From positions 1 through 56,350 of the forward strand of contig NZ_RRYW01000008.1 of the NCBI RefSeq assembly GCF_014861365.1: a DNA stretch of 56,350 nucleotides. The letters are read 5' to 3'. The notes beneath the pieces are model-generated. The model was given only the letters and a program-made list of their open reading frames with translations. It was not told where the DNA came from and searched no databases. Position 1 is the stretch's first letter; each line of letters begins with the position of its first letter. The DNA comes from Psychrobacter sp. FME6 (lineage in GTDB: Bacteria > Pseudomonadota > Gammaproteobacteria > Pseudomonadales > Moraxellaceae). Made by a program: the position numbers and the translations under genes. Of the stretch, positions 1 through 56,350 are shown in pieces.

Positions 1-481
1 CTTGCACCAACTCACAGGTGTTGATGTTGTATAGGGCTAAATTATAGCTATCCCACACATCAATAGTGAGTTTTTTACCTTTAGCGAGGCTTAGCTGAAT
101 GGTAGATTTAAGGCTTTTTTTACCTGATTGACGGGTTGCTAGGTGTTTAATGGCGGTCTTTTTAAACGGTATCCAACCTAAGTTTCTGCGTTTGGCTTTA
201 GGATTATTGGTACGCCAGTTGAGTTTGGCTTTTTTAAACTGCTTACGAGATTTGGTATGGATTTCCGCCACTGCTTGCAAGGTTTGGCTGTGCAGATTTA
301 GGTATTCACCCGCACCTTTGGTGTAAGCTGCTAAGTCGTAGGCCGAAAAGAATTTGCCGGTACGTTGAAGGTGCTTAAAACTAAGCTCATTGACGTAGTT
401 CCAGACAAAGTTAACCGACCCAGCCAAGATATTTAGCTGATTGGTGTGTTTGTCTTTGATGCGTAATTTGAGCGTTTTCAT
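1..481 (-). CDS. tnpB: TnpB-type IS200/IS605 OrfB protein, N-terminal part (runs off the left edge)
   Basis: This reading frame starts with ATG at 481 and stays open for about 160 codons to the window edge. It begins MKTLKLRIKDKHTNQLN and continues with NFVWNYVNELSFKHL, the usual opening of OrfB/TnpB proteins of IS200/IS605-type elements (N-terminal wedge/helical region). TnpB is known as an RNA-guided DNA nuclease acting with an omega RNA encoded at the 3' end of the element. The catalytic RuvC residues, the zinc finger and any omega RNA would lie left of this window, so activity cannot be judged. No TnpA (Y1 transposase) is visible upstream. A 74-codon frame overlaps the start by ATGA but resembles nothing I recognise. 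Confidence 0.75.
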   Translation of the reverse strand, partial: MKTLKLRIKDKHTNQLNILAGSVNFVWNYVNELSFKHLQRTGKFFSAYDLAAYTKGAGEYLNLHSQTLQAVAEIHTKSRKQFKKAKLNWRTNNPKAKRRNLGWIPFKKTAIKHLATRQSGKKSLKSTIQLSLAKGKKLTIDVWDSYNLALYNINTCELVQ

Positions 482-836
482 GGGGTAATTATGGTCTCAA
501 TGAGTGTGGTTATCAAGGTGGTGTCAATGCGAGATGACAACGGTTGACGCCTGATATCCACGCCATAGAAGGACGTGGTTTTACGGCGCTTTTTGATAAA
601 TGGGGATTTGTCGAACAGCTTCTTTATCGCTGATAGCTTATATACACACAAACGCTTGAGTGGTTTAACTGATAATAATAATGAAAATGCCAACCTGCTC
701 ATTATTGCCTATCAATATTTTAGTTTTCTAATACCTGTTTTTACCATAAAAAATACCGCTACACATATGAGCGGTATTTTTGTGTCTGGATTTTATGGCT
801 TTTTAAGACAACAATCTAAAAATAAAAATCAAAAAT
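482..836. other. Spacer between tnpB and the L,D-transpeptidase
   Basis: Apart from the terminator at 748-781 I see no gene here. The two short open frames on opposite strands (about 575-868 and 478-702) have no recognisable family and no convincing ribosome-binding site. The outer end of the tnpB element must lie in this stretch, but its boundary is not visible by eye. Confidence 0.5.
748..781 (-). terminator. Rho-independent terminator downstream of the L,D-transpeptidase
   Basis: There is a perfect 11-bp stem (750-760 with 770-780, AAAATACCGCT arm) and a 9-nt loop, flanked by A and T runs, so it could work on both strands. It lies about 56 bp beyond the L,D-transpeptidase stop and separates that gene from the tnpB element. 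Confidence 0.7.
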
Positions 837-2051
837 TTATTGGAATTCCACAGTCGCACCATCTTTGATAACACCTAAGAGCGATAACGCATCCCAGTTG
901 GTTAAACGTATGCAACCTGCTGACGCTTGGCGGCTAATGCGATCAGGGTCTGGTGAACCATGAATACCATACGAAGGTTTACTCAGACCAATCCATACCG
1001 AGCCTACTGGGTTATTAGGCCCTGGTGGAAGAATAGATTTGCTACCATCATCAGCTGTATAAGTATAGTTGGGCTCATGGACTTTCACTTCGACCGTATG
1101 AGTGCCTGTTGGCGACGGCGTTGCGGTGCTACCTACTGTGGTCGGATAGCTGGCAATCAAATTGTCTTGGTCATCATAAGCATATAAAGTTTCAGTGGCT
1201 TTATCAGCGACTACTCGGCTGACAGGCTTGGTATTAGGGTTACCTGGATTATAAACAGTGATGGTCTCGCCCGCAGTAAAACTGGCGTTAGGGTTCAGTG
1301 TCTTGAGATATTTCTCGCTGATGTGGAATTTCTCCGCCAGCCCCTCTGTAATACGCTCATAATACATCCCATCGAGCTTGGCTTTTGCATCAGTATCAGC
1401 AGGTATCTTTGTGGTTTTGATATTGACGTCCGACTCACTTAGCTGATAACTCACTAGAACTGGTTGTGCTGTAAGCTGCTCATCCTTAGTCAATACTTGC
1501 CATGTCTCGCTATTTAACGTATCAGTCACCGCTAAACCATTTGTTTTTTGAAATGCTTGCATGGCTTTTCTGGTATTTTCACCCCAATAACCATCAATAT
1601 GACCAACACCATTATGATGCCAATTTAATAATGCTTGCAATTTTGTACCCGTACTGCGGTCAATCTCGCTACCTGCTGTCCAAGTAGCGGCATTAACTTT
1701 TTGGGCAACTTCTGGCAAATTGTCTGTCGTATATTTTATCGTAGGTAGTAGTTTATTCAGTGACGTTGCTGTCTGGCTATCGCCTGTTAGCTTTTGACTG
1801 ACCTCATTGGTCACCGGACTACTGTCTTTTATCGCACTGCCGTCTTTTATCGCACTGCTGTCTCTTATCGCACCCCTGTCTTTTATCTCACTGCTATTTT
1901 TTACCATATTAGTAGCGACGTTACGATCAATACTCATGCTATCCGTAGTATTTTTACCATCAGTGGTTGCGGCCACACTATGACCCATAAAAACTGCCGT
2001 TGATAGACCAATAACAGCTATCGCTCTGCTAATCTTCGTTAATTTATACAT
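837..2051 (-). CDS. Secreted L,D-transpeptidase (YkuD) with peptidoglycan-binding domain
   Basis: The protein has 404 aa. An N-terminal signal peptide (KISRAIAVIGLSTAVFMGHSVAA) is followed by a Ser/Lys/Asp-rich spacer with a six-residue repeat. A PG_binding_1-like region follows at about residues 125-190 (LNWHHNGVGHIDGYWGENT), then a LysM-like linker and a C-terminal YkuD domain. The catalytic signature is intact: His364 in YGIHGSPD and Cys380 in SAGCIRLTNWD. YkuD enzymes form 3-3 peptidoglycan cross-links or attach proteins to peptidoglycan in the periplasm by a Cys acyl intermediate. It is monocistronic, with its own terminator at 748-781. Which reaction this paralogue performs cannot be read from the sequence. 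Confidence 0.9.
   Translation of the reverse strand: MYKLTKISRAIAVIGLSTAVFMGHSVAATTDGKNTTDSMSIDRNVATNMVKNSSEIKDRGAIRDSSAIKDGSAIKDSSPVTNEVSQKLTGDSQTATSLNKLLPTIKYTTDNLPEVAQKVNAATWTAGSEIDRSTGTKLQALLNWHHNGVGHIDGYWGENTRKAMQAFQKTNGLAVTDTLNSETWQVLTKDEQLTAQPVLVSYQLSESDVNIKTTKIPADTDAKAKLDGMYYERITEGLAEKFHISEKYLKTLNPNASFTAGETITVYNPGNPNTKPVSRVVADKATETLYAYDDQDNLIASYPTTVGSTATPSPTGTHTVEVKVHEPNYTYTADDGSKSILPPGPNNPVGSVWIGLSKPSYGIHGSPDPDRISRQASAGCIRLTNWDALSLLGVIKDGATVEFQ
1822..1893 (-). repeat. Four 18-bp tandem units coding for a six-residue repeat
   Basis: Units at 1822-1839, 1840-1857, 1858-1875 and 1876-1893 are near-identical (CTGTCTTTTATCGCACTG type). They encode the hexapeptide series GAIRDS, SAIKDG, SAIKDS in the spacer after the signal peptide of the L,D-transpeptidase. 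The unit is a multiple of three, so copy-number change would lengthen or shorten the spacer without a frameshift. Confidence 0.8.
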
Positions 2052-2371
2052 ATTATGTCCCTAATGTTTAAAAAAAAATTTTATAAAAGTAATTCTTCTT
2101 TTATGATTTGGCCGTCAAGGCTTGTTATTTTGAGTTTTAATGCTTTAATAGCCGATTTTGCTAGGATAAGGTTTTTACCACTATTTTTTTGCAGCAGTCA
2201 TTTATCTTTCTAGTCGTTTATGTGCTGTTAATAATGTCATATCCCCCTGTGAGGATATAACAGCTTTATGTTAATAAAACCCTTGTCCTGCGGTGTCTGT
2301 GTTAAAAAAGGTACTTTTTTGGGAGTATCTGGTTTAGTGTGTTACCGTTAGCAAATTTTTCAATCAAGCAC
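2052..2371. other. Spacer upstream of the L,D-transpeptidase
   Basis: This AT-rich non-coding stretch should hold the L,D-transpeptidase promoter on the minus strand. No gene or clear RNA structure was found in it apart from the leuB terminator that follows. Confidence 0.5.
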
Positions 2372-2408
2372 AAAAAAACCCATAACTTTCTCAGCAAGTT
2401 ATGGGTTT
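2372..2408 (-). terminator. Rho-independent terminator of leuB
   Basis: A perfect 13-bp stem pairs 2376-2388 (AAACCCATAACTT) with 2396-2408 around a 7-nt loop. On the minus strand it is followed by a run of Ts (complement of 2372-2378). It lies about 60 bp past the leuB stop. Confidence 0.85.
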
Positions 2409-2465
2409 ATCACTATAAGTATTTAAAAAATCAGCTCATATTAACGCAGTGTCTAGCGGTGTCTA

Positions 2466-3569
2466 TTAGACCAGTTTGGCCAATACCGCCTGACCTATTT
2501 CTTTACAGCCCACTTGCTTGAGGCCAGCTTCACTATTATCCAAAATATCTACAGTGCGTAGACCGTCGTCTAGGACGTCGCTTACCGCTTGCTCAATCGC
2601 TTGCGCGGCTTCTTCTTGCTTAAAGGTATAACGCAGCATCATGGCAACCGATAAAATAGTTGCTAATGGATTGGCCTTATCTTGCCCTGCGATATCAGGC
2701 GCTGAACCATGACATGGCTCGTACATCCCTTTACCAGCTTCATCAAGACTTGCTGATGGTAGCATACCGATAGAGCCTGTGAGCATCGCCGCTTCATCAG
2801 ATAAGATATCACCGAACATATTGCCCGTTACCATGACATCGAACTGTTTAGGGTCTTTGATCAACTGCATGCACGCATTGTCAGCATACATATGCGATAA
2901 AGCCACATCGCTATAATCTGCTTGCTGCATCTCAATCATGGTTTGCTTCCACAGCTCGGTAACTTCTAAGACATTTGCCTTATCCACTGAGCACACTTTT
3001 GCTGCCGTACCTGCTGCTTGCGCCCGTGTTTTCGCCAAGTCAAAAGCCACCTTGCCGATACGCTTAATCTCGCTAGTACTATACACCATAGTGTTATAGC
3101 CTTGCTGCTCACCGTTTTCTAGGGTACGGATACCACGTGGCTCACCAAAATAGATACCGCCAGTCAGCTCACGAACGATCAGCAAATCTAAGCCTGAGAT
3201 AATCTCAGGCTTGATGCTTGAGGCATTGGCAAGCTGCGGATAAAGCTTCGCCACACGCAGGTTAGCAAATAGACCTAACTCACCACGGATTTTAAGCAGA
3301 CCACGCTCAGGACGCTTACTGCGTTCGATACCATCCCATTTTGGACCACCAACGGCTCCTAATAACACAGCATCTGCTGCGCGGGCACGGGCTAACGTCT
3401 CATCTGGCAAAGGCTCGCCAGTTGCATCGATAGCCACACCGCCAATCAATCCAGACTCCAGTGTCAAATCTAACGCAAACTTTTGATTGACCGCATTGAG
3501 CACATCAATGGCTTGAGTCATGATCTCAGGGCCGATACCATCGCCCGCTAATGTTAAAATCGTTGCCAT
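2466..3569 (-). CDS. leuB: 3-isopropylmalate dehydrogenase
   Basis: The protein has 367 aa, the usual LeuB length. It oxidatively decarboxylates 3-isopropylmalate to 2-oxoisocaproate with NAD+, the third step of leucine synthesis, in the cytoplasm. Visible family features are the N-terminal [10 protein letters not shown], the substrate-loop motif [14 protein letters not shown], the metal/substrate region [10 protein letters not shown] and [12 protein letters not shown], and the NAD-binding stretch [10 protein letters not shown]. It is the last gene of the minus-strand run leuC-orf-leuD-orf-leuB and is followed by a strong terminator. A 140-bp gap to the preceding lipoprotein gene leaves room for a separate promoter. 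Confidence 0.97.
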
Positions 3570-3709
3570 ACTGGTCCTTTTGAATAGTTTTTATTAACTT
3601 AGGTGGTTTTTTATTGATTTATTATCGCCAAATATAGCTAATGGCTTAAAAAAATGCTTTAAAAATCAATGTTTTAAAAACCAATGTATCGATGACGACA
3701 CTTTAGCTC

Positions 3710-4447
3710 TTATACTTTAGCCTTTTTGGCTTTAGAGGTCGCTGGTACTGTCTTATTCATACTGGCTTCTACAAACTCACCCTGATGCTCGGTGCCCAGC
3801 TCTTTACAGAATCGGCGCTGTACCTGATTACCTTGTAATAGCTCAATACATAAAGGCTCAGGTGATGCTGTGTCAAGCAAGCTACCAGAGCTTTCACGAG
3901 ACTTTTCTTGATAAGCGCGTAATTGGTATGTACCTGCCTCGACAAAATCATGAATCATCGCAAAACGTTCGACATAACCCACGTTATTCTCTGGATAAAA
4001 ATTGACATGTATTTCACGCTTGGCAGGTTTTACTCGAGCATAATAATTGGTCAGTCCTGGCATACCAGATGCTGATAATGGCACAATTTTTATCGAGTTT
4101 TTATTGGCCAATGGGGTCATATCCATCTTTATAGACTCTTGCGAAATAGGCGCTTGCGAACGCTCATTATTAACCTCTTTCATCGCGACCAGCATACTAG
4201 CATTGAAGGGTTTGTGTGTATCAGGCGCAATCACCAGAGTGCGGTCTATTTGTACAATCTCACAGTGATAAGTGCCTATACAAGCAAGATTTACTTCACC
4301 ATCGACAGCTTGAATATTCCCTGCCCACACCTTTGCTTCCTCGGCTTCATCTATTTTCTGATAACCAGTTAATAGCTGACAGCCTGATAGCAATAAGCTT
4401 GCAGTAACAACAGTACTGGTCCATAAAGCATAACGTTTTTTATTCAT
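3710..4447 (-). CDS. Predicted lipoprotein of unknown function
   Basis: The protein has 245 aa. Its N-terminus is a lipoprotein signal (MNKKRYALWTSTVVTASLL) ending in the lipobox LSGC, so the mature protein begins at a lipidated Cys at about residue 23. The mature part is mixed and polar, with a few Cys residues (ACIGTYHCEIVQ near residue 60; PLCIELL and RRFCKEL near the C-terminus) that could form periplasmic disulfides. It ends in a basic Lys/Ala tail (KAKKAKV). I do not recognise the family. It sits between leuD and leuB on the same strand, which suggests co-transcription but gives no obvious role in leucine synthesis. Confidence 0.75.
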   Translation of the reverse strand: MNKKRYALWTSTVVTASLLLSGCQLLTGYQKIDEAEEAKVWAGNIQAVDGEVNLACIGTYHCEIVQIDRTLVIAPDTHKPFNASMLVAMKEVNNERSQAPISQESIKMDMTPLANKNSIKIVPLSASGMPGLTNYYARVKPAKREIHVNFYPENNVGYVERFAMIHDFVEAGTYQLRAYQEKSRESSGSLLDTASPEPLCIELLQGNQVQRRFCKELGTEHQGEFVEASMNKTVPATSKAKKAKV

Positions 4448-4587
4448 AATGGCGGCTACTATTCATAAGAGAGATAATAAAAGTTTGTCAAAACTACCCT
4501 TCATTTTAGCCAGTTCACCGCCATAACTCAACGCTGCATTGCTACTGTTGAGCGATTTTATGAGCAGCGACCTATATATTGGTCAAA

Positions 4588-5238
4588 CTAAGCGTGTACT
4601 TCATTAAATATCCATGGTGTTTTTTGCATCATTTTATGCTCATAACCTTTAATAGCATCACTATGCTGTAAAGTCAGGCCGATATCATCGAGACCATTTA
4701 GCAAGCAATGCTTACGAAAGTCGTCGACCTCAAAGGCATATTCTTCACCCGTTGGTGTAATGACCACTTGACGCTCTAGATCTGCTGTTAGCTCGTAACC
4801 TTCATTAGCAAAGGTAGCTTTCATTAAGGTATCAACGATTTCCTCGTCCAATGCAATTGGGAGCATACCGTTTTTAAAGCAGTTATTATAAAAAATATCT
4901 GCAAAACTTGGGGCGATTACCGTACGAAAGCCGTATTCAGACAACGCCCAAGGCGCATGCTCACGACTAGAGCCACAACCAAAGTTTCTACGCGCCAGTA
5001 AAATATTAGCACCTTTATACCGTGGCTGATTTAAAACAAAATCTGGATTGATTACTCGCGTGCTGTTGTCTTGACCCGGATAACCTTCATCAAGATAACG
5101 CCAATCATCAAATAAATTGACACCAAATCCAGTACGTTTAATGGATTTCAAAAACTGTTTTGCAATAATTTGATCGGTATCGACGTTTGCGCGATCAAGT
5201 GGGCAAACGATACCCGTTTGGGTGTTATAAGCTTGCAT
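4588..5238 (-). CDS. leuD: 3-isopropylmalate dehydratase small subunit
   Basis: The protein has 216 aa. It forms the isopropylmalate isomerase with LeuC, interconverting 2- and 3-isopropylmalate. The aconitase-swivel hallmarks are the N-terminal [17 protein letters not shown], the loop [15 protein letters not shown] that contacts substrate, and [17 protein letters not shown]. The start at MQAYNTQTG fits the family. It lies downstream of leuC, separated by a small exported-protein gene rather than directly adjacent as in many bacteria. Confidence 0.96.
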
Positions 5239-5284
5239 GGTTTTTCCTTAAAATATCGATTACTAACGTAAATTTCCTAGCTGC

Positions 5285-5749
5285 TTAATGAAGCTCAAAA
5301 GAGCGTGCCATTTGTTTAACAATACTTGTCATTTTAGTTTTTTCACTCTCAGGATAGTTCAGATGTAATACTACTTCCTGACCATTATTAACCTTAATAA
5401 CATGATAGAAAACTTGACCATCCTCTCTATAGCCACTTACCGTATAGGTTTTATCTTTTAACCGCTCGTAAGTAACTGTCATGCCTGTTTTATATCGATG
5501 CTGCTTTTCTTTCAGATAATCACTATCTGTATAAAAGAAGACATTTGGTGTATTACTCCCAAAGACCAAAATAGTGGCATTGGAGTTGGGCAACTTAAAA
5601 TGACGACCATCACCATTATCCGCTTCTGGCAACCATTTCAATTGATTTGGCACATCGACACAATAGGCAAATCTTCCATTACAGTAATCACGAGCCATCG
5701 CTAGCTGAGAGCTGCTCAATAAGCAAAATAAAACAAGCAGCCTCTTCAT
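5285..5749 (-). CDS. Small periplasmic protein of unknown function
   Basis: The protein has 154 aa with a Sec signal peptide (MKRLLVLFCLLSSSQLAMA, cleavage likely before RDYCNG). The mature part is about 135 aa with an early Cys pair (DYCNGRFAYCVDVP), which probably forms a disulfide, and a mixed beta-rich pattern with several Tyr and Asn residues. I do not recognise the family. It lies 24 bp after leuC and 46 bp before leuD on the same strand, so it is very likely co-transcribed with both. Nothing in it suggests a catalytic role in leucine synthesis. Confidence 0.75.
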   Translation of the reverse strand: MKRLLVLFCLLSSSQLAMARDYCNGRFAYCVDVPNQLKWLPEADNGDGRHFKLPNSNATILVFGSNTPNVFFYTDSDYLKEKQHRYKTGMTVTYERLKDKTYTVSGYREDGQVFYHVIKVNNGQEVVLHLNYPESEKTKMTSIVKQMARSFELH

Positions 5750-5773
5750 CTTTGTGCTCTATACAACTGTAAA

Positions 5774-7192
5774 TTAAAACGTCCGTACATCTACAAAGTG
5801 ACCCGCTAGCGCTGCCGCTGCCGCCATCGCTGGACTGACCAAATGCGTACGACCGCCAGCGCCTTGACGACCTTCAAAGTTACGGTTTGAGGTCGAAGCG
5901 CATTGCTCCCCTGGCTCAAGCTTATCGGCATTCATCGCCAGACACATTGAGCAGCCCGGCTCACGCCATTCAAAACCCGCCTCGGTAAACAAAACATCCA
6001 AACCTTCTGCCTCTGCTTGCAACTTCACTTGACCAGAGCCTGCGACAACGATGGCTTCTTTCACAGTATCGGCAACTTTACGACCTTTGATGACCGCGGC
6101 GGCATCACGCAAATCTTCGATACGCGAGTTGGTACATGAGCCAATGAAAATACGATCCAGCTGGATATCGGTGATTTTTTGACCAGCTTCTAGACCCATA
6201 TAGGTATAAGCGCGTAACCAGCCCTCTTCTTGCGCTTCGTCTGCAGCTTGGTCAGGGGTTGGCACTGACTGGGTGATATCGACGACCATCTCAGGTGATG
6301 TGCCCCAAGACACTTGCGGGGCTATTTCGCTACCATCAATCTCAACGATGGTGTCAAATACTGCATCATCATCTGAATAAAGTGTGCGCCAGTAAGCTTC
6401 TGCTTGCTCCCACTGTTCAGCGGTTGGGGCATATGGACGACCTTTGACGTAATCAATAGTAGTGTCATCAACCGCAACCATACCGACGCGAGCACCTGCC
6501 TCAATCGCCATATTACAGACAGTCATCCGTCCTTCCATGCTCATATCTTCGAATACTTGTCCAGCAAATTCGATGGCGTGACCTGTGCCGCCAGCCGTGC
6601 CAATATGCGCGATAATAGCCAGCACCACGTCCTTTGAGGTCACGCCAGCACCAAGCTTGCCGTTAACGCGGACTTGCATGTTTTTCATTTTTTTGGCGAT
6701 CAAGCACTGAGTGGCCAATACATGCTCAACCTCTGATGTGCCGATACCATGTGCCAAGCAGCCGAGCGCGCCGTGGGTCGCGGTATGCGAGTCACCACAA
6801 ACGACGGTCATACCGGGCAAGACCAAGCCTTGCTCAGGGCCGACTACGTGCAAGATACCTTGACGGGCATCATTAATGGTAAATTCAGCGATATTAAATT
6901 TGGCACAGTTGTCGTCCAATGTCACTACTTGCAAGCGTGACACCTTGTCTTTAATACCAGGTACACCTTCTAGGCGCTCTTTGGTCACTGTTGGCACATT
7001 ATGGTCAGGGCTGGCGATATTGGCTGACAGCCGCCATGGCGCTCGATTGGCCAACTCCAAACCTTCAAAAGCTTGCGGGCTCGTCACTTCATGTAGCAGA
7101 TGGCGGTCGATATAAATCAGGCTCGAACCATCATCACGCTTAGTGACTTCGTGAGCGTTCCAAAGTTTGTCATATAACGTTTGACCAGCCAT
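5774..7192 (-). CDS. leuC: 3-isopropylmalate dehydratase large subunit
   Basis: The protein has 472 aa, typical for bacterial LeuC. This is the [4Fe-4S] aconitase-fold subunit of isopropylmalate isomerase, the second step of leucine synthesis. The cluster cysteines are visible in [13 protein letters not shown] and [11 protein letters not shown]. Other hallmarks are [14 protein letters not shown] and [20 protein letters not shown]. It is the first gene of the minus-strand leu run and faces a divergently transcribed LysR-type regulator across a 382-bp spacer, the usual arrangement for a LysR-controlled operon. Confidence 0.97.
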
Positions 7193-7341
7193 GTTGCTAT
7201 CCTCATTGGTTGCTAATTGCTTAGTTTTTCACTTACTTGTATGTTTCGCCTGCTTCTGTGTCTCGTATTCTTACTAGGACGTGAGCTAGAATTTGGCTCA
7301 ACGCTGTTCATAATATAAACATCGCTTGGCATAATTCTATA

Positions 7342-7357
7342 GTTATTACTGAATAAC
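7342..7357. promoter_or_regulatory. Dyad in the leuC/lysR divergent spacer, possible LysR-type operator
   Basis: GTTATT-ACTG-AATAAC is a perfect 16-bp dyad in the spacer between leuC and the divergent lysR (7193-7574). LysR regulators bind short AT-rich dyads of the T-N11-A kind in such positions. The rest of the spacer is AT-rich, holds no gene, and shows no leucine-rich leader peptide that would indicate attenuation. Confidence 0.3.
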
Positions 7358-7574
7358 GGTTAAAAAATAAGCTTTATATCGCGACTTACGCCGTAAATAT
7401 AATAAATATGTCACAATACGTCTCGATGTCTTGTGATTATAGCAGGCTAATTCTATAATAATAATTGATGATTTCTTTCTAGACACAAACTTTTATTTCT
7501 AATACATTATTTATCATATCCGCCAACTTTTATTTATAGCTCGCTAAGTAACCCAAGTTACTAAGGAAACTCGT

Positions 7575-8438
7575 TTGAACACCACAAATTTGACGACATT
7601 CGTCACCGTTATGCACACAGGCAGTATCTCAGGCGCAGCAGAAAAGCTGTTTATCACTCAGCCTGCCGTCAGTAAACGCATCAAAAATTTGGAAGATGAG
7701 TTTAACATTACTTTGTTTGATACGGTAGGTCGTGGAATTGTCCCAACCCAAGCGGCTAGTGAGATGCTCCCTCATGCCAAGCGCTGGCTTGAAGACTATG
7801 AAAACTTCAAAATAAACCTGCAGCACTCTCAGCACATTGTGTCTGGTAAGCTGGTCATCGGCACCAGCCACCATATCGGTCTGCATCACCTAGCGCCTGT
7901 ACTCAAACACTTTATTCAAGCCTATCCTGCCGTCCAATTAGAAGTTCACTTTGTCGATTCAGAAAAGGCGCATAAAGCCGTGCTGGATGGTGATTTATCA
8001 TTGGCCTTTGTCACGCTGCCACCAGTTTATGATAAACGCTTGACCTATCACACGCTGTGGTCAGACCCACTTTACTTTATGACGGGCACGCTATCGCCTT
8101 TAGCGACCAAATCCAAAGTGACTTTAGAGCAATTGGCACGTTACCCTGCTATTTTGCCATCAGCCAATACCTTTACCAGTCAAATTACCTTGGCTGAGTT
8201 TGCCAAGCACAACCTAAAGCCTTATGCCACGATGAGCACCAATCCACTCGAGTCTATCCGTATGTTAGTTTCTGTGGGACTCGGCTGGTCAGTATTACCT
8301 CAAACCATGATCAGTCAGGACTTAGAACGTATCGACATGGCAGACAACATTGAACTGCAGCGCTATTTAGGTGTGGTCATCAATCCGAAACTGACACAAT
8401 CTAGCAGTGTTACTGCCTTACTTGCTCCTATTGAATAA
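7575..8438 (+). CDS. LysR-family transcriptional regulator, divergent from leuC
   Basis: The protein has 287 aa. The N-terminal winged HTH (residues 1-60) has the classic LysR pattern FVTVMHTGSISGAAEKLF and TQPAVSKRIKNLE. It is followed by the two-lobed periplasmic-binding-like effector domain (about 90-285). The start is a TTG at 7575, supported by TAAGGAAAC a few bases upstream and by the expected family start. A promoter-like position next to leuC suggests that it controls the leu genes, perhaps with an isopropylmalate-type coinducer as in other leu-linked LysR proteins; this is inference from position. The long 3' spacer means it is probably monocistronic. Confidence 0.88.
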   Translation: MNTTNLTTFVTVMHTGSISGAAEKLFITQPAVSKRIKNLEDEFNITLFDTVGRGIVPTQAASEMLPHAKRWLEDYENFKINLQHSQHIVSGKLVIGTSHHIGLHHLAPVLKHFIQAYPAVQLEVHFVDSEKAHKAVLDGDLSLAFVTLPPVYDKRLTYHTLWSDPLYFMTGTLSPLATKSKVTLEQLARYPAILPSANTFTSQITLAEFAKHNLKPYATMSTNPLESIRMLVSVGLGWSVLPQTMISQDLERIDMADNIELQRYLGVVINPKLTQSSSVTALLAPIE

Positions 8439-8467
8439 AAGTCATTAGAGTCTTCTAGACCGTTTCC

Positions 8468-8518
8468 AAGAGCGCCTTGCATTTTAAAAAGTACTGAATT
8501 CGCAATTAAGGCGCTCTT
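8468..8518. promoter_or_regulatory. 11-bp inverted repeat just upstream of a -10-like hexamer
   Basis: AAGAGCGCCTT (8468-8478) is repeated in inverted form at 8508-8518. A perfect TATAAT follows at 8523-8528, with a 4/6 match to -35 (TTCGCA, 8499-8504) 18 bp upstream. The 29-nt loop and the absence of a T run make a terminator unlikely. It could be an operator for the transcript proposed at 8535-8831 or a weak hairpin closing the lysR mRNA. Confidence 0.35.
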
Positions 8519-8534
8519 ACGTTATAATACGCCT

Positions 8535-8831
8535 GACGTTATTTCTATAACAAAAACTTACTATAACCACACTGATATACATATATTGAACACTTCGAGT
8601 AAGATATGATGGCTAGCAGTAGGGTTTTATTTAATGGTTTTAAATGATTGGTTATATAGGCGGCTGATATTAGTATTTAATTGGCAGATGCGAGCAATCA
8701 AGTTAAGCAGGTAATGCTCTTATTGCTCAAAGCACTACTGATAAGTATTGGCCCTAAAACAGCATCAATCATATAAAACTAACAGAAGATATTGAATAAA
8801 AGCCATTATGTCCTACTTAATGGCTTTTTTT
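8535..8831 (+). ncRNA. Candidate small RNA between lysR and putP
   Basis: The 484-bp spacer 8439-8922 contains no ORF of note, but it has a TATAAT hexamer at 8523-8528 and a strong intrinsic terminator at 8798-8831. Together these would define a free transcript of roughly 290-300 nt. I do not recognise the sequence as a known RNA family. The alternative is that the terminator simply ends a long lysR 3' UTR. Transcript ends are estimates. Confidence 0.22.
8798..8831 (+). terminator. Rho-independent terminator upstream of putP
   Basis: The 11-bp stem AAAAGCCATTA/TAATGGCTTTT (8798-8808 with 8818-8828) is followed by a T run to 8831. It lies 360 bp after lysR and 92 bp before putP, so it insulates putP from upstream transcription. 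Confidence 0.8.
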
Positions 8832-8922
8832 GTCTTTAGATATTGTTTTGGGTATCGTCTTGTAAGACTTAATTTTCTCGTTAAAAATAATGACAGCCAA
8901 CAACATTGGTTAAGGATTTTAT

Positions 8923-10422
8923 ATGAACGGAGTTTCTAGTGGCGTGCTGGTATCACTTGGCGCCTATTTTTTGGTAATGATTGGGATTGGCATTTACGCC
9001 TACTTTAAACAAGCTAATGATACCGAAGGCTACATGCTTGGTGGCCGTAGTCTCGGCCCTGCAGTGACTGCACTGTCAGCAGGCGCGTCAGATATGTCGG
9101 GTTGGTTATTATTAGGCCTACCAGGTGCCATGTATGCTGACGGTGTTGTCAGTGCTTGGATTGCCATTGGTTTGACATTGGGTGCGTTTTTAAACTATAT
9201 CATCGTGGCGCCGCGCCTTCGTGTCTATACCGAAGTCGCAGATAACGCCATTACTTTACCCGATTATTTTGCCAACCGCTTTGAAGATAAGTCGCACATG
9301 CTGCGCGTCATCTCAGCCGTGGTTATCATTTTATTCTTCACTGTTTATACCGCGGCAAGTTTGGTCGGCGGTGGCAAACTCTTTGAAAGCTCGCTCAACC
9401 TCTCTTATAGCACAGGCCTTTGGGTAACGGCTGGTGTGGTCGTCGCTTATACGCTATTTGGTGGCTTCTTAGCCGTTTCAATGACTGACTTTGTACAGGG
9501 CATCATTATGCTGTTTGCAATGGTCATTGTACCTATCGTTGCTTTGACTGACCTCGGTGGTGTTGGAGCAACAACAGATGCCATCAGAGCCATCGATCCA
9601 AGTATGTTAGATATTACTAGTGGTGTTACTTTTCTTGGTGTCGCCTCTTTGCTCGCTTGGGGACTTGGTTATTTTGGTCAGCCACATATTATTGTCCGCT
9701 TTATGGCGATTCGCTCAGTAAAGGACGTCCCAACTGCGCGTAACATCGGTATGAGCTGGATGATCATCAGTCTTATCGGTGCTTGTGTAACAGGTATTGC
9801 TGGTCGCGCTTATGTACAAAAAACAGCGATGACATTAGACGATCCTGAAACAATCTTTTTGGTATTTACCCAATTCTTGTTCCATCCATTGGTGTCTGGT
9901 TTCTTATTAGCAGCTATTTTAGCCGCCATTATGAGTACGATTTCGTCACAACTATTGGTGGTATCAAGCTCACTAACTAAAGACGTTTACAAATTATTCT
10001 TTGATAGAGAAGCACCAGAAGCTCGCCAAGTATTGGTCGGTCGTATCTCAGTAATAGTCGTTGCCGTAGTCGCGATTTTACTTGCTTCTAACCCTGATAG
10101 CTCTGTATTAAGCCTAGTCTCTAACGCTTGGGCAGGGTTTGGTGCTGCATTTGGACCGTTGGTTGTCTTCAGTCTAACCTGGCGCGGTATGAACCGTAAC
10201 GGTGCTGTTGCTGGTATGGTTATCGGTGCATTGACTGTTATCCTATGGGTCTATGGTCCTTTCGAGATGAATGGTATGCCATTAAACAGCTGGTTATACG
10301 CTATCATTCCAGGCTTTATTTTAAGTACTATCGCCATCTTTGCGGTGAGTATTATGACAGGTGGGCCAAAAGCATCTGTTACTGCGAAGTTTAAAGAAAT
10401 GGAAATGAACTTGAATAAGTAA
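8923..10422 (+). CDS. putP: Sodium/proline symporter
   Basis: The protein has 499 aa, an SSS-family (solute:sodium symporter) membrane protein of about 13 helices. The PutP signature is strong: GGRSLGPAVTALSAGASDMSGWL in the first part, then TVYTAASLVGGGKLFE and FGQPHIIVRFMAIRS, with the C-terminal half SNAWAGFGAAFGPLV. It imports proline with Na+ across the inner membrane, for nutrition or osmoprotection. RBS-like AAGGATTTT precedes the ATG. No putA lies alongside. A bidirectional terminator follows. Confidence 0.93.
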   Translation: MNGVSSGVLVSLGAYFLVMIGIGIYAYFKQANDTEGYMLGGRSLGPAVTALSAGASDMSGWLLLGLPGAMYADGVVSAWIAIGLTLGAFLNYIIVAPRLRVYTEVADNAITLPDYFANRFEDKSHMLRVISAVVIILFFTVYTAASLVGGGKLFESSLNLSYSTGLWVTAGVVVAYTLFGGFLAVSMTDFVQGIIMLFAMVIVPIVALTDLGGVGATTDAIRAIDPSMLDITSGVTFLGVASLLAWGLGYFGQPHIIVRFMAIRSVKDVPTARNIGMSWMIISLIGACVTGIAGRAYVQKTAMTLDDPETIFLVFTQFLFHPLVSGFLLAAILAAIMSTISSQLLVVSSSLTKDVYKLFFDREAPEARQVLVGRISVIVVAVVAILLASNPDSSVLSLVSNAWAGFGAAFGPLVVFSLTWRGMNRNGAVAGMVIGALTVILWVYGPFEMNGMPLNSWLYAIIPGFILSTIAIFAVSIMTGGPKASVTAKFKEMEMNLNK

Positions 10423-10451
10423 AAAGTTACTATTTATTGTCTTATAAGTAC

Positions 10452-10486
10452 AAAAAAACCTCGCTATAATTTGGCGAGGTTTTTTA
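10452..10486. terminator. Bidirectional terminator between putP and the Slam gene
   Basis: The 12-bp stem AAAAAACCTCGC/GCGAGGTTTTTT (10453-10464 with 10474-10485) has A and T runs on both sides. It sits between the convergent putP (stop 10422) and the Slam-family gene (stop 10515) and can serve both. Confidence 0.85.
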
Positions 10487-10514
10487 TTATGCGCACATGG
10501 CAATGGACATGTTT

Positions 10515-12092
10515 TTAAAAGCTTTTGGTTAGTAACACGGTCGCAGATTTTTCATCACGATCATCATAGTAAGCAAAATTACTTGAGGTGGTTTCATAAT
10601 CAAACACTAAGCGCGGGGTCAAACCATATACCGTAAAGTCGCGTTTCCACACTTGCAAACCTAAGGAAGCGGTTTTGTCTTTTCTGGTTGAGCCAGGCTC
10701 ACCGCCTACCGCATTGTAGTAGCCTTTCCATGCACCGCTTCCTTCTGGGTAGGCATCTCCAGGATTGTCATATTTTTTTATTCCATAGCCTGCTGTCGCT
10801 AATGTCGAGAGACCACGCTTCCATTCACGTCCCCAACCAGCATTCACAGAATTACGATCGTAACTAATAATACTCGACTTGGGTACATCATTGTTATAAT
10901 TACCAAGCCCACCATAGAAATATTCTTTAGCATCTTTAATATAAAAAGCATTCAACCCCAAGAATCGGCCATCTGTTTTGCGATTTGAATTGCTATCATC
11001 CTCAAAGTTTTCTTTAGAAACAATGCCTGTAGCTGACAGCTTCAATTTAGGCTTGACCCAGCGTGAGCCACTGACCGTTACCCCTTTACGTAAACTGTAA
11101 GGCTCTTCATCATAGTAACGTTTGGTTACAAATGGCGTCACAGAAACATCGTTTTTCGCATCATCATAGCCGACACCAGCAGAGGCTGTGAATAGATAAT
11201 CGTTGTAATCAGTTTCATCCCAATAGCCTTTTAACGAGGCATTACCACCTATCGTTGCATAAAAGTTATCAGGTAAGTTAAAGCGTTTATTTGCACTGCC
11301 GGACACCTGTATACCGTTGGCAGACTTTTGCTCAATCGAGCGCCCTAAGTCAGATTGAATAGATGACGATGGTGCATCATTAATATTACTATCCCTTACA
11401 TAGCTGGCAGAGGCATTGAATCGCCATTTTTCTGAACTATTTATTTGAGACAATGAGTTTTTCACTCTGACCATGACAGGCGCTGGCAAATCAACAGACT
11501 GTAGTTTTAAAAGCTGATCTTTTGCCGCCGCATATTGCTTATCTGCTTGCATGGCGATGGCCATATTCAAGCGTACTGGATGGAAGTCTGGATCTTCCGC
11601 TAACATACCGCGATAAATAGCGATGGCTTGTTTGTTTTTCGCTTCACTGCGATAGACGAGTGCATCAGCAAACTTGATAAGCATTGGATCGTTGATCTCT
11701 AACGCTTTGTAATGGGGAAGTATCTGCTTGACGGTCACCATATCTTGCGCAGCTAATGCATCATTCAAAAACTTGCTAAACGCTGATGGATTGGCTTTTA
11801 AGGCTTCTAAGTTATAAGCAGTTGCAGCGGCAAGTTGTTGACGGCTTCTGATAGCATTCTGTGCCTCTGTATCAGAGACGCTGGTAGAAGGTGCAGTAGG
11901 ATTAGAGACTGACGTTTGGTTCTCACGTTTGAGCAGCTCAGTAGCTTGGTCGAGATCAGGTCCTATCTCTGGTGCGTCTGGTGCGGCTGGGGTGTCTGGA
12001 GCAGCTGGAGCAGCCACAGCTGGCATAGAAACCGCCATCATCGATAGTAAAATAGCGGCTGTGAGAGGTTTGCGCATATATTGATTATTCAT
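10515..12092 (-). CDS. Slam-family surface lipoprotein assembly modifier (TPR plus outer-membrane barrel)
   Basis: The protein has 525 aa with a signal peptide (RKPLTAAILLSMMAVSMPAVAA), a Pro/Ala/Asp-rich spacer, and a helical TPR-like region at about residues 70-225 (ALVYRSEAKNKQAIAIYRGM, VRLNMAIAMQADKQYAAA). From about residue 235 it is an outer-membrane barrel that begins KWRFNASASYVRDSNINDAP and ends LVFDYETTSSNFAYYDDRDE followed by KSATVLLTKSF. This architecture matches Slam (DUF560) proteins, which move lipoproteins to the outer leaflet in Neisseria and Moraxella. The neighbouring genes encode lipoproteins with TbpB-like barrels, the known type of Slam client, which strengthens the call. 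The start has AAGGATACCC upstream. The exact client range is unproven. Confidence 0.85.
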   Translation of the reverse strand: MNNQYMRKPLTAAILLSMMAVSMPAVAAPAAPDTPAAPDAPEIGPDLDQATELLKRENQTSVSNPTAPSTSVSDTEAQNAIRSRQQLAAATAYNLEALKANPSAFSKFLNDALAAQDMVTVKQILPHYKALEINDPMLIKFADALVYRSEAKNKQAIAIYRGMLAEDPDFHPVRLNMAIAMQADKQYAAAKDQLLKLQSVDLPAPVMVRVKNSLSQINSSEKWRFNASASYVRDSNINDAPSSSIQSDLGRSIEQKSANGIQVSGSANKRFNLPDNFYATIGGNASLKGYWDETDYNDYLFTASAGVGYDDAKNDVSVTPFVTKRYYDEEPYSLRKGVTVSGSRWVKPKLKLSATGIVSKENFEDDSNSNRKTDGRFLGLNAFYIKDAKEYFYGGLGNYNNDVPKSSIISYDRNSVNAGWGREWKRGLSTLATAGYGIKKYDNPGDAYPEGSGAWKGYYNAVGGEPGSTRKDKTASLGLQVWKRDFTVYGLTPRLVFDYETTSSNFAYYDDRDEKSATVLLTKSF

Positions 12093-12167
12093 GGGTATCC
12101 TTACCTAAGTACGATCTATAAATTTCCAAACATAAGTATCCTAAGGGATTTTAGTCGTTTAAGCGAG

Positions 12168-12193
12168 AAAAAAAGCGCCCTAGGACGCTTTTT
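12168..12193 (-). terminator. Terminator between the first giant lipoprotein gene and slam
   Basis: The stem AAAAAGCG/CGCTTTTT (12170-12177 with 12186-12193) encloses a CCCTAGGA loop, and the T run follows on the minus strand. It lies about 25 bp past the lipoprotein stop, so slam would need read-through or its own promoter. Confidence 0.75.
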
Positions 12194-12218
12194 CTTTACT
12201 CTGTACAGTCACAGCGAT

Positions 12219-15200
12219 TTATTGCTTTTCGGCACCAAAGGTTCCTTGGAATTTAGTACCGGTTCCAGCAACAGTCCCTTTACCCCCTTGGTCTGCAGCA
12301 TCTTGATAAATACCACCTAAGAACTGTGCATCTTCGCCGTAGAAACCACCAGCGGTATCGATACCATTTTTATTGCCAGCAAAGGTGTTGCCTGTGATGT
12401 CTGCATCGATTTTTATTTCATTGCCAGCAGGCATATATTTATAGTCACCATCATCAAACGCTAATGTACCATCAACTGAGCCATTAACGAAGTCAACATT
12501 GAAAGCAGAAGTTCCATTCTCTGGCGCAGTAGAAGCGTTATCATCCAGATGAATATTTTCAATATAAGTCGCCATACCATGATACTGAGCTGTACCATCG
12601 TTGACATTCTTCAGGTTATCCATACCTGCTTGAGAAGTCAGATAGCCTTCTACATAGACGTTGGCAGCGCGTGAGACATCGCCTGCAGCTGAATCGAAGT
12701 TACCATAAACATGACCAACCTGCATTTGTGAATCAAAGTTCTCATAAACAGCGTTATATTTATAAGTTGGATTAAAAGTACCTTTACCTGCATCTACTTT
12801 GATTTGGCCACTTGAATTGGTCAAGGACACTTCAATAGGTGTTAGTACAGAGTCAGGCTTGACCATATCGGCACGAACCACACCAGTATTGAAGCTCTTG
12901 AAGTTATCACCTTTACGATTATCCACTGGTACTTCAGAACCATTTTCCGTTTTCAGTTCAGTCCAAGCAGATTTATCATCGCGAATTTCAACATAGCCGA
13001 TAGCATTATCAAGCTGACCTTGGCCAAATGGTAACGTTTTCTCTTTACTACTCAGTGCTGTAGACTGAAACCCTGTCATTTTCGACTCTGTTGGATCTGG
13101 CACTACTTCGACCGATGGATCTAGCTTGTTGGCGCCATAAGTGCCTTTGATATAGTTGGTACCTTTGGTTTCTCTTTCGTAGACACCACCTAACAGCCCA
13201 GCACCTTTTCCGAAGAAACCACCGACAGTATTGACAGCCGCGCTTTCCTCACTAGCAAAGGTGTTATCAGATATAGTTGCTGCAATATCAACTTGCTTAT
13301 CAGCAAAATCTAGCTCACCTTTTACTGACTTGGCTACAAAATCAACGTCGAATTTAGAGCTACCATCGACTGCTATTTTCCCACCTTCTACGTAGGTAGC
13401 TACCCCTTTATAATTGGCCTTACCTTCATTGACGTTGGTTAATTTATCCATATCTCCAAGGTTGGTGGCATTACCTTGTACGTAGGTAGCAGAAAGATTT
13501 CTGTCAAAAGCTATACCATTTTTGACTCTACCGTCGACATGGCCAATTTGCATTTGATCATCGAAGTTTTTATAGACTGAGGTATAATTCAAATCTCGAT
13601 TGTAAATGATCCCTGTTCTGGAGCCTTGGACATTAACATTGCCTGTATGTACTTTAAAACCATTTTTGTTATTGTCATAAACCTCGTCTTCAGCGCCATT
13701 ATTAACACCTCTTAGCTCAACGTCTATCGGTGCTAGAACCGCTTTTGAGTCTATCTCATTAGCTCGAATTCTTAGAGTATTGTAGCTAGCAGAGTTATTA
13801 TCAAAGATTCTATCTGAGGCATCTAAAGAAGTACTCTGAACACCAGAAATCTTAGAGTCTGGTGCACTAAACTGATTGGCAGCTTCTAAAGCTTTTTCTT
13901 CTGCCGCTTCAGCTCTAGCGATCGCTTCATCTCTTGAAGTTTCAGCACTAGCCTTAGCTTTTAAGGCATCTTCTTTAGCCTTGTCTGCTTCAGTTTTGGC
14001 AGTTTCTGCTGCAGCCTTAGCGTCCTCTGCTACTTTTTGAGCCTGTAGCGCTTTTTCTTTAGCTTCTTTTTGAGCTTGAGCATCACCTATTGCTTGTTCA
14101 GCCGCTTTTTCTGCCGACATTTTAGCCTGTTCAGCAGCGACTTGTGCGGCTTGAGCAGCAGCTCTTGCCGCCTCTGCAGTCTCTGCAGCTTGTAACGCTG
14201 CGGCTTCCGCGACTTCTGCGGCTTCTGCGCGGGCCAATGCAGCGGCTAGACCACCATCTCCTGTACCAGCATTCGCTAAGGCATCTTCAGCGGCAGCCAA
14301 GGCGGCTTGAGCTTTAATAGCATCCGCTTTGGCTTTGTCAGCAGCGGCTTGAGCTGCATTCGCTTGGGCATTAGCATCGGCGATAGCAGCTTGAGCGTTA
14401 TCAGCATCGGTTTGAGCGTCTGCTGCCGCTTGTTCTGCTGCGGTTTGTTTGTCACTCTTGGCACCATAGGTACCCTGAGCGCCATTACCTTCGTAGACAC
14501 CGCCTAGGTACTGTCCATCACCGCCAAAGAATCCACCTTCGGTGTTATAGCCAGCATTATCATCAGCGGTACCTGAGAATTGGTTGCCATTGATGCCAGC
14601 GGTTAAACCAATCTTACCGGCCTTATCAAAGGTGAGATCGCCTTTGACGTTTTGAGCCACAAAGTCAGCAGTGAATACTGATTTGCCAAATTCGATATCA
14701 TTACCAATGCCTAGCTGACGATGAGTGGCATCACCTGTGTAACCAACTTTACCGTCGGTTGGCATGTTCGCCGCTTGAGTTGCACTACCAACGACAGCGA
14801 CGCCATCTACAGGAATTTCAGTGCCTTGGAGTTCTGCGGCACCATCGATGTGAGCAATGCGCATGTCATCACCATAGTCTTTATACACTGAGGTATAAGT
14901 TAATGGCAACTCTCCTAAAGCAGTTGTAATAGAAGTACTGTCATCATGGCTTTTGAACCCATTAGCAAGCTCGGTATCTCCTGCACCTGAAATATTGACA
15001 TCAACTTTAGGTAGTAGATCTCCAGAAGCTACGTCAGCACGAGCTATGACATTATTTTCACCAATCTCAAAATCACGGGTCGTTACTATAAAGTCACTTG
15101 GTAAACCCGCAGCTGTTGTACCTACATTAATAGACTGAGCACCTGACTTCTTAGTTTCAGGAGCATTGTTGATTTGTGCGGCAGCTAACGCATCCTTGGC

Positions 15201-16688
15201 GGCTTGCGTTGCTTGGTTGGCAGCAGCTAACTGTGCTTCGGCGGCGGCAGCGGCATCAGCTTGAGCTTGCTTGGTAGCAATGATTTTAGCATTTGCTGTG
15301 TCTAGTGCCGCTTGGCGACGATCCACTTCTGCCTGCAGGGCTTCGGTGTTGCCACCACCTGAGGCCAGTGCGTCTGCTAGGGCTTTTTCGGCGGCAGCTA
15401 ACTCTTCTTGTGCAGTCGTTAACTCGCCTTTGGCTTTATTGGCTTCGGCTTGGGCTTTTTCTGCCTTTTTCTTTTCAGCTTGGGCTTGGGCTTGGGCAGC
15501 CGTTGCTGCTTGCTCTGCGTTTTGTTTGGCTAGTAATGCTTCCTCAGCTTTCTCAGCTTCTAATTTAGCAGTAGCTTCCGCTGCTTCTATACGTGTTTGA
15601 GCAGCGGCGGCATCTTCCTCTGCTTTTTCAGCACGTGCCTGAGCGTCTGCCGCCTCTTTTTTGGCAGCATCAATTTGGGTTGCGGAGGCAGTTTTGACAG
15701 CGTCAAGTTTGGCTGCAGCTTCTTTAAGGGCAGCATCTGCAGCATCCGCAGCAGCTTTTGCAGCCACTTTTGCAGCAGTAATTGCTTTAGCTTCTGCAGT
15801 TTCGAGTGCGTCTTGGGCATCTTTTGCAGCTTTCTTAGCCTCAGCAATCTGGCTCGCTGATGCTTTTTCTATATCTGCAACCTTCTTATCAGCCTCAGTC
15901 CTAGCAGCTTTCGCATCTTTAACTGCTTTTGCTGCTTTTTCTTCTGCTGTCTTAGCATTAGCTTGAGCCTTTTTAGTTTCAGCTTCTGCGGCTTTGGTTT
16001 TTACTTGCGCTGCTTTTTTCGCCGCTATTTCAGCTTTTAGCGATGCTTCGACCTCTTTAGCCTTGGTTTCTGCTACTGTTGCACGATTATCTGCTGCTTT
16101 GGCTTTTTCTTCAGCGGCTTTGACTTTAGCGACTGCATCGGCTGCTGTTTTTTTAGCATCGTCCACTTTTGTCTTAGATGCCTTCGCAGCGGCTTCGATT
16201 TTCGTGACAGCCTCCACTCGAGCTGCTTCTGCGGCGGTTTTCGCTTTCGCTGCCTCTTCTTTTGCAGCATCAATTGCTTTTCTTGATGCTTCTGATGCTT
16301 TCTCTGATTCTTTACCAAAACCTGCCTCTGCTGCTTTTAAAGCTGCCTCTGCTACTTTGGTTTTTGCTTCTGCTACTTTAAGCGCTTCTTCTGCAGCTTT
16401 GGTTTTTGCTTCCGCAGCTTTAATCGTTTTTTCTGCTTCAGTAGTAGTACCAACCCCACCTCCATCAGATCCACTACCGCCTGAACCTTCACCCTCAGCC
16501 ACTCCTCCAGTTCCGTTATTATCTACTGGGATTGTAGGAGTGGGTTTAGGTGTAATAGCGTTATCTCCACTGCTAGAGGAGCATGAAGCCAAAATAACGG
16601 TAGTCAAAATAACCACACTGGCCTTGAGTGGGGTCTTTAGTGTTTTTGCTGTAGATACAGCCGATACTGAATAACGGTTAGGTGACAT
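12219..16688 (-). CDS. Giant surface-lipoprotein candidate A: two coiled coils and three TbpB-like barrels
   Basis: The protein has 1489 aa. The start is ATG at 16688 (MSPNRYSVSA), chosen because GGAGGAAGACGA lies directly upstream and an identical start is used by the sister gene; the frame is open 29 codons further but without support. The lipoprotein signal ends in LASC (about residue 36) followed by Ser/Gly-rich sequence. Residues ~80-503 are an Ala/Lys/Glu coiled coil. Barrel 1 spans ~504-744, coiled coil 2 ~745-936, barrel 2 ~938-1188 and barrel 3 ~1198-1489. Each barrel ends like TbpB-family domains, GGFYG or GGFFG, LGG(V/I)Y, then GT(Y/F)GA. With slam adjacent it is probably exported to the cell surface. 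Ligand unknown; no TonB-dependent receptor gene lies beside it. Confidence 0.82.
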   Translation of the reverse strand: MSPNRYSVSAVSTAKTLKTPLKASVVILTTVILASCSSSSGDNAITPKPTPTIPVDNNGTGGVAEGEGSGGSGSDGGGVGTTTEAEKTIKAAEAKTKAAEEALKVAEAKTKVAEAALKAAEAGFGKESEKASEASRKAIDAAKEEAAKAKTAAEAARVEAVTKIEAAAKASKTKVDDAKKTAADAVAKVKAAEEKAKAADNRATVAETKAKEVEASLKAEIAAKKAAQVKTKAAEAETKKAQANAKTAEEKAAKAVKDAKAARTEADKKVADIEKASASQIAEAKKAAKDAQDALETAEAKAITAAKVAAKAAADAADAALKEAAAKLDAVKTASATQIDAAKKEAADAQARAEKAEEDAAAAQTRIEAAEATAKLEAEKAEEALLAKQNAEQAATAAQAQAQAEKKKAEKAQAEANKAKGELTTAQEELAAAEKALADALASGGGNTEALQAEVDRRQAALDTANAKIIATKQAQADAAAAAEAQLAAANQATQAAKDALAAAQINNAPETKKSGAQSINVGTTAAGLPSDFIVTTRDFEIGENNVIARADVASGDLLPKVDVNISGAGDTELANGFKSHDDSTSITTALGELPLTYTSVYKDYGDDMRIAHIDGAAELQGTEIPVDGVAVVGSATQAANMPTDGKVGYTGDATHRQLGIGNDIEFGKSVFTADFVAQNVKGDLTFDKAGKIGLTAGINGNQFSGTADDNAGYNTEGGFFGGDGQYLGGVYEGNGAQGTYGAKSDKQTAAEQAAADAQTDADNAQAAIADANAQANAAQAAADKAKADAIKAQAALAAAEDALANAGTGDGGLAAALARAEAAEVAEAAALQAAETAEAARAAAQAAQVAAEQAKMSAEKAAEQAIGDAQAQKEAKEKALQAQKVAEDAKAAAETAKTEADKAKEDALKAKASAETSRDEAIARAEAAEEKALEAANQFSAPDSKISGVQSTSLDASDRIFDNNSASYNTLRIRANEIDSKAVLAPIDVELRGVNNGAEDEVYDNNKNGFKVHTGNVNVQGSRTGIIYNRDLNYTSVYKNFDDQMQIGHVDGRVKNGIAFDRNLSATYVQGNATNLGDMDKLTNVNEGKANYKGVATYVEGGKIAVDGSSKFDVDFVAKSVKGELDFADKQVDIAATISDNTFASEESAAVNTVGGFFGKGAGLLGGVYERETKGTNYIKGTYGANKLDPSVEVVPDPTESKMTGFQSTALSSKEKTLPFGQGQLDNAIGYVEIRDDKSAWTELKTENGSEVPVDNRKGDNFKSFNTGVVRADMVKPDSVLTPIEVSLTNSSGQIKVDAGKGTFNPTYKYNAVYENFDSQMQVGHVYGNFDSAAGDVSRAANVYVEGYLTSQAGMDNLKNVNDGTAQYHGMATYIENIHLDDNASTAPENGTSAFNVDFVNGSVDGTLAFDDGDYKYMPAGNEIKIDADITGNTFAGNKNGIDTAGGFYGEDAQFLGGIYQDAADQGGKGTVAGTGTKFQGTFGAEKQ

Positions 16689-17295
16689 TCGTCTTCCTCC
16701 ATGAAGAATTAGTGATATTCTATTATTTAACCCTTGAAGCACAACATAAATCCGGTGCTTTGAATAGATAAACAAATCGCCTACAAAAAGTCAAACTTTA
16801 TTATTCAAATATTTCTATAGGTAACTTTTAGTTACTAATTAGCTTAAAAACACCTCTTAACCAAGATAAGATGTATCGAAATTATGGACTAAAAATATAG
16901 TTTACATCAGACACTATTTTAAATTAATAAATATCCTTGATAAGAATTAGCCCAACAAACCCTTAGAATATCGAATAAAAACAACTGTATACTGAATTAA
17001 ATAAGCTATTAATCTTTATAGTTATATATCTAAATAAATGTTTTAAATTAAAAAACAGTGTATTGAGCTTGCCTATTTTAGTAAAAACCAACCTATATAC
17101 TTATAGAATATCTTTTTAAAATTTTGCTCTATCCAGCATCAAAAACCATAGAAACCCTCCTGAAGTTTGATAAATATCACATACTATTACTAAAAACCTG
17201 ACTTTATAGACAAACATTAGTTTAAAAATACACGGTATATCGTTTTAATCGTTTTATTCTGATAGCTTTGATGTATGAAACATAATTTAAGGCAT
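16689..17295. other. AT-rich spacer between the two giant lipoprotein genes
   Basis: About 600 bp of very AT-rich sequence with no credible ORF. It must hold the promoter of lipoprotein A on the minus strand; I see no single convincing -35/-10 pair. The segment next to the gene carries the shared leader CATGGAGGAAGA. Confidence 0.5.
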
Positions 17296-17321
17296 AAAAA
17301 AAAGCACCCTAAGGTGCTTTT
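17296..17321 (-). terminator. Terminator of giant lipoprotein gene B
   Basis: AAAAGCACC/GGTGCTTTT (17300-17308 with 17313-17321) closes a CTAA loop, and a T run follows on the minus strand (complement of 17296-17303). It lies about 25 bp beyond the stop, the same geometry and a similar sequence to the terminator of lipoprotein A. Confidence 0.85.
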
Positions 17322-17346
17322 CTTATTCAAAAGCTTTCATATTAAT

Positions 17347-20300
17347 TTATTGCTTTTCAGCGCCAAAGGTACCTTGGAAGGTTGTTCCGGTTCCAGGAGT
17401 AGTACCCGTTCCTGGTACGCCGTCTTCACCATCAAGTTGAGCTTCTTGGTAGATACCGCCTAAGAAATTAGCATCCTCGCCATAGAAACCACCTGAGGTC
17501 TCAACATTACCCTCTCTACCAGCAAAGGTATTACCTTCAATATTAGCCTTAATATCAATATTTTTGTCAATATCAGCAAAGTCTAATTTGCCTGATAAAG
17601 AGTTATTGACGAAATCAACGTCAAAATTAGATTCGCCATTGACCACTGGATTGTTTATAGCGCCTGAACCTAAATGAATATTATCCATATAGGTCGCGAC
17701 ACCAGCATATTGAACATTACCATCGTTGATGTTGTTATCAATATTATACTGAGCTTGCTGTTGCATGTAGTCCATATCAGCTTGAGCAGTACTGTTGCCC
17801 ACTACGTAAACGTTGGCATAACGTGATTTCACACCACCGAATGGATTCTCTTTACGAAGATCTCCGTAAACGTGACCTATCTGCATCTGTGAATTAAAGT
17901 TCTTATATACAGAATCATAGTCATATTTTAGTTCAATATCACCAACAATAGATCCAACTTCCTCGAAAGTGACCGTATTCTGACCATCAGATTTCATGAA
18001 ACCACTATCAGCATCAAAAGCGATATCACTGTCTCTAACGGTTGTAATTGTAGCTGTTTGCTTGAATTTGTTAGGTTTAACAATATCAAGACGGGCTTCA
18101 AACTGATCATAGCCTGGCAAGTTATCTATAGTATTATCTTCAACTATGGTCGGCGTCATGTCTTCGCCTTCACCAGTTGTCTCAGTAAAAGTTTCATTGT
18201 CTGTAACAAACTGACGGAAACCAATCGCATCCTCAGTACCCAATCCTGATTCGCTACTAATGGTGTTACTCATAACGCCAGTCACATCTTCGTTAGCTGG
18301 ATCACCAGGATTGACAGGGGGTTCTGGCAACTCTGGCTCTACTGGGGTATCTACGTCGGCTGGTGTACCATCTTTCTCAGCGCCAAAGGTACCTTGCGAC
18401 TCATTACCTTCGTAGATACCACCGATGTAATTAGCATCTTCACCGTAAAAAGCGCCTTCTGTGTTGTAGTCACCTTTTTTACCTGAGAACTCATTGCCAT
18501 CAATAGCTCCTTCCAGCGCAATATCACCCGCTTGAGCAAACTTCAGTGTACCGTCGACTTTTTTGTCAACAAAGTCAGCGGTAAACTCTGAGCTACCATA
18601 TTCAATCTCATTGTCTAAACCGACTTTGCGATTGGTGGCGTCACCTGCATATTCAAACTTACCCTCTGTCGGTAAGGTCGCTGTCTTATTACCCACTACA
18701 GCTACCCCATCTACAGGGACTGTAATTGCTCCACCTCCTGCACTGACGGCACCGTCAATATGAGCAATGCGCATCTCACCATTTTCACCAAAGTCTTTAT
18801 AGACTGAGGTGTAAGCTAGATCGCCTTCTGCTAATACAGTGGCTGTATCCTCGTGAGATTTAAAGCCGTTGGCTGTGTCAATATCATTTTCTCCAGAAAC
18901 CTTAATGGCTATAGGTTCTGGAACTACACCTTCAAGCGCTAAGTCGGCACGAGCATCGACATCAGAAGTACTACGGATAGCAAAGTCACGAGTTGTTGTT
19001 GCTTTAACGCCTTGACCTAGACCGCTTGCATCGACAGATAGATGCTGAACCCCTGATTTCTCTGTTTCGGCTTCAGACTTATATTCATCTGGATTGTTTA
19101 TTGCATCTAACTTATCTTGCAACTCTTGAGCTTTCTTTTCCGCTGCTGCTGCTTCTGCTGCTGCTGCTGTCGCTCTATCCTCGGCTGCCTTAGTATCTCC
19201 TTCCGCCTCCTTTTGAGCGGCTTTAGCTTTTCTAGCTTCTTCTTTGGCTAGGTCTGCTGCTTTGTTAGCTTCGGCTACATCTTCTTTTGCAGCTGACTTT
19301 GCAGCTGCCACTTTGGCTGCTGCATCTTTTTCAGCAGCTTCTGCCTCTGCTTTAGCGGCGGCAGCGGTGTTTTTAGCAGCTGCTGCTTCTGACTGAGCTG
19401 CCGCGACTTTATCTTGTGCCGCTTTCACTTCTTCTTGTGCTTTTTCTGTAGCTTCCTGGATTGCAATTTTTGCATCTGCTTCGGCTTTCTCAGCTGCTTT
19501 CTCAGCCGCTTCTGCTCTATCTAAAGCATCTTGAAGTGCTTCATCATCACCGCCACTACCTGCATTATCCGCAGCTTCTTGGGCTTTCTTTGCAGCTTCT
19601 TGGGCTTTTGCAGCGTCAGCCTGGGCTTTTTCTGCAGCGGCTTGCGCTTGTGCCGCTTGATCTTTAGCATTGGCTAAGGCTTCTTCTGTAGCATCTGCCT
19701 TTCCAGCCGCTTCTTTAGCATCTTCCTCAGCTTTAATTTGAGCGTCAGATTTCGCTCCATAAGTACCTTGAGCGCCGTTACCTTCGTATATACCGCCTAC
19801 GTATTGACCATCGCCACCATAGAATCCACCGTCGGTATTATAATCGTCTTTGCTCCCTGAGAACTTATTACCATCAATGTCTGCTTCTAAACCAATGTTC
19901 TTATCACTAAAGGTTAAGTCACCTTTGATATTCTTGGCTACAAAGTCAGCGGTGAATACTGAGGTACCAAATTTAATATCTTTATTTTGACCAGTTTCAC
20001 GATAAGTTGCATCACCCGTGTAACCAACTTTACCTTCTGTCGGCATGTTCTCAGCTTGGGTCGCATTACCCACCACAGCAACACCGTTGACTGGTAACAA
20101 ACCAGCAGCAGCACCATCAATATGGGCAACTCTTAAGTCATCGCCAAAATCTTTATAGGTTGAGGTATAAACTAGATCGACTTCACCTAATGAAGAAGTA
20201 TTAACTTTGGTCGTATTTTCAAAAGATTTGAAGCCATTAGATTCCGCTACTACATCGTCGTTATCACCACTAACTTTTAATGCTACCGGATCAGAAACTA

Positions 20301-21075
20301 AGCCACCTGAAGCTTCATCTGCGCGTGCATCTACTTGGGTTTCATCTGTGATATCAAAGTCACGAGTAGTAGTCGTTAATGCCCCCTGGCCTAAACCAGA
20401 CGCATCGATACTGATGTGTTGGACACCAGTTTTCACAGATTCTGGAGCATTTTTAATCTCTGCATCCTGTGCTGCATCCTGTGCAGCTTGTTGGGCTGCT
20501 TGGGCTGCTGTCGCTTCTGCCTCTGCTTTTTGCTGAGCAGCTTGTGCAGCGGCTTCAGCAGCTTGCGCGTCTGCCTTTGCTTCTTCTGCTAGCTTGGCTT
20601 TGCGGTCGGCTTCTTTTTGTAGGGCCTCTGAACCCCCACCATTTGCTAAAGCGTCTTCTAACGCTTTTTCTGCTTCTTCTTGTGCTTTAATAGCTTCTGC
20701 TTTGGCTTTTTCAGCCGCAGCGGCGGCAGCTTCAGCCTCTTGCTGAGATTTGATAGCCGCATCTGCTTTTTCTTCAGCTGCTTTTTCAGCGGCAGCTATT
20801 TGCTCAGCCGCCTCTTTCTTCGCAGCCTCGGCTTCTTCTCTTGCTTTTTTGGCTTCCTCTTTAGCCTTTTCAGCCTCAGCTTTTGCTTTTTCTAGTGCTG
20901 CATCAGTCGCGCCAGGTATTGGGCTGAAGACATCATCAAGATTATAAGAAGGATCGTCAGTTGTATTACAGGCGGCGAGTATCATTGATGTTAAAAGCAC
21001 AACACTGGCTTTTAAAGGGGTTTTGAATTTTTTAGCTGTCGATACAGCTGAGATTGAATGACGGTTAGGTGACAT
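17347..21075 (-). CDS. Giant surface-lipoprotein candidate B: two coiled coils and three TbpB-like barrels
   Basis: The protein has 1242 aa. The start MSPNRHSISAVSTAKKF at 21075 is preceded by GGAGGAAGAAGA. The lipobox is LAAC (about residue 36). Coiled coil 1 (~55-208) is rich in KAEAEKAKEEAKK-type heptads. Barrel 1 spans ~208-443, coiled coil 2 ~445-660, barrel 2 ~670-900, then a Pro-rich linker (VEPELPEPPVNPGDP) and barrel 3 ~930-1242. Barrel ends read GGFYGGDGQYVGGIY, GAFYGEDANYIGGIY and GGFYGEDANFLGGIY, then GTFGAEKQ at the C-terminus, as in TbpB-like domains. It is clearly paralogous to lipoprotein A. Predicted Slam client at the cell surface; binding partner unknown. Confidence 0.82.
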   Translation of the reverse strand: MSPNRHSISAVSTAKKFKTPLKASVVLLTSMILAACNTTDDPSYNLDDVFSPIPGATDAALEKAKAEAEKAKEEAKKAREEAEAAKKEAAEQIAAAEKAAEEKADAAIKSQQEAEAAAAAAEKAKAEAIKAQEEAEKALEDALANGGGSEALQKEADRKAKLAEEAKADAQAAEAAAQAAQQKAEAEATAAQAAQQAAQDAAQDAEIKNAPESVKTGVQHISIDASGLGQGALTTTTRDFDITDETQVDARADEASGGLVSDPVALKVSGDNDDVVAESNGFKSFENTTKVNTSSLGEVDLVYTSTYKDFGDDLRVAHIDGAAAGLLPVNGVAVVGNATQAENMPTEGKVGYTGDATYRETGQNKDIKFGTSVFTADFVAKNIKGDLTFSDKNIGLEADIDGNKFSGSKDDYNTDGGFYGGDGQYVGGIYEGNGAQGTYGAKSDAQIKAEEDAKEAAGKADATEEALANAKDQAAQAQAAAEKAQADAAKAQEAAKKAQEAADNAGSGGDDEALQDALDRAEAAEKAAEKAEADAKIAIQEATEKAQEEVKAAQDKVAAAQSEAAAAKNTAAAAKAEAEAAEKDAAAKVAAAKSAAKEDVAEANKAADLAKEEARKAKAAQKEAEGDTKAAEDRATAAAAEAAAAEKKAQELQDKLDAINNPDEYKSEAETEKSGVQHLSVDASGLGQGVKATTTRDFAIRSTSDVDARADLALEGVVPEPIAIKVSGENDIDTANGFKSHEDTATVLAEGDLAYTSVYKDFGENGEMRIAHIDGAVSAGGGAITVPVDGVAVVGNKTATLPTEGKFEYAGDATNRKVGLDNEIEYGSSEFTADFVDKKVDGTLKFAQAGDIALEGAIDGNEFSGKKGDYNTEGAFYGEDANYIGGIYEGNESQGTFGAEKDGTPADVDTPVEPELPEPPVNPGDPANEDVTGVMSNTISSESGLGTEDAIGFRQFVTDNETFTETTGEGEDMTPTIVEDNTIDNLPGYDQFEARLDIVKPNKFKQTATITTVRDSDIAFDADSGFMKSDGQNTVTFEEVGSIVGDIELKYDYDSVYKNFNSQMQIGHVYGDLRKENPFGGVKSRYANVYVVGNSTAQADMDYMQQQAQYNIDNNINDGNVQYAGVATYMDNIHLGSGAINNPVVNGESNFDVDFVNNSLSGKLDFADIDKNIDIKANIEGNTFAGREGNVETSGGFYGEDANFLGGIYQEAQLDGEDGVPGTGTTPGTGTTFQGTFGAEKQ

Positions 21076-21295
21076 TCTTCTTCCTCCATGGATGATTGAT
21101 AGATATTCCTTTATCTACACATTGCCACATTAGTATTTGGGCAATATATATAGATAATAAAACTCAGTTCACTAAGTCAATTTATCAAAATCGAATAACC
21201 ATTCGTAAAATATAACGCAAGCGTTCATTTTTAAATTATTCGATATTTTTATGCATAATTACTTAGTATCAATAAAATTTTTACGCTTGATAACA

Positions 21296-21321
21296 CTTAC
21301 CTAACCCATTGGTTAAGTAAG
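21296..21321. other. Imperfect hairpin downstream of the first FadL-type gene
   Basis: CTTACCTAACC pairs with GGTTAAGTAAG with one mismatch around a CATT loop. It lies 46 bp past the stop of the 21367-22752 gene. There is no T run on the minus strand, so it is a poor intrinsic terminator; it may stabilise the 3' end or act upstream of lipoprotein B. Confidence 0.35.
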
Positions 21322-21366
21322 ATCTCTTCTAGTATTTATGGTAAAACAACATAGCCAGGTGATAAG

Positions 21367-22752
21367 TTACTGGCTTTGATAAGAGAGTTTTACACCAGCG
21401 ATATAACCATCATTGTCTTCGGCTTTACTGACGATACTACCGTTGGGTAGCTGACCTGTTGCATCACCAAATTTCAGATATTTGCCACCGACTGACACGG
21501 CCCACTCAGGAGTCACGTTGTATTTCACACCACCACCCAAGCTATAATAACCGTCAATAGTACCCAATGAGCTGACAGGATCGCCTGCACCAGAGTCATA
21601 ACCAACTGTTACGGAACCCGCTAGCTTTTCATTAAAACGTTTGGCCAAACCAACATCTACTTTCCATTGGTCTTTGTCATAGGATAAAAGTGGTAAACCG
21701 TCTGGGTCAGCCGCTTTAGAATAAGCATTATAAAGCGGAGGGACGATAGTGAAATCGCTCCAAGGTACCCAGCGCACATCTACAGTACCTAATAGTTGAT
21801 ACTTCTCACTTAGACCAGTTTGAATATTTAAATTCACTGACTCAGGTGTGGTTACAGTCGCATCGGTCGTTGCATATTCACCAATAGACTGGCCAAGTTC
21901 AGAGTCTGGGTCAATATCAAGCTTACCTAACGCTATATCTTTTAGCGGTGATCCTAGTAATGGTACTCTTTCGCCCACTGGGGTTTTATGCTTAATTTCT
22001 GAGCGATAAGTTAGTGCCGCATTTAAGGCAATTTCAGGTTTACTATAGGCTAAACCCGCTACCCAACCGTAGTCAGTGTCAGGGTTTACATTGGCATCAT
22101 AGCCTGTCAATGGGCCGTATGCCTGACCTCGCAGATGCACATCTGCTTTCACTTTTTGCATCACTGGACCACCATATACTTGGAAGCCATTAGCTTTGTA
22201 ACCAAGCAGCCCTGTCCACGTTTCCGTATGCACACTGACGTTGGTGTTTTTGTCATAGTCTGGATCTAATACTGAAGGGTTGATGACTTCATTAGGAACA
22301 GATGTCCCTGACGATGAGTCAGCAATGGTATCTTTGCCTGCTTGAGAAACAAAAGCATTATCCCCAGAGTATTCTACTTCTGCACCAAAAGGCTCGTCAT
22401 AAAACACACCGATACTGAAATTTTCATTAATGTCAGTTTTTACCCCGTAGCGCATAAAACTATAGGAATCTGGAGTAGCGTTGCCAGTTGACACACCTTT
22501 TTCGTAAGCCGCTTCTGTAGAAGTGATACCATTACGAATCTCGTCAGTTGGGGTAACGATAGCACCGGCATTGTCATGTGCTGAAACATCAGTATCGATA
22601 TAAGCAAAATCAACTTCGGCATAAGTACCAGGGTTAAAGAAGCCTTTGATTTCTTGGCCTGAACGATCGAGGCCAGCGGCTTGTGTTAGTGATGCAGCAG
22701 ATAGGGTGATAAGGGCTAGAGTGAGCTTAGAAATAGGGAAATTTTGCGACAC
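21367..22752 (-). CDS. FadL/OmpP1-family outer-membrane transporter, no helical insert
   Basis: The protein has 461 aa. The start is GTG at 22752 (MSQNFPISK), with GGAGGATGTCAC upstream. A signal peptide (KLTLALITLSAASLTQA) is followed by the hatch-like N-terminus AGLDRSGQEIKGFF. A barrel pattern follows, with FadL-family features such as VFYDEPFGAEVEYSG, LTYRSEIKHKTPVGE, VRWVPWSDFTIVPPLYN and a glycine-rich end (GYYSLGGGVKYNVTPEWAVS). FadL proteins take up hydrophobic molecules such as fatty acids or aromatics across the outer membrane; the substrate here is not readable. It lies upstream of lipoprotein B on the same strand and shares its CATGGAGGA leader. Confidence 0.85.
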   Translation of the reverse strand: MSQNFPISKLTLALITLSAASLTQAAGLDRSGQEIKGFFNPGTYAEVDFAYIDTDVSAHDNAGAIVTPTDEIRNGITSTEAAYEKGVSTGNATPDSYSFMRYGVKTDINENFSIGVFYDEPFGAEVEYSGDNAFVSQAGKDTIADSSSGTSVPNEVINPSVLDPDYDKNTNVSVHTETWTGLLGYKANGFQVYGGPVMQKVKADVHLRGQAYGPLTGYDANVNPDTDYGWVAGLAYSKPEIALNAALTYRSEIKHKTPVGERVPLLGSPLKDIALGKLDIDPDSELGQSIGEYATTDATVTTPESVNLNIQTGLSEKYQLLGTVDVRWVPWSDFTIVPPLYNAYSKAADPDGLPLLSYDKDQWKVDVGLAKRFNEKLAGSVTVGYDSGAGDPVSSLGTIDGYYSLGGGVKYNVTPEWAVSVGGKYLKFGDATGQLPNGSIVSKAEDNDGYIAGVKLSYQSQ

Positions 22753-23142
22753 GTGACATCCTCCATGAATAAAAAAACTGGCAAATAGCTTAGTTACTAC
22801 AATTTGTCATAACAACTGAAGCTGCTGCAGTGCAATCCTTTGCCAAACGACTTAACTATTGAATGTAATCATCGCTTACGCGACCTTACTTTCATTGTTA
22901 TCAGACATTACCGCTATGTAAGACAACGTAACTGATTTCAATATCATAATTAAAGTTTGCCACTATAGCAACACCCTTTACGGTTTTGAGAAGACAGATT
23001 TATGTTAAGTTAGCTATTACTATAAGGATGGTGATGGGTGATATCTTGCTACTAACTAGACTGGATTAAGCATTTTTTTATTATAAGAACTGACATAAAT
23101 ACCTGATTATTAACATTATTTTTTCTATATATACTTTAAACG
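22753..23142. other. Spacer upstream of the first FadL-type gene
   Basis: AT-rich non-coding DNA, presumably carrying the minus-strand promoter for 21367-22752. No ORF or RNA gene is evident. Confidence 0.5.
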
Positions 23143-23176
23143 AAAAAAAAGCAGCCTATGATAGGCTGCTTTTTTT
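23143..23176 (-). terminator. Terminator of the second FadL-type gene
   Basis: GCAGCCTA/TAGGCTGC (23151-23158 with 23162-23169) has a 3-nt loop and is flanked by eight As and seven Ts. It works for the minus-strand gene ending at 23236 and is symmetrical enough to act both ways. Confidence 0.85.
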
Positions 23177-23235
23177 ATTATATATACAAACTTAAAATAA
23201 CAACAGTTGTTCACTGACTGTTCGGTACTCTCTTA

Positions 23236-24717
23236 CTACTTGATATCTTGATAAGAGAGTTTCACACCAAGAATATAGCCATCATTATCTTGGAAATCAC
23301 CTACGATCTGCTTAGTCGGTAATTGACCTTTAGCATCACCGAACCATAAGTATTTACCACCGGCTGATACTGCCCAGTTTTCAGTGACATTATATTTTGC
23401 CCCCAAACCCACACTATAGTAGCCATCGATAGGTCCTAATGATGTCGTTGGATCACCTGCACCACTATCCCAACCCACTGTACCACTTACCGCTAAAGCT
23501 GGTGCTAGACGCTTGGCAAGACCAAGCTCTACTTGCCACTGATCATCATCATAATCCACTAATGGAAGGCCGGTATCATCTTGGGTCGCGTTTTTGCTAA
23601 TTTCGTTATACAGCGGTGGTACAATTGCAAAGTCACCCCATGGTACCCAGCGAACTTTTGCCGTGGCTAAAGTGGTGGGGTTAATACCTGTTTGGAAGTC
23701 AAAGTTTACTGATTTTGGGGTAGTGATTTCCATGGAAGTCGCTTGATTTGCGGCAGCTGGATCACCCGCTAATAAACCTGCTAATGGATAGGATTCAGCG
23801 ATCTTCATATTATGATCAATCTCTGAACGATAGGTCAAAGCTGCTTTTAAAGCAATTTCAGGCTTGCTATAAGAGATACCTGCTAAATAACCATAATCTT
23901 GATCAGGACTGATATGCGAGGTGTAACCTGTGGCAGGTCCGTATGCACTGCCGCGTAATTTTACATCTGCTTGAATGCGCTGAGCGACTGGACCGCCATA
24001 AACTTGAAACTCTTTATTAGCACCAAACTTGGCACCTAGAATCGCGGTGATACTTTCAGAGCGCACTTCTACATTTGTGCCTTCGGTATTGGCAAGCTGA
24101 CTAGCAGCATAACCGTTTAGTCCTTCTAAGGGAGCTAGCTGTTCTTCACCAGCCGCAATTTGTGCTTTACCAGCCTCAATTGTTGGACGTAGAGCGGGTT
24201 CGAGTGCTGGGTTTGCTGCAATGGCTGCTTCAGCTTGTTTAACCTGTTCTCTACCTGCTGCGAGATCATCTTGAATAGACTCAACATAAGTATCTAAACC
24301 TTCAGCGCTAGTAATTGTTTGCCCTGGCACTTTTCCGTCTAGTTGTGTGGCAATAAGATCATCAATTGCTTCAGTTGGAGCGCCAGTAAAATTATTATCG
24401 CCATTATAGGCAGCAGCAGCGCCAAATGGTTCGTCGTATAACACACCGATACTAAAAGTATCGTTAATATCTGTTTTTACGCCATAACGGAAGAAGTCGT
24501 AAGATTCGGCAACATCACCTGTGTCATTGCCGTTATTATCAACACCACTAACATCGGCATCGATATAGGTATAGACGGCTTCAGCGTAGGTACCATCTTG
24601 TAAGAATGCAGTGACATCTTGACCTGAGCGATCAAGACCAGCAGCATTAGTCATGCTAGCGACAGAAAGAGTAGCGATTGCTACGACAAGAGCTTTTACA
24701 TGAAAAGTAGCGCGCAT
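23236..24717 (-). CDS. FadL/OmpP1-family outer-membrane protein with helical loop insertion
   Basis: The protein has 493 aa. The signal peptide (KALVVAIATLSVASMTNA) is followed by AGLDRSGQDVTAFLQDGTYAE and FadL-type barrel motifs (VLYDEPFGAAAAYNGDNNF, VRWVPWGDFAIVPPLYNE, GYYSVGLGAKYNVTENW). Between GDNNF and TEGTNVEVRSESIT, about residues 100-205, lies an insertion predicted as helical and rich in Ala/Glu/Gln (QDDLAAGREQVKQAEAAIA). By comparison with FadL this point falls in a loop predicted to face outside. It is closest to the next paralogue (25236-26726); both share the leader CGATGTTTGGAGATA-like sequence and MRATFH start. Substrate unknown. Confidence 0.85.
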   Translation of the reverse strand: MRATFHVKALVVAIATLSVASMTNAAGLDRSGQDVTAFLQDGTYAEAVYTYIDADVSGVDNNGNDTGDVAESYDFFRYGVKTDINDTFSIGVLYDEPFGAAAAYNGDNNFTGAPTEAIDDLIATQLDGKVPGQTITSAEGLDTYVESIQDDLAAGREQVKQAEAAIAANPALEPALRPTIEAGKAQIAAGEEQLAPLEGLNGYAASQLANTEGTNVEVRSESITAILGAKFGANKEFQVYGGPVAQRIQADVKLRGSAYGPATGYTSHISPDQDYGYLAGISYSKPEIALKAALTYRSEIDHNMKIAESYPLAGLLAGDPAAANQATSMEITTPKSVNFDFQTGINPTTLATAKVRWVPWGDFAIVPPLYNEISKNATQDDTGLPLVDYDDDQWQVELGLAKRLAPALAVSGTVGWDSGAGDPTTSLGPIDGYYSVGLGAKYNVTENWAVSAGGKYLWFGDAKGQLPTKQIVGDFQDNDGYILGVKLSYQDIK

Positions 24718-25053
24718 TGTGTATCTCCAAACATCCTCGTTGTTTAATCGTCTTCATCATCAATGTTTAGCTTTGTTGCTTAAAACATAAGACTATGTAA
24801 ACGACGTCCTAAGATGAATAGTAATGACTTTTTAACACTAAAACAACAGTTAAAACACTTTATTTATTATCAATAATTTTATTATAAAGTCGTCAAAAAT
24901 ATCTTTGATAAACAATAGTTTACGTTATTAAGTGTTCATACTGATTACCATACTTTATTACCCAACTTATATCCAATAATAATCAACTTGACCCGAGCAA
25001 TATAAGACACATAAAACAGATATATGAGTACATTTTTAATTTATAGTACGCAC
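24718..25053. other. Spacer upstream of the second FadL-type gene
   Basis: AT-rich non-coding stretch that should contain the minus-strand promoter of 23236-24717. The short open frame at 25024-25221 spans a terminator and is not credible. Confidence 0.5.
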
Positions 25054-25082
25054 AAAAAAGCGACCCCTAAGGATCGCTTTTT
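25054..25082 (-). terminator. Terminator of the third FadL-type gene
   Basis: AAAAAGCGA/TCGCTTTTT (25055-25063 with 25074-25082) encloses CCCCTAAGGA, which can extend the stem. It lies about 154 bp past the stop of 25236-26726. The CCCTAAGG core recurs in the terminators at 12168 (as CCCTAGG) and 17296. Confidence 0.75.
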
Positions 25083-25235
25083 GCTACTCATTCATCAACT
25101 TAAAAGTATAGTCATACCATTCACAAAAATTAGAGTAGCAAGGAAAACGAATGTAAGTGCTACGCATTGTAGACTAAACAAGTTTGACACAGCTAATCGT
25201 ACTTTTTGGGTTTGGTATTAAAATGATAGCCAGTA

Positions 25236-26726
25236 TTACTTCGCTTGATAAGAAAGCTTTACACCAAGAGCAAAACCGTCGTTGTCTTCAAAGTTACTAA
25301 CGATATTTTTGGTTGGGATTTGGCCTTTAGCATCACCGAACCATAGGTATTTACCACCAGCAGAGACTGCCCAGTTTTCAGTGACGTTATATTTAGCACC
25401 AAGACCCGCGCTATAGTAGCCTTCAATAGGACCTAGTGACGTTACTGGATCACCAGCACCACTGTCCCAGCCGATATTACCAGTCACTGCTAACGCTGGC
25501 GTCAAACGTTTAGCAAGACCTAACTCTACTAACCACTGATCTTTATCATAGCTTACCAACGGCAAACCAGTGTCATCTTTGGTCGCGTTTTTGCTGACTT
25601 CGTTATATAGCGGTGGTACGATTGCAAAATCACTCCACGGTACCCAGCGTACTTTTGCTGTTGCTAGCGTGGTTGGGTTGATACCGGTTTGGAAATCAAA
25701 GTTTACTGACTTAGGCGTGGTGATATCAATCTTATTACCCTGTACTGGTTCTTTACCCAGTGCGCCCGCCACAGGATATGTCTCATCAATATTTAAACTG
25801 TGGTCAATCTCAGAACGATAAGTCAAAGCAGCTTTTAGCGCAATTTCAGGCTTGCTATAAGAGGCGCCTGCTAACCAACCATAGTCTTGATCACGGCTGA
25901 TATGGGCTGTGTAACCAGTCGCAGGGCCATAAGCAGTACCACGTAATTTTACGTCGGCCTGAATTTGTTGTGCTACTGGACCACCATAGACTTGGAAGTT
26001 TTTGTCTTGGCCAAACTTCATCCCAACGATACCCGTGATACTTTCACTGCGTACTTCAACGTTGGTACTTTCGCCTTTAGTAGCAAGCTCTGCTTCGGCT
26101 GCAGCAACTGCGGCACCAAGCGATTGGGCTTGACCTGCCAGCGTTTCTGCTTTTTCTTTTGCCGCTTGCGCTTGAGCAGCAAGTTCTTTAGCCGCTTGCG
26201 GTGTGGTAGCAGCTTGCGCTTGTTCTGCTAAATCTGCCGCCAAACCGCCTGCTTGCTGGGCACCTTGGGTCAACTGACCAATCTTTTCACCAGCGTCTGC
26301 TTTACTGCTAGCGGCACCGCCTGAAATGGCATTAATAGAAGCTTCAAGATCACCTTGCGCTACAAAGTTGTTATCACCACTATAGTCAGCCGCCGCACCA
26401 AATGGCTCGTCATATAAGATACCAACGCTAAACGTGTCGTTGATATCTGCTTTTACACCATAACGGAAAAAGTCATAAGATTCGGCAACGTCATCAACTT
26501 TATTACCTTGTTGATACGCGTTTTTATCATTACCAACATAAGCATTATCGTGACCACTAACGTCGCCATCGATGTAAGTGTAAACAGCTTCAGCATATAA
26601 GCCGTCTTGTAAGAATGCGGTGATATCTTGGCCTGAGCGATCAAGACCAGCAGCACTAGCGACGCTAGCAATAGAAAGAGCTGCAACAGCAACTGTGAGA
26701 GTTTTTAAATGAAAAGTTGCGCGCAT
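25236..26726 (-). CDS. FadL/OmpP1-family outer-membrane protein with Ala/Gln-rich coiled-coil insertion
   Basis: The protein has 496 aa. The signal peptide (KTLTVAVAALSIASVASA) is followed by AGLDRSGQDITAFLQDGLYAE and the same barrel motifs as the neighbouring paralogue (VRWVPWSDFAIVPPLYNE, GYYSAGLGAKYNVTENW). Between the GDNNF motif and STNVEVRSESIT, about residues 112-215, lies an insertion of heptad-like Ala/Gln/Glu sequence (AAKELAAQAQAAKEKAETLA). The insert differs in sequence from that of the 23236 gene while the barrels are very similar, so the loop diverges faster than the rest. GGAGATATATA precedes the ATG. Likely a hydrophobic-compound channel; substrate unknown. Confidence 0.85.
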   Translation of the reverse strand: MRATFHLKTLTVAVAALSIASVASAAGLDRSGQDITAFLQDGLYAEAVYTYIDGDVSGHDNAYVGNDKNAYQQGNKVDDVAESYDFFRYGVKADINDTFSVGILYDEPFGAAADYSGDNNFVAQGDLEASINAISGGAASSKADAGEKIGQLTQGAQQAGGLAADLAEQAQAATTPQAAKELAAQAQAAKEKAETLAGQAQSLGAAVAAAEAELATKGESTNVEVRSESITGIVGMKFGQDKNFQVYGGPVAQQIQADVKLRGTAYGPATGYTAHISRDQDYGWLAGASYSKPEIALKAALTYRSEIDHSLNIDETYPVAGALGKEPVQGNKIDITTPKSVNFDFQTGINPTTLATAKVRWVPWSDFAIVPPLYNEVSKNATKDDTGLPLVSYDKDQWLVELGLAKRLTPALAVTGNIGWDSGAGDPVTSLGPIEGYYSAGLGAKYNVTENWAVSAGGKYLWFGDAKGQIPTKNIVSNFEDNDGFALGVKLSYQAK

Positions 26727-26950
26727 TATATATCTCCAAACATCCGCATTGTTTTACTGCTATGCCTATGTTCGCTAAGCAAGCAGTATCCGAGGTGGAG
26801 GATAGTAAAGATTTTCGCACAGTAAAACAACTGCAAAAACACATTATTTCGCATTTATGACTAAACAGTCACCAGACAGTACCTTTATGTTTAAATGTGG
26901 ATATTATTTTACCTAGATTCAAATAAAACGGCTTTATTTTTCATTACCTA

Positions 26951-27211
26951 TCAATAATGCGGCGGTCTGTCTGCCATCACATCAAAAGGGGCGATACCGC
27001 TTTCTGTATCTTGATTTTCAACTTGTTCATAAAGTAGCTGCAACTGGCGTTGCAGTGTCTGAATATCTTTATCTTGCCGCGCAATGACGGTATCAAGTCG
27101 CTCTACGGTCATCTCTAAATGCGCCATACTCATTTGTAACTCAATGACTTGTTGGGTTTGTAAGTCTGCGTGCGCAGTCGAAACGCTGTCTTGATCGTTG
27201 GATTGGCTCAT
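26951..27211 (-). CDS. slyX: SlyX-family small coiled-coil protein
   Basis: The protein has 86 aa, starting at MSQSNDQDS (ATG at 27211, GAGAAG upstream); the longer frame to 27295 adds 28 residues unlike the family. The middle is one coiled coil (LQMSMAHLEMTVERLDTVIA, LQRQLQLLYEQVE) and the C-terminus ends DVMADRPPHY, the conserved SlyX ending. The molecular role of SlyX is not established. It is divergent from uup. Confidence 0.85.
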   Translation of the reverse strand: MSQSNDQDSVSTAHADLQTQQVIELQMSMAHLEMTVERLDTVIARQDKDIQTLQRQLQLLYEQVENQDTESGIAPFDVMADRPPHY

Positions 27212-27369
27212 ATTCTTCTCTACGTTGTGGTAAATACAATCATTATAAAATCTATAAATAGTATGGATAAAACCATTTACACGCACTACAGTCACGTGGT
27301 GGCATGTTATACTGCTGGCAATTTTGCAACAACCCCTTACCTCACTATTATATAAGCTTAAGATACTCT

Positions 27370-29310
27370 ATGGCACTGATACATTTAAAAGATATTCATC
27401 TAGCCTTTGGCGTCGCTCCAGTTCTTGATGGCATTGATTTTTCGATCAATGCTGGTGAACGCGTGTGTTTAATTGGTCGCAATGGCGAAGGTAAATCCAC
27501 CTTATTTAAGCTGATTAATGGCACATTACAGCCTGACAGCGGTGAAATTATCACCAACAGCAGTATGCGCGTGGCGATGCTCGAGCAAGATGTTCCTGAA
27601 ACCAGTGGACGTATTTTAGATATCGTCATGGGTGGTAGCCGCCGCACCGCTGATTTGCTGATTAACTATAATAAGCAAGTCGACCTATGCGCCAACGGTG
27701 ATATGGATGCCTGCGAGCATATGGCAACGCTGCAACATGATATCGATGCCGTCCATGGCTGGGATTTAGAACGTGATGCCACCCGTCTGATTACCACGAT
27801 GGGTCTGGATCCAGAAGATGACTTATCATCATTATCTGGTGGTCGTAAGCGCCGTGTGTTATTGGCGCGCTCTTTGGTCACTAAGCCTGACGTGCTACTA
27901 CTTGATGAGCCGACCAACCATTTGGACGTTGAAAGCATCGAATGGTTAGAGCGCTTTTTATTAGACTGGCAGGGTTTGACCTTGTTATTTGTCACCCATG
28001 ATAGAGCGTTTGTAAATAAGCTTGCTACCCGTATCGTTGAGCTAGATCGCGGTCAGTTAACCAGCTATGACGTCACCCAAGGCGCAAAAGGTTACGCACG
28101 CTATCAAGAGCTAAAAGAACAGCAATTATTGGCTGAAGAAAAGAACAATGCCAACTTTGATAAAAAACTGGCGCAAGAGGAAGTGTGGATTCGCCAAGGT
28201 ATCAAAGCGCGTCGTACCCGTAACGAAGGTCGCGTGCGTGAGCTAAAAGCACTACGCGAAGAGCGTAGTGAGCGCCGTGAGCAAGTCGGTAATGTCAATA
28301 TTACCATGGGTCAAGGCGAGAAAAGCGGCAAGCTGGTCTGTAAAGTTAAAAATCTACACCTACAGTACGATGACCATGTGCTCGTAGATGACTTTAGCAC
28401 CACGATTATGCGCGGCGACAAAATTGGTATCGTCGGTCCCAACGGTGCTGGTAAAACTACCCTTATCAAAGCCCTACTCGATATGTCAGACGATGATGTG
28501 ATCAAGACCGGTAACGTTGAGCTTGGCACTAACCTAAAAATCGCTTTCTTTGATCAGCTGCGTGATCAGTTAGATCTAGAAGCCAGTGTGGCGCAAAACG
28601 TCTCAGAAGGCTCAGACTTCGTCGATGTCGGTGGTCGTAAGACACACATTATGAGCTATTTGCAAGATTTCTTGTTTGCCCCAGAGCGTGCACGTACGCC
28701 CGTCAAGGCATTGTCAGGGGGCGAGCGTAACCGCGTCCTCCTTGCCAAGCAACTATTAAAGCCTGCTAACATTCTGGTACTCGATGAGCCAACCAACGAT
28801 TTGGATATGGCGACACTTGAGCTATTAGAAGAATCTGTCAGTAGCTTTAACGGTACGATATTACTTATCAGCCATGACCGCTCGTTTATGGACAATGTCG
28901 TCACCTCTACTTGGGTGTTCGATACCGATGCAGACGGTAAAGGCATCGTCAAAGAGTACGTCGGTGGCTATCAAGAGTATTTGGTGCAAAAAAACCGTGA
29001 GGAAGCAGCAAAGGCGGCCAAAGCACCTGTTAATAACGCCACAAGTAGTAAAGGCGCTAACAAACCAGTAACAGCGAAGCCTAGTAAAACAGTGCAAAAG
29101 CTGAATTATAACGAGCAACGCGAACTCGATAATTTACCAAAAGAAATCGCAGCGTTAGAAACAGAACAAACGCAACTAGAAGAAAAACTCGCTGACGGCT
29201 CATGGTTTACCCAAGATATAGACGCGGCTACTGCTGCTAGTGAGCGTTTATTGACGATTGAAGAAGAGATGATGAACAAGCTTGAACGCTGGAGCACGCT
29301 CGAAGGCTAA
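27370..29310 (+). CDS. uup: ABC-F ATPase Uup
   Basis: The protein has 646 aa starting at MALIHLKDIHLAFG (ATG at 27370); the frame is open 22 codons upstream but those residues do not fit the family. There are two ABC domains with Walker A GRNGEGKST and GPNGAGKTT, signatures LSGGRKRR and LSGGERNR, and Walker B LLLDEPTNHLD and LVLDEPTNDLD. A linker between them is rich in charged residues, and a C-terminal coiled coil (KLNYNEQRELDNLPKEIAAL) is typical of Uup. There are no membrane segments. ABC-F proteins act on ribosomes or, for Uup, have been tied to precise excision and ribosome biology. Confidence 0.92.
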   Translation: MALIHLKDIHLAFGVAPVLDGIDFSINAGERVCLIGRNGEGKSTLFKLINGTLQPDSGEIITNSSMRVAMLEQDVPETSGRILDIVMGGSRRTADLLINYNKQVDLCANGDMDACEHMATLQHDIDAVHGWDLERDATRLITTMGLDPEDDLSSLSGGRKRRVLLARSLVTKPDVLLLDEPTNHLDVESIEWLERFLLDWQGLTLLFVTHDRAFVNKLATRIVELDRGQLTSYDVTQGAKGYARYQELKEQQLLAEEKNNANFDKKLAQEEVWIRQGIKARRTRNEGRVRELKALREERSERREQVGNVNITMGQGEKSGKLVCKVKNLHLQYDDHVLVDDFSTTIMRGDKIGIVGPNGAGKTTLIKALLDMSDDDVIKTGNVELGTNLKIAFFDQLRDQLDLEASVAQNVSEGSDFVDVGGRKTHIMSYLQDFLFAPERARTPVKALSGGERNRVLLAKQLLKPANILVLDEPTNDLDMATLELLEESVSSFNGTILLISHDRSFMDNVVTSTWVFDTDADGKGIVKEYVGGYQEYLVQKNREEAAKAAKAPVNNATSSKGANKPVTAKPSKTVQKLNYNEQRELDNLPKEIAALETEQTQLEEKLADGSWFTQDIDAATAASERLLTIEEEMMNKLERWSTLEG

Positions 29311-29814
29311 AATCAAACAGTGAGCCTTTATCTTGATAACATCGTTACCGTATTTTAATTTTTTTATAAGCAGTTAGTGATTTGACTCAGTTTTAAAAGA
29401 CATGAAGTAAACACTACTTTGCAGTTTGAAGTAATGTTTATGGATTTACAGCGACTTACAAAGCGGTTAGATACTGAAAGTTAGTGAACATTACCTTAAT
29501 TTCAAGTATCATTCGCTATTGCTGAATATCCTTATTAATTATAAGGTCATAAAATTTACTATCTTTAATACAGAAACTGATGTTAGACATTGATAATACA
29601 GCTGTTTTGACTTGATTGTCATGTTCAACCTTAGAGTATGTTCTATTAAGGTTGCTTTATTTTTAACGCAATAATTTATTTTATCACCGAAATAGCTTAG
29701 AATAGCAACAATTAGCAAAATTAGGCACAGCTAAAGTGGCTTGATATTGTATATTTTCTAAGCCACAAACCCAGTGTGGGATAATCCCATTTCATTCACC
29801 TGGAGGAAGTATTA
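29311..29814. other. Spacer between uup and petA
   Basis: About 500 bp of AT-rich non-coding DNA. It contains an 8-bp inverted pair (GTAATGTT 29431-29438, AACATTAC 29487-29494) and presumably the pet operon promoter close to petA. No ORF or known RNA was recognised. Confidence 0.5.
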
Positions 29815-30399
29815 ATGAGCCAAGCCGAAGGCGTTAATGTACAACGCCGTAGAGTTCTTATTGCCTCAACTGCCGCAATTGGTGCAGCTGGGGTAGCTGC
29901 TGTGGCAACACCTTTTGTCCGTTCTTGGTACCCAAGCGCTAAAGCTGAGGCTGCAGGGGCTGCAGTGACCCAAGATATTGGTTCTATCGATGCAGGACAG
30001 ATGATCGTTGTCAAATACCGCGGTAAACCCATCTTTGTGGTCAAACGCACAGAAGAGATGCTAACGACCTTAGAGTCGGTAAAACCATTACTGTCAGACC
30101 CTGATTCTAGTGAATCATTGCAACCTGAATACTGTAAAAACCCAGAGCGCTCTATCTCGCCAGAAGTATTGGTGGTAGAAGGCGTCTGTACCCATTTAGG
30201 CTGTGCACCAAACTACCGTCCTGATGTGGGCGCGGCTGACTTGGGTGGTAATGATTGGTACGGCGGATTTTTCTGCCCTTGTCACGGTTCTAAATATGAC
30301 TTGGCAGGTCGCGTCTATAGTGGCGTTCCTGCACCGCTTAACTTACCTGTCCCAGATTACAATATGGATGGTACCATCTTGACGATTGGGGAGGCTTAA
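29815..30399 (+). CDS. petA: Ubiquinol-cytochrome c reductase iron-sulfur (Rieske) subunit
   Basis: The protein has 194 aa. An N-terminal anchor with a twin-arginine-like start (RRRVLIASTAAIGAAG) is followed by the Rieske domain. The [2Fe-2S] ligands are Cys125-Thr-His127 in CTHLGC and Cys154/His157 in CPCHGS, with Cys130 and Cys156 placed for the structural disulfide. The subunit takes electrons from ubiquinol in the cytochrome bc1 complex and passes them to cytochrome c1. It has a strong RBS (GGAGGAAG) and is the first gene of petABC. Confidence 0.96.
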   Translation: MSQAEGVNVQRRRVLIASTAAIGAAGVAAVATPFVRSWYPSAKAEAAGAAVTQDIGSIDAGQMIVVKYRGKPIFVVKRTEEMLTTLESVKPLLSDPDSSESLQPEYCKNPERSISPEVLVVEGVCTHLGCAPNYRPDVGAADLGGNDWYGGFFCPCHGSKYDLAGRVYSGVPAPLNLPVPDYNMDGTILTIGEA

Positions 30400-30400
30400 T

Positions 30401-31627
30401 ATGAGCATGGGTAAAAAGTTAATGCATTGGGTGGACGCGCGCTTTCCAGCGACTGAAACCTATGAATACCATATGTCAAAGTACTATGCACCAAAAAACT
30501 TTAATTTTTGGTACTTCTTTGGCGTGTTATCAATGGTGGTATTGGTCAACCAGTTAGTCACTGGCATTTGGCTGACGATGATGTACAACCCAAGTGCCGA
30601 AGGGGCGTTTGCGTCTGTTGAATACATCATGCGTGATGTCAAAGGCGGCTGGCTCATTCGTTATATGCACTCGACTGGCGCATCTGCGTTCTTCGTGGTT
30701 GTCTATCTGCATATGTTCCGCGCCTTGCTATATGGTTCATACCAAAAACCACGTGAGCTTATTTGGCTTATCGGTATGGGTATTTACTTAGCGTTGATGG
30801 CAGAAGGTTTCTTCGGTTATCTACTGCCTTGGGGCAACATGTCATTCTGGGGTGCACAGGTTATCCTAAACCTACCTGCGGCGCTACCGGTCATTGGTGA
30901 CGGCCTTGCAGAATGGGTACGTGGTGATTACATCATCTCAGGTATCACGCTTAACCGTTTCTTTGCCCTTCATGTGGTCGCTATTCCGCTAGTATTAGTA
31001 GGTTTAGTATTCATGCATTTAGTGGCACTACATCACGTGGGTTCGAACAACCCTGATGGTGTTGACATTAAGAAGCTAAAAGATAAAAACGGTGTACCAT
31101 TAGATGGTATCGAATTCCATCCATACTATACTGTGCATGACATGGTCGGTATTGTGGTCTTCTTTATCTTGTTCTTTGCAGTGGTGTTCTTCTTCCCAGA
31201 AGGCGGCGGTTTCTTCCTTGAGCCACCAAACTTTGAGACAGCAAACTCACTGAAAACACCTGAACATATTGCACCTGTATGGTATTACACTCCTTTCTAT
31301 GCCATCTTACGAGCCGTTCCTAATAAGCTGGGTGGTGTGATTGCAATGGGTGGTGCGATTGCCGTACTGTTCTTGATTCCGTGGCTCGATAGATCACCTG
31401 TGCGCTCTATACGTTACAAAGGTATTTTATCTAAGATTGCATTGGTTATCTTTGCTATTAGCTTTGTAGTATTGGGTTACTTAGGTGCGACACCAGCGAC
31501 GCCAACAGCAACTATTTTGGCACGTATATTTACTGTCCTGTATTTCTTGTTTTTCTTATTAATGCCATTCTATACGGCTATTGAGAAGTGTAAACAGCCA
31601 CCAGAACGCGTTACCGGAGGTCACTAA
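30401..31627 (+). CDS. petB: Ubiquinol-cytochrome c reductase cytochrome b subunit
   Basis: The protein has 408 aa starting MSMGKKLMHWVDARF at 30401, with GGGGAGG upstream; a frame opening 15 bp earlier overlaps petA and is not supported. This is the cytochrome b of the bc1 complex, with about eight membrane helices. The heme-binding His pairs lie in LIRYMHSTGASAFF/VVYLHMFR and NRFFALHVVAIPL/FMHLVALHHVGSNNP. Qo-site features are GYLLPWGNMSFW and a PEW-like segment near residue 270. It starts two bases after the petA stop and its stop codon overlaps petC. Confidence 0.96.
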   Translation: MSMGKKLMHWVDARFPATETYEYHMSKYYAPKNFNFWYFFGVLSMVVLVNQLVTGIWLTMMYNPSAEGAFASVEYIMRDVKGGWLIRYMHSTGASAFFVVVYLHMFRALLYGSYQKPRELIWLIGMGIYLALMAEGFFGYLLPWGNMSFWGAQVILNLPAALPVIGDGLAEWVRGDYIISGITLNRFFALHVVAIPLVLVGLVFMHLVALHHVGSNNPDGVDIKKLKDKNGVPLDGIEFHPYYTVHDMVGIVVFFILFFAVVFFFPEGGGFFLEPPNFETANSLKTPEHIAPVWYYTPFYAILRAVPNKLGGVIAMGGAIAVLFLIPWLDRSPVRSIRYKGILSKIALVIFAISFVVLGYLGATPATPTATILARIFTVLYFLFFLLMPFYTAIEKCKQPPERVTGGH

Positions 31628-32334
31628 TGAGCACGCTAATTAAATCCCTAGCTGGTCTAGGCTTAGGCGCGGCATTAACCTTGACTGCTGGTACGTCGAT
31701 GGCAGCTAGTTGCGGTACTTTTACCAATGCTGATGGTGTTGTAGAAGATCTGGCTTGTAGCAGCGCTCCTATTGATTTTACCAATAAGGGCTCGCTACAA
31801 AACGGTGCGAAGACATTTATGAACTACTGTGCGGGTTGTCACTCAGCCGAGTACGTTCGCCATTCGCGCATCGCTAAAGACTTAGAAATACCGCCTGAAC
31901 TGGTTGAAAAGTATCTGATGGTGACCACCGATCAAATCGGTGATCATATCAATGCTGAGATTGACCAAGAGGTACAAGCATCATGGTTTGGTGCAGCGCC
32001 ACCAGACTTATCGCTTGAGACTAGGCTACGTGGTGATGACTGGGTTTATACTTATCTATTATCATTCTATGAAGACCCAAGCCGTCCTTGGGGCGCTAAC
32101 AACTTAGTGCTGAAAAACGCTGCCATGCCTCACGTTTTGCATAACATGCAAGAAGAGCTAAGCGCAGAAGAATTCGAATCTGAGGTTGGCGACTTGGTAA
32201 ACTTTATGGCGTGGATGGCTGAGCCTGTTCGTCATGATCGTCAAGTTATTGGTTTCTTTGTTATTTTATTCTTGCTCGTTTTATTAATTCCCGTTTACTT
32301 ATTGAATAAAGAATTCTGGAAAGATGTAAAATAA
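31627..32334 (+). CDS. petC: Ubiquinol-cytochrome c reductase cytochrome c1 subunit
   Basis: The protein has 235 aa with a signal peptide (SLAGLGLGAALTLTAGTSMAA). The heme motif NYCAGCHSAEYVRHSR places Cys68, Cys71 and His72, and DLSLETRLRGDDWVY and KNAAMPHVL (axial Met) are the other conserved stretches. The C-terminal anchor (VIGFFVILFLLVLLIPVYLL) holds the domain in the membrane with the heme in the periplasm. The ATG overlaps the petB stop by one base (TAATG), so the two are translationally coupled. A terminator follows. Confidence 0.96.
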   Translation: MSTLIKSLAGLGLGAALTLTAGTSMAASCGTFTNADGVVEDLACSSAPIDFTNKGSLQNGAKTFMNYCAGCHSAEYVRHSRIAKDLEIPPELVEKYLMVTTDQIGDHINAEIDQEVQASWFGAAPPDLSLETRLRGDDWVYTYLLSFYEDPSRPWGANNLVLKNAAMPHVLHNMQEELSAEEFESEVGDLVNFMAWMAEPVRHDRQVIGFFVILFLLVLLIPVYLLNKEFWKDVK

Positions 32335-32371
32335 ATAGACGATAAAAAGCCAGAAATTGATTCTAAGATTA

Positions 32372-32397
32372 GGCACTACTTCGGTAGTGCCTTTTTT
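32372..32397 (+). terminator. Terminator of petABC
   Basis: GGCACTAC-TTCG-GTAGTGCC is an 8-bp perfect stem with the stable UUCG tetraloop, followed by six Ts. It lies about 40 bp after the petC stop. Confidence 0.92.
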
Positions 32398-32541
32398 ATG
32401 TTTTCGATATTTTTATATAATCAGTTTGACATAAATCATTAGCTGGATAGCAGGCTCATACGCAATGTTTACGTACCTTGCCTTGATAAACAGTGCGACT
32501 TTGTTTACGATAACAGCCTTTACTGTTAACACTAGGCTTTC

Positions 32542-33156
32542 ATGATTGATGCGAATGACATTCCAAGTAGTCAGCTAATTTTATACGCTGATGACGGCTA
32601 CGACAGTCATGTGGTACGCCTATTACTTGAAGAAAAAAAGCTGGCTTATTATTTGTCACGGCTGCACTCTGAGCGTCCCGAAGACTTAACTGAGCTAAAC
32701 CCTTACCACACCTTACCTGTCTTACAGCAGCGCGAGATTGCACTTTATGAGACCAACGTCATCTTTGAGTACTTAGAGGAGCGTTACCACGCTAACAAAT
32801 TGCTGCCTGATACACCGCAAGAGCGTGCGCAATTTCGGCAATTGGCTTGGCGTATTCAGCATGATTGGTTGGTGCTGGGCAAGCGCTTATTGATGCATCC
32901 AGACAGCTTTAACAAAGCACAAGCGGCCATCGCTAAAAAGCAACTAACCGACTCATTAATTACTTTGTCACCTTTATTTGCTCATAAGCCTTATTTTATG
33001 GCAGATGAATTTGGCTGGTGTGACGTGCTTTTAGCCCCCCTATTATGGCGACTTGAGGAAATGGGTATCGAGCTACCACGTGCGATTAGCCGTCCATTGT
33101 TTGACTATCAAACGCGAGTCTTTGAGCGTAAAAGCTTTCAAAAAAGTGTGCGTTAA
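32542..33156 (+). CDS. sspA: Stringent starvation protein A
   Basis: The protein has 204 aa, a GST-fold protein. The N-terminal thioredoxin-like part shows LILYADDGYDSHVVRLLLEE and NPYHTLPVLQQREIALYE; the helical C-terminal part has WCDVLLAPLLWRLEEMGIEL. In E. coli, SspA binds RNA polymerase and shapes transcription during starvation. It is paired with sspB 138 bp downstream. No catalytic GST residues are expected in this family. Confidence 0.9.
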   Translation: MIDANDIPSSQLILYADDGYDSHVVRLLLEEKKLAYYLSRLHSERPEDLTELNPYHTLPVLQQREIALYETNVIFEYLEERYHANKLLPDTPQERAQFRQLAWRIQHDWLVLGKRLLMHPDSFNKAQAAIAKKQLTDSLITLSPLFAHKPYFMADEFGWCDVLLAPLLWRLEEMGIELPRAISRPLFDYQTRVFERKSFQKSVR

Positions 33157-33293
33157 TTAGGGCATGTCCTTAATCTGAGCATTAAAGCTTAAATGGGCTA
33201 AAAACGACGAAATCTTGCTTATAGATAACAGCTAACGAAGCACTGAAAAATATCTTTAAATTATTACAATTCATTAGTATAGGAAATCATTAG

Positions 33294-33731
33294 ATGAGTG
33301 AACCCATATCTATTACCCCAACCCGTCCCTACATGGTGCGCGCGCTATATCAATGGATAGAAGACAATGCGCTTACCCCGTATCTAATGGTTGATGCCAC
33401 CGCTGAAAACGTACAGATTCCAAGAGAACATGTGCAAGATGGACGTATCGTGCTAAATATCGCCAGCCGTGCGACTGGTAATATGAGTATGGAAAATGAT
33501 TATATTCACTTTAGTGCGCGTTTTGGCGGGGTATCACAAGAGATTTGGGTACCACTGACTGCGGTAATGGGCATCTATGCCAAAGAAAATTCGCAAGGCA
33601 TGTTTTTCGATCCAAAAGAGTATGAGGGTTATCAACCAGAAGAAGATTCGACAGTGACTGCTGATAAAAGCCCCACTGCCGCACCTAAGCCTAAACGCGA
33701 TAACAAAGCGGGTTTAAAGGTTTTAAAATAA
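33294..33731 (+). CDS. sspB: ClpXP specificity-enhancing factor SspB
   Basis: The protein has 145 aa. The N-terminal domain (residues 1-110) has RPYMVRALYQWIEDNALTPY, VQIPREHVQDGRIVLNIA and ARFGGVSQEIWVPLTAVMGI, the SspB core that binds ssrA-tagged proteins. An acidic/flexible tail follows and ends NKAGLKVLK, close to the ClpX-binding tail of other SspB proteins. It delivers tagged substrates to ClpXP. It is paired with sspA and followed by a terminator. Confidence 0.92.
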   Translation: MSEPISITPTRPYMVRALYQWIEDNALTPYLMVDATAENVQIPREHVQDGRIVLNIASRATGNMSMENDYIHFSARFGGVSQEIWVPLTAVMGIYAKENSQGMFFDPKEYEGYQPEEDSTVTADKSPTAAPKPKRDNKAGLKVLK

Positions 33732-33747
33732 CAAAATTTACCGCAAT

Positions 33748-33784
33748 AAAAAAGCTGGCCGTATTTAATACGTCCAGCTTTTTT
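33748..33784 (+). terminator. Terminator of sspAB
   Basis: AAAAAAGCTGG pairs with CCAGCTTTTTT (33748-33758 with 33774-33784), with an inner CGTATT/AATACG extension. It lies 17 bp after the sspB stop and may also serve the convergent dcd gene. Confidence 0.88.
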
Positions 33785-33836
33785 ATTGCTAATCTAGCAG
33801 GTTTATCGCCTTAGCTGTTCAGTAAAATACAGGGTT

Positions 33837-34412
33837 TTAAGTTCTAGGCAACGTCACCCCTTTTTGTCCTTGATATTTACCGCCGCGGTCTTTATAACTG
33901 GTCTCACAAACATCATCGGCATCACTTTGGAAAAACAGCATTTGTGCCACGCCTTCGCCCGCATAAATACGTGCTGGTAGATTGGTGGTATTACTAAACT
34001 CTAAAGTCACATGCCCTTCCCATTCAGGCTCAAGCGGCGTCACGTTGACGATGATACCGCAGCGCGCATAAGTAGATTTGCCAAGGCAAATTGTCAGTAC
34101 GTCACGTGGAATGCGAAAATACTCCATCGTACGCGCTAAGGCAAATGAGTTTGGCGGAATGATACATTCGTCACCGACGATATCGATAAAGCTTTTCTCA
34201 TCGAAGTTCTTTGGATCAACGACCACTGAATGCACGTTAGTAAAAACTTTAAACTCAGGGGCACAGCGTACATCATAACCGTAGCTTGAGGTGCCGTAGC
34301 TCACCAAACGCTCGCCAGCATCATTAAAGCGCACTTGACCTGGCTCATACGGCTCAATCATGCCATGCTCTTCAGCCATTTTACGAATCCAGCGGTCAGA
34401 TTTGATAGACAT
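33837..34412 (-). CDS. dcd: dCTP deaminase
   Basis: The protein has 191 aa, a normal Dcd length. It deaminates dCTP to dUTP in the cytoplasm, feeding dTMP synthesis. Family motifs are [17 protein letters not shown], the catalytic-loop region [20 protein letters not shown] with its Glu, and [20 protein letters not shown]. The C-terminus [15 protein letters not shown] is the nucleotide-contacting tail typical of the monofunctional enzyme. It is convergent with sspAB. Confidence 0.95.
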
Positions 34413-34574
34413 TGTTGTTCCTTAGCAGATATAAAATAGGGGTGATAATTTGAATGATATTTTGATAGTAACGATTATACGGAATTGATGGCGCGATTTA
34501 TAGACTTAGCCACACTTTAAAATCAATAGGTCAGCTAACTCATTTATTGATTGAAAATGTATCTTGCTCATAAG

Positions 34575-35675
34575 CTACCATTTGGCAAAATGATCTTCAG
34601 CCAGTCCTAATACCTTATCCAATAGAATGACTTCCTCGCCAATACGTATCTCACCGCTATATTCACCAATCCATTGCTCAAAAATACTGGCAATGACACC
34701 AAAGTTATCGGTTTTTTTATAAACGCGGATAGGCGTAAACGTTAACTCAATATCGACATGACTCCAGCCTAGGTTTTGATGATAGATACGCCATGTATTC
34801 TGCACGGTCGGAACCAAATTTTGACGTGTAAACATAACCGGTGGTAAATAAACTATCTGCCCATCAAGCCAGCAAGCATTTTCACTAGCACCTGTTTCAT
34901 TGACGCCCATCGCTAGGTTTAGGGCAAAATGCCGTCCATCTGCTAGATAACTATTGATACAGCTCCAAAACCAATTGGTCTCGTGACGCATATAGCCTAG
35001 CGTCCAATCCAGATTGGCGATGGTCGTATCGGTAAAGTCTATTTGCTTGGGCTGCGTATTAGGAGCATCCACGTGAAATTGTGAATCGGCTTTGATGGAT
35101 AGATGACCCGTGACTGCTGTGAGTGGCTCTTTTTGAGTGAACGTCCAGCCACGCCTACCAGTCGGTGTGCAGACTACTAACGGCTGTGCTTGCCGTTGCA
35201 GGGTGGCATCGAGAGCAATGTATTGGCTGTCTAATGCTACTTTAATCTGTGAAGGCGTAAAATCCAAAGTCAGTGTAAGATGCTTATGAGCAAACGTCAT
35301 CTGTCCTTGATAGCAATCACCTTCCAAAACTGTATGACGCGTCAAAGGTTGTAACGCTTCACAAACTTCTAGCTGCTCAGTATCATCATTATAAAGGTAA
35401 ACAAAGCCACTGGTTGCCAGCTTAATCGTCGCCAATGCCAGACAAATACGATAAGGTGGTTCAATAATTTGAATAAAGCAGAATTGATTGGCTTTTAGGT
35501 TTTTGCGCCACTTGGGCAGTGATTTTTGTGAGATAAGATGGCTGTGGTAATCCAGATAATTGATATCTTTCACTTGAGCAAAAACGCCAAAACTAGGCTG
35601 ACCGTTTTTAATAAGTTGGTCGAGTACAATGGGTTGCAAACCATTCATTACTTGCTCTTTATCATATTGCTTCAT
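34575..35675 (-). CDS. DUF2804-family protein of unknown function
   Basis: The protein has 366 aa with no signal peptide or membrane segment. The C-terminal half shows the pattern I associate with DUF2804 proteins: GYMRHETNWFWSCINSYLADG then FALNLAMGVNETGASENACW, and late LTFTPIRVYKKTDNFGVIAS. The biochemical role of this family is not established; the beta-rich pattern recalls lipocalin-like folds. It is transcribed alone on the minus strand, between mrp and dcd, with more than 100 bp on each side. Confidence 0.75.
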   Translation of the reverse strand: MKQYDKEQVMNGLQPIVLDQLIKNGQPSFGVFAQVKDINYLDYHSHLISQKSLPKWRKNLKANQFCFIQIIEPPYRICLALATIKLATSGFVYLYNDDTEQLEVCEALQPLTRHTVLEGDCYQGQMTFAHKHLTLTLDFTPSQIKVALDSQYIALDATLQRQAQPLVVCTPTGRRGWTFTQKEPLTAVTGHLSIKADSQFHVDAPNTQPKQIDFTDTTIANLDWTLGYMRHETNWFWSCINSYLADGRHFALNLAMGVNETGASENACWLDGQIVYLPPVMFTRQNLVPTVQNTWRIYHQNLGWSHVDIELTFTPIRVYKKTDNFGVIASIFEQWIGEYSGEIRIGEEVILLDKVLGLAEDHFAKW

Positions 35676-35791
35676 CGTTTTAGCATCCTAGCCAAAATTC
35701 ATTTAAATAGCCACCGATCCTTGGTAGCTAATCATTGGTAGATAACGATATTTTAAAGACTATCATGTCAGTTAAAACTGCTTTCTAATGA

Positions 35792-37015
35792 TCAAAAAAT
35801 ACGCTTATCATCGACAGGCTTGGCAAACTTATTGATATTGGTTTCGATGTTCTTGGCAATGCTGAGATAGTACGGCGCAAATTCATCATCCGCTAAAACG
35901 CTCGGCTCACCTTTATCCACTTGCGCACCGATACCACTGGCTAATGGCAGCTGTCCCAATAGCGGTACATGATATTGCTCAGCGATTTTTTCGCCCCCGC
36001 CTGTACCAAAGATGGCTTCGGTATGGTTGCAATTACTACAAGTATGCAGCGCCATATTTTCGACCACACCAAGTACCGGAATGTTGGTTTTGTTGAACAT
36101 TTCGATACCTTTTTGGGCATCCAGTAGCGCAATATGCTGTGGTGTGGTCACAATCACCGCACCTGTGACTGGGATACGCTGTGCCAGTGTCAATTGAATA
36201 TCACCGGTACCGGGCGGCATATCAATCACCAAATAATCTAGCTGCGGCCAGTTGGTTTGGTTATATAGTTGCATCAAAGCCCCAGTGGCTTTTGGTCCAC
36301 GCCACGCGACAGGCGTATTATCACCATCCAGCAGACTACCAATCGACAGCATCGCCATACCGTGGGCATTGATAGGAACAAACTGCTCGTTTTCTAGCTC
36401 AGGCTTTACACTGGCCACGCCTAGCATCGTTGGCATACTGGGCCCGTAAATATCAGCATCTAGCACACCAACGCGGTTGCCCAGCTTTTGTAATGCCAGA
36501 GCGATATTGACGGTCGTGGTTGATTTACCGACACCACCTTTGCCAGATGCGACAACAATAATATGGCGGATACGCGGATGTGAAGTTAGTGATGCTTGGG
36601 TCGGTGCAGGCTTCGTAATTGGCGGTTCAGCATTGGTATTGCCATTAGCATTTGCCGACGATTGACTTTGACTGTCCATCGCATTGGTGGTCTTTGGCAT
36701 CTGTTTTGGTAAGCTCGAGCCTGCGCCTTTTTCTGGAGCAGGCAGACGTACATTCATATGAATGGCTTTGATACCATGCGGGTGTAATAAGTGCCCAAGC
36801 TCTTGCTGGATAGTCTCAGGATCACTGTCTTGTGGCAGGCGTAAATCCAAAGTCAACTGGTCACCCGTACGTTCAAGCCCAGTTACCATGGTAGCAATAC
36901 TGGTCGTACCCACATGATAACCTAACAAAACCCTATCAACGGCGCTATCAAGTGCGGCTTGCTGCTCTGGAGTCTCAGGTTTCGAAGCTGCTCTTTTTTT
37001 TATAAAGTTAAACAT
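35792..37015 (-). CDS. apbC: Mrp/ApbC iron-sulfur cluster carrier ATPase
   Basis: The protein has 407 aa. An N-terminal DUF59-like domain (residues ~20-95) is followed by a Gln/Asn/Ser-rich spacer. The P-loop ATPase begins with VVASGKGGVGKSTTTVNIAL (deviant Walker A) and DADIYGPSMPTMLG. The C-terminal CSNC pair (HTCSNCNHTEAIFG) binds a bridging Fe-S cluster at the dimer interface. ApbC/Mrp proteins carry Fe-S clusters to apoproteins in the cytoplasm. It is monocistronic. Confidence 0.93.
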   Translation of the reverse strand: MFNFIKKRAASKPETPEQQAALDSAVDRVLLGYHVGTTSIATMVTGLERTGDQLTLDLRLPQDSDPETIQQELGHLLHPHGIKAIHMNVRLPAPEKGAGSSLPKQMPKTTNAMDSQSQSSANANGNTNAEPPITKPAPTQASLTSHPRIRHIIVVASGKGGVGKSTTTVNIALALQKLGNRVGVLDADIYGPSMPTMLGVASVKPELENEQFVPINAHGMAMLSIGSLLDGDNTPVAWRGPKATGALMQLYNQTNWPQLDYLVIDMPPGTGDIQLTLAQRIPVTGAVIVTTPQHIALLDAQKGIEMFNKTNIPVLGVVENMALHTCSNCNHTEAIFGTGGGEKIAEQYHVPLLGQLPLASGIGAQVDKGEPSVLADDEFAPYYLSIAKNIETNINKFAKPVDDKRIF

Positions 37016-37193
37016 GGCTACCTCTCTTAATGATTGAGTCTGGCAAGTACAAAGAATACGTTTTCAACTAAGATTTTAACGAAAACACGTATTTTAAATA
37101 CATTTTAACCAAACGGCTTATATATATACAGTGTAGCTCAATGAGAGGTATAAAAAAACCACACTGTGAGTAGGTCTGAGGCTAAAAATCCTA

Positions 37194-38543
37194 CTAGCCT
37201 ATCGGTAAAAATTTCGAAGCAATAAATAAGTAAATAAGCACACCCGAAGCATCACTTATCGAAGTTATCAAAGGCGCACTAGCAGTGGCAGGGTCAAAGC
37301 CTACTTTATTGAGTATAAACGGTAAGCTCATACCAATCACGCTGCCAATCATAACCACAGACATCATACTCAATGCTAGTACTAGAGAAACTGTTGCATC
37401 ACCGCGCACATAACCGATAAGGGCAATAGCCACCGCCATCGTCCCACCCAGCAATAAAGCAACCAATGCTTCTCGGCCCAATAGCGAGAACCAGTCACGC
37501 ATCACTACGTCACCCGTTGCTAGTGCACGCACCATCAAGGTCGCCGACTGCGAACCGGCGTTACCACCACTATCAACCAATAGAGGTAAGAAAAACACCA
37601 ATACTAAATTGGCGGCAATGACGTCTTCAAAGTTGGCAATACTTAGCCCGGATAGCAAGTTACCAAATACCAAGAACACCAGCCAAAAAACCCGCTTACG
37701 ATATAGGACGGTAATACTGACATCTTTTAAGCGACCAACCATCGTCGTGACACCGCCTGACTTATGAAAGTCATCGGTCGCTTCATCGCTGGCCACGTCC
37801 ATCGCATCATCGTGGGTGACGATACCTACCAAGGCATCATCATCGGTAACAGGCAACGCAATCAAGTCATAACGCGCAACCATTTTCGCAACGTCTTCCT
37901 GATCGTCGTTCACATCACAAGAGATGACAGAGCTGACCATGATGTCATTAATTAACTGTTCTGGTGATGCTAAAATAAGCACTCTTAATGACACCACACC
38001 TAATAGTTTACGGTTGTCGTCAATCACATAGGCATGATAAATAGTCTCGGCATCTGGAGCCTCTAATCGTAGCGCTGCCAGTGCCTCAGCGACATTCATC
38101 TCAGCACCTAACGTCGCATAGTCGGAGCTCATTAAAGCCCCAGCAGTACGCTCTGCATACGAAGCCAATCTGCGAATATCTTCACGCTTTGCTTGGGCTA
38201 AGGCGGGCAGTAAAACATCGCGTTGGTCTTGACTGAGGCGCTTATATAAATCCGCACGCTCATCCGATGGCATCTCTCCTACTATCTTCGCTAACACTGC
38301 TCGCGGAAACACATAGGCCAGTGCAACCTGGATATCGGCGTCTAAATAGGCAAATATCGTCGAGCGATTGGGCAGATGTTCCAATAATTGCCATGCCAAT
38401 TTAGGCTCAATAAGCGCGATTATATCGGCGATATCGATAGGACGTAGCGTCTGAACATCATTAACGGCTTGCTCAAAATGCTGTTGTTCGATAGCACGGC
38501 TTAGTTTCGCTGCAAAACTCAACGCAAGATCTTCATTAGTCAT
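37194..38543 (-). CDS. mgtE: MgtE-type magnesium transporter
   Basis: The protein has 449 aa, starting MTNEDLALSF at 38543 with CGGAGTAACATA upstream; a frame 14 codons longer lacks support. It has an N-terminal superhelical domain (~1-125), paired CBS domains (~130-255), then about five membrane helices with VDSGGNAGSQSATLMVRAL and the C-terminal GFDPATASAPLITSISDASG, where the conserved acidic residues line the Mg2+ pore. In MgtE the cytoplasmic domains sense Mg2+ and close the channel. It is transcribed alone; a terminator at 38586-38610 separates it from bdhA. Confidence 0.93.
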   Translation of the reverse strand: MTNEDLALSFAAKLSRAIEQQHFEQAVNDVQTLRPIDIADIIALIEPKLAWQLLEHLPNRSTIFAYLDADIQVALAYVFPRAVLAKIVGEMPSDERADLYKRLSQDQRDVLLPALAQAKREDIRRLASYAERTAGALMSSDYATLGAEMNVAEALAALRLEAPDAETIYHAYVIDDNRKLLGVVSLRVLILASPEQLINDIMVSSVISCDVNDDQEDVAKMVARYDLIALPVTDDDALVGIVTHDDAMDVASDEATDDFHKSGGVTTMVGRLKDVSITVLYRKRVFWLVFLVFGNLLSGLSIANFEDVIAANLVLVFFLPLLVDSGGNAGSQSATLMVRALATGDVVMRDWFSLLGREALVALLLGGTMAVAIALIGYVRGDATVSLVLALSMMSVVMIGSVIGMSLPFILNKVGFDPATASAPLITSISDASGVLIYLFIASKFLPIG

Positions 38544-38585
38544 TATGTTACTCCGTGCGCCCGAAACAATGCAGCAAGCGCTCAC

Positions 38586-38610
38586 AAAAAAGAGCCAATA
38601 CTATTGGCTC
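38586..38610 (-). terminator. Terminator between bdhA and mgtE
   Basis: GAGCCAATA-C-TATTGGCTC (38592-38610) is a perfect palindrome followed by six Ts on the minus strand. It ends the leftward bdhA transcript about 130 bp after its stop, ahead of mgtE. Confidence 0.75.
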
Positions 38611-38741
38611 AGGTTAATATAAAGCTAAATCCTACTGGATTGGTCTTTTTTTATCAAGCTTTAGGCTTTTTTTAGCTGCTTAATAAACAGTAAACCAATG
38701 AAAAGCTTGTTAAAACCATCAAAAACAGGAAAGACGCCGCG

Positions 38742-39542
38742 CTAATTCATAAACCAGCCGTGACTGGCAACGATAGATTGTCCAGTAAAGACATTACTTG
38801 GGAAAGCCGCTAAAAATAAAGCCAGTTGAGCAATATCATCCACGGTGGTAAATTCTTTGTCGACGGTATTGGCTAGCATAATGTCATTAACGACTGATTC
38901 TTCACTAATGCCTTTTTCGGCGGCTTGTTGCGGGATTTGTTTTTCGACCAAAGGCGTTTTGACAAAACCTGGACAAACCACATGCGCGCGCACATTATGT
39001 TCAGCGCCTTCTTTTGCCAATACGCGGCACAGTCCAAGTAGTCCGTGTTTGGCCGTGACATAGGGCGCTTTATATAGCGACGCTTCATGCGAATGCACCG
39101 AACCCATATAGATAACTGTACCGCCCTTATCGCCTTTATACATGTGCTGCACGGCGGCTTTGGTGGTTAAAAAGGCACCATCCAAATGAATAGCGAGCAT
39201 TTTTTTCCAATCATCAAAAGCCATCTTATCAATCGGATCAATGATTTGAATCCCAGCATTGGAAACGAGAATATCAATACCACCAAAACTATCTACTAGC
39301 TTTTGTACACCGTCGTTTACTACCGCCTCAGAGGTGACATCCATGGCAATTGCAAGCGCCCGTCCACCAGCAGCTTCAATAGCATCAACGGTTTGCTGCG
39401 CTGCTTCAATATTGATATCGGCAATACCAACGGCTGCCCCTGCTTTAGCATAAGTTTCAGCAATATCGCGGCCGATGCCGCTTGCCGCGCCTGTGACTAA
39501 AGCGACCTTACCGGTCAAGTCTTGTTGTAATTGCGTCGCCAT
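38742..39542 (-). CDS. bdhA: 3-hydroxybutyrate dehydrogenase (SDR family)
   Basis: The protein has 266 aa, a short-chain dehydrogenase. NAD binding is shown by [17 protein letters not shown] and SNAGIQ; the catalytic Ser is in MGSVHSHEA and Tyr/Lys in YVTAKHG. The end VASHGWFMN matches D-3-hydroxybutyrate dehydrogenases. It oxidises (R)-3-hydroxybutyrate to acetoacetate with NAD+. The next genes on the same strand encode the CoA transferase that activates acetoacetate, and a divergent GntP-type permease may import the substrate, so the context supports this specificity. Confidence 0.9.
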
Positions 39543-39783
39543 GATTTATCCTCTTTATTGTTTTATCGACTAATCGAATAGACATACAAACACTATTATC
39601 TGTCAAGCAATCACTATCAAGCGCTATAATCGGTTCAAAATAAAAGCGATACGATTGTAATGAAGTAATTAGCAACGTGTTATCGCTATAAACTTTTCTT
39701 GCGTGCTGTTCGCAGGCGTGACAGAGGCGACAAAAACTTATAGCCAATAACACTATATCGGTTTTAAAGTGACTCCACTATAA

Positions 39784-40413
39784 CTATTGAATAATGGTGA
39801 CTGGCGTTTTTTCTTGCAGCTCGTCAAAGCTCACACCTTCTGCCAACTCAACCAGTTTCAATCCTTTATCAGTGACGTCTAATACTGCAAGCTCGGTGAT
39901 GATACGATCTACCACGCCCTTACCTGTCAACGGCAACTTACAGTTGGCAAGAATTTTTGGATCGCCGTGTTTGTTGACTTGCTCCATCAATACAATGACG
40001 CGCTGCACGCCAGCGACTAAATCCATCGCCCCGCCCATACCTTTGACCATCTTTTTAGGTATCATCCAGTTAGCAAGGTCACCCTGCTCTGAGACTTCCA
40101 TTGCCCCCAATATGGCCAGATTGACATGACCGCCACGAATCATCGCAAACGACTCTGAGCTACTAAAGTAACTAGAGCCAGCCTCTGCCGTCACGGTTTG
40201 TTTGCCCGCATTAATCAAGTCGGCATCGACATTTTCTACCGTTGGAAACTCGCCGATACCTAATAGGCCGTTTTCTGACTGTAACCAGACATCCACATCT
40301 TCAGGAATATAGTTTGCTACTAGGGTAGGCAGGCCTATCCCTAAATTTACGTAATAGCCGTCTTGTAGTTCTTGTGCGGCACGCTGTGCCATTTGCTCTC
40401 TATTCCATGCCAT
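39784..40413 (-). CDS. scoB: 3-oxoacid CoA-transferase subunit B
   Basis: The protein has 209 aa, the beta subunit of a family I CoA transferase. The catalytic Glu lies in the conserved [27 protein letters not shown] and [20 protein letters not shown] are other family stretches. It transfers CoA from succinyl-CoA to acetoacetate, giving acetoacetyl-CoA. It follows scoA on the minus strand with a 178-bp gap and precedes bdhA by 240 bp, so the three genes may have separate promoters or be a loose operon. The atoA name would also fit. Confidence 0.9.
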
Positions 40414-40591
40414 GGTGATTTCCTTATTATTATAACTACTCCTAAAAATATGATTAGCGGCGTTAAACTCACTTAGTCTACTAAATGTAGCACTTTCACT
40501 CGTTTCCCTTGCTACTCAAATTTTTAGGAATAGTATTACGATATTCTATTATTAATTTAACACTTTAAAAATATTTTCTTCAAACCATTAA

Positions 40592-41305
40592 CTAAGCACC
40601 TTCAACTGCTTTGGTCGTGGTTTTTTCGATACGCTTTTCAGGGCTGCTATTTAAGACAATACGCTGGACAAAGATACCGGGCAAATGAATCTCATCAGGG
40701 TCGAGCATGCCATTCTCTACGATTTCCTCTACTTCGACGATGGTCACTTTGCCAGCCATCGCACAGTCTGGATTGAAGTTACGGGCGGTTTTGTTAAAAA
40801 TTAAATTGCCCGATTTATCTGCCTTTTTCGCCTTAATCAAGGACACATCAGCACGTAATGAATGCTCAAGCACATAGGTGCGGCCGTCAAAATCACGGGT
40901 TTCTTTGCCTTCAGCGACCAGTGTACCAACGCCTGTTGCGGTGTAGAATGCTGGAATGCCCGCGCCGCCTGAACGTAGCTTTTCGGCCAATGTCCCTTGC
41001 GGGGTCAGCTCAACGTCTAACTCACCTGCCAAGTATTGACGCTCAAATTCTTTGTTTTCACCGACATAAGAGGAAATCATTTTTTTGATTTGGCGGGTTT
41101 GTAATAATAATCCTAAACCAAAGTCATCAACACCGGCGTTATTACTGATACAGGTTAAGTCTTTCACACCACTATCGCGCAGGGCAACGATTAACGATTC
41201 TGGGATACCACATAGACCAAAACCACCGATAGCCAGTGTTTGTCCATTACTGACGACACCTTTTAGGGCTTCTTCGGCACTGCTATATACTTTTGATTGA
41301 CTCAT
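40592..41305 (-). CDS. scoA: 3-oxoacid CoA-transferase subunit A
   Basis: The protein has 237 aa starting [16 protein letters not shown] at 41305, where AAGGAGATAAGC supplies the RBS; a frame 19 codons longer has no such site. Family motifs are [16 protein letters not shown] (CoA-binding), [16 protein letters not shown], and [16 protein letters not shown]. It pairs with scoB in acetoacetate activation. A divergent GntP-type permease gene lies 318 bp away, and the spacer between carries dyads that may be operators. Confidence 0.92.
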
Positions 41306-41409
41306 GCTTATCTCCTTGCAAGTCTCATTTTTGTTATTTAAGTTAGGGCATGTTGAATTCATTGCCAGTGATCTAGTCAGCCTTTATCTTTTAATTTTAT
41401 ATTAATACA

Positions 41410-41493
41410 TTCCCTATCGATATATCATATAAAAGATACTTATGCTAACTTAACATATTATTCTCGCAGCGACTAGAGAATAACCATAGGGAA
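41410..41493. promoter_or_regulatory. Two inverted-repeat pairs in the scoA/permease divergent spacer
   Basis: TTCCCTAT (41410-41417) pairs with ATAGGGAA (41486-41493), and TTATTCTC (41458-41465) pairs with GAGAATAA (41476-41483). Both are perfect 8-bp arms in the 318-bp divergent promoter region (41306-41623). No gene lies in that spacer. They may be operator half-sites for a regulator encoded elsewhere. Confidence 0.3.
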
Positions 41494-41623
41494 ATGGGAG
41501 CGGTGCTTAGTGCTTGCGCTACTCGATAATAGCGATATTAATATCGCTTTCGTATTCATTTATTGAGCAGTAGCAGCAAACATTAATTATTCGCGATTTA
41601 AAACCGGCCAAGGAGAGGCTCTC

Positions 41624-43039
41624 ATGTTTAGTACATTTGCTATTATCATTACTTTATTACTATTGATGTCCTTCGCTTATCGCGGTTATTCCGTACTGAT
41701 TTTGGCACCGATTATGGCGATGTTAGCCGTATTTCTGTCAGGCGACTTTTTAAGCAGCATTCCCGCCTATACCGATGTCTTTATGGGCGCATTGAGTGGG
41801 TTCTTGCTCAAGTTCTTCCCTATCTTCTTACTAGGGGCGCTATTTGGGCGTTTGATGGCTGACTCTGGCGCGGCGACAGCGATTGCCCGTACCGTGGTCG
41901 AAAAACTCGGTGCCAGTAAAGCCATTCTAGCAGTCATCTTAGTCTGTGCCATTTTAACCTACGGCGGCGTGTCGTTATTTGTCGTCGCGTTTGCCATTTA
42001 CCCCATCGCCAAAGATTTGTTTAAAGCGGCTGATATTCCTAAACGCTTGATACCAGCAGCGATTGCCTTGGGCTCATTTACCTTTACCATGACCGCGTTG
42101 CCAGGCACACCCGCCATTCAAAATGCGATTCCGATTCCTTATTACAATACCAACGTCTTTGCCGCGCCTATTTTGGGTATTATTGGCGGTACGGTTATGT
42201 TTATCGGTGGTTGGTTATGGTTACAGTCACGCGCCAAAAAAGCCAACGCCGCAGGTGAAGGTTACGGTCAGCACGATGAAGGCGATGTGGGCGGCGTTGG
42301 GGCAATCAAAAAAGAATCTGAGACGCTCAGTACGCATCACACCTCATTTACCGTCGCTATGATTCCGCTGGTATTGGTCATCGGTTTAAACGCCTTACTG
42401 ACTTACGCTGTCTTTCCATCAATGGATTTTAGCGGCTTACAAACTCAGTTTCCTGACCTAAATATCGCCGGCTCGCTTGGTCTGTGGTCGATTATCATTT
42501 CACTGGTCGTGGCTTGTGTGGTGTTAATCGTACTACGTATTGGTCATTGGAATAATCTACAAAAAACCATCAACCGTGGTACTTATGACTCTATGCTACC
42601 GATTTTCAATACGGCATCAGAAGTAGGTTATGGTGCAGTGATCGCCTCATTGGCAGGCTTTCTTCTTATTCGTGACAGTATTTTGAATCTCAATCCTGAC
42701 AATCCGCTTATCTCAGAAGCCGTCGCGATGACCACGCTGGCGGGTATTACTGGCTCATCGTCTGGTGGTTTGAGTATCGCCCTGTCAACCTTGGGTGAAG
42801 ACTATCTAAGAATGGCGGTAAATGCAGGTATCGATCCAGAGCTAATGCACCGAGTCGCCGTCATGGCAGCTGGCGGTTTAGATACTCTGCCGCACAGTGG
42901 CGCGGTCATTACCTTATTGGCGATTTGTGGTTTGACTCATAAGCAGTCTTATCTAAACGTGGCCATGGTCACCATGGTGATTCCACTGGTCGCCGTGGCG
43001 ACGGTCATCACTTTAGGCACGATGTTTGGGTCATTTTAA
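41624..43039 (+). CDS. GntP-family permease, probably for 3-hydroxybutyrate
   Basis: The protein has 471 aa with about 12 membrane segments. The GntP-family pattern is visible in FLLKFFPIFLLGALFGRLMADSG, VSLFVVAFAIYPIAKDLF, LPGTPAIQNAIPIPYYNT and MAAGGLDTLPHSGAVITLL. GntP proteins are cation-coupled importers of gluconate and other hydroxy acids. The divergent scoA-scoB and bdhA genes suggest that this one imports hydroxybutyrate or acetoacetate; this is inference from position. An AAGGAGAGG site lies upstream of ATG 41624 and a terminator follows. Confidence 0.85.
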   Translation: MFSTFAIIITLLLLMSFAYRGYSVLILAPIMAMLAVFLSGDFLSSIPAYTDVFMGALSGFLLKFFPIFLLGALFGRLMADSGAATAIARTVVEKLGASKAILAVILVCAILTYGGVSLFVVAFAIYPIAKDLFKAADIPKRLIPAAIALGSFTFTMTALPGTPAIQNAIPIPYYNTNVFAAPILGIIGGTVMFIGGWLWLQSRAKKANAAGEGYGQHDEGDVGGVGAIKKESETLSTHHTSFTVAMIPLVLVIGLNALLTYAVFPSMDFSGLQTQFPDLNIAGSLGLWSIIISLVVACVVLIVLRIGHWNNLQKTINRGTYDSMLPIFNTASEVGYGAVIASLAGFLLIRDSILNLNPDNPLISEAVAMTTLAGITGSSSGGLSIALSTLGEDYLRMAVNAGIDPELMHRVAVMAAGGLDTLPHSGAVITLLAICGLTHKQSYLNVAMVTMVIPLVAVATVITLGTMFGSF

Positions 43040-43127
43040 TTTGATTGCATCAGTCAAAAATGTAGCGGGTTAAATCTAGGGCTATAAATGCTAAAAATGC
43101 ATCTCTTTTGTTTTGAACTGACGATAC

Positions 43128-43162
43128 AAAAACCCACTGAGTGATTGCTTGGTGGGTTTTTT
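43128..43162 (+). terminator. Terminator of the GntP-family permease
   Basis: AAAACCCAC pairs with GTGGGTTTT across a loop of about 14 nt that can partly pair, and a T run follows. It lies about 90 bp past the permease stop. Most of the rest of 43040-43450 is AT-rich and should carry the metG promoter. Confidence 0.75.
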
Positions 43163-43450
43163 CATGGCTTTTTTATGATAAATAAACTTACCTAGAATCT
43201 ATGACTTACGGCTAACAATTCAATGACAATCTATATGCGATATAGAGGTCATTAGCGGATTAATTACTGAGGAATGTCACAAATTTAGCCGAATTACGGT
43301 ATCATAGGCACACTTTTTGAATTTTTGCTTTTTTTAGAAGTTTTTAGACCTTTTTAGCATTGATAATTTAATATTAATAATATCGCGTCTGCTGGTCGTA
43401 AATGGCTTACGACGTTTGATAACCAACCCGTTTATATAAAAATATAGGTG

Positions 43451-45541
43451 ATGAAAGTGCGTGAGATTCTAGTAACCAGTGCGCTGCCCTACGCCAATGG
43501 CTATATCCATTTGGGGCATCTTGTAGAATATATTCAGACCGACATTTGGGCACGAGCGATGAAAGCGCAAGGCCATCAGGTCACTTATGTCTGCGCAGAT
43601 GATGCACACGGTACGGCTATCATGCTCAAGGCAGAAGCCAATGGTGTGACGCCAGAGGAACAGATTGCCTCGGTCAAAGCTTCACATGAAGCGGATTTTG
43701 ATAAATTTTTGATAAATTTTGATAATTATCACACCACCCATTCAGAAGAAAACCAGCATTTCTCTGAGCTGATTTATCGTCGTCTAAATAACGCTGGGCA
43801 TATCAGTACTAAAGACGTTGAACAGTTATTTGACCCTGAAAAGCAATTGTTTTTGGCCGATCGTTTTGTCAAAGGCACTTGCCCTGAATGTGATGCACCA
43901 GACCAATATGGTGATAACTGTGAGGTCTGCGGCACGACCTACGACGCAACTGACCTTAAAGAGCCGCACTCAACGTTATCTGATGCCACACCAGTACTTA
44001 AAACCTCTAAGCACTATTTCTTTGACTTGCCTGGATTTGAGCAATTCTTAAAGGATTGGACCCGTAGTGACAACCGCCTACAAGTATCGGTCGCCAACAA
44101 GTTACAGGAATGGTTTGATGCTGGGCTGACCAGCTGGGATATTTCTCGTGATGCGCCCTACTTTGGTTTTCAAATTCCAGATACGCCAAGCGATGAGCCA
44201 GACAAATATTTTTATGTGTGGTTAGACGCGCCAGTCGGCTATATGGCCAGCTTTAAAAACCTATGCGATAAACGCGCAGGTACTGAAAACGCGCTCGATT
44301 TTGACCGTTATTGGGCACAAGAAAACGAGCATAAAACCGAGGTTTATCACTTCATTGGTAAAGACATCGTTTATTTTCATGCGCTATTTTGGCCAGCGAT
44401 GCTTGCTGGTAGTGAGTTCCGTACGCCAACGGGCGTCTTTGCGCATGGCTTTTTGATGGTCAACGGCGAAAAAATGAGTAAGTCACGCGGCACCTTTATC
44501 AAGGCTGAGACTTACGCTAAGCATTTACACCCTGAATACTTACGTTATTATTTTGCCAGTAAACTGTCTGACAAAGTCGAAGATATCAACCTTGATTTAG
44601 AAGACTTTATGCAAAAGGTCAACTCTGACTTGGTCGGCAAAGTGGTCAATATCGCCAGTCGTAGTGCTGGGTTCTTGGTGAAAAAATATGATGGCATGCT
44701 CACAGAAGTGTGTGCAGAGCCGCGCTTGTTAGAAGATATTACTAAAACGGGCGATGAAATTGCGGTGGCTTATGAAAACCGTGAGTTCTCGCGTGCTATG
44801 CGTCTAATCATGCAGTGTGCCGATAAAGCCAATGAATATATCGATGAAAAGAAACCGTGGTCACTGACCAAGCAAGAAGGCACCGAACAAGAAGTTCAGG
44901 ACGTCTGCTCGGTCGCGATTAATATCTTCCGTCAATTGATGGTGTATCTAGCGCCTGTATTGCCTGAGCTGACCGCTAATGCCAAAGAATTTTTAAACGT
45001 CGATGACTTAAGCTTCGCCAGTCGTAATGAGTGGTTGCTGGGCCATAAAATCAATAAGTTCAAACCACTGATGCAGCGTATCGAAGAAAAAGACATCGCG
45101 GCCATGGTTGAAGATTCAAAAGCCTCATTGGCGCAAGCAGATGCATCTGCTGATACAACTTCTCAGGTGATAGAAACTGACGCCAGTACAGAGCAAGCCG
45201 ACTATCAAGTCGATTATATTGGTATCGAAGACTTCGCCAAGGTGGAAATGAAAGTCGCACACGTCTTAGAGTGTAATTACGTCGAAGGTGCAGATAAACT
45301 GTTGCAATTCACCTTAGACGTGGGTGAAGACAAGCCGCGTAATGTATTTAGCGGTATCCGTAAGTTTTATGAGCCTGAACAGCTGACCGGTAAAAAGGTT
45401 ATTTGCGTCACCAACCTTGCACCGCGTAAGATGAAATTTGGTGTCTCAGAAGGCATGGTACTCTCAACTGGTAATCCAAAAACCCAATTGACGGTGGTTA
45501 CTTTGCCTGATAGTTGCGTGATTGGCGATGTCCTTGCTTAA
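43451..45541 (+). CDS. metG: Methionyl-tRNA synthetase
   Basis: The protein has 696 aa. It charges tRNA(Met) in the cytoplasm. The HIGH motif is YIHLGHL, the KMSKS loop is GEKMSKSRG, and the zinc knuckle is [17 protein letters not shown]. The C-terminal 110 residues ([16 protein letters not shown], then [15 protein letters not shown]) form the Trbp111-like tRNA-binding dimerisation domain, as in long proteobacterial MetG. The start is uncertain: AGGTGAT at 43446-43452 matches the anti-SD sequence exactly and is better spaced for GTG at 43457 (giving MREILVT) than for ATG 43451. Confidence 0.95.
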
Positions 45542-45596
45542 GAGACATTTGATGAGCTGGCTTAACTAGTGTGGCTAATCTATTAAATATAGGGGA

Positions 45597-45881
45597 ATGA
45601 TATTGGTATTGCTTAGGTTGTTAGCAGATATCCTCCTTTATTTAACATTAGGCTTGCTAGTTTATTGGTATTTTACCGAAGACATAACCGCACTATTTAG
45701 CGCTATTGCTAGTGGCATTATCAGTGCTTTGTTGTTTATCATTACCTCAGATATCAGACAATCGCGGCGTAATCGAAATGCTGATGTTATATGGGATTGG
45801 TGGTTCTATGCTGATATTTTAGAAATACCTTTTTATTTCATTGGCTGGCTGTTTAAAAGATTATGGCGTATTTTTGATTAG
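45597..45881 (+). CDS. Small membrane protein of unknown function
   Basis: The protein has about 94 aa with two predicted membrane helices (LLRLLADILLYLTLGLLVYW and ALFSAIASGIISALLFIIT), then a basic stretch (RQSRRNRN) and an aromatic C-terminal helix (WDWWFYADILEIPFYFIGWL). It begins 55 bp after metG and is followed by a terminator, so it is probably read with metG. The AGGGGA site at 45591-45596 is too close to ATG 45597 and fits TTG 45603 better. I do not recognise the family. Confidence 0.65.
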   Translation: MILVLLRLLADILLYLTLGLLVYWYFTEDITALFSAIASGIISALLFIITSDIRQSRRNRNADVIWDWWFYADILEIPFYFIGWLFKRLWRIFD

Positions 45882-45905
45882 CAAACTAATAACAGATTAA
45901 ATAGT

Positions 45906-45934
45906 AAAAAAGATGTCCTAGTGGCATCTTTTTT
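45906..45934 (+). terminator. Terminator after the small membrane protein
   Basis: AAAAAAGATG pairs with CATCTTTTTT (45906-45915 with 45925-45934), leaving a short loop. It lies 25 bp past the stop at 45881 and ends the metG-side transcript. The rest of 45882-46224 holds no gene. Confidence 0.85.
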
Positions 45935-46100
45935 ATTGTGTAAAATTTATTAATAATTGATATCAAAAACATTTTACCAAAATAATTTATTCAACAAAAA
46001 TTTATTTAAACTCCCCTTCATAAAAACAATGACAAACGCGTTTTAACAGTATCGCGCAGAAACCCCCTACCTCTAAGGCTATATCTAGTTCATTTTCTTA

Positions 46101-46128
46101 TTGCCATAAGTTACATTACTGTCATAAT
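46101..46128 (+). promoter_or_regulatory. Probable sigma70 promoter of the ABC importer operon
   Basis: TTGCCA (46101-46106, 5/6 to TTGACA) and CATAAT (46123-46128, 5/6 to TATAAT) are separated by 16 bp. They lie about 100 bp upstream of the first binding-protein gene. Confidence 0.45.
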
Positions 46129-46224
46129 ATAGATGTAATGATCAATGGATTGATTACTTTGATGTTAGCCCGTTATCTCAGCATGCACATAACAGTGATT
46201 CGGGTAACCTGCACTTTCTAACCT

Positions 46225-47289
46225 ATGAGCCAGAATAAAATGACCTTTGCTACTACTTTACGCTTCAGCCTACTTGGTGCTGCTATGAGCGCCACGCTTG
46301 GATTAATTGGCTGCTCAAATTCGACCGATACTGCCACAACGGATGAAAACTCTACCGTGGATTCTGATAAGCCCGCCAAAACAATCGCCATCACCCAAAT
46401 CGTCGAACACCCTTCGCTCGATGAGATGCGCCGCGGTATTATTGATGAGTTAGCAGATAATGGCTATGTCAAAGACCAAAATCTAACGGTTAATTTCCAA
46501 AGCGCCCAAGGTAACACAGCGACCGCAGGACAGATTGCGAAGCAGTTTGCAGGTGACAACCCCGATGCCATCGTAGCAATTTCGACGCCATCTGCTCAAT
46601 CTATCGTGGCGTCAACTAAGACGGTTCCGGTTATTTATACCGCCATTTCAGATCCTGTCGCGGCAAAGCTCATCGATGAAAATAATACGCCTATTCAAGC
46701 CAATGTGACAGGACTGTCTAGTGTATTGCCTATCGAGCCACAATTAGACAATATTCTAAAAATCGTGCCTCATGCAAAAACCATCGGCTACGTTTATAGC
46801 CCAGGTGAAGTCAACTCTGTTGTGGTACTTAATCAACTTAAAAAAGCCGCACCTGCACTTGGGCTTAAGATATTGGATGTAACAGCCAACCGTCCAACGG
46901 ATGTAGCCATGGCGACTCGTAGCCTTGCTGGTCGCGTCGATGTCATTTACACCTCGTTAGATAACAACGTCGTATCCGGATTTGAAGCGATGGCTGGCGC
47001 TGCCAACGAGCTTGATATTCCCATCATTGCCTCAGACGAGTTTAGCGTGAGACGCGGTGCCACTGCGGCGCTTGGTGTCAATGATTATGACTTTGGTCGT
47101 ACCACAGGCAAAATGGTTTATCGCGTATTAAATGACGAGGCGGTCAATACCATCAAGCCCGAAGTGATGAACACCTTAACCCTATATGTAAGCCCGAAAC
47201 ACGCGGCTAAACAAGGAGTTAGCTTGACCGACGACTTGTTAAAGAATGCCATCAATGTCGATAACAAAGCGCAAAATGCGACTAAATAA
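46225..47289 (+). CDS. ABC importer substrate-binding lipoprotein 1
   Basis: The protein has 354 aa. Its lipoprotein signal ends LGLIGC (about residue 30), then an acidic Ser/Thr spacer. The binding domain belongs to the ABC_sub_bind family (TrpX-like): IAITQIVEHPSLDEMRRGI, NLTVNFQSAQGNTATAGQIA, PVIYTAISDPVAAKLI, TIGYVYSPGEVNSVVVL and VIYTSLDNNVVSG. Some members bind aromatic amino acids, but the substrate here is unknown. It is closely paralogous to the next gene, 106 bp downstream, and with the permease and ATPase forms an importer locus. Confidence 0.87.
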   Translation: MSQNKMTFATTLRFSLLGAAMSATLGLIGCSNSTDTATTDENSTVDSDKPAKTIAITQIVEHPSLDEMRRGIIDELADNGYVKDQNLTVNFQSAQGNTATAGQIAKQFAGDNPDAIVAISTPSAQSIVASTKTVPVIYTAISDPVAAKLIDENNTPIQANVTGLSSVLPIEPQLDNILKIVPHAKTIGYVYSPGEVNSVVVLNQLKKAAPALGLKILDVTANRPTDVAMATRSLAGRVDVIYTSLDNNVVSGFEAMAGAANELDIPIIASDEFSVRRGATAALGVNDYDFGRTTGKMVYRVLNDEAVNTIKPEVMNTLTLYVSPKHAAKQGVSLTDDLLKNAINVDNKAQNATK

Positions 47290-47395
47290 CGTTGAGCTCT
47301 TTATATTTTAGCCCTGTATATACATAGTTTGCTTTACCTTTTATCTATTTATTAAATAATGTACGGACACATTATTATTTTCAGGAGTGAGACCC

Positions 47396-48439
47396 ATGTT
47401 GTATCAAAACCGTTTTGGTCATTTCAGTTTTAGTAAAGCACTAATGTTAGGTGGCGTTTGCACGGCTGTCTTGGCGGGTTGTAATCAGTCAGCACAAGAT
47501 ACCAGCAACGCTGATACCGCTGCAACAGGTGGCGATGCTACAACAGCGATGAAGACCGTTGCTATTACCGCGATCGTTGAGCATCCAGCACTAGATGATG
47601 TACGTAAAGGCGTCATCGAAGAGCTAAACGAGGCAGGCTTTAAAAACGGTGAAAACTTAACCGTTAACTTCCAAAGCGCACAGGGTAACACCGCGACTGC
47701 AGGCCAGATTGCCAAGCAATTCGTCGCCGACAATTCAGACGTCATCGTGGCGATTGGTACACCATCAGCGCAGTCTGTTGCTGCGGCGACCAGCAGTATT
47801 CCTTTAGTGTTTTCCGCAGTGACTGATCCAGTAGCAGCCAAACTGGTGACCAAACTAGATGGTTCTGGTACCAATGTCACTGGTGGTTCTGATGCGCTTC
47901 CTTATGAGCCACAGATTGAACTGATGCGTCAAATCATTCCAAGTCTCAAAAGTATCGGTTACGTTTATAGCCCAGGCGAAGTCAATTCAACGATCGTTCT
48001 AAAAGCGCTGAAAGAAAATTTGACCCCACTTGGTATCAAGGTGCATGAAGCGCCTGCCCAGCGTAGTACGGATATTGCGATGGCCGCACGTAGCCTAGAA
48101 GGTAGGGTCGATATGATCTATACCTCAACCGATAATAACGTGGTTTCCGCCTACGAGTCACTGTACCAAGTCGCTAAAGAAAGTAAAATCCCACTCATTG
48201 CCTCAGATACCAGCTCAGTTGAGCGCGGTGCAGTCGCTGCATTGGGTGTGAACTATTATAATCTTGGTCGCGAAACGGGCAAAATCGTGGTACGTATTCT
48301 AAATGGTGAAGAAGCAGGTGCTATCCCTGTCTATACCCCGCAAATGCTCGATCTATATGTCAGCCCAAAACATGCCAAAGAACAAGGCATTACTTTGCCA
48401 CAAGCTGTTATCGATAAAGCAAAAGAAGTGGTAGAATAA
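47396..48439 (+). CDS. ABC importer substrate-binding lipoprotein 2
   Basis: The protein has 347 aa starting at ATG 47396 (MLYQNRFGHF) with AGGAG 8 bases upstream; a GTG three codons earlier overlaps that site. The lipobox is VLAGC. The domain mirrors that of the upstream paralogue (AITAIVEHPALDDVRKGV, SIGYVYSPGEVNSTIVL, ASDTSSVERGAVAALGVNY) with many substitutions at binding-lobe positions, so the two may bind different ligands. A hairpin follows at 48475-48508, between this gene and the permease. Confidence 0.87.
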   Translation: MLYQNRFGHFSFSKALMLGGVCTAVLAGCNQSAQDTSNADTAATGGDATTAMKTVAITAIVEHPALDDVRKGVIEELNEAGFKNGENLTVNFQSAQGNTATAGQIAKQFVADNSDVIVAIGTPSAQSVAAATSSIPLVFSAVTDPVAAKLVTKLDGSGTNVTGGSDALPYEPQIELMRQIIPSLKSIGYVYSPGEVNSTIVLKALKENLTPLGIKVHEAPAQRSTDIAMAARSLEGRVDMIYTSTDNNVVSAYESLYQVAKESKIPLIASDTSSVERGAVAALGVNYYNLGRETGKIVVRILNGEEAGAIPVYTPQMLDLYVSPKHAKEQGITLPQAVIDKAKEVVE

Positions 48440-48474
48440 CGGTCGCTTCTTATATCTTATCAGTACAAACAACA

Positions 48475-48508
48475 CCCAGCTATTAGTCAGTAGGCTGGGC
48501 TTGTTTTT
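48475..48508 (+). terminator. Leaky terminator-like hairpin between binding protein 2 and permease
   Basis: CCCAGC (48475-48480) pairs with GCTGGG (48494-48499), followed by CTTGTTTTT, a broken T run. It lies in the 286-bp gap between binding protein 2 and the permease. A partial terminator here would give more binding protein than membrane component. Confidence 0.6.
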
Positions 48509-48725
48509 AAAGGCTATAAAATAAAGCTTTAAATAGCGATACTTACTGTCCCTTCATTGTGATGATAAGTTTTGCTTTACCCTAACCGCAGATTGCTTAA
48601 TCTGTTAAATCCACTGCTTAGCCGTTTAGTGGCTAGATGATCTTGGCAATGACTTAACTTTTATTGTCACTCACCTATTCCTAGTAGCATTCGCTAGACG
48701 CTTGGTTATGACTTACTGATCTCTT

Positions 48726-49625
48726 ATGTCTTTAATTGCTTTTTTTGGTGCGCTTGAAAGTGGTCTAATTTATGGCCTAGTTGCACTCGGTGTGCTTATC
48801 TCATTTCGTACACTCGACTTCCCTGATTTGACCGCTGACGGTAGCTTTCCATTAGGTGGTGCGGTCGCGGGTATCTCTATCGTCGCGGGTATCAACCCAT
48901 GGTTGGCTTGTGCTTTTGGCATGTTAGCAGGATCAGTGGCTGGTATCGTCACGGCATGGCTGCACGTCAAGCTTGGTATTTTGCAACTGCTCGCCAGTAT
49001 CTTGGTGATGGTGGCATTATACTCTGTCAACCTCCGTATCATGGGTGCGCCAAACTTACCGCTACTGGGTGAAACTACAGTATTCAGCTCATTGGTGACT
49101 GATGGAAATGGCTTCTGGATGCGCTGCGTTATCATTGGTGTGGTCGTGCTGTTTGCTAAGCTATTTTTAGATTGGTTTTATAGTACCGAAACCGGCTTAT
49201 CCATGCGGGCAACGGGTTCGAATTTACGCATGGCGCAAGCACAAGGCATTAATACCTCGTGGATGACCATCATCGGTATGGCCGTCTCTAACGGTTTGAT
49301 TGCCTTAGCAGGCGCCCTATTTGTACAGACCCAAGGCGGCGCAGATATTTCTATCGGTATCGGTACGATTGTCATTGGTCTGGCAGCGGTCATCATCGGT
49401 GAAACCATCATTCCTGCCAAGCGTATTTGGTTGATTACCTTTGCGGTCATTGTTGGTGCGGTATTGTATAAGCTATTTATTCAGGTTGCGCTATCGAGCG
49501 ATACGCTACGTAGTATTGGCTTTGGCCCACAAGACTTAAACTTGATTACAGCACTACTTGTGGTATTGGCATTGGTATTACCAAAAGCGAAAACCAAGTT
49601 TTTATCTCGTAGAGTTCGCGCCTAG
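48726..49625 (+). CDS. ABC importer permease
   Basis: The protein has 299 aa with about eight to nine membrane segments, of the BPD_transp_2 (branched-chain/sugar type) family. It starts GALESGLIYGLVALGVLIS, followed by SFRTLDFPDLTADGSFPLGG, a pattern seen in permeases paired with ABC_sub_bind proteins. Late motifs are SMRATGSNLRMAQAQGIN (coupling loop) and IGIGTIVIGLAAVIIGETII. It follows the two binding-protein genes and precedes the ATPase by 70 bp. The substrate is not readable. Confidence 0.88.
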   Translation: MSLIAFFGALESGLIYGLVALGVLISFRTLDFPDLTADGSFPLGGAVAGISIVAGINPWLACAFGMLAGSVAGIVTAWLHVKLGILQLLASILVMVALYSVNLRIMGAPNLPLLGETTVFSSLVTDGNGFWMRCVIIGVVVLFAKLFLDWFYSTETGLSMRATGSNLRMAQAQGINTSWMTIIGMAVSNGLIALAGALFVQTQGGADISIGIGTIVIGLAAVIIGETIIPAKRIWLITFAVIVGAVLYKLFIQVALSSDTLRSIGFGPQDLNLITALLVVLALVLPKAKTKFLSRRVRA

Positions 49626-49695
49626 CTTGTAGAGGCTATTTTAAAGAGCTTATCTTAAAGATACCGTCTTAAAAAGATAATAAGGAATAACGATT

Positions 49696-50490
49696 ATGAT
49701 GCAAGCCACCGATTTACGCTTGACCTTTAACCCAAGCACGCCGATCGAAAACCCTGCTTTACGCGGCATTAGTTTAAACATTGCTAATGGTGAGTTTGTC
49801 ACCGTCATTGGTACCAATGGCGCCGGTAAATCGACTTTCTTAAATGCGGTCAGCGGCACCACACGTGTCGATAGTGGCTCAATCTTATTAAATGGCAATG
49901 ATGTCACCAAAAAAACTGCCCATCAACGCGCCCATTGGGTCGCTCGGGTATTCCAAGACCCAATGGCTGGAACGTGCGAAGCGCTAACGATTGAAGAAAA
50001 CATGGCATTGGCCTATAAACGCGGTGGTAAGCGTGGTCTTAAATTTGCTCTAAACCCCAATAATCGTGACCTGTTCCGAGAAAAGTTGTCGGTACTAAAA
50101 TTGGGACTAGAGAATCGTTTGACCGACCGTATGGGGCTATTATCTGGTGGTCAGCGTCAAGCAGTTAGTCTGCTGATGGCATCGCTGCAACCGTCTAAAA
50201 TCCTGTTACTGGATGAGCATACTGCCGCGCTAGACCCTAAAACTGCCGCTTTCGTTTTAGAACTGACCGACAAGATTGTGACCGACAATCAGCTCACCAC
50301 TATGATGGTCACCCACTCGATGCAGCAAGCATTGGCGCATGGCACGCGTACCGTGATGCTGCACCAAGGACAAGTCGTGTTAGATGTCGCTGGTGATACT
50401 CGTAAAGGAATGACCGTGCATGATTTACTCGATATGTTCGAGCAAACGCGCGGTGAAAAAGTCGAAGACGATAGCTTGATATTAAGCTAA
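49696..50490 (+). CDS. ABC importer ATP-binding protein
   Basis: The protein has 264 aa, a single ABC domain. Walker A is GTNGAGKSTFL, the signature is LLSGGQRQAVSLL, Walker B is KILLLDEHTAALD and the switch His is in MMVTHSMQQAL. The Walker B Pro is replaced by His (DEH rather than DEP), as in ATPases of this subfamily. It energises import with the upstream permease and binding proteins. TAAGGAATAACG precedes the start. Confidence 0.9.
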   Translation: MMQATDLRLTFNPSTPIENPALRGISLNIANGEFVTVIGTNGAGKSTFLNAVSGTTRVDSGSILLNGNDVTKKTAHQRAHWVARVFQDPMAGTCEALTIEENMALAYKRGGKRGLKFALNPNNRDLFREKLSVLKLGLENRLTDRMGLLSGGQRQAVSLLMASLQPSKILLLDEHTAALDPKTAAFVLELTDKIVTDNQLTTMMVTHSMQQALAHGTRTVMLHQGQVVLDVAGDTRKGMTVHDLLDMFEQTRGEKVEDDSLILS

Positions 50491-50514
50491 TGTGTAGATG
50501 TAAATGCATTAAAA

Positions 50515-51192
50515 CTAAACCCCAAGCAACACCAGTTTTTGAATCAGCTCACTCACATGCTGTGATTGCATTTTTTTCATAACTTGTGAGCGATGCACTT
50601 CCACCGTGCGCACGGACACCTCTAGATGATCGGCGATGACTTTGTTGATATTACCTTGTAGCAACTCATGTGCCACTTGCCGCTCTTTATCGGTCAGCTG
50701 TGCGTAGAGCTTGCTTATGCCGTATAGCTTAGCCCGCTCGATGGTCAACGCTTGGGCGCGAGTAATCGCTTGTTGTAGACGGTGGCTATTGATGGGCTTT
50801 TCTAAGTAATCTGCCGCGCCTTGTTTGAGCATCATAACCGCATCAGAAATCTCTCCATTGCCGGTTAAAGCAATCAGCGCCATCGGACTATTATGAGTGT
50901 TTAAATGAGCGTGTAGCGCCTGCCCGCTCATCTCAGGCATCATCAAATCACTGATAACCACTGCTGGACTATAAATATCCACCTGCTGCAAAAAATCTAC
51001 GGCACTCGGCCATACTTGTGTGACAAAGCCTAAACTGCTCAGTAGAAATTCACAAGATAGGCGTACGCTTTCTTCGTCGTCGATGATATGAATAATCAGG
51101 GATTCAGAGGCAGTATTCTGTGAACTATCCGATAAATTATTGAGGTTAACTTGCCAGCATGAATGCTCGTTTGGCACATTAGAAGAAGTCAT
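50515..51192 (-). CDS. Response regulator, FixJ/NarL type, of the thiosulfate-linked two-component system
   Basis: The protein has 225 aa. The receiver domain (~residues 32-150) has the acidic pair in IIDDEESVRL (residues 38-40) and the phospho-acceptor Asp82 in VVISDLMMPEMSG, with the conserved Thr and Lys in ALTGNGEIS and DYLEKPI. The LuxR-type HTH (~165-225) reads LTDKERQVAHELL and VSVRTVEVHRSQVMKKM. It lies just downstream of the sensor kinase gene. With the divergent cytochrome and tsdA genes it probably activates them, like TtrR for tetrathionate reductase; target binding is inference. Confidence 0.88.
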   Translation of the reverse strand: MTSSNVPNEHSCWQVNLNNLSDSSQNTASESLIIHIIDDEESVRLSCEFLLSSLGFVTQVWPSAVDFLQQVDIYSPAVVISDLMMPEMSGQALHAHLNTHNSPMALIALTGNGEISDAVMMLKQGAADYLEKPINSHRLQQAITRAQALTIERAKLYGISKLYAQLTDKERQVAHELLQGNINKVIADHLEVSVRTVEVHRSQVMKKMQSQHVSELIQKLVLLGV

Positions 51193-51227
51193 ACACTACC
51201 TTATTACTAAATAAATTCGCTAAGTTT

Positions 51228-51279
51228 ATTGCGGTTTGTCATTGCGGTTTGTCATTGCGGTTTGTCATTGCGGTTTGCC
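51228..51279. repeat. Four 13-bp tandem repeats at the sensor-kinase stop codon
   Basis: ATTGCGGTTTGTC occurs at 51228-51240, 51241-51253 and 51254-51266, with a one-base variant at 51267-51279. The stop codon of the sensor kinase (51265-51267) lies inside the array and the rest of the array lies before the response-regulator gene. The unit is not a multiple of three. Confidence 0.9.
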
Positions 51280-53349
51280 ATTGGTCTTTGCTACATATAA
51301 CGGTAGATAAAAAGATACTTGTGCGCCTGTCGAGTTTGACGGCTGATACAAGGTATTGCTCTGCACCAGCTGGATTTTGCCGTTTAAGCTACGTTTGCAT
51401 CGCTGTTGATGACTGCCGTCTACCATCTGAATGGTATCAAGCTCATGCTGTACATTGACATTACTAAGCTGCATCATACCGCCAAGCGATTTGCACAAAC
51501 GCTGACATATCATCAAACCCAGTCCTAGGCCATCTGCTTTGGTCGACTTGGTGGCATATGAATGGAGTGATTTTTGCGGTGAGCGCCGCGCCTCTAGCTG
51601 AGCGGCCTCAAAGCCACCAGCATCATCACTAATATGCAATACCAACCACTGCTTGCCAGCATACGCCTCTGCTTGGCAGCGTAGCATGATATGGGTTGCG
51701 CCTTGCTGCTGTGCATTGGTCACAGTGTTAATCAATAATTGGTCTAGCAGTAACTTGGGTAAGGTTAAATACTGATAGTCACTTGCCAGCCAAAAGCTAA
51801 TACCTGACGCTTTTTCGCCCAATAACAACACACATTGCTGATAAGTCGCAGCAATATCGACATTGACCTCACTCGCCTGCGACCGACCCGCCCAATGACG
51901 GATATTACCAATGACCGCCGCGACGCGCTCAGTTTCCGTTACAATCTGCTGAAGCGCATTTTCTGTGGTGGTATCGCTGTCTGGCTCTGTATTCTCATTT
52001 GACCTCACTTTATTTAAGCGGGCTTGTTGGCTACGAATCAATAAGCCTTGGGCATAATTCTGAATGGTCGCCAGTGGCTGATTGATTTCATGAGCAATTG
52101 AACCACTCATCTCACCGATGACAGCAAAGCGTTCCGACTGCCGCAGTTGTTGGTCATAGTCACGAATCAGCTGGTTCTGTGTCAGTATTTTTTGTCGACG
52201 ACGCCACGCCAGCCAGCTCATCCAACCATAATTAATCGTGGATATCATGACAATAAAGACAATCATGCCCATCCATAAACGATGCGACTGTATCCAGTCT
52301 ATAATATGGGAGCTGAGCTGCTTTTGTGCAGGATGGCGATTCATCTCATATAAGATACGCTCAGCATCGATACTAGACTCTGGTGGTAGCCAGCGCTGTC
52401 TTAAGCGCGCTTGGTCGCTACTTGAGGCTCCTGCACCAAACAAATTCTGATTGATTTGATGTACCAGCGTAGCAGGTGCTTGCTCTGTCGCTGCCAATGT
52501 CCAATTGGGATATATCTTCGTTGAAGACTGGCAATTTGACGTGGTGGCGACGGGATGAATCAAGCGGTATTGTTTTTTATTAATTTTGCCTTGCCGCGCC
52601 ATCTCTTCCATCAAACACAGCGGCGCTATCGCAGCACTCACCTCGCCACTTGCCAAAGCATCCAATGTACGCTCTACCGGATAACCAACAAACTGCGTTT
52701 GATAGCGATTGGGCGCTATACCGTTTTGTTGTAATAAATGTGCCACCAACAGATAACCACCAAATGCATCGGCATCAACGGCGGCAATACGCCGTTGATG
52801 CAAATCTTGCAAACGATGAATATCACTGTCAGCGGCCACCCATAATGCGCTAGCGACCTCTTCCATGGCGCTAGGTTCTTGCATCTGATTGAGCGCATCC
52901 AGTTTATTTAACTCATTTAGCTCATTGACTAGATCAACGGTAGTAGATGATGGGCTTAGCATTTTTTGAGTATTAAAACCGATAACATCTGTATCGCTAG
53001 TATTGTTCAAATTAGCAGGCGTGTTGTTCGTCTGCAACGTTGCCAGCCAGCGCCACCTTGTGGTATTCATTTTTATAAACTGTACTTGCGGGCCAAGCAC
53101 CAACGCAAACTGCTGCGCCTTAATCTGCTGTTGCCAATTCTCCAGTGCCAAAGGTACCAATACAACCGTGTCATCTGCCAGTTGACGATTCAGTTGGTCG
53201 AGCCAAGGTTGCCATACCTGTTGCGTGACCGCCTCACCTTGCGGCGCCAGTACGCCTAAGTAATAGGTCTCTGCTTGCGCTATGGATAGTGACCCGCCAA
53301 ACCAAATAGTAAGCACCAGAAAAGCGCGGCATGTAGCAGCGATACTCAT
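51265..53349 (-). CDS. Sensor histidine kinase with PhnD-like periplasmic domain (TtrS-like)
   Basis: The protein has 694 aa starting MSIAATCRAFLVLTIW at 53349, where GTGGAGCATTG supplies the RBS and the signal peptide begins; the frame opens at 53472 without a good site. Residues ~28-355 form a PhnD/TtrS-type binding domain (TYYLGVLAPQGEAVTQQVW; RRIAAVDADAFGGYLLVAHL; ASGEVSAAIAPLCLMEEM). A membrane helix lies at ~360-382. The phospho-acceptor His420 is in GSIAHEINQPLATIQNYAQG, and the ATPase domain has ISDDAGGFE and DGLGLGLMICQRL. The domain order matches tetrathionate sensor TtrS. It faces the cytochrome/tsdA genes, consistent with sensing thiosulfate or tetrathionate. Confidence 0.87.
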   Translation of the reverse strand: MSIAATCRAFLVLTIWFGGSLSIAQAETYYLGVLAPQGEAVTQQVWQPWLDQLNRQLADDTVVLVPLALENWQQQIKAQQFALVLGPQVQFIKMNTTRWRWLATLQTNNTPANLNNTSDTDVIGFNTQKMLSPSSTTVDLVNELNELNKLDALNQMQEPSAMEEVASALWVAADSDIHRLQDLHQRRIAAVDADAFGGYLLVAHLLQQNGIAPNRYQTQFVGYPVERTLDALASGEVSAAIAPLCLMEEMARQGKINKKQYRLIHPVATTSNCQSSTKIYPNWTLAATEQAPATLVHQINQNLFGAGASSSDQARLRQRWLPPESSIDAERILYEMNRHPAQKQLSSHIIDWIQSHRLWMGMIVFIVMISTINYGWMSWLAWRRRQKILTQNQLIRDYDQQLRQSERFAVIGEMSGSIAHEINQPLATIQNYAQGLLIRSQQARLNKVRSNENTEPDSDTTTENALQQIVTETERVAAVIGNIRHWAGRSQASEVNVDIAATYQQCVLLLGEKASGISFWLASDYQYLTLPKLLLDQLLINTVTNAQQQGATHIMLRCQAEAYAGKQWLVLHISDDAGGFEAAQLEARRSPQKSLHSYATKSTKADGLGLGLMICQRLCKSLGGMMQLSNVNVQHELDTIQMVDGSHQQRCKRSLNGKIQLVQSNTLYQPSNSTGAQVSFYLPLYVAKTNGKPQ

Positions 53350-53587
53350 CAATGCTCCACTCTTACTGTTTTTGCGCATAAACACTGTCTGTCGTTTATC
53401 CTGCCAATTTTGCATGGTCAATAAAAGCCTTAACAATAATGTGGTTTTCCACAATACCCAAATGTTACGCATTACCTTATACTAAATAACAGTAGTGTAA
53501 CTTTTAATTCGCTGGGCTCAAATCATTGATGCCAACTATATCATTTGACCCTGAGCTTAGAATACGTATCTTATGGAGGGCGGGCCC

Positions 53588-54964
53588 ATGAAAAAGTGGC
53601 CAGTAATTATAATAATAGCAGCCATTATTGGGCTGATAATCGCGTTTGTCATTGGGCAATTATTGCCCAACATGCGCACTAGCAATAGCGATATCGACGT
53701 CAATATCACTGACCCTGCTCTAATCAAGCAAGGCGAGTATATCGCACGTACCGCTGACTGTGGCGCTTGCCACACCACGCTCGATGGCGATACCTATGCT
53801 GGTGGCCTGCCTATGCTGACCCCTCTTGGTGCGGTTTACTCCACCAACATCACCCCTGATAAAGCCACTGGTATTGGTAATTATACCTTTAATGACTTTA
53901 AAAATGCGGTAAAACACGGCGTCGCGCCAGGTAATAAAGCGCTATATCCTGCCATGCCGTACCCGTCTTACCAAATCATGCCTGACGAAGATATGGCCGC
54001 GATGTATGCCTTCTTTATGTCAGATGTCAAAGCCGTCAACCAGTCTAATCTAAAGAGCGAGCTACCACCAATAGCAAACTGGCGCTGGCCATTGGCTTAT
54101 TGGCAAGTCCTATTTGACCGTAAGCGCGACTTTGTCCCTGAAACCGATGACGCACTATTGGCTCGTGGTCAATACTTAATCGAAGGCCCAGGGCATTGCG
54201 GCTCTTGTCACACCGAACGTGGCATTGGTTTCCAAGAAATTGCCTTAAGTAATGCAGATTCTGATGAATATTTAAGCGGTGCAGTCATCGATGGCTGGCG
54301 TGCAAAAAGTATCCGCGGTGAGCATCGTGGTTTAGGTACTTGGACAGTCTCTGAGCTAAATGACTTCTTTAAAACAGGTCGTACTGATACCACTGCTGCC
54401 TTTGGCGCAATGGCTGAAGTCGTCGAGCACAGCACCCAATATATGACGGACAATGACGTAAATGCCATGTCATCATATCTAAAAACACTGACTCCTGCAC
54501 CCAACAAAGAAGTTACTCTGCCTGCTAAAGAAGACACCACTACTGAAAAACTATTGGCCGGTAATTATGACTCACGTGGTGCGCTACTCTATACCGAATA
54601 CTGTACCGTCTGTCACCGTGCCGATGGTAAAGGGGTTCCTCGCATCTTCCCAGCACTCGATGGCAACAGCGCGGTTTACTCTAAAAATGCCGATTCTGTA
54701 TTACAAATCACGCTAGGTGGTGGTCGTATGCCTGAAACGCCACATGACCGTATGGCTTTCACCATGCCAGAGTTTACCAACCTTGCCGATGCTGATGTAG
54801 CAGAAGTGGTCAACTATGTGCGTAACAGCTGGACCAACCAAGCCCCTGAAATCGATGTGGCTGATGTAGTAAAAATGCGCGCATTCCTCGCCAAAAAACC
54901 CAAAACAGGTACCGATATCGCTCCAGATTTAAGCGTTGATGCCACAGCACAAGGAGAAAAATAA
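53588..54964 (+). CDS. Membrane-anchored triheme cytochrome c, partner of TsdA
   Basis: The protein has 458 aa starting MKKWPVIIIIAAIIGLII at 53588, with GGAGGGCGGG upstream; the frame opens five codons earlier inside that site. The N-terminal helix is an uncleaved anchor or signal. Three CXXCH motifs bind c-type hemes: CGACHTT (Cys58), CGSCHTE (about Cys204) and CTVCHRA (about Cys339). The layout resembles the cytochrome c subunit of membrane dehydrogenases rather than the diheme TsdB. Its stop codon overlaps the tsdA start (TAATG), so it probably carries electrons from TsdA to the respiratory chain. Two ATCATT direct repeats 18 bp apart (53522, 53540) lie in the promoter region. Confidence 0.88.
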   Translation: MKKWPVIIIIAAIIGLIIAFVIGQLLPNMRTSNSDIDVNITDPALIKQGEYIARTADCGACHTTLDGDTYAGGLPMLTPLGAVYSTNITPDKATGIGNYTFNDFKNAVKHGVAPGNKALYPAMPYPSYQIMPDEDMAAMYAFFMSDVKAVNQSNLKSELPPIANWRWPLAYWQVLFDRKRDFVPETDDALLARGQYLIEGPGHCGSCHTERGIGFQEIALSNADSDEYLSGAVIDGWRAKSIRGEHRGLGTWTVSELNDFFKTGRTDTTAAFGAMAEVVEHSTQYMTDNDVNAMSSYLKTLTPAPNKEVTLPAKEDTTTEKLLAGNYDSRGALLYTEYCTVCHRADGKGVPRIFPALDGNSAVYSKNADSVLQITLGGGRMPETPHDRMAFTMPEFTNLADADVAEVVNYVRNSWTNQAPEIDVADVVKMRAFLAKKPKTGTDIAPDLSVDATAQGEK

Positions 54965-55902
54965 TGAATAAGTACTCCCATAAAGGGCTTAACCTTTCTC
55001 ATACTCCACTTGTTGCCGTACTGACTGCTACCGTGCTCGCCATTGGGATTAGCGGCTGCTCTAAGCAGCCAGAACCTGTCGAACGTAATGCAACTGAGTT
55101 TGATCTGGTCACCACAGACGATGCCAACGAAGATATCGGCACGTATATCTTGCCACAAGATACTTCTATTTTAGATGAGCCAAATGCTGACAGCATCTTG
55201 TATGGTAAGCGCCTGCTAAACGAAACCAAACGTTTACTACCAGACAACGTTGGGGCGAGCATGAACTGTAATAGTTGTCACATCGCCCAAGGTAAAATCC
55301 CTCTTGGCGATCCGTACATCAACAGCTTTAATAGTTATCCAAAATTCATGCCACGTTCTGGCAAAGAGCTGGACCTCACCGCCCGTATCAATGGCTGCTT
55401 CCAGCGCTCAATGAACGGCACGGTACTCGAACGCGAATCCCCTGAAATGATTGCCATGTTGGACTACATGGAATGGTTGTCACAGAAAACCCCTAAAGCG
55501 CAAAAGGTGGATATTAATAATGCCGGTAAAGTCGACGAGTCATTAGTCGGTGACACAATACGCGGCGAAAAAATCTACGAAGCCCAGTGCGCGACTTGTC
55601 ATGGTGACAATGGCGAAGGTATCAAAGACAGCCGTGGTGATATCATCTTCCCACCACTATGGGGTGAAGAGTCCTTTAACATCGGTGCTGGCATGGCACG
55701 TACTTATAAGGCGGCCGCTTTTGTCAAATACAATATGCCGATGGGCATCCAAACTCAAGGGCTGTGGGGTCATGGTAACGTACTAAGTGATCAAGATGCT
55801 GTCGATGTGTCTGAGTTCTTTACTCATCAACCACGTCCAGACTTTGCAGGCAAGGTACATGACTTCCCTTCTGGCAAAAAACCCAAAGATGTGCGCTATT
55901 GA
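54964..55902 (+). CDS. tsdA: Diheme thiosulfate dehydrogenase / tetrathionate reductase TsdA
   Basis: The protein has 312 aa. The signal ends in the lipobox ISGC (Cys32), suggesting a lipid-anchored form. The first heme motif is CNSCHIAQG (Cys102, Cys105, His106). The TsdA hallmark Cys145, axial ligand of that heme, lies in INGCFQRSMNG. The second heme motif is CATCHGDNGEG (Cys209, Cys212, His213), with a candidate distal ligand Met258 (Lys255 nearby) in KYNMPMG. TsdA couples two thiosulfate into tetrathionate in the periplasm and can run in reverse. It overlaps the triheme cytochrome by one base and is divergent from a TtrS-like sensor kinase. Confidence 0.92.
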   Translation: MNKYSHKGLNLSHTPLVAVLTATVLAIGISGCSKQPEPVERNATEFDLVTTDDANEDIGTYILPQDTSILDEPNADSILYGKRLLNETKRLLPDNVGASMNCNSCHIAQGKIPLGDPYINSFNSYPKFMPRSGKELDLTARINGCFQRSMNGTVLERESPEMIAMLDYMEWLSQKTPKAQKVDINNAGKVDESLVGDTIRGEKIYEAQCATCHGDNGEGIKDSRGDIIFPPLWGEESFNIGAGMARTYKAAAFVKYNMPMGIQTQGLWGHGNVLSDQDAVDVSEFFTHQPRPDFAGKVHDFPSGKKPKDVRY

Positions 55903-55981
55903 TACCTAAATCTTGCCATCCATTGGCAATGGATATAATCGCCCGCTTTTTTAATCATTAGCAATCCTTAGCAAAATGATA

Positions 55982-56020
55982 AACCTTCAAGAAAAGTAAT
56001 TTTTCTTGAAGGTTTTTTTG
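55982..56020 (+). terminator. Terminator of the cytochrome-tsdA operon
   Basis: AACCTTCAAGAAAA pairs perfectly with TTTTCTTGAAGGTT (55983-55996 with 56002-56015) around a 5-nt loop, followed by a T run to 56020. It lies about 80 bp past the tsdA stop. Confidence 0.93.
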
Positions 56021-56049
56021 TTACCTAGATTAACACACCAAGTGCAACG

Positions 56050-56295
56050 CTAAGTAATGGAATAAAACACCTGGTTTGGCGTTTTAAACCCCAATCGTTT
56101 TCTTGGTCTGTTGTTTAACCTGTCTTCAATATTTTGAACCTCATCATCAGATACTTGTCTAAAGTCACATCCTTTAGGCAAGTACTCTCTAATCAAGCCA
56201 TTGGTATTTTCATTTGTTCCTCGTTGCCATGAGGCATAAGCATCAGCAAAGTAGAACCCACTATAGAGTCTTTGCTTAATGGCTTTATGATCCGC
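56050..56295 (-). pseudogene. IS30-family transposase, C-terminal remnant
   Basis: About 80 residues match the end of IS30-family transposases: YFADAYASWQRGTNENTNGL, which includes the likely catalytic Glu, then EYLPKGCDF and LNNRPRKRLGFKTP. The upstream part with the two catalytic Asp residues is absent; homology stops at 56295, where sequence resembling the end of another IS begins. GCGTTGCACTTGGTGTGTTA (minus strand, about 56031-56050) beyond the stop looks like an IS30-type terminal repeat. The gene cannot encode an active enzyme from this copy. Confidence 0.8.
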
Positions 56296-56350
56296 TGTAG
56301 TGGTCAACTAATTTAGGACACCTGATAAGAGGTTTTGATTAAAGTAACGT
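56296..56350. mobile_element. End of a second insertion sequence, cutting the IS30 transposase
   Basis: From 56296 the sequence reads TGTAGTGGTCAACTAATTTA and GGACACC, a TG-initiated end of the kind seen in IS3-like elements. It begins exactly where IS30 homology ends. The element runs off the right edge, so its transposase is not visible and the family is a guess. Confidence 0.4.

Follow-up and report, generated by a model that had tools for sequence, protein, structure and literature searches.

What is a Slam-family translocator gene doing beside the genes of two giant lipoproteins, and which outer-membrane protein, if any, works with their products? In the window, a stretch of 56,350 nucleotides of the Psychrobacter sp. 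FME6 genome (contig NZ_RRYW01000008.1, forward strand), the Slam gene, the two lipoprotein genes and the gene of an Omp1-type barrel form a single block placed between putP and a cluster of core outer-membrane protein (OMP) genes:

8923..10422, plus strand: sodium:solute symporter resembling PutP (PF00474, 1.5e-103); this flank of the cassette site is conserved
10515..12092, minus strand: Slam (T11SS) outer-membrane translocator, 525 aa (PF04575; PF24575 TPR_Slam), sole copy in the genome
12219..16688, minus strand: lipoprotein A, 1489 aa from its ATG, three modules, lipobox LASC
16689..17346, no strand: A+T-rich gap of 658 bp (26.3% GC); a terminator-like hairpin, found by eye, follows lipoprotein B
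17347..21075, minus strand: lipoprotein B, 1242 aa, three modules, lipobox LAAC
21367..22752, minus strand: Omp1, an OmpP1/FadL-like barrel of the outer membrane, restricted to cassette genomes
23236..24717, minus strand: Omp2, OmpP1/FadL-like, a core paralogue that is not part of the cassette (PF03349, 2.7e-9)
25236..26726, minus strand: Omp3, a paralogue of Omp2, likewise core and not part of the cassette; Pfam gave nothing at E <= 1e-5

The open reading frames are those of the sequence-only reading, which had placed a Slam gene beside lipoprotein genes of 1489 and 1242 aa. Pfam scans of the Slam protein gave PF04575 (E 1e-59, model span 1-288 of 288) and PF24575 (E 3.2e-26, model span 5-104 of 104), i.e., a C-terminal SlipAM (DUF560) barrel and an N-terminal TPR domain. 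Its count in the whole genome is one; its sequence alone matched no solved structure at E <= 0.001. As that reading had also remarked, no TonB-dependent receptor lies alongside: none was detected by Pfam among 26 of the 48 window frames of at least 100 aa (sets of 6, 10 and 10 proteins, the last two at E <= 1e-5), which include all five frames longer than 600 aa.

A and B combine a lipobox with Cys36 in both, TbpB-type barrels, and genes adjoining slam, features expected of Slam cargo. The three TbpB-like barrels predicted for each protein correspond to three PF01298 stretches in A and three in B, scoring 49.1-64.1 bits against a cut-off of 26 bits, and to three stretches per protein of NF041636 ("Slam-dependent surface lipoprotein"). 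The six PF01298 matches are the only ones in the genome at E <= 1. Module limits were drawn by eye from motifs, and for A they are close to the barrel ranges proposed earlier (504-744, 938-1188 and 1198-1489). The modules, and the Ala-rich stalks that precede or separate them, are, in the order of the coding strand:

20455..20910, minus strand: B N-terminal Ala-rich stalk, residues about 56-207, GGG at 146-148
19753..20454, minus strand: module B1, residues 208-441, N-type half of the module tree
19081..19752, minus strand: Ala-rich stalk linking B1 and B2, 224 aa, Gly at +65
18379..19080, minus strand: module B2, residues 666-899, N-type half
17350..18306, minus strand: module B3, residues 924-1242, C-terminal type, predicted TbpB C-lobe-like fold (AlphaFold2, pLDDT 89)
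15171..16451, minus strand: A N-terminal Ala-rich stalk, residues about 80-506, probably helical from composition, a period of 3.65 and Gly spacing
14460..15170, minus strand: module A1, residues 507-743, N-type half
13872..14459, minus strand: Ala-rich stalk linking A1 and A2, 196 aa, Gly at +65
13131..13871, minus strand: module A2, residues 940-1186, second to last, outside the N-type half of the tree
12222..13100, minus strand: module A3, residues 1197-1489, C-terminal type

The motif closing each module was given in the sequence-only reading as the TbpB-type GGFYG, LGGIY, GTFGA; these exact strings fit some modules only, and the pattern that covers A and B is GGF[FY]G or GAFYG, then [LVI]GG[IV]Y, then GT[FY]GA. 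The solved fold closest to the B3 model is that of TbpB, a handle followed by an eight-stranded barrel; handle-barrel folds among the matches include TbpB, hemophilin and HpuA, and an fHbp-like fold was also found. The model of B as a whole (residues 50-1242) has a pTM of 0.36 and the other four models average 43-49 pLDDT, so that the modelling does not fix the arrangement of heads and stalks. Regarding A and B as variants of the two-lobe TbpB was considered and dropped, since the modules divide into two deep lineages, largely according to position, and of the TbpB domains only TbpB_B_D, not the handles TbpB_A and TbpB_C, was reported at E <= 1 (filters drop most matches above 0.1).

The Ala-rich inter-module stalks, like Omp1 directly upstream of the lipoprotein genes, had escaped the sequence-only reading. 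From their sequences the stalks are probably helical; periodicity calculated from LIVMF alone was no better than in shuffles for both stalks of B. Gly-bounded lengths of the helical spacers are constant, with a Gly 65 residues past the module in 27 of 27 cases and, in the N-terminal stalk of A, GGG at 444-446, 60 aa ahead of module 1. Among relatives the spacer type is exchanged between Ala-rich helix, PT/TDP/VDP repeats and collagen-like GAT: L037_13047 has TDP repeats, and L038_07432 a short TEP/TDP tract.

Cassettes of relatives hold one to four lipoproteins, which in complete-looking frames comprise 1-5 modules and 360-2666 aa. Near-identical module copies within one protein are all N-type; such duplicates share 99.5-100% DNA identity in three relatives. 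Six of the 44 last-listed modules are N-type, and a C-type end is thus not universal. Two three-module relatives (L038_16418 and L045_05726) lack a lipobox by the pattern used. Beyond Psychrobacter, a profile of the C-terminal modules found no more than weak matches: in 11 genomes from two further genera of the same family (best E 2.2e-14, with frames between 135 and 1127 aa), as well as in Haemophilus and Neisseriaceae (4 of 20 loci).

No match to the 19-bp Fur box consensus occurred in the window with up to 3 mismatches; the scan speaks neither for iron control nor against it, and is likewise neutral on a nutrient role. Promoter and terminator scans (33 sites versus 22.9 +/- 5.0 in shuffles, and 12 versus 12.5 +/- 3.9, respectively) were not used. 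Inspection of the sequence places a hairpin and T-run after B, and A probably has its own promoter.

Slam-dependent TbpBBD cargo was described with one or two barrel copies (Hooda 2017, PMC5449769), a number exceeded by the three in A and B and by up to five in relatives. The copy number had already been widened by PMC12282271 (2025), which lists "Psychrobacter surface proteins", bearing two or three handle-barrel pairs along with PTD repeats, as predicted Slam/T11SS cargo. The earlier suggestion that multi-barrel clients of this size are not a described class is therefore right in part only. These proteins come from the same genus, are Slam/T11SS-linked lipoproteins and have several TbpBBD domains, and a TDP-repeat form occurs at the same place in relative L037; A and B differ in having Ala-rich stalks and no N-terminal PTD repeats. 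The Pls-like T11SS cargo of PMC12282271, tested on a 525-aa protein, likewise has a long repeat-rich helix (EEARKA motif) before its barrel, whereas the Ala-rich segments of A and B also sit between modules. Compared with TbpB of Neisseria and Pasteurellaceae, which acts with TbpA, A and B share the handle and eight-stranded barrel, the lipid anchor and, by prediction, export by Slam; they differ in their three modules (more in relatives), their long stalks and an OmpP1/FadL-like OMP in place of an adjoining TonB receptor. Relatives reaching 2666 aa and five modules, exchangeable spacers alongside helices of fixed length, module lineages and the Omp1-bearing block appear to go beyond PMC12282271, whose consulted parts mention neither an Omp1 partner nor lineages of modules nor stalks of Gly-bounded length. 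FadL and OmpP1 do not occur in its main text, and no pairing of OmpP1/FadL/TodX transporters with Slam lipoproteins was found there or among the literature matches listed.

The cassette is patchily distributed, occurring in 21 of 100 Psychrobacter genomes, a count pooled from several searches because the family sample covers part of the 100 genus genomes. It includes G055 on two modules alone (3.2-kb contig, Slam not found there) and G064 on pieces at contig ends; G029, G040, G072, G073, G078, G082, G083, G088 and G092 are PF01298-positive and were classed as other client types by frame length and score. An Omp1-type OMP is encoded in 15 of the 21 cassette genomes and in none of the 79 others. 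In strains whose flanks are 97-99% identical, the whole block including Omp1 is absent, which, with the co-inheritance, points to a candidate outer-membrane partner other than a TonB receptor. The empty site holds a 728-bp tract whose similarity to the cassette is unconvincing (best E 0.27). The term "FadL-like" rests for Omp1 on kinship with its paralogues, since PF03349 matches Omp2 and 5 of 13 Omp1-clade members (best 1.9e-9), whereas the window's Omp1 gave no match at E <= 0.01. Its profile retrieved nothing worth keeping from solved structures (best E 0.3, penicillin acylase).

Omp1 might be a mere neighbour, one copy of an ancestral core OMP cluster that diverged beside the Slam genes, and we assign this explanation an appreciable, if minor, probability. 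In all 20 Slam-negative genomes examined, putP has OmpP1/FadL-like paralogues beside it, and Omp1 is missing from six cassette genomes (G021, G034, G037, G055, G061, G068), hence not obligatory. These have the more distant Slams. Omp1 tracks the Slam lineage, and part of the pattern may reflect common descent. However, none of 37 Slam-negative OMPs falls into the Omp1 clade (the tree omits three OMP frames of less than 350 aa, one Slam-positive and two Slam-negative), the Omp1 proteins of relatives are 81-92% identical to the window's in 9 of 12 cases and 66-70% in the other three, and Omp1 belongs to the block that is missing between near-identical flanks. Whether Omp1 is a functional partner of the lipoproteins appears evenly balanced.

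A and B are very probably Slam-exported, stalked multi-module surface lipoproteins. They would cross the inner membrane via Sec and, judging from the lipobox, be lipidated at Cys36; as published work on TbpB suggests, Slam would recognise the C-terminal module and move the unfolded chain, the barrels folding outside. The Ala-rich segments, predicted to be helices and showing fixed Gly-bounded lengths in the sequence, would keep the N-type modules off the cell as repeated heads. The reading as a whole, a four-gene surface cassette whose block brings its own Omp1 in most cassette genomes and may work with it as follows, is nearly as probable as not. The heads may capture a probably hydrophobic or lipid-like ligand and pass it to Omp1, which could stand in for a TonB receptor; lipoprotein and Omp1, as their co-inheritance hints, would then act like TbpB and TbpA without TonB. 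Such a relay of a hydrophobic ligand is doubtful. More speculative still is the full scheme of TonB-independent capture and uptake, in which handle-barrel heads on antiparallel helical stems of about 60 residues with Gly hinges feed a co-inherited OmpP1/FadL-type channel, stalks are interchangeable and head number is altered by tandem duplication.

An alternative of rather low probability is that the lipoproteins are stalked adhesins or a biofilm scaffold, whose modules attach with avidity to a surface or glycan while the stalks provide reach and Omp1 is incidental. The interchange of chemically unrelated spacers suits reach better than ligand transfer, the nearly identical module duplicates agree with it, and PMC12282271 mentions an adhesin hypothesis for its PTD motifs; but the handle-barrel fold resembles the ligand-binding clients TbpB, hemophilin and HpuA, and co-inheritance with a specific OMP is left unexplained. 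Quite unlikely is a role as variable decoys on the surface, directed against phage, predators or the immune system of a host, with head number and length varying to hide or mimic other receptors: the range in module number and size among relatives, the patchy presence and the fHbp-like match would fit, whereas a coat free to vary would not be expected to conserve stalk length and Gly position so strictly, and a direct sign of such a target was not found. That A and B stay in the periplasm, tethered to the outer membrane, and are no clients of Slam, for which it may be said that we know of no tested Slam client of such size, is highly improbable given their position next to Slam, the NF041636 matches, the TbpB-like C-terminal module and a genome without any other Slam or PF01298 protein.

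If export of A and B by Slam is correct, Slam cargo exceeds one or two barrels, and Slam may have to move chains 1,200-2,700 residues long that contain extended helices, making the limits of translocation testable. For a TbpB-type lipoprotein the cassette would also point to a partner that is not a TonB receptor, and the fixed 60/65-residue segments near many heads, together with the swappable stalks, would amount to a natural experiment on surface reach and avidity.

The Slam gene and the two large lipoprotein genes claimed in the sequence-only reading were confirmed as open reading frames, with these coordinates:

10515-12092, minus strand, Slam, with a SlipAM barrel and a TPR_Slam domain
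12219-16688, minus strand, lipoprotein A, 1489 aa counted from ATG
17347-21075, minus strand, lipoprotein B, 1242 aa

Both A and B have a lipobox (Cys36 in each), and each contains three stretches matching PF01298 as well as three matching NF041636, the NCBI model of Slam-dependent surface lipoproteins. When the genome was searched whole (3.36 Mb, 268 contigs), a single Slam was found, and the six matches to TbpB_B_D (E ≤ 1) all fell within A and B and above the curated cut-off; chance origin of the Slam and lipoprotein domain matches is no serious alternative. The Ala-rich coding sequence is overlapped by long frames on the other strand (15271-15600, 15661-15966, 15994-16674 and 20207-20536), which look like by-products of repetitive codons. 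Elsewhere in the window, a sensor kinase whose periplasmic binding domain is of the phosphonate type (51265-53472; PF12974 and HisKA) adjoins cytochrome c genes (53573-55902).

The gene order in relatives is leuC, LysR and putP, then Slam and the lipoproteins, followed by OmpP1/FadL-like outer-membrane proteins (OMPs), a small ORF and ABC-F. Slam adjoins putP in 13 of 20 regions and the lipoproteins adjoin an OMP in 16; the exceptions are contig ends, except in region L044, where all these neighbours are absent. In each of 20 Slam-negative genomes, picked mainly for low contig number, putP adjoins the OMP cluster; Slam has no match at this site, nor PF01298 anywhere in the genome. Comparison of G053, which has no cassette, with the cassette-bearing G098 revealed flanks sharing 99.2% (2590 bp) and 98.1% (2392 bp) DNA identity, with the OMP between them 91-92% identical, whereas the interval from the OMP to the putP side is 728 bp in the former and 10.5 kb in the latter, where it contains Omp1, both lipoproteins and Slam. 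The same pattern occurs in G090, G043 and G008 (644-719 bp, flanks 97-99%). Genome G016 retains between putP and the OMP only a Slam remnant (L107, 4463-4672; residues 456-525, 74% identical) with three in-frame stops, which by its sequence is evidently the trace of a lost cassette. Taken together, these comparisons and G016 indicate that members of this group have Slam, lipoproteins and Omp1 either all together, as one block, or not at all. In the draft genome G056 (L048, 5963-11673), the Slam gene and that of the larger lipoprotein each fall into two frames, due to either decay or sequencing error.

When 40 OMPs from Slam-positive loci and 37 from Slam-negative ones were placed in one tree (77 in total), Omp1, the type adjoining the lipoproteins (21367-22752 in the window), fell into a clade of 14 rows, all Slam-positive (support 100/100); a fifteenth, long-branched row attaches to it at 98/91, an attachment which according to a warning of the tool may be false. 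Four rows from other Slam-positive loci form a second group (86/100), again with no Slam-negative member. Among 100 genomes of the genus, an Omp1 profile scored 794-966 bits in 15 and at most 526 in every other match, and all 15 fall within the 21 genomes counted as cassette carriers. Slam proteins of the six carriers lacking Omp1 (G021, G034, G037, G055, G061, G068), where seen at the site, are 56-62% identical to that of the window, as compared to 74-88% in the Omp1 genomes compared. Omp1 therefore accompanies one cassette lineage, and descent alone may explain part of the association. Since the window's Omp1 did not match PF03349 at E ≤ 0.01 and the neighbouring Omp3 matched no Pfam family at E ≤ 1e-5, the family name OmpP1/FadL rests on Omp2 and five relatives. 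Region L051 (G077, 3201-17671) contains a tandem Slam pair, with 41% and 74% identity to the Slam of the window, and an Omp1-type gene between its two lipoprotein genes.

A model built from the six handle-barrel modules of the window (A1-A3 and B1-B3, N- to C-terminal) detected one to five modules per frame in 43 frames from 20 regions of 17 relatives, the longest frame comprising 2666 aa with five modules (L047). The tree of 114 modules, 106 of them different, separates 57 "N-type" rows from the other 57 (100/100); A1, B1 and B2 belong to the N-type half, A2, A3 and B3 to the other. The halves track position mostly, not strictly: six of 44 last-listed modules are N-type (L038_07432, L046_14983, L053_08241, L055_02327, L055_04304, L056_02933), and some first modules fall in the non-N-type half (e.g., L038_16418, L045_05726, L044). 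B3 clusters with modules from L041 and L047; in both, these come last in the larger neighbouring gene rather than in the B-class gene, an arrangement suggestive of exchange between paralogues. In L043, L045 and L041, the DNA of consecutive N-type modules in the same protein shows 99.5-100% identity, with a period of 550-552 aa, and these modules hence result from recent tandem duplication; identical tree rows from the same protein were N-type in every case. Two three-module relatives adjoining the cassette (L038, 16418-19333, 972 aa; L045, 5726-8647, 974 aa) lack a lipobox by the pattern used and may be secreted rather than lipid-anchored. The second locus of G034 (L044, 4694-10588) encodes an isolated four-module lipoprotein of 1965 aa with an Ala-rich stalk of 773 aa; its 20-kb stretch gave no match to any neighbour gene of the window, whether Slam, OMP or other, and long branches were seen for three of the four modules.

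Lipobox and modules are separated by segments rich in Ala (35-43% in the window). Counting Ala plus LIVMF, all four window segments were periodic at 3.49-3.65, exceeding the 95th percentile of shuffles; with LIVMF without Ala, the period exceeded shuffles in both A segments and in neither B segment. Column profiles peaked at 3.51 for 42 pre-module segments (39 different; none of 1000 column shuffles as high) and at 3.54 for 28 post-module segments (25 different; 1.2% of 1000 as high). In the AlphaFold2 model of B, the stalks are helices interrupted at glycines (9-95, 100-157, 395-459, 462-530 and 557-611, numbering of the modelled piece), the overall arrangement not being fixed by the model (mean pLDDT 66.5, pTM 0.36; other four models 43-49 on average). 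Glycine occurs at residue 65 after the module in all 27 Ala-rich inter-module segments passing the filter, and 59-62 aa separate the module from the last Gly run before it in 27 of 36 Ala-rich segments (the others: 126, three; 154-167, four; another kind, two), the rows being related, partly tandem copies and thus not independent. Eleven segments between N-type modules measure 303-307 aa, despite only 42-88% identity between genomes (median 61%). Many heads are therefore flanked by glycine-bounded segments, about 60 and 64 residues long, from which we infer a putative antiparallel stem with hinges. Omp3 (25236-26726) has a probably helical Ala-rich stretch at about residues 140-230, whose DNA belongs to the lipoprotein-stalk repeat families (copies near 26077-26195); a similar helix-like stretch was read by eye in Omp2.

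The B-class gene, recognized in relatives by the N-terminus NTT[DE][DE]PSYNL.., has Ala-rich stalks in the window, L041 and L047, (TDP)n plus (VDP)n in L037, and (TP)n in L039; collagen-like GAT/GDT repeats occur in two other genes (L040, L053). First spacers of 39 proteins were Ala-rich (16), Pro-rich (15), G/T-rich (2) or other (6), with six of 45 proteins left out as no lipobox was found. Judged by these sequences, stalks are interchangeable. Through this exchange, the window proteins can be related to the "Psychrobacter surface proteins" described in PMC12282271, which have two to three handle-barrel pairs and about 12 PTD repeats; the window proteins are of the same kind, but with a different stalk.

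Searching named genomes with a C-terminal-module profile yielded 20 loci, 16 of them in Psychrobacter (P. celer, P. okhotskensis, P. glaciei, P. immobilis, P. maritimus, P. phenylpyruvicus, P. pasteurii, P. lutiphocae and unnamed strains) and four weak matches in Haemophilus (one) and Neisseriaceae (three). Module B3 retrieved 109 proteins (E ≤ 0.001), from Psychrobacter wherever the organism was named and usually annotated as "transferrin-binding protein-like solute binding protein".

As reported in PMC9090332, TbpB is translocated by Slam in the unfolded state, Skp serving as holdase, and a specificity motif has been proposed at the client C-terminus. By analogy with that work, A and B would be exported by the window's Slam and anchored by lipid at the surface. 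N-type heads would be spaced along the stalks, and captured ligand would be passed to Omp1; co-inheritance of Omp1 suggests that its barrel is the destination. Because OmpP1/FadL-type channels carry hydrophobic compounds, the ligand would most likely be a lipid, fatty acid or hydrocarbon. Weak points are the lack of Omp1 in six of 21 cassette genomes and of a PF03349 match in the window's Omp1. A further one is that stalk exchange and head duplication would fit a role of A and B as adhesins equally well.

All Slam-dependent lipoproteins listed in PMC5449769 have one or two barrels, and according to PMC8406197 lipidated proteins with two barrels account for 75.1% of the cargo in subcluster 1A. 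Pls-like cargo carries helical repeats according to PMC12282271, the main text of which contains neither FadL nor OmpP1. Among the matches listed in the open-licence literature on Psychrobacter T11SS/surface lipoproteins, Slam-dependent cargo and FadL pairing, there was no further paper on the cassette. From this comparison, the cargo group is already known, and what is new is the stalk form, the larger module numbers and the candidate partner.
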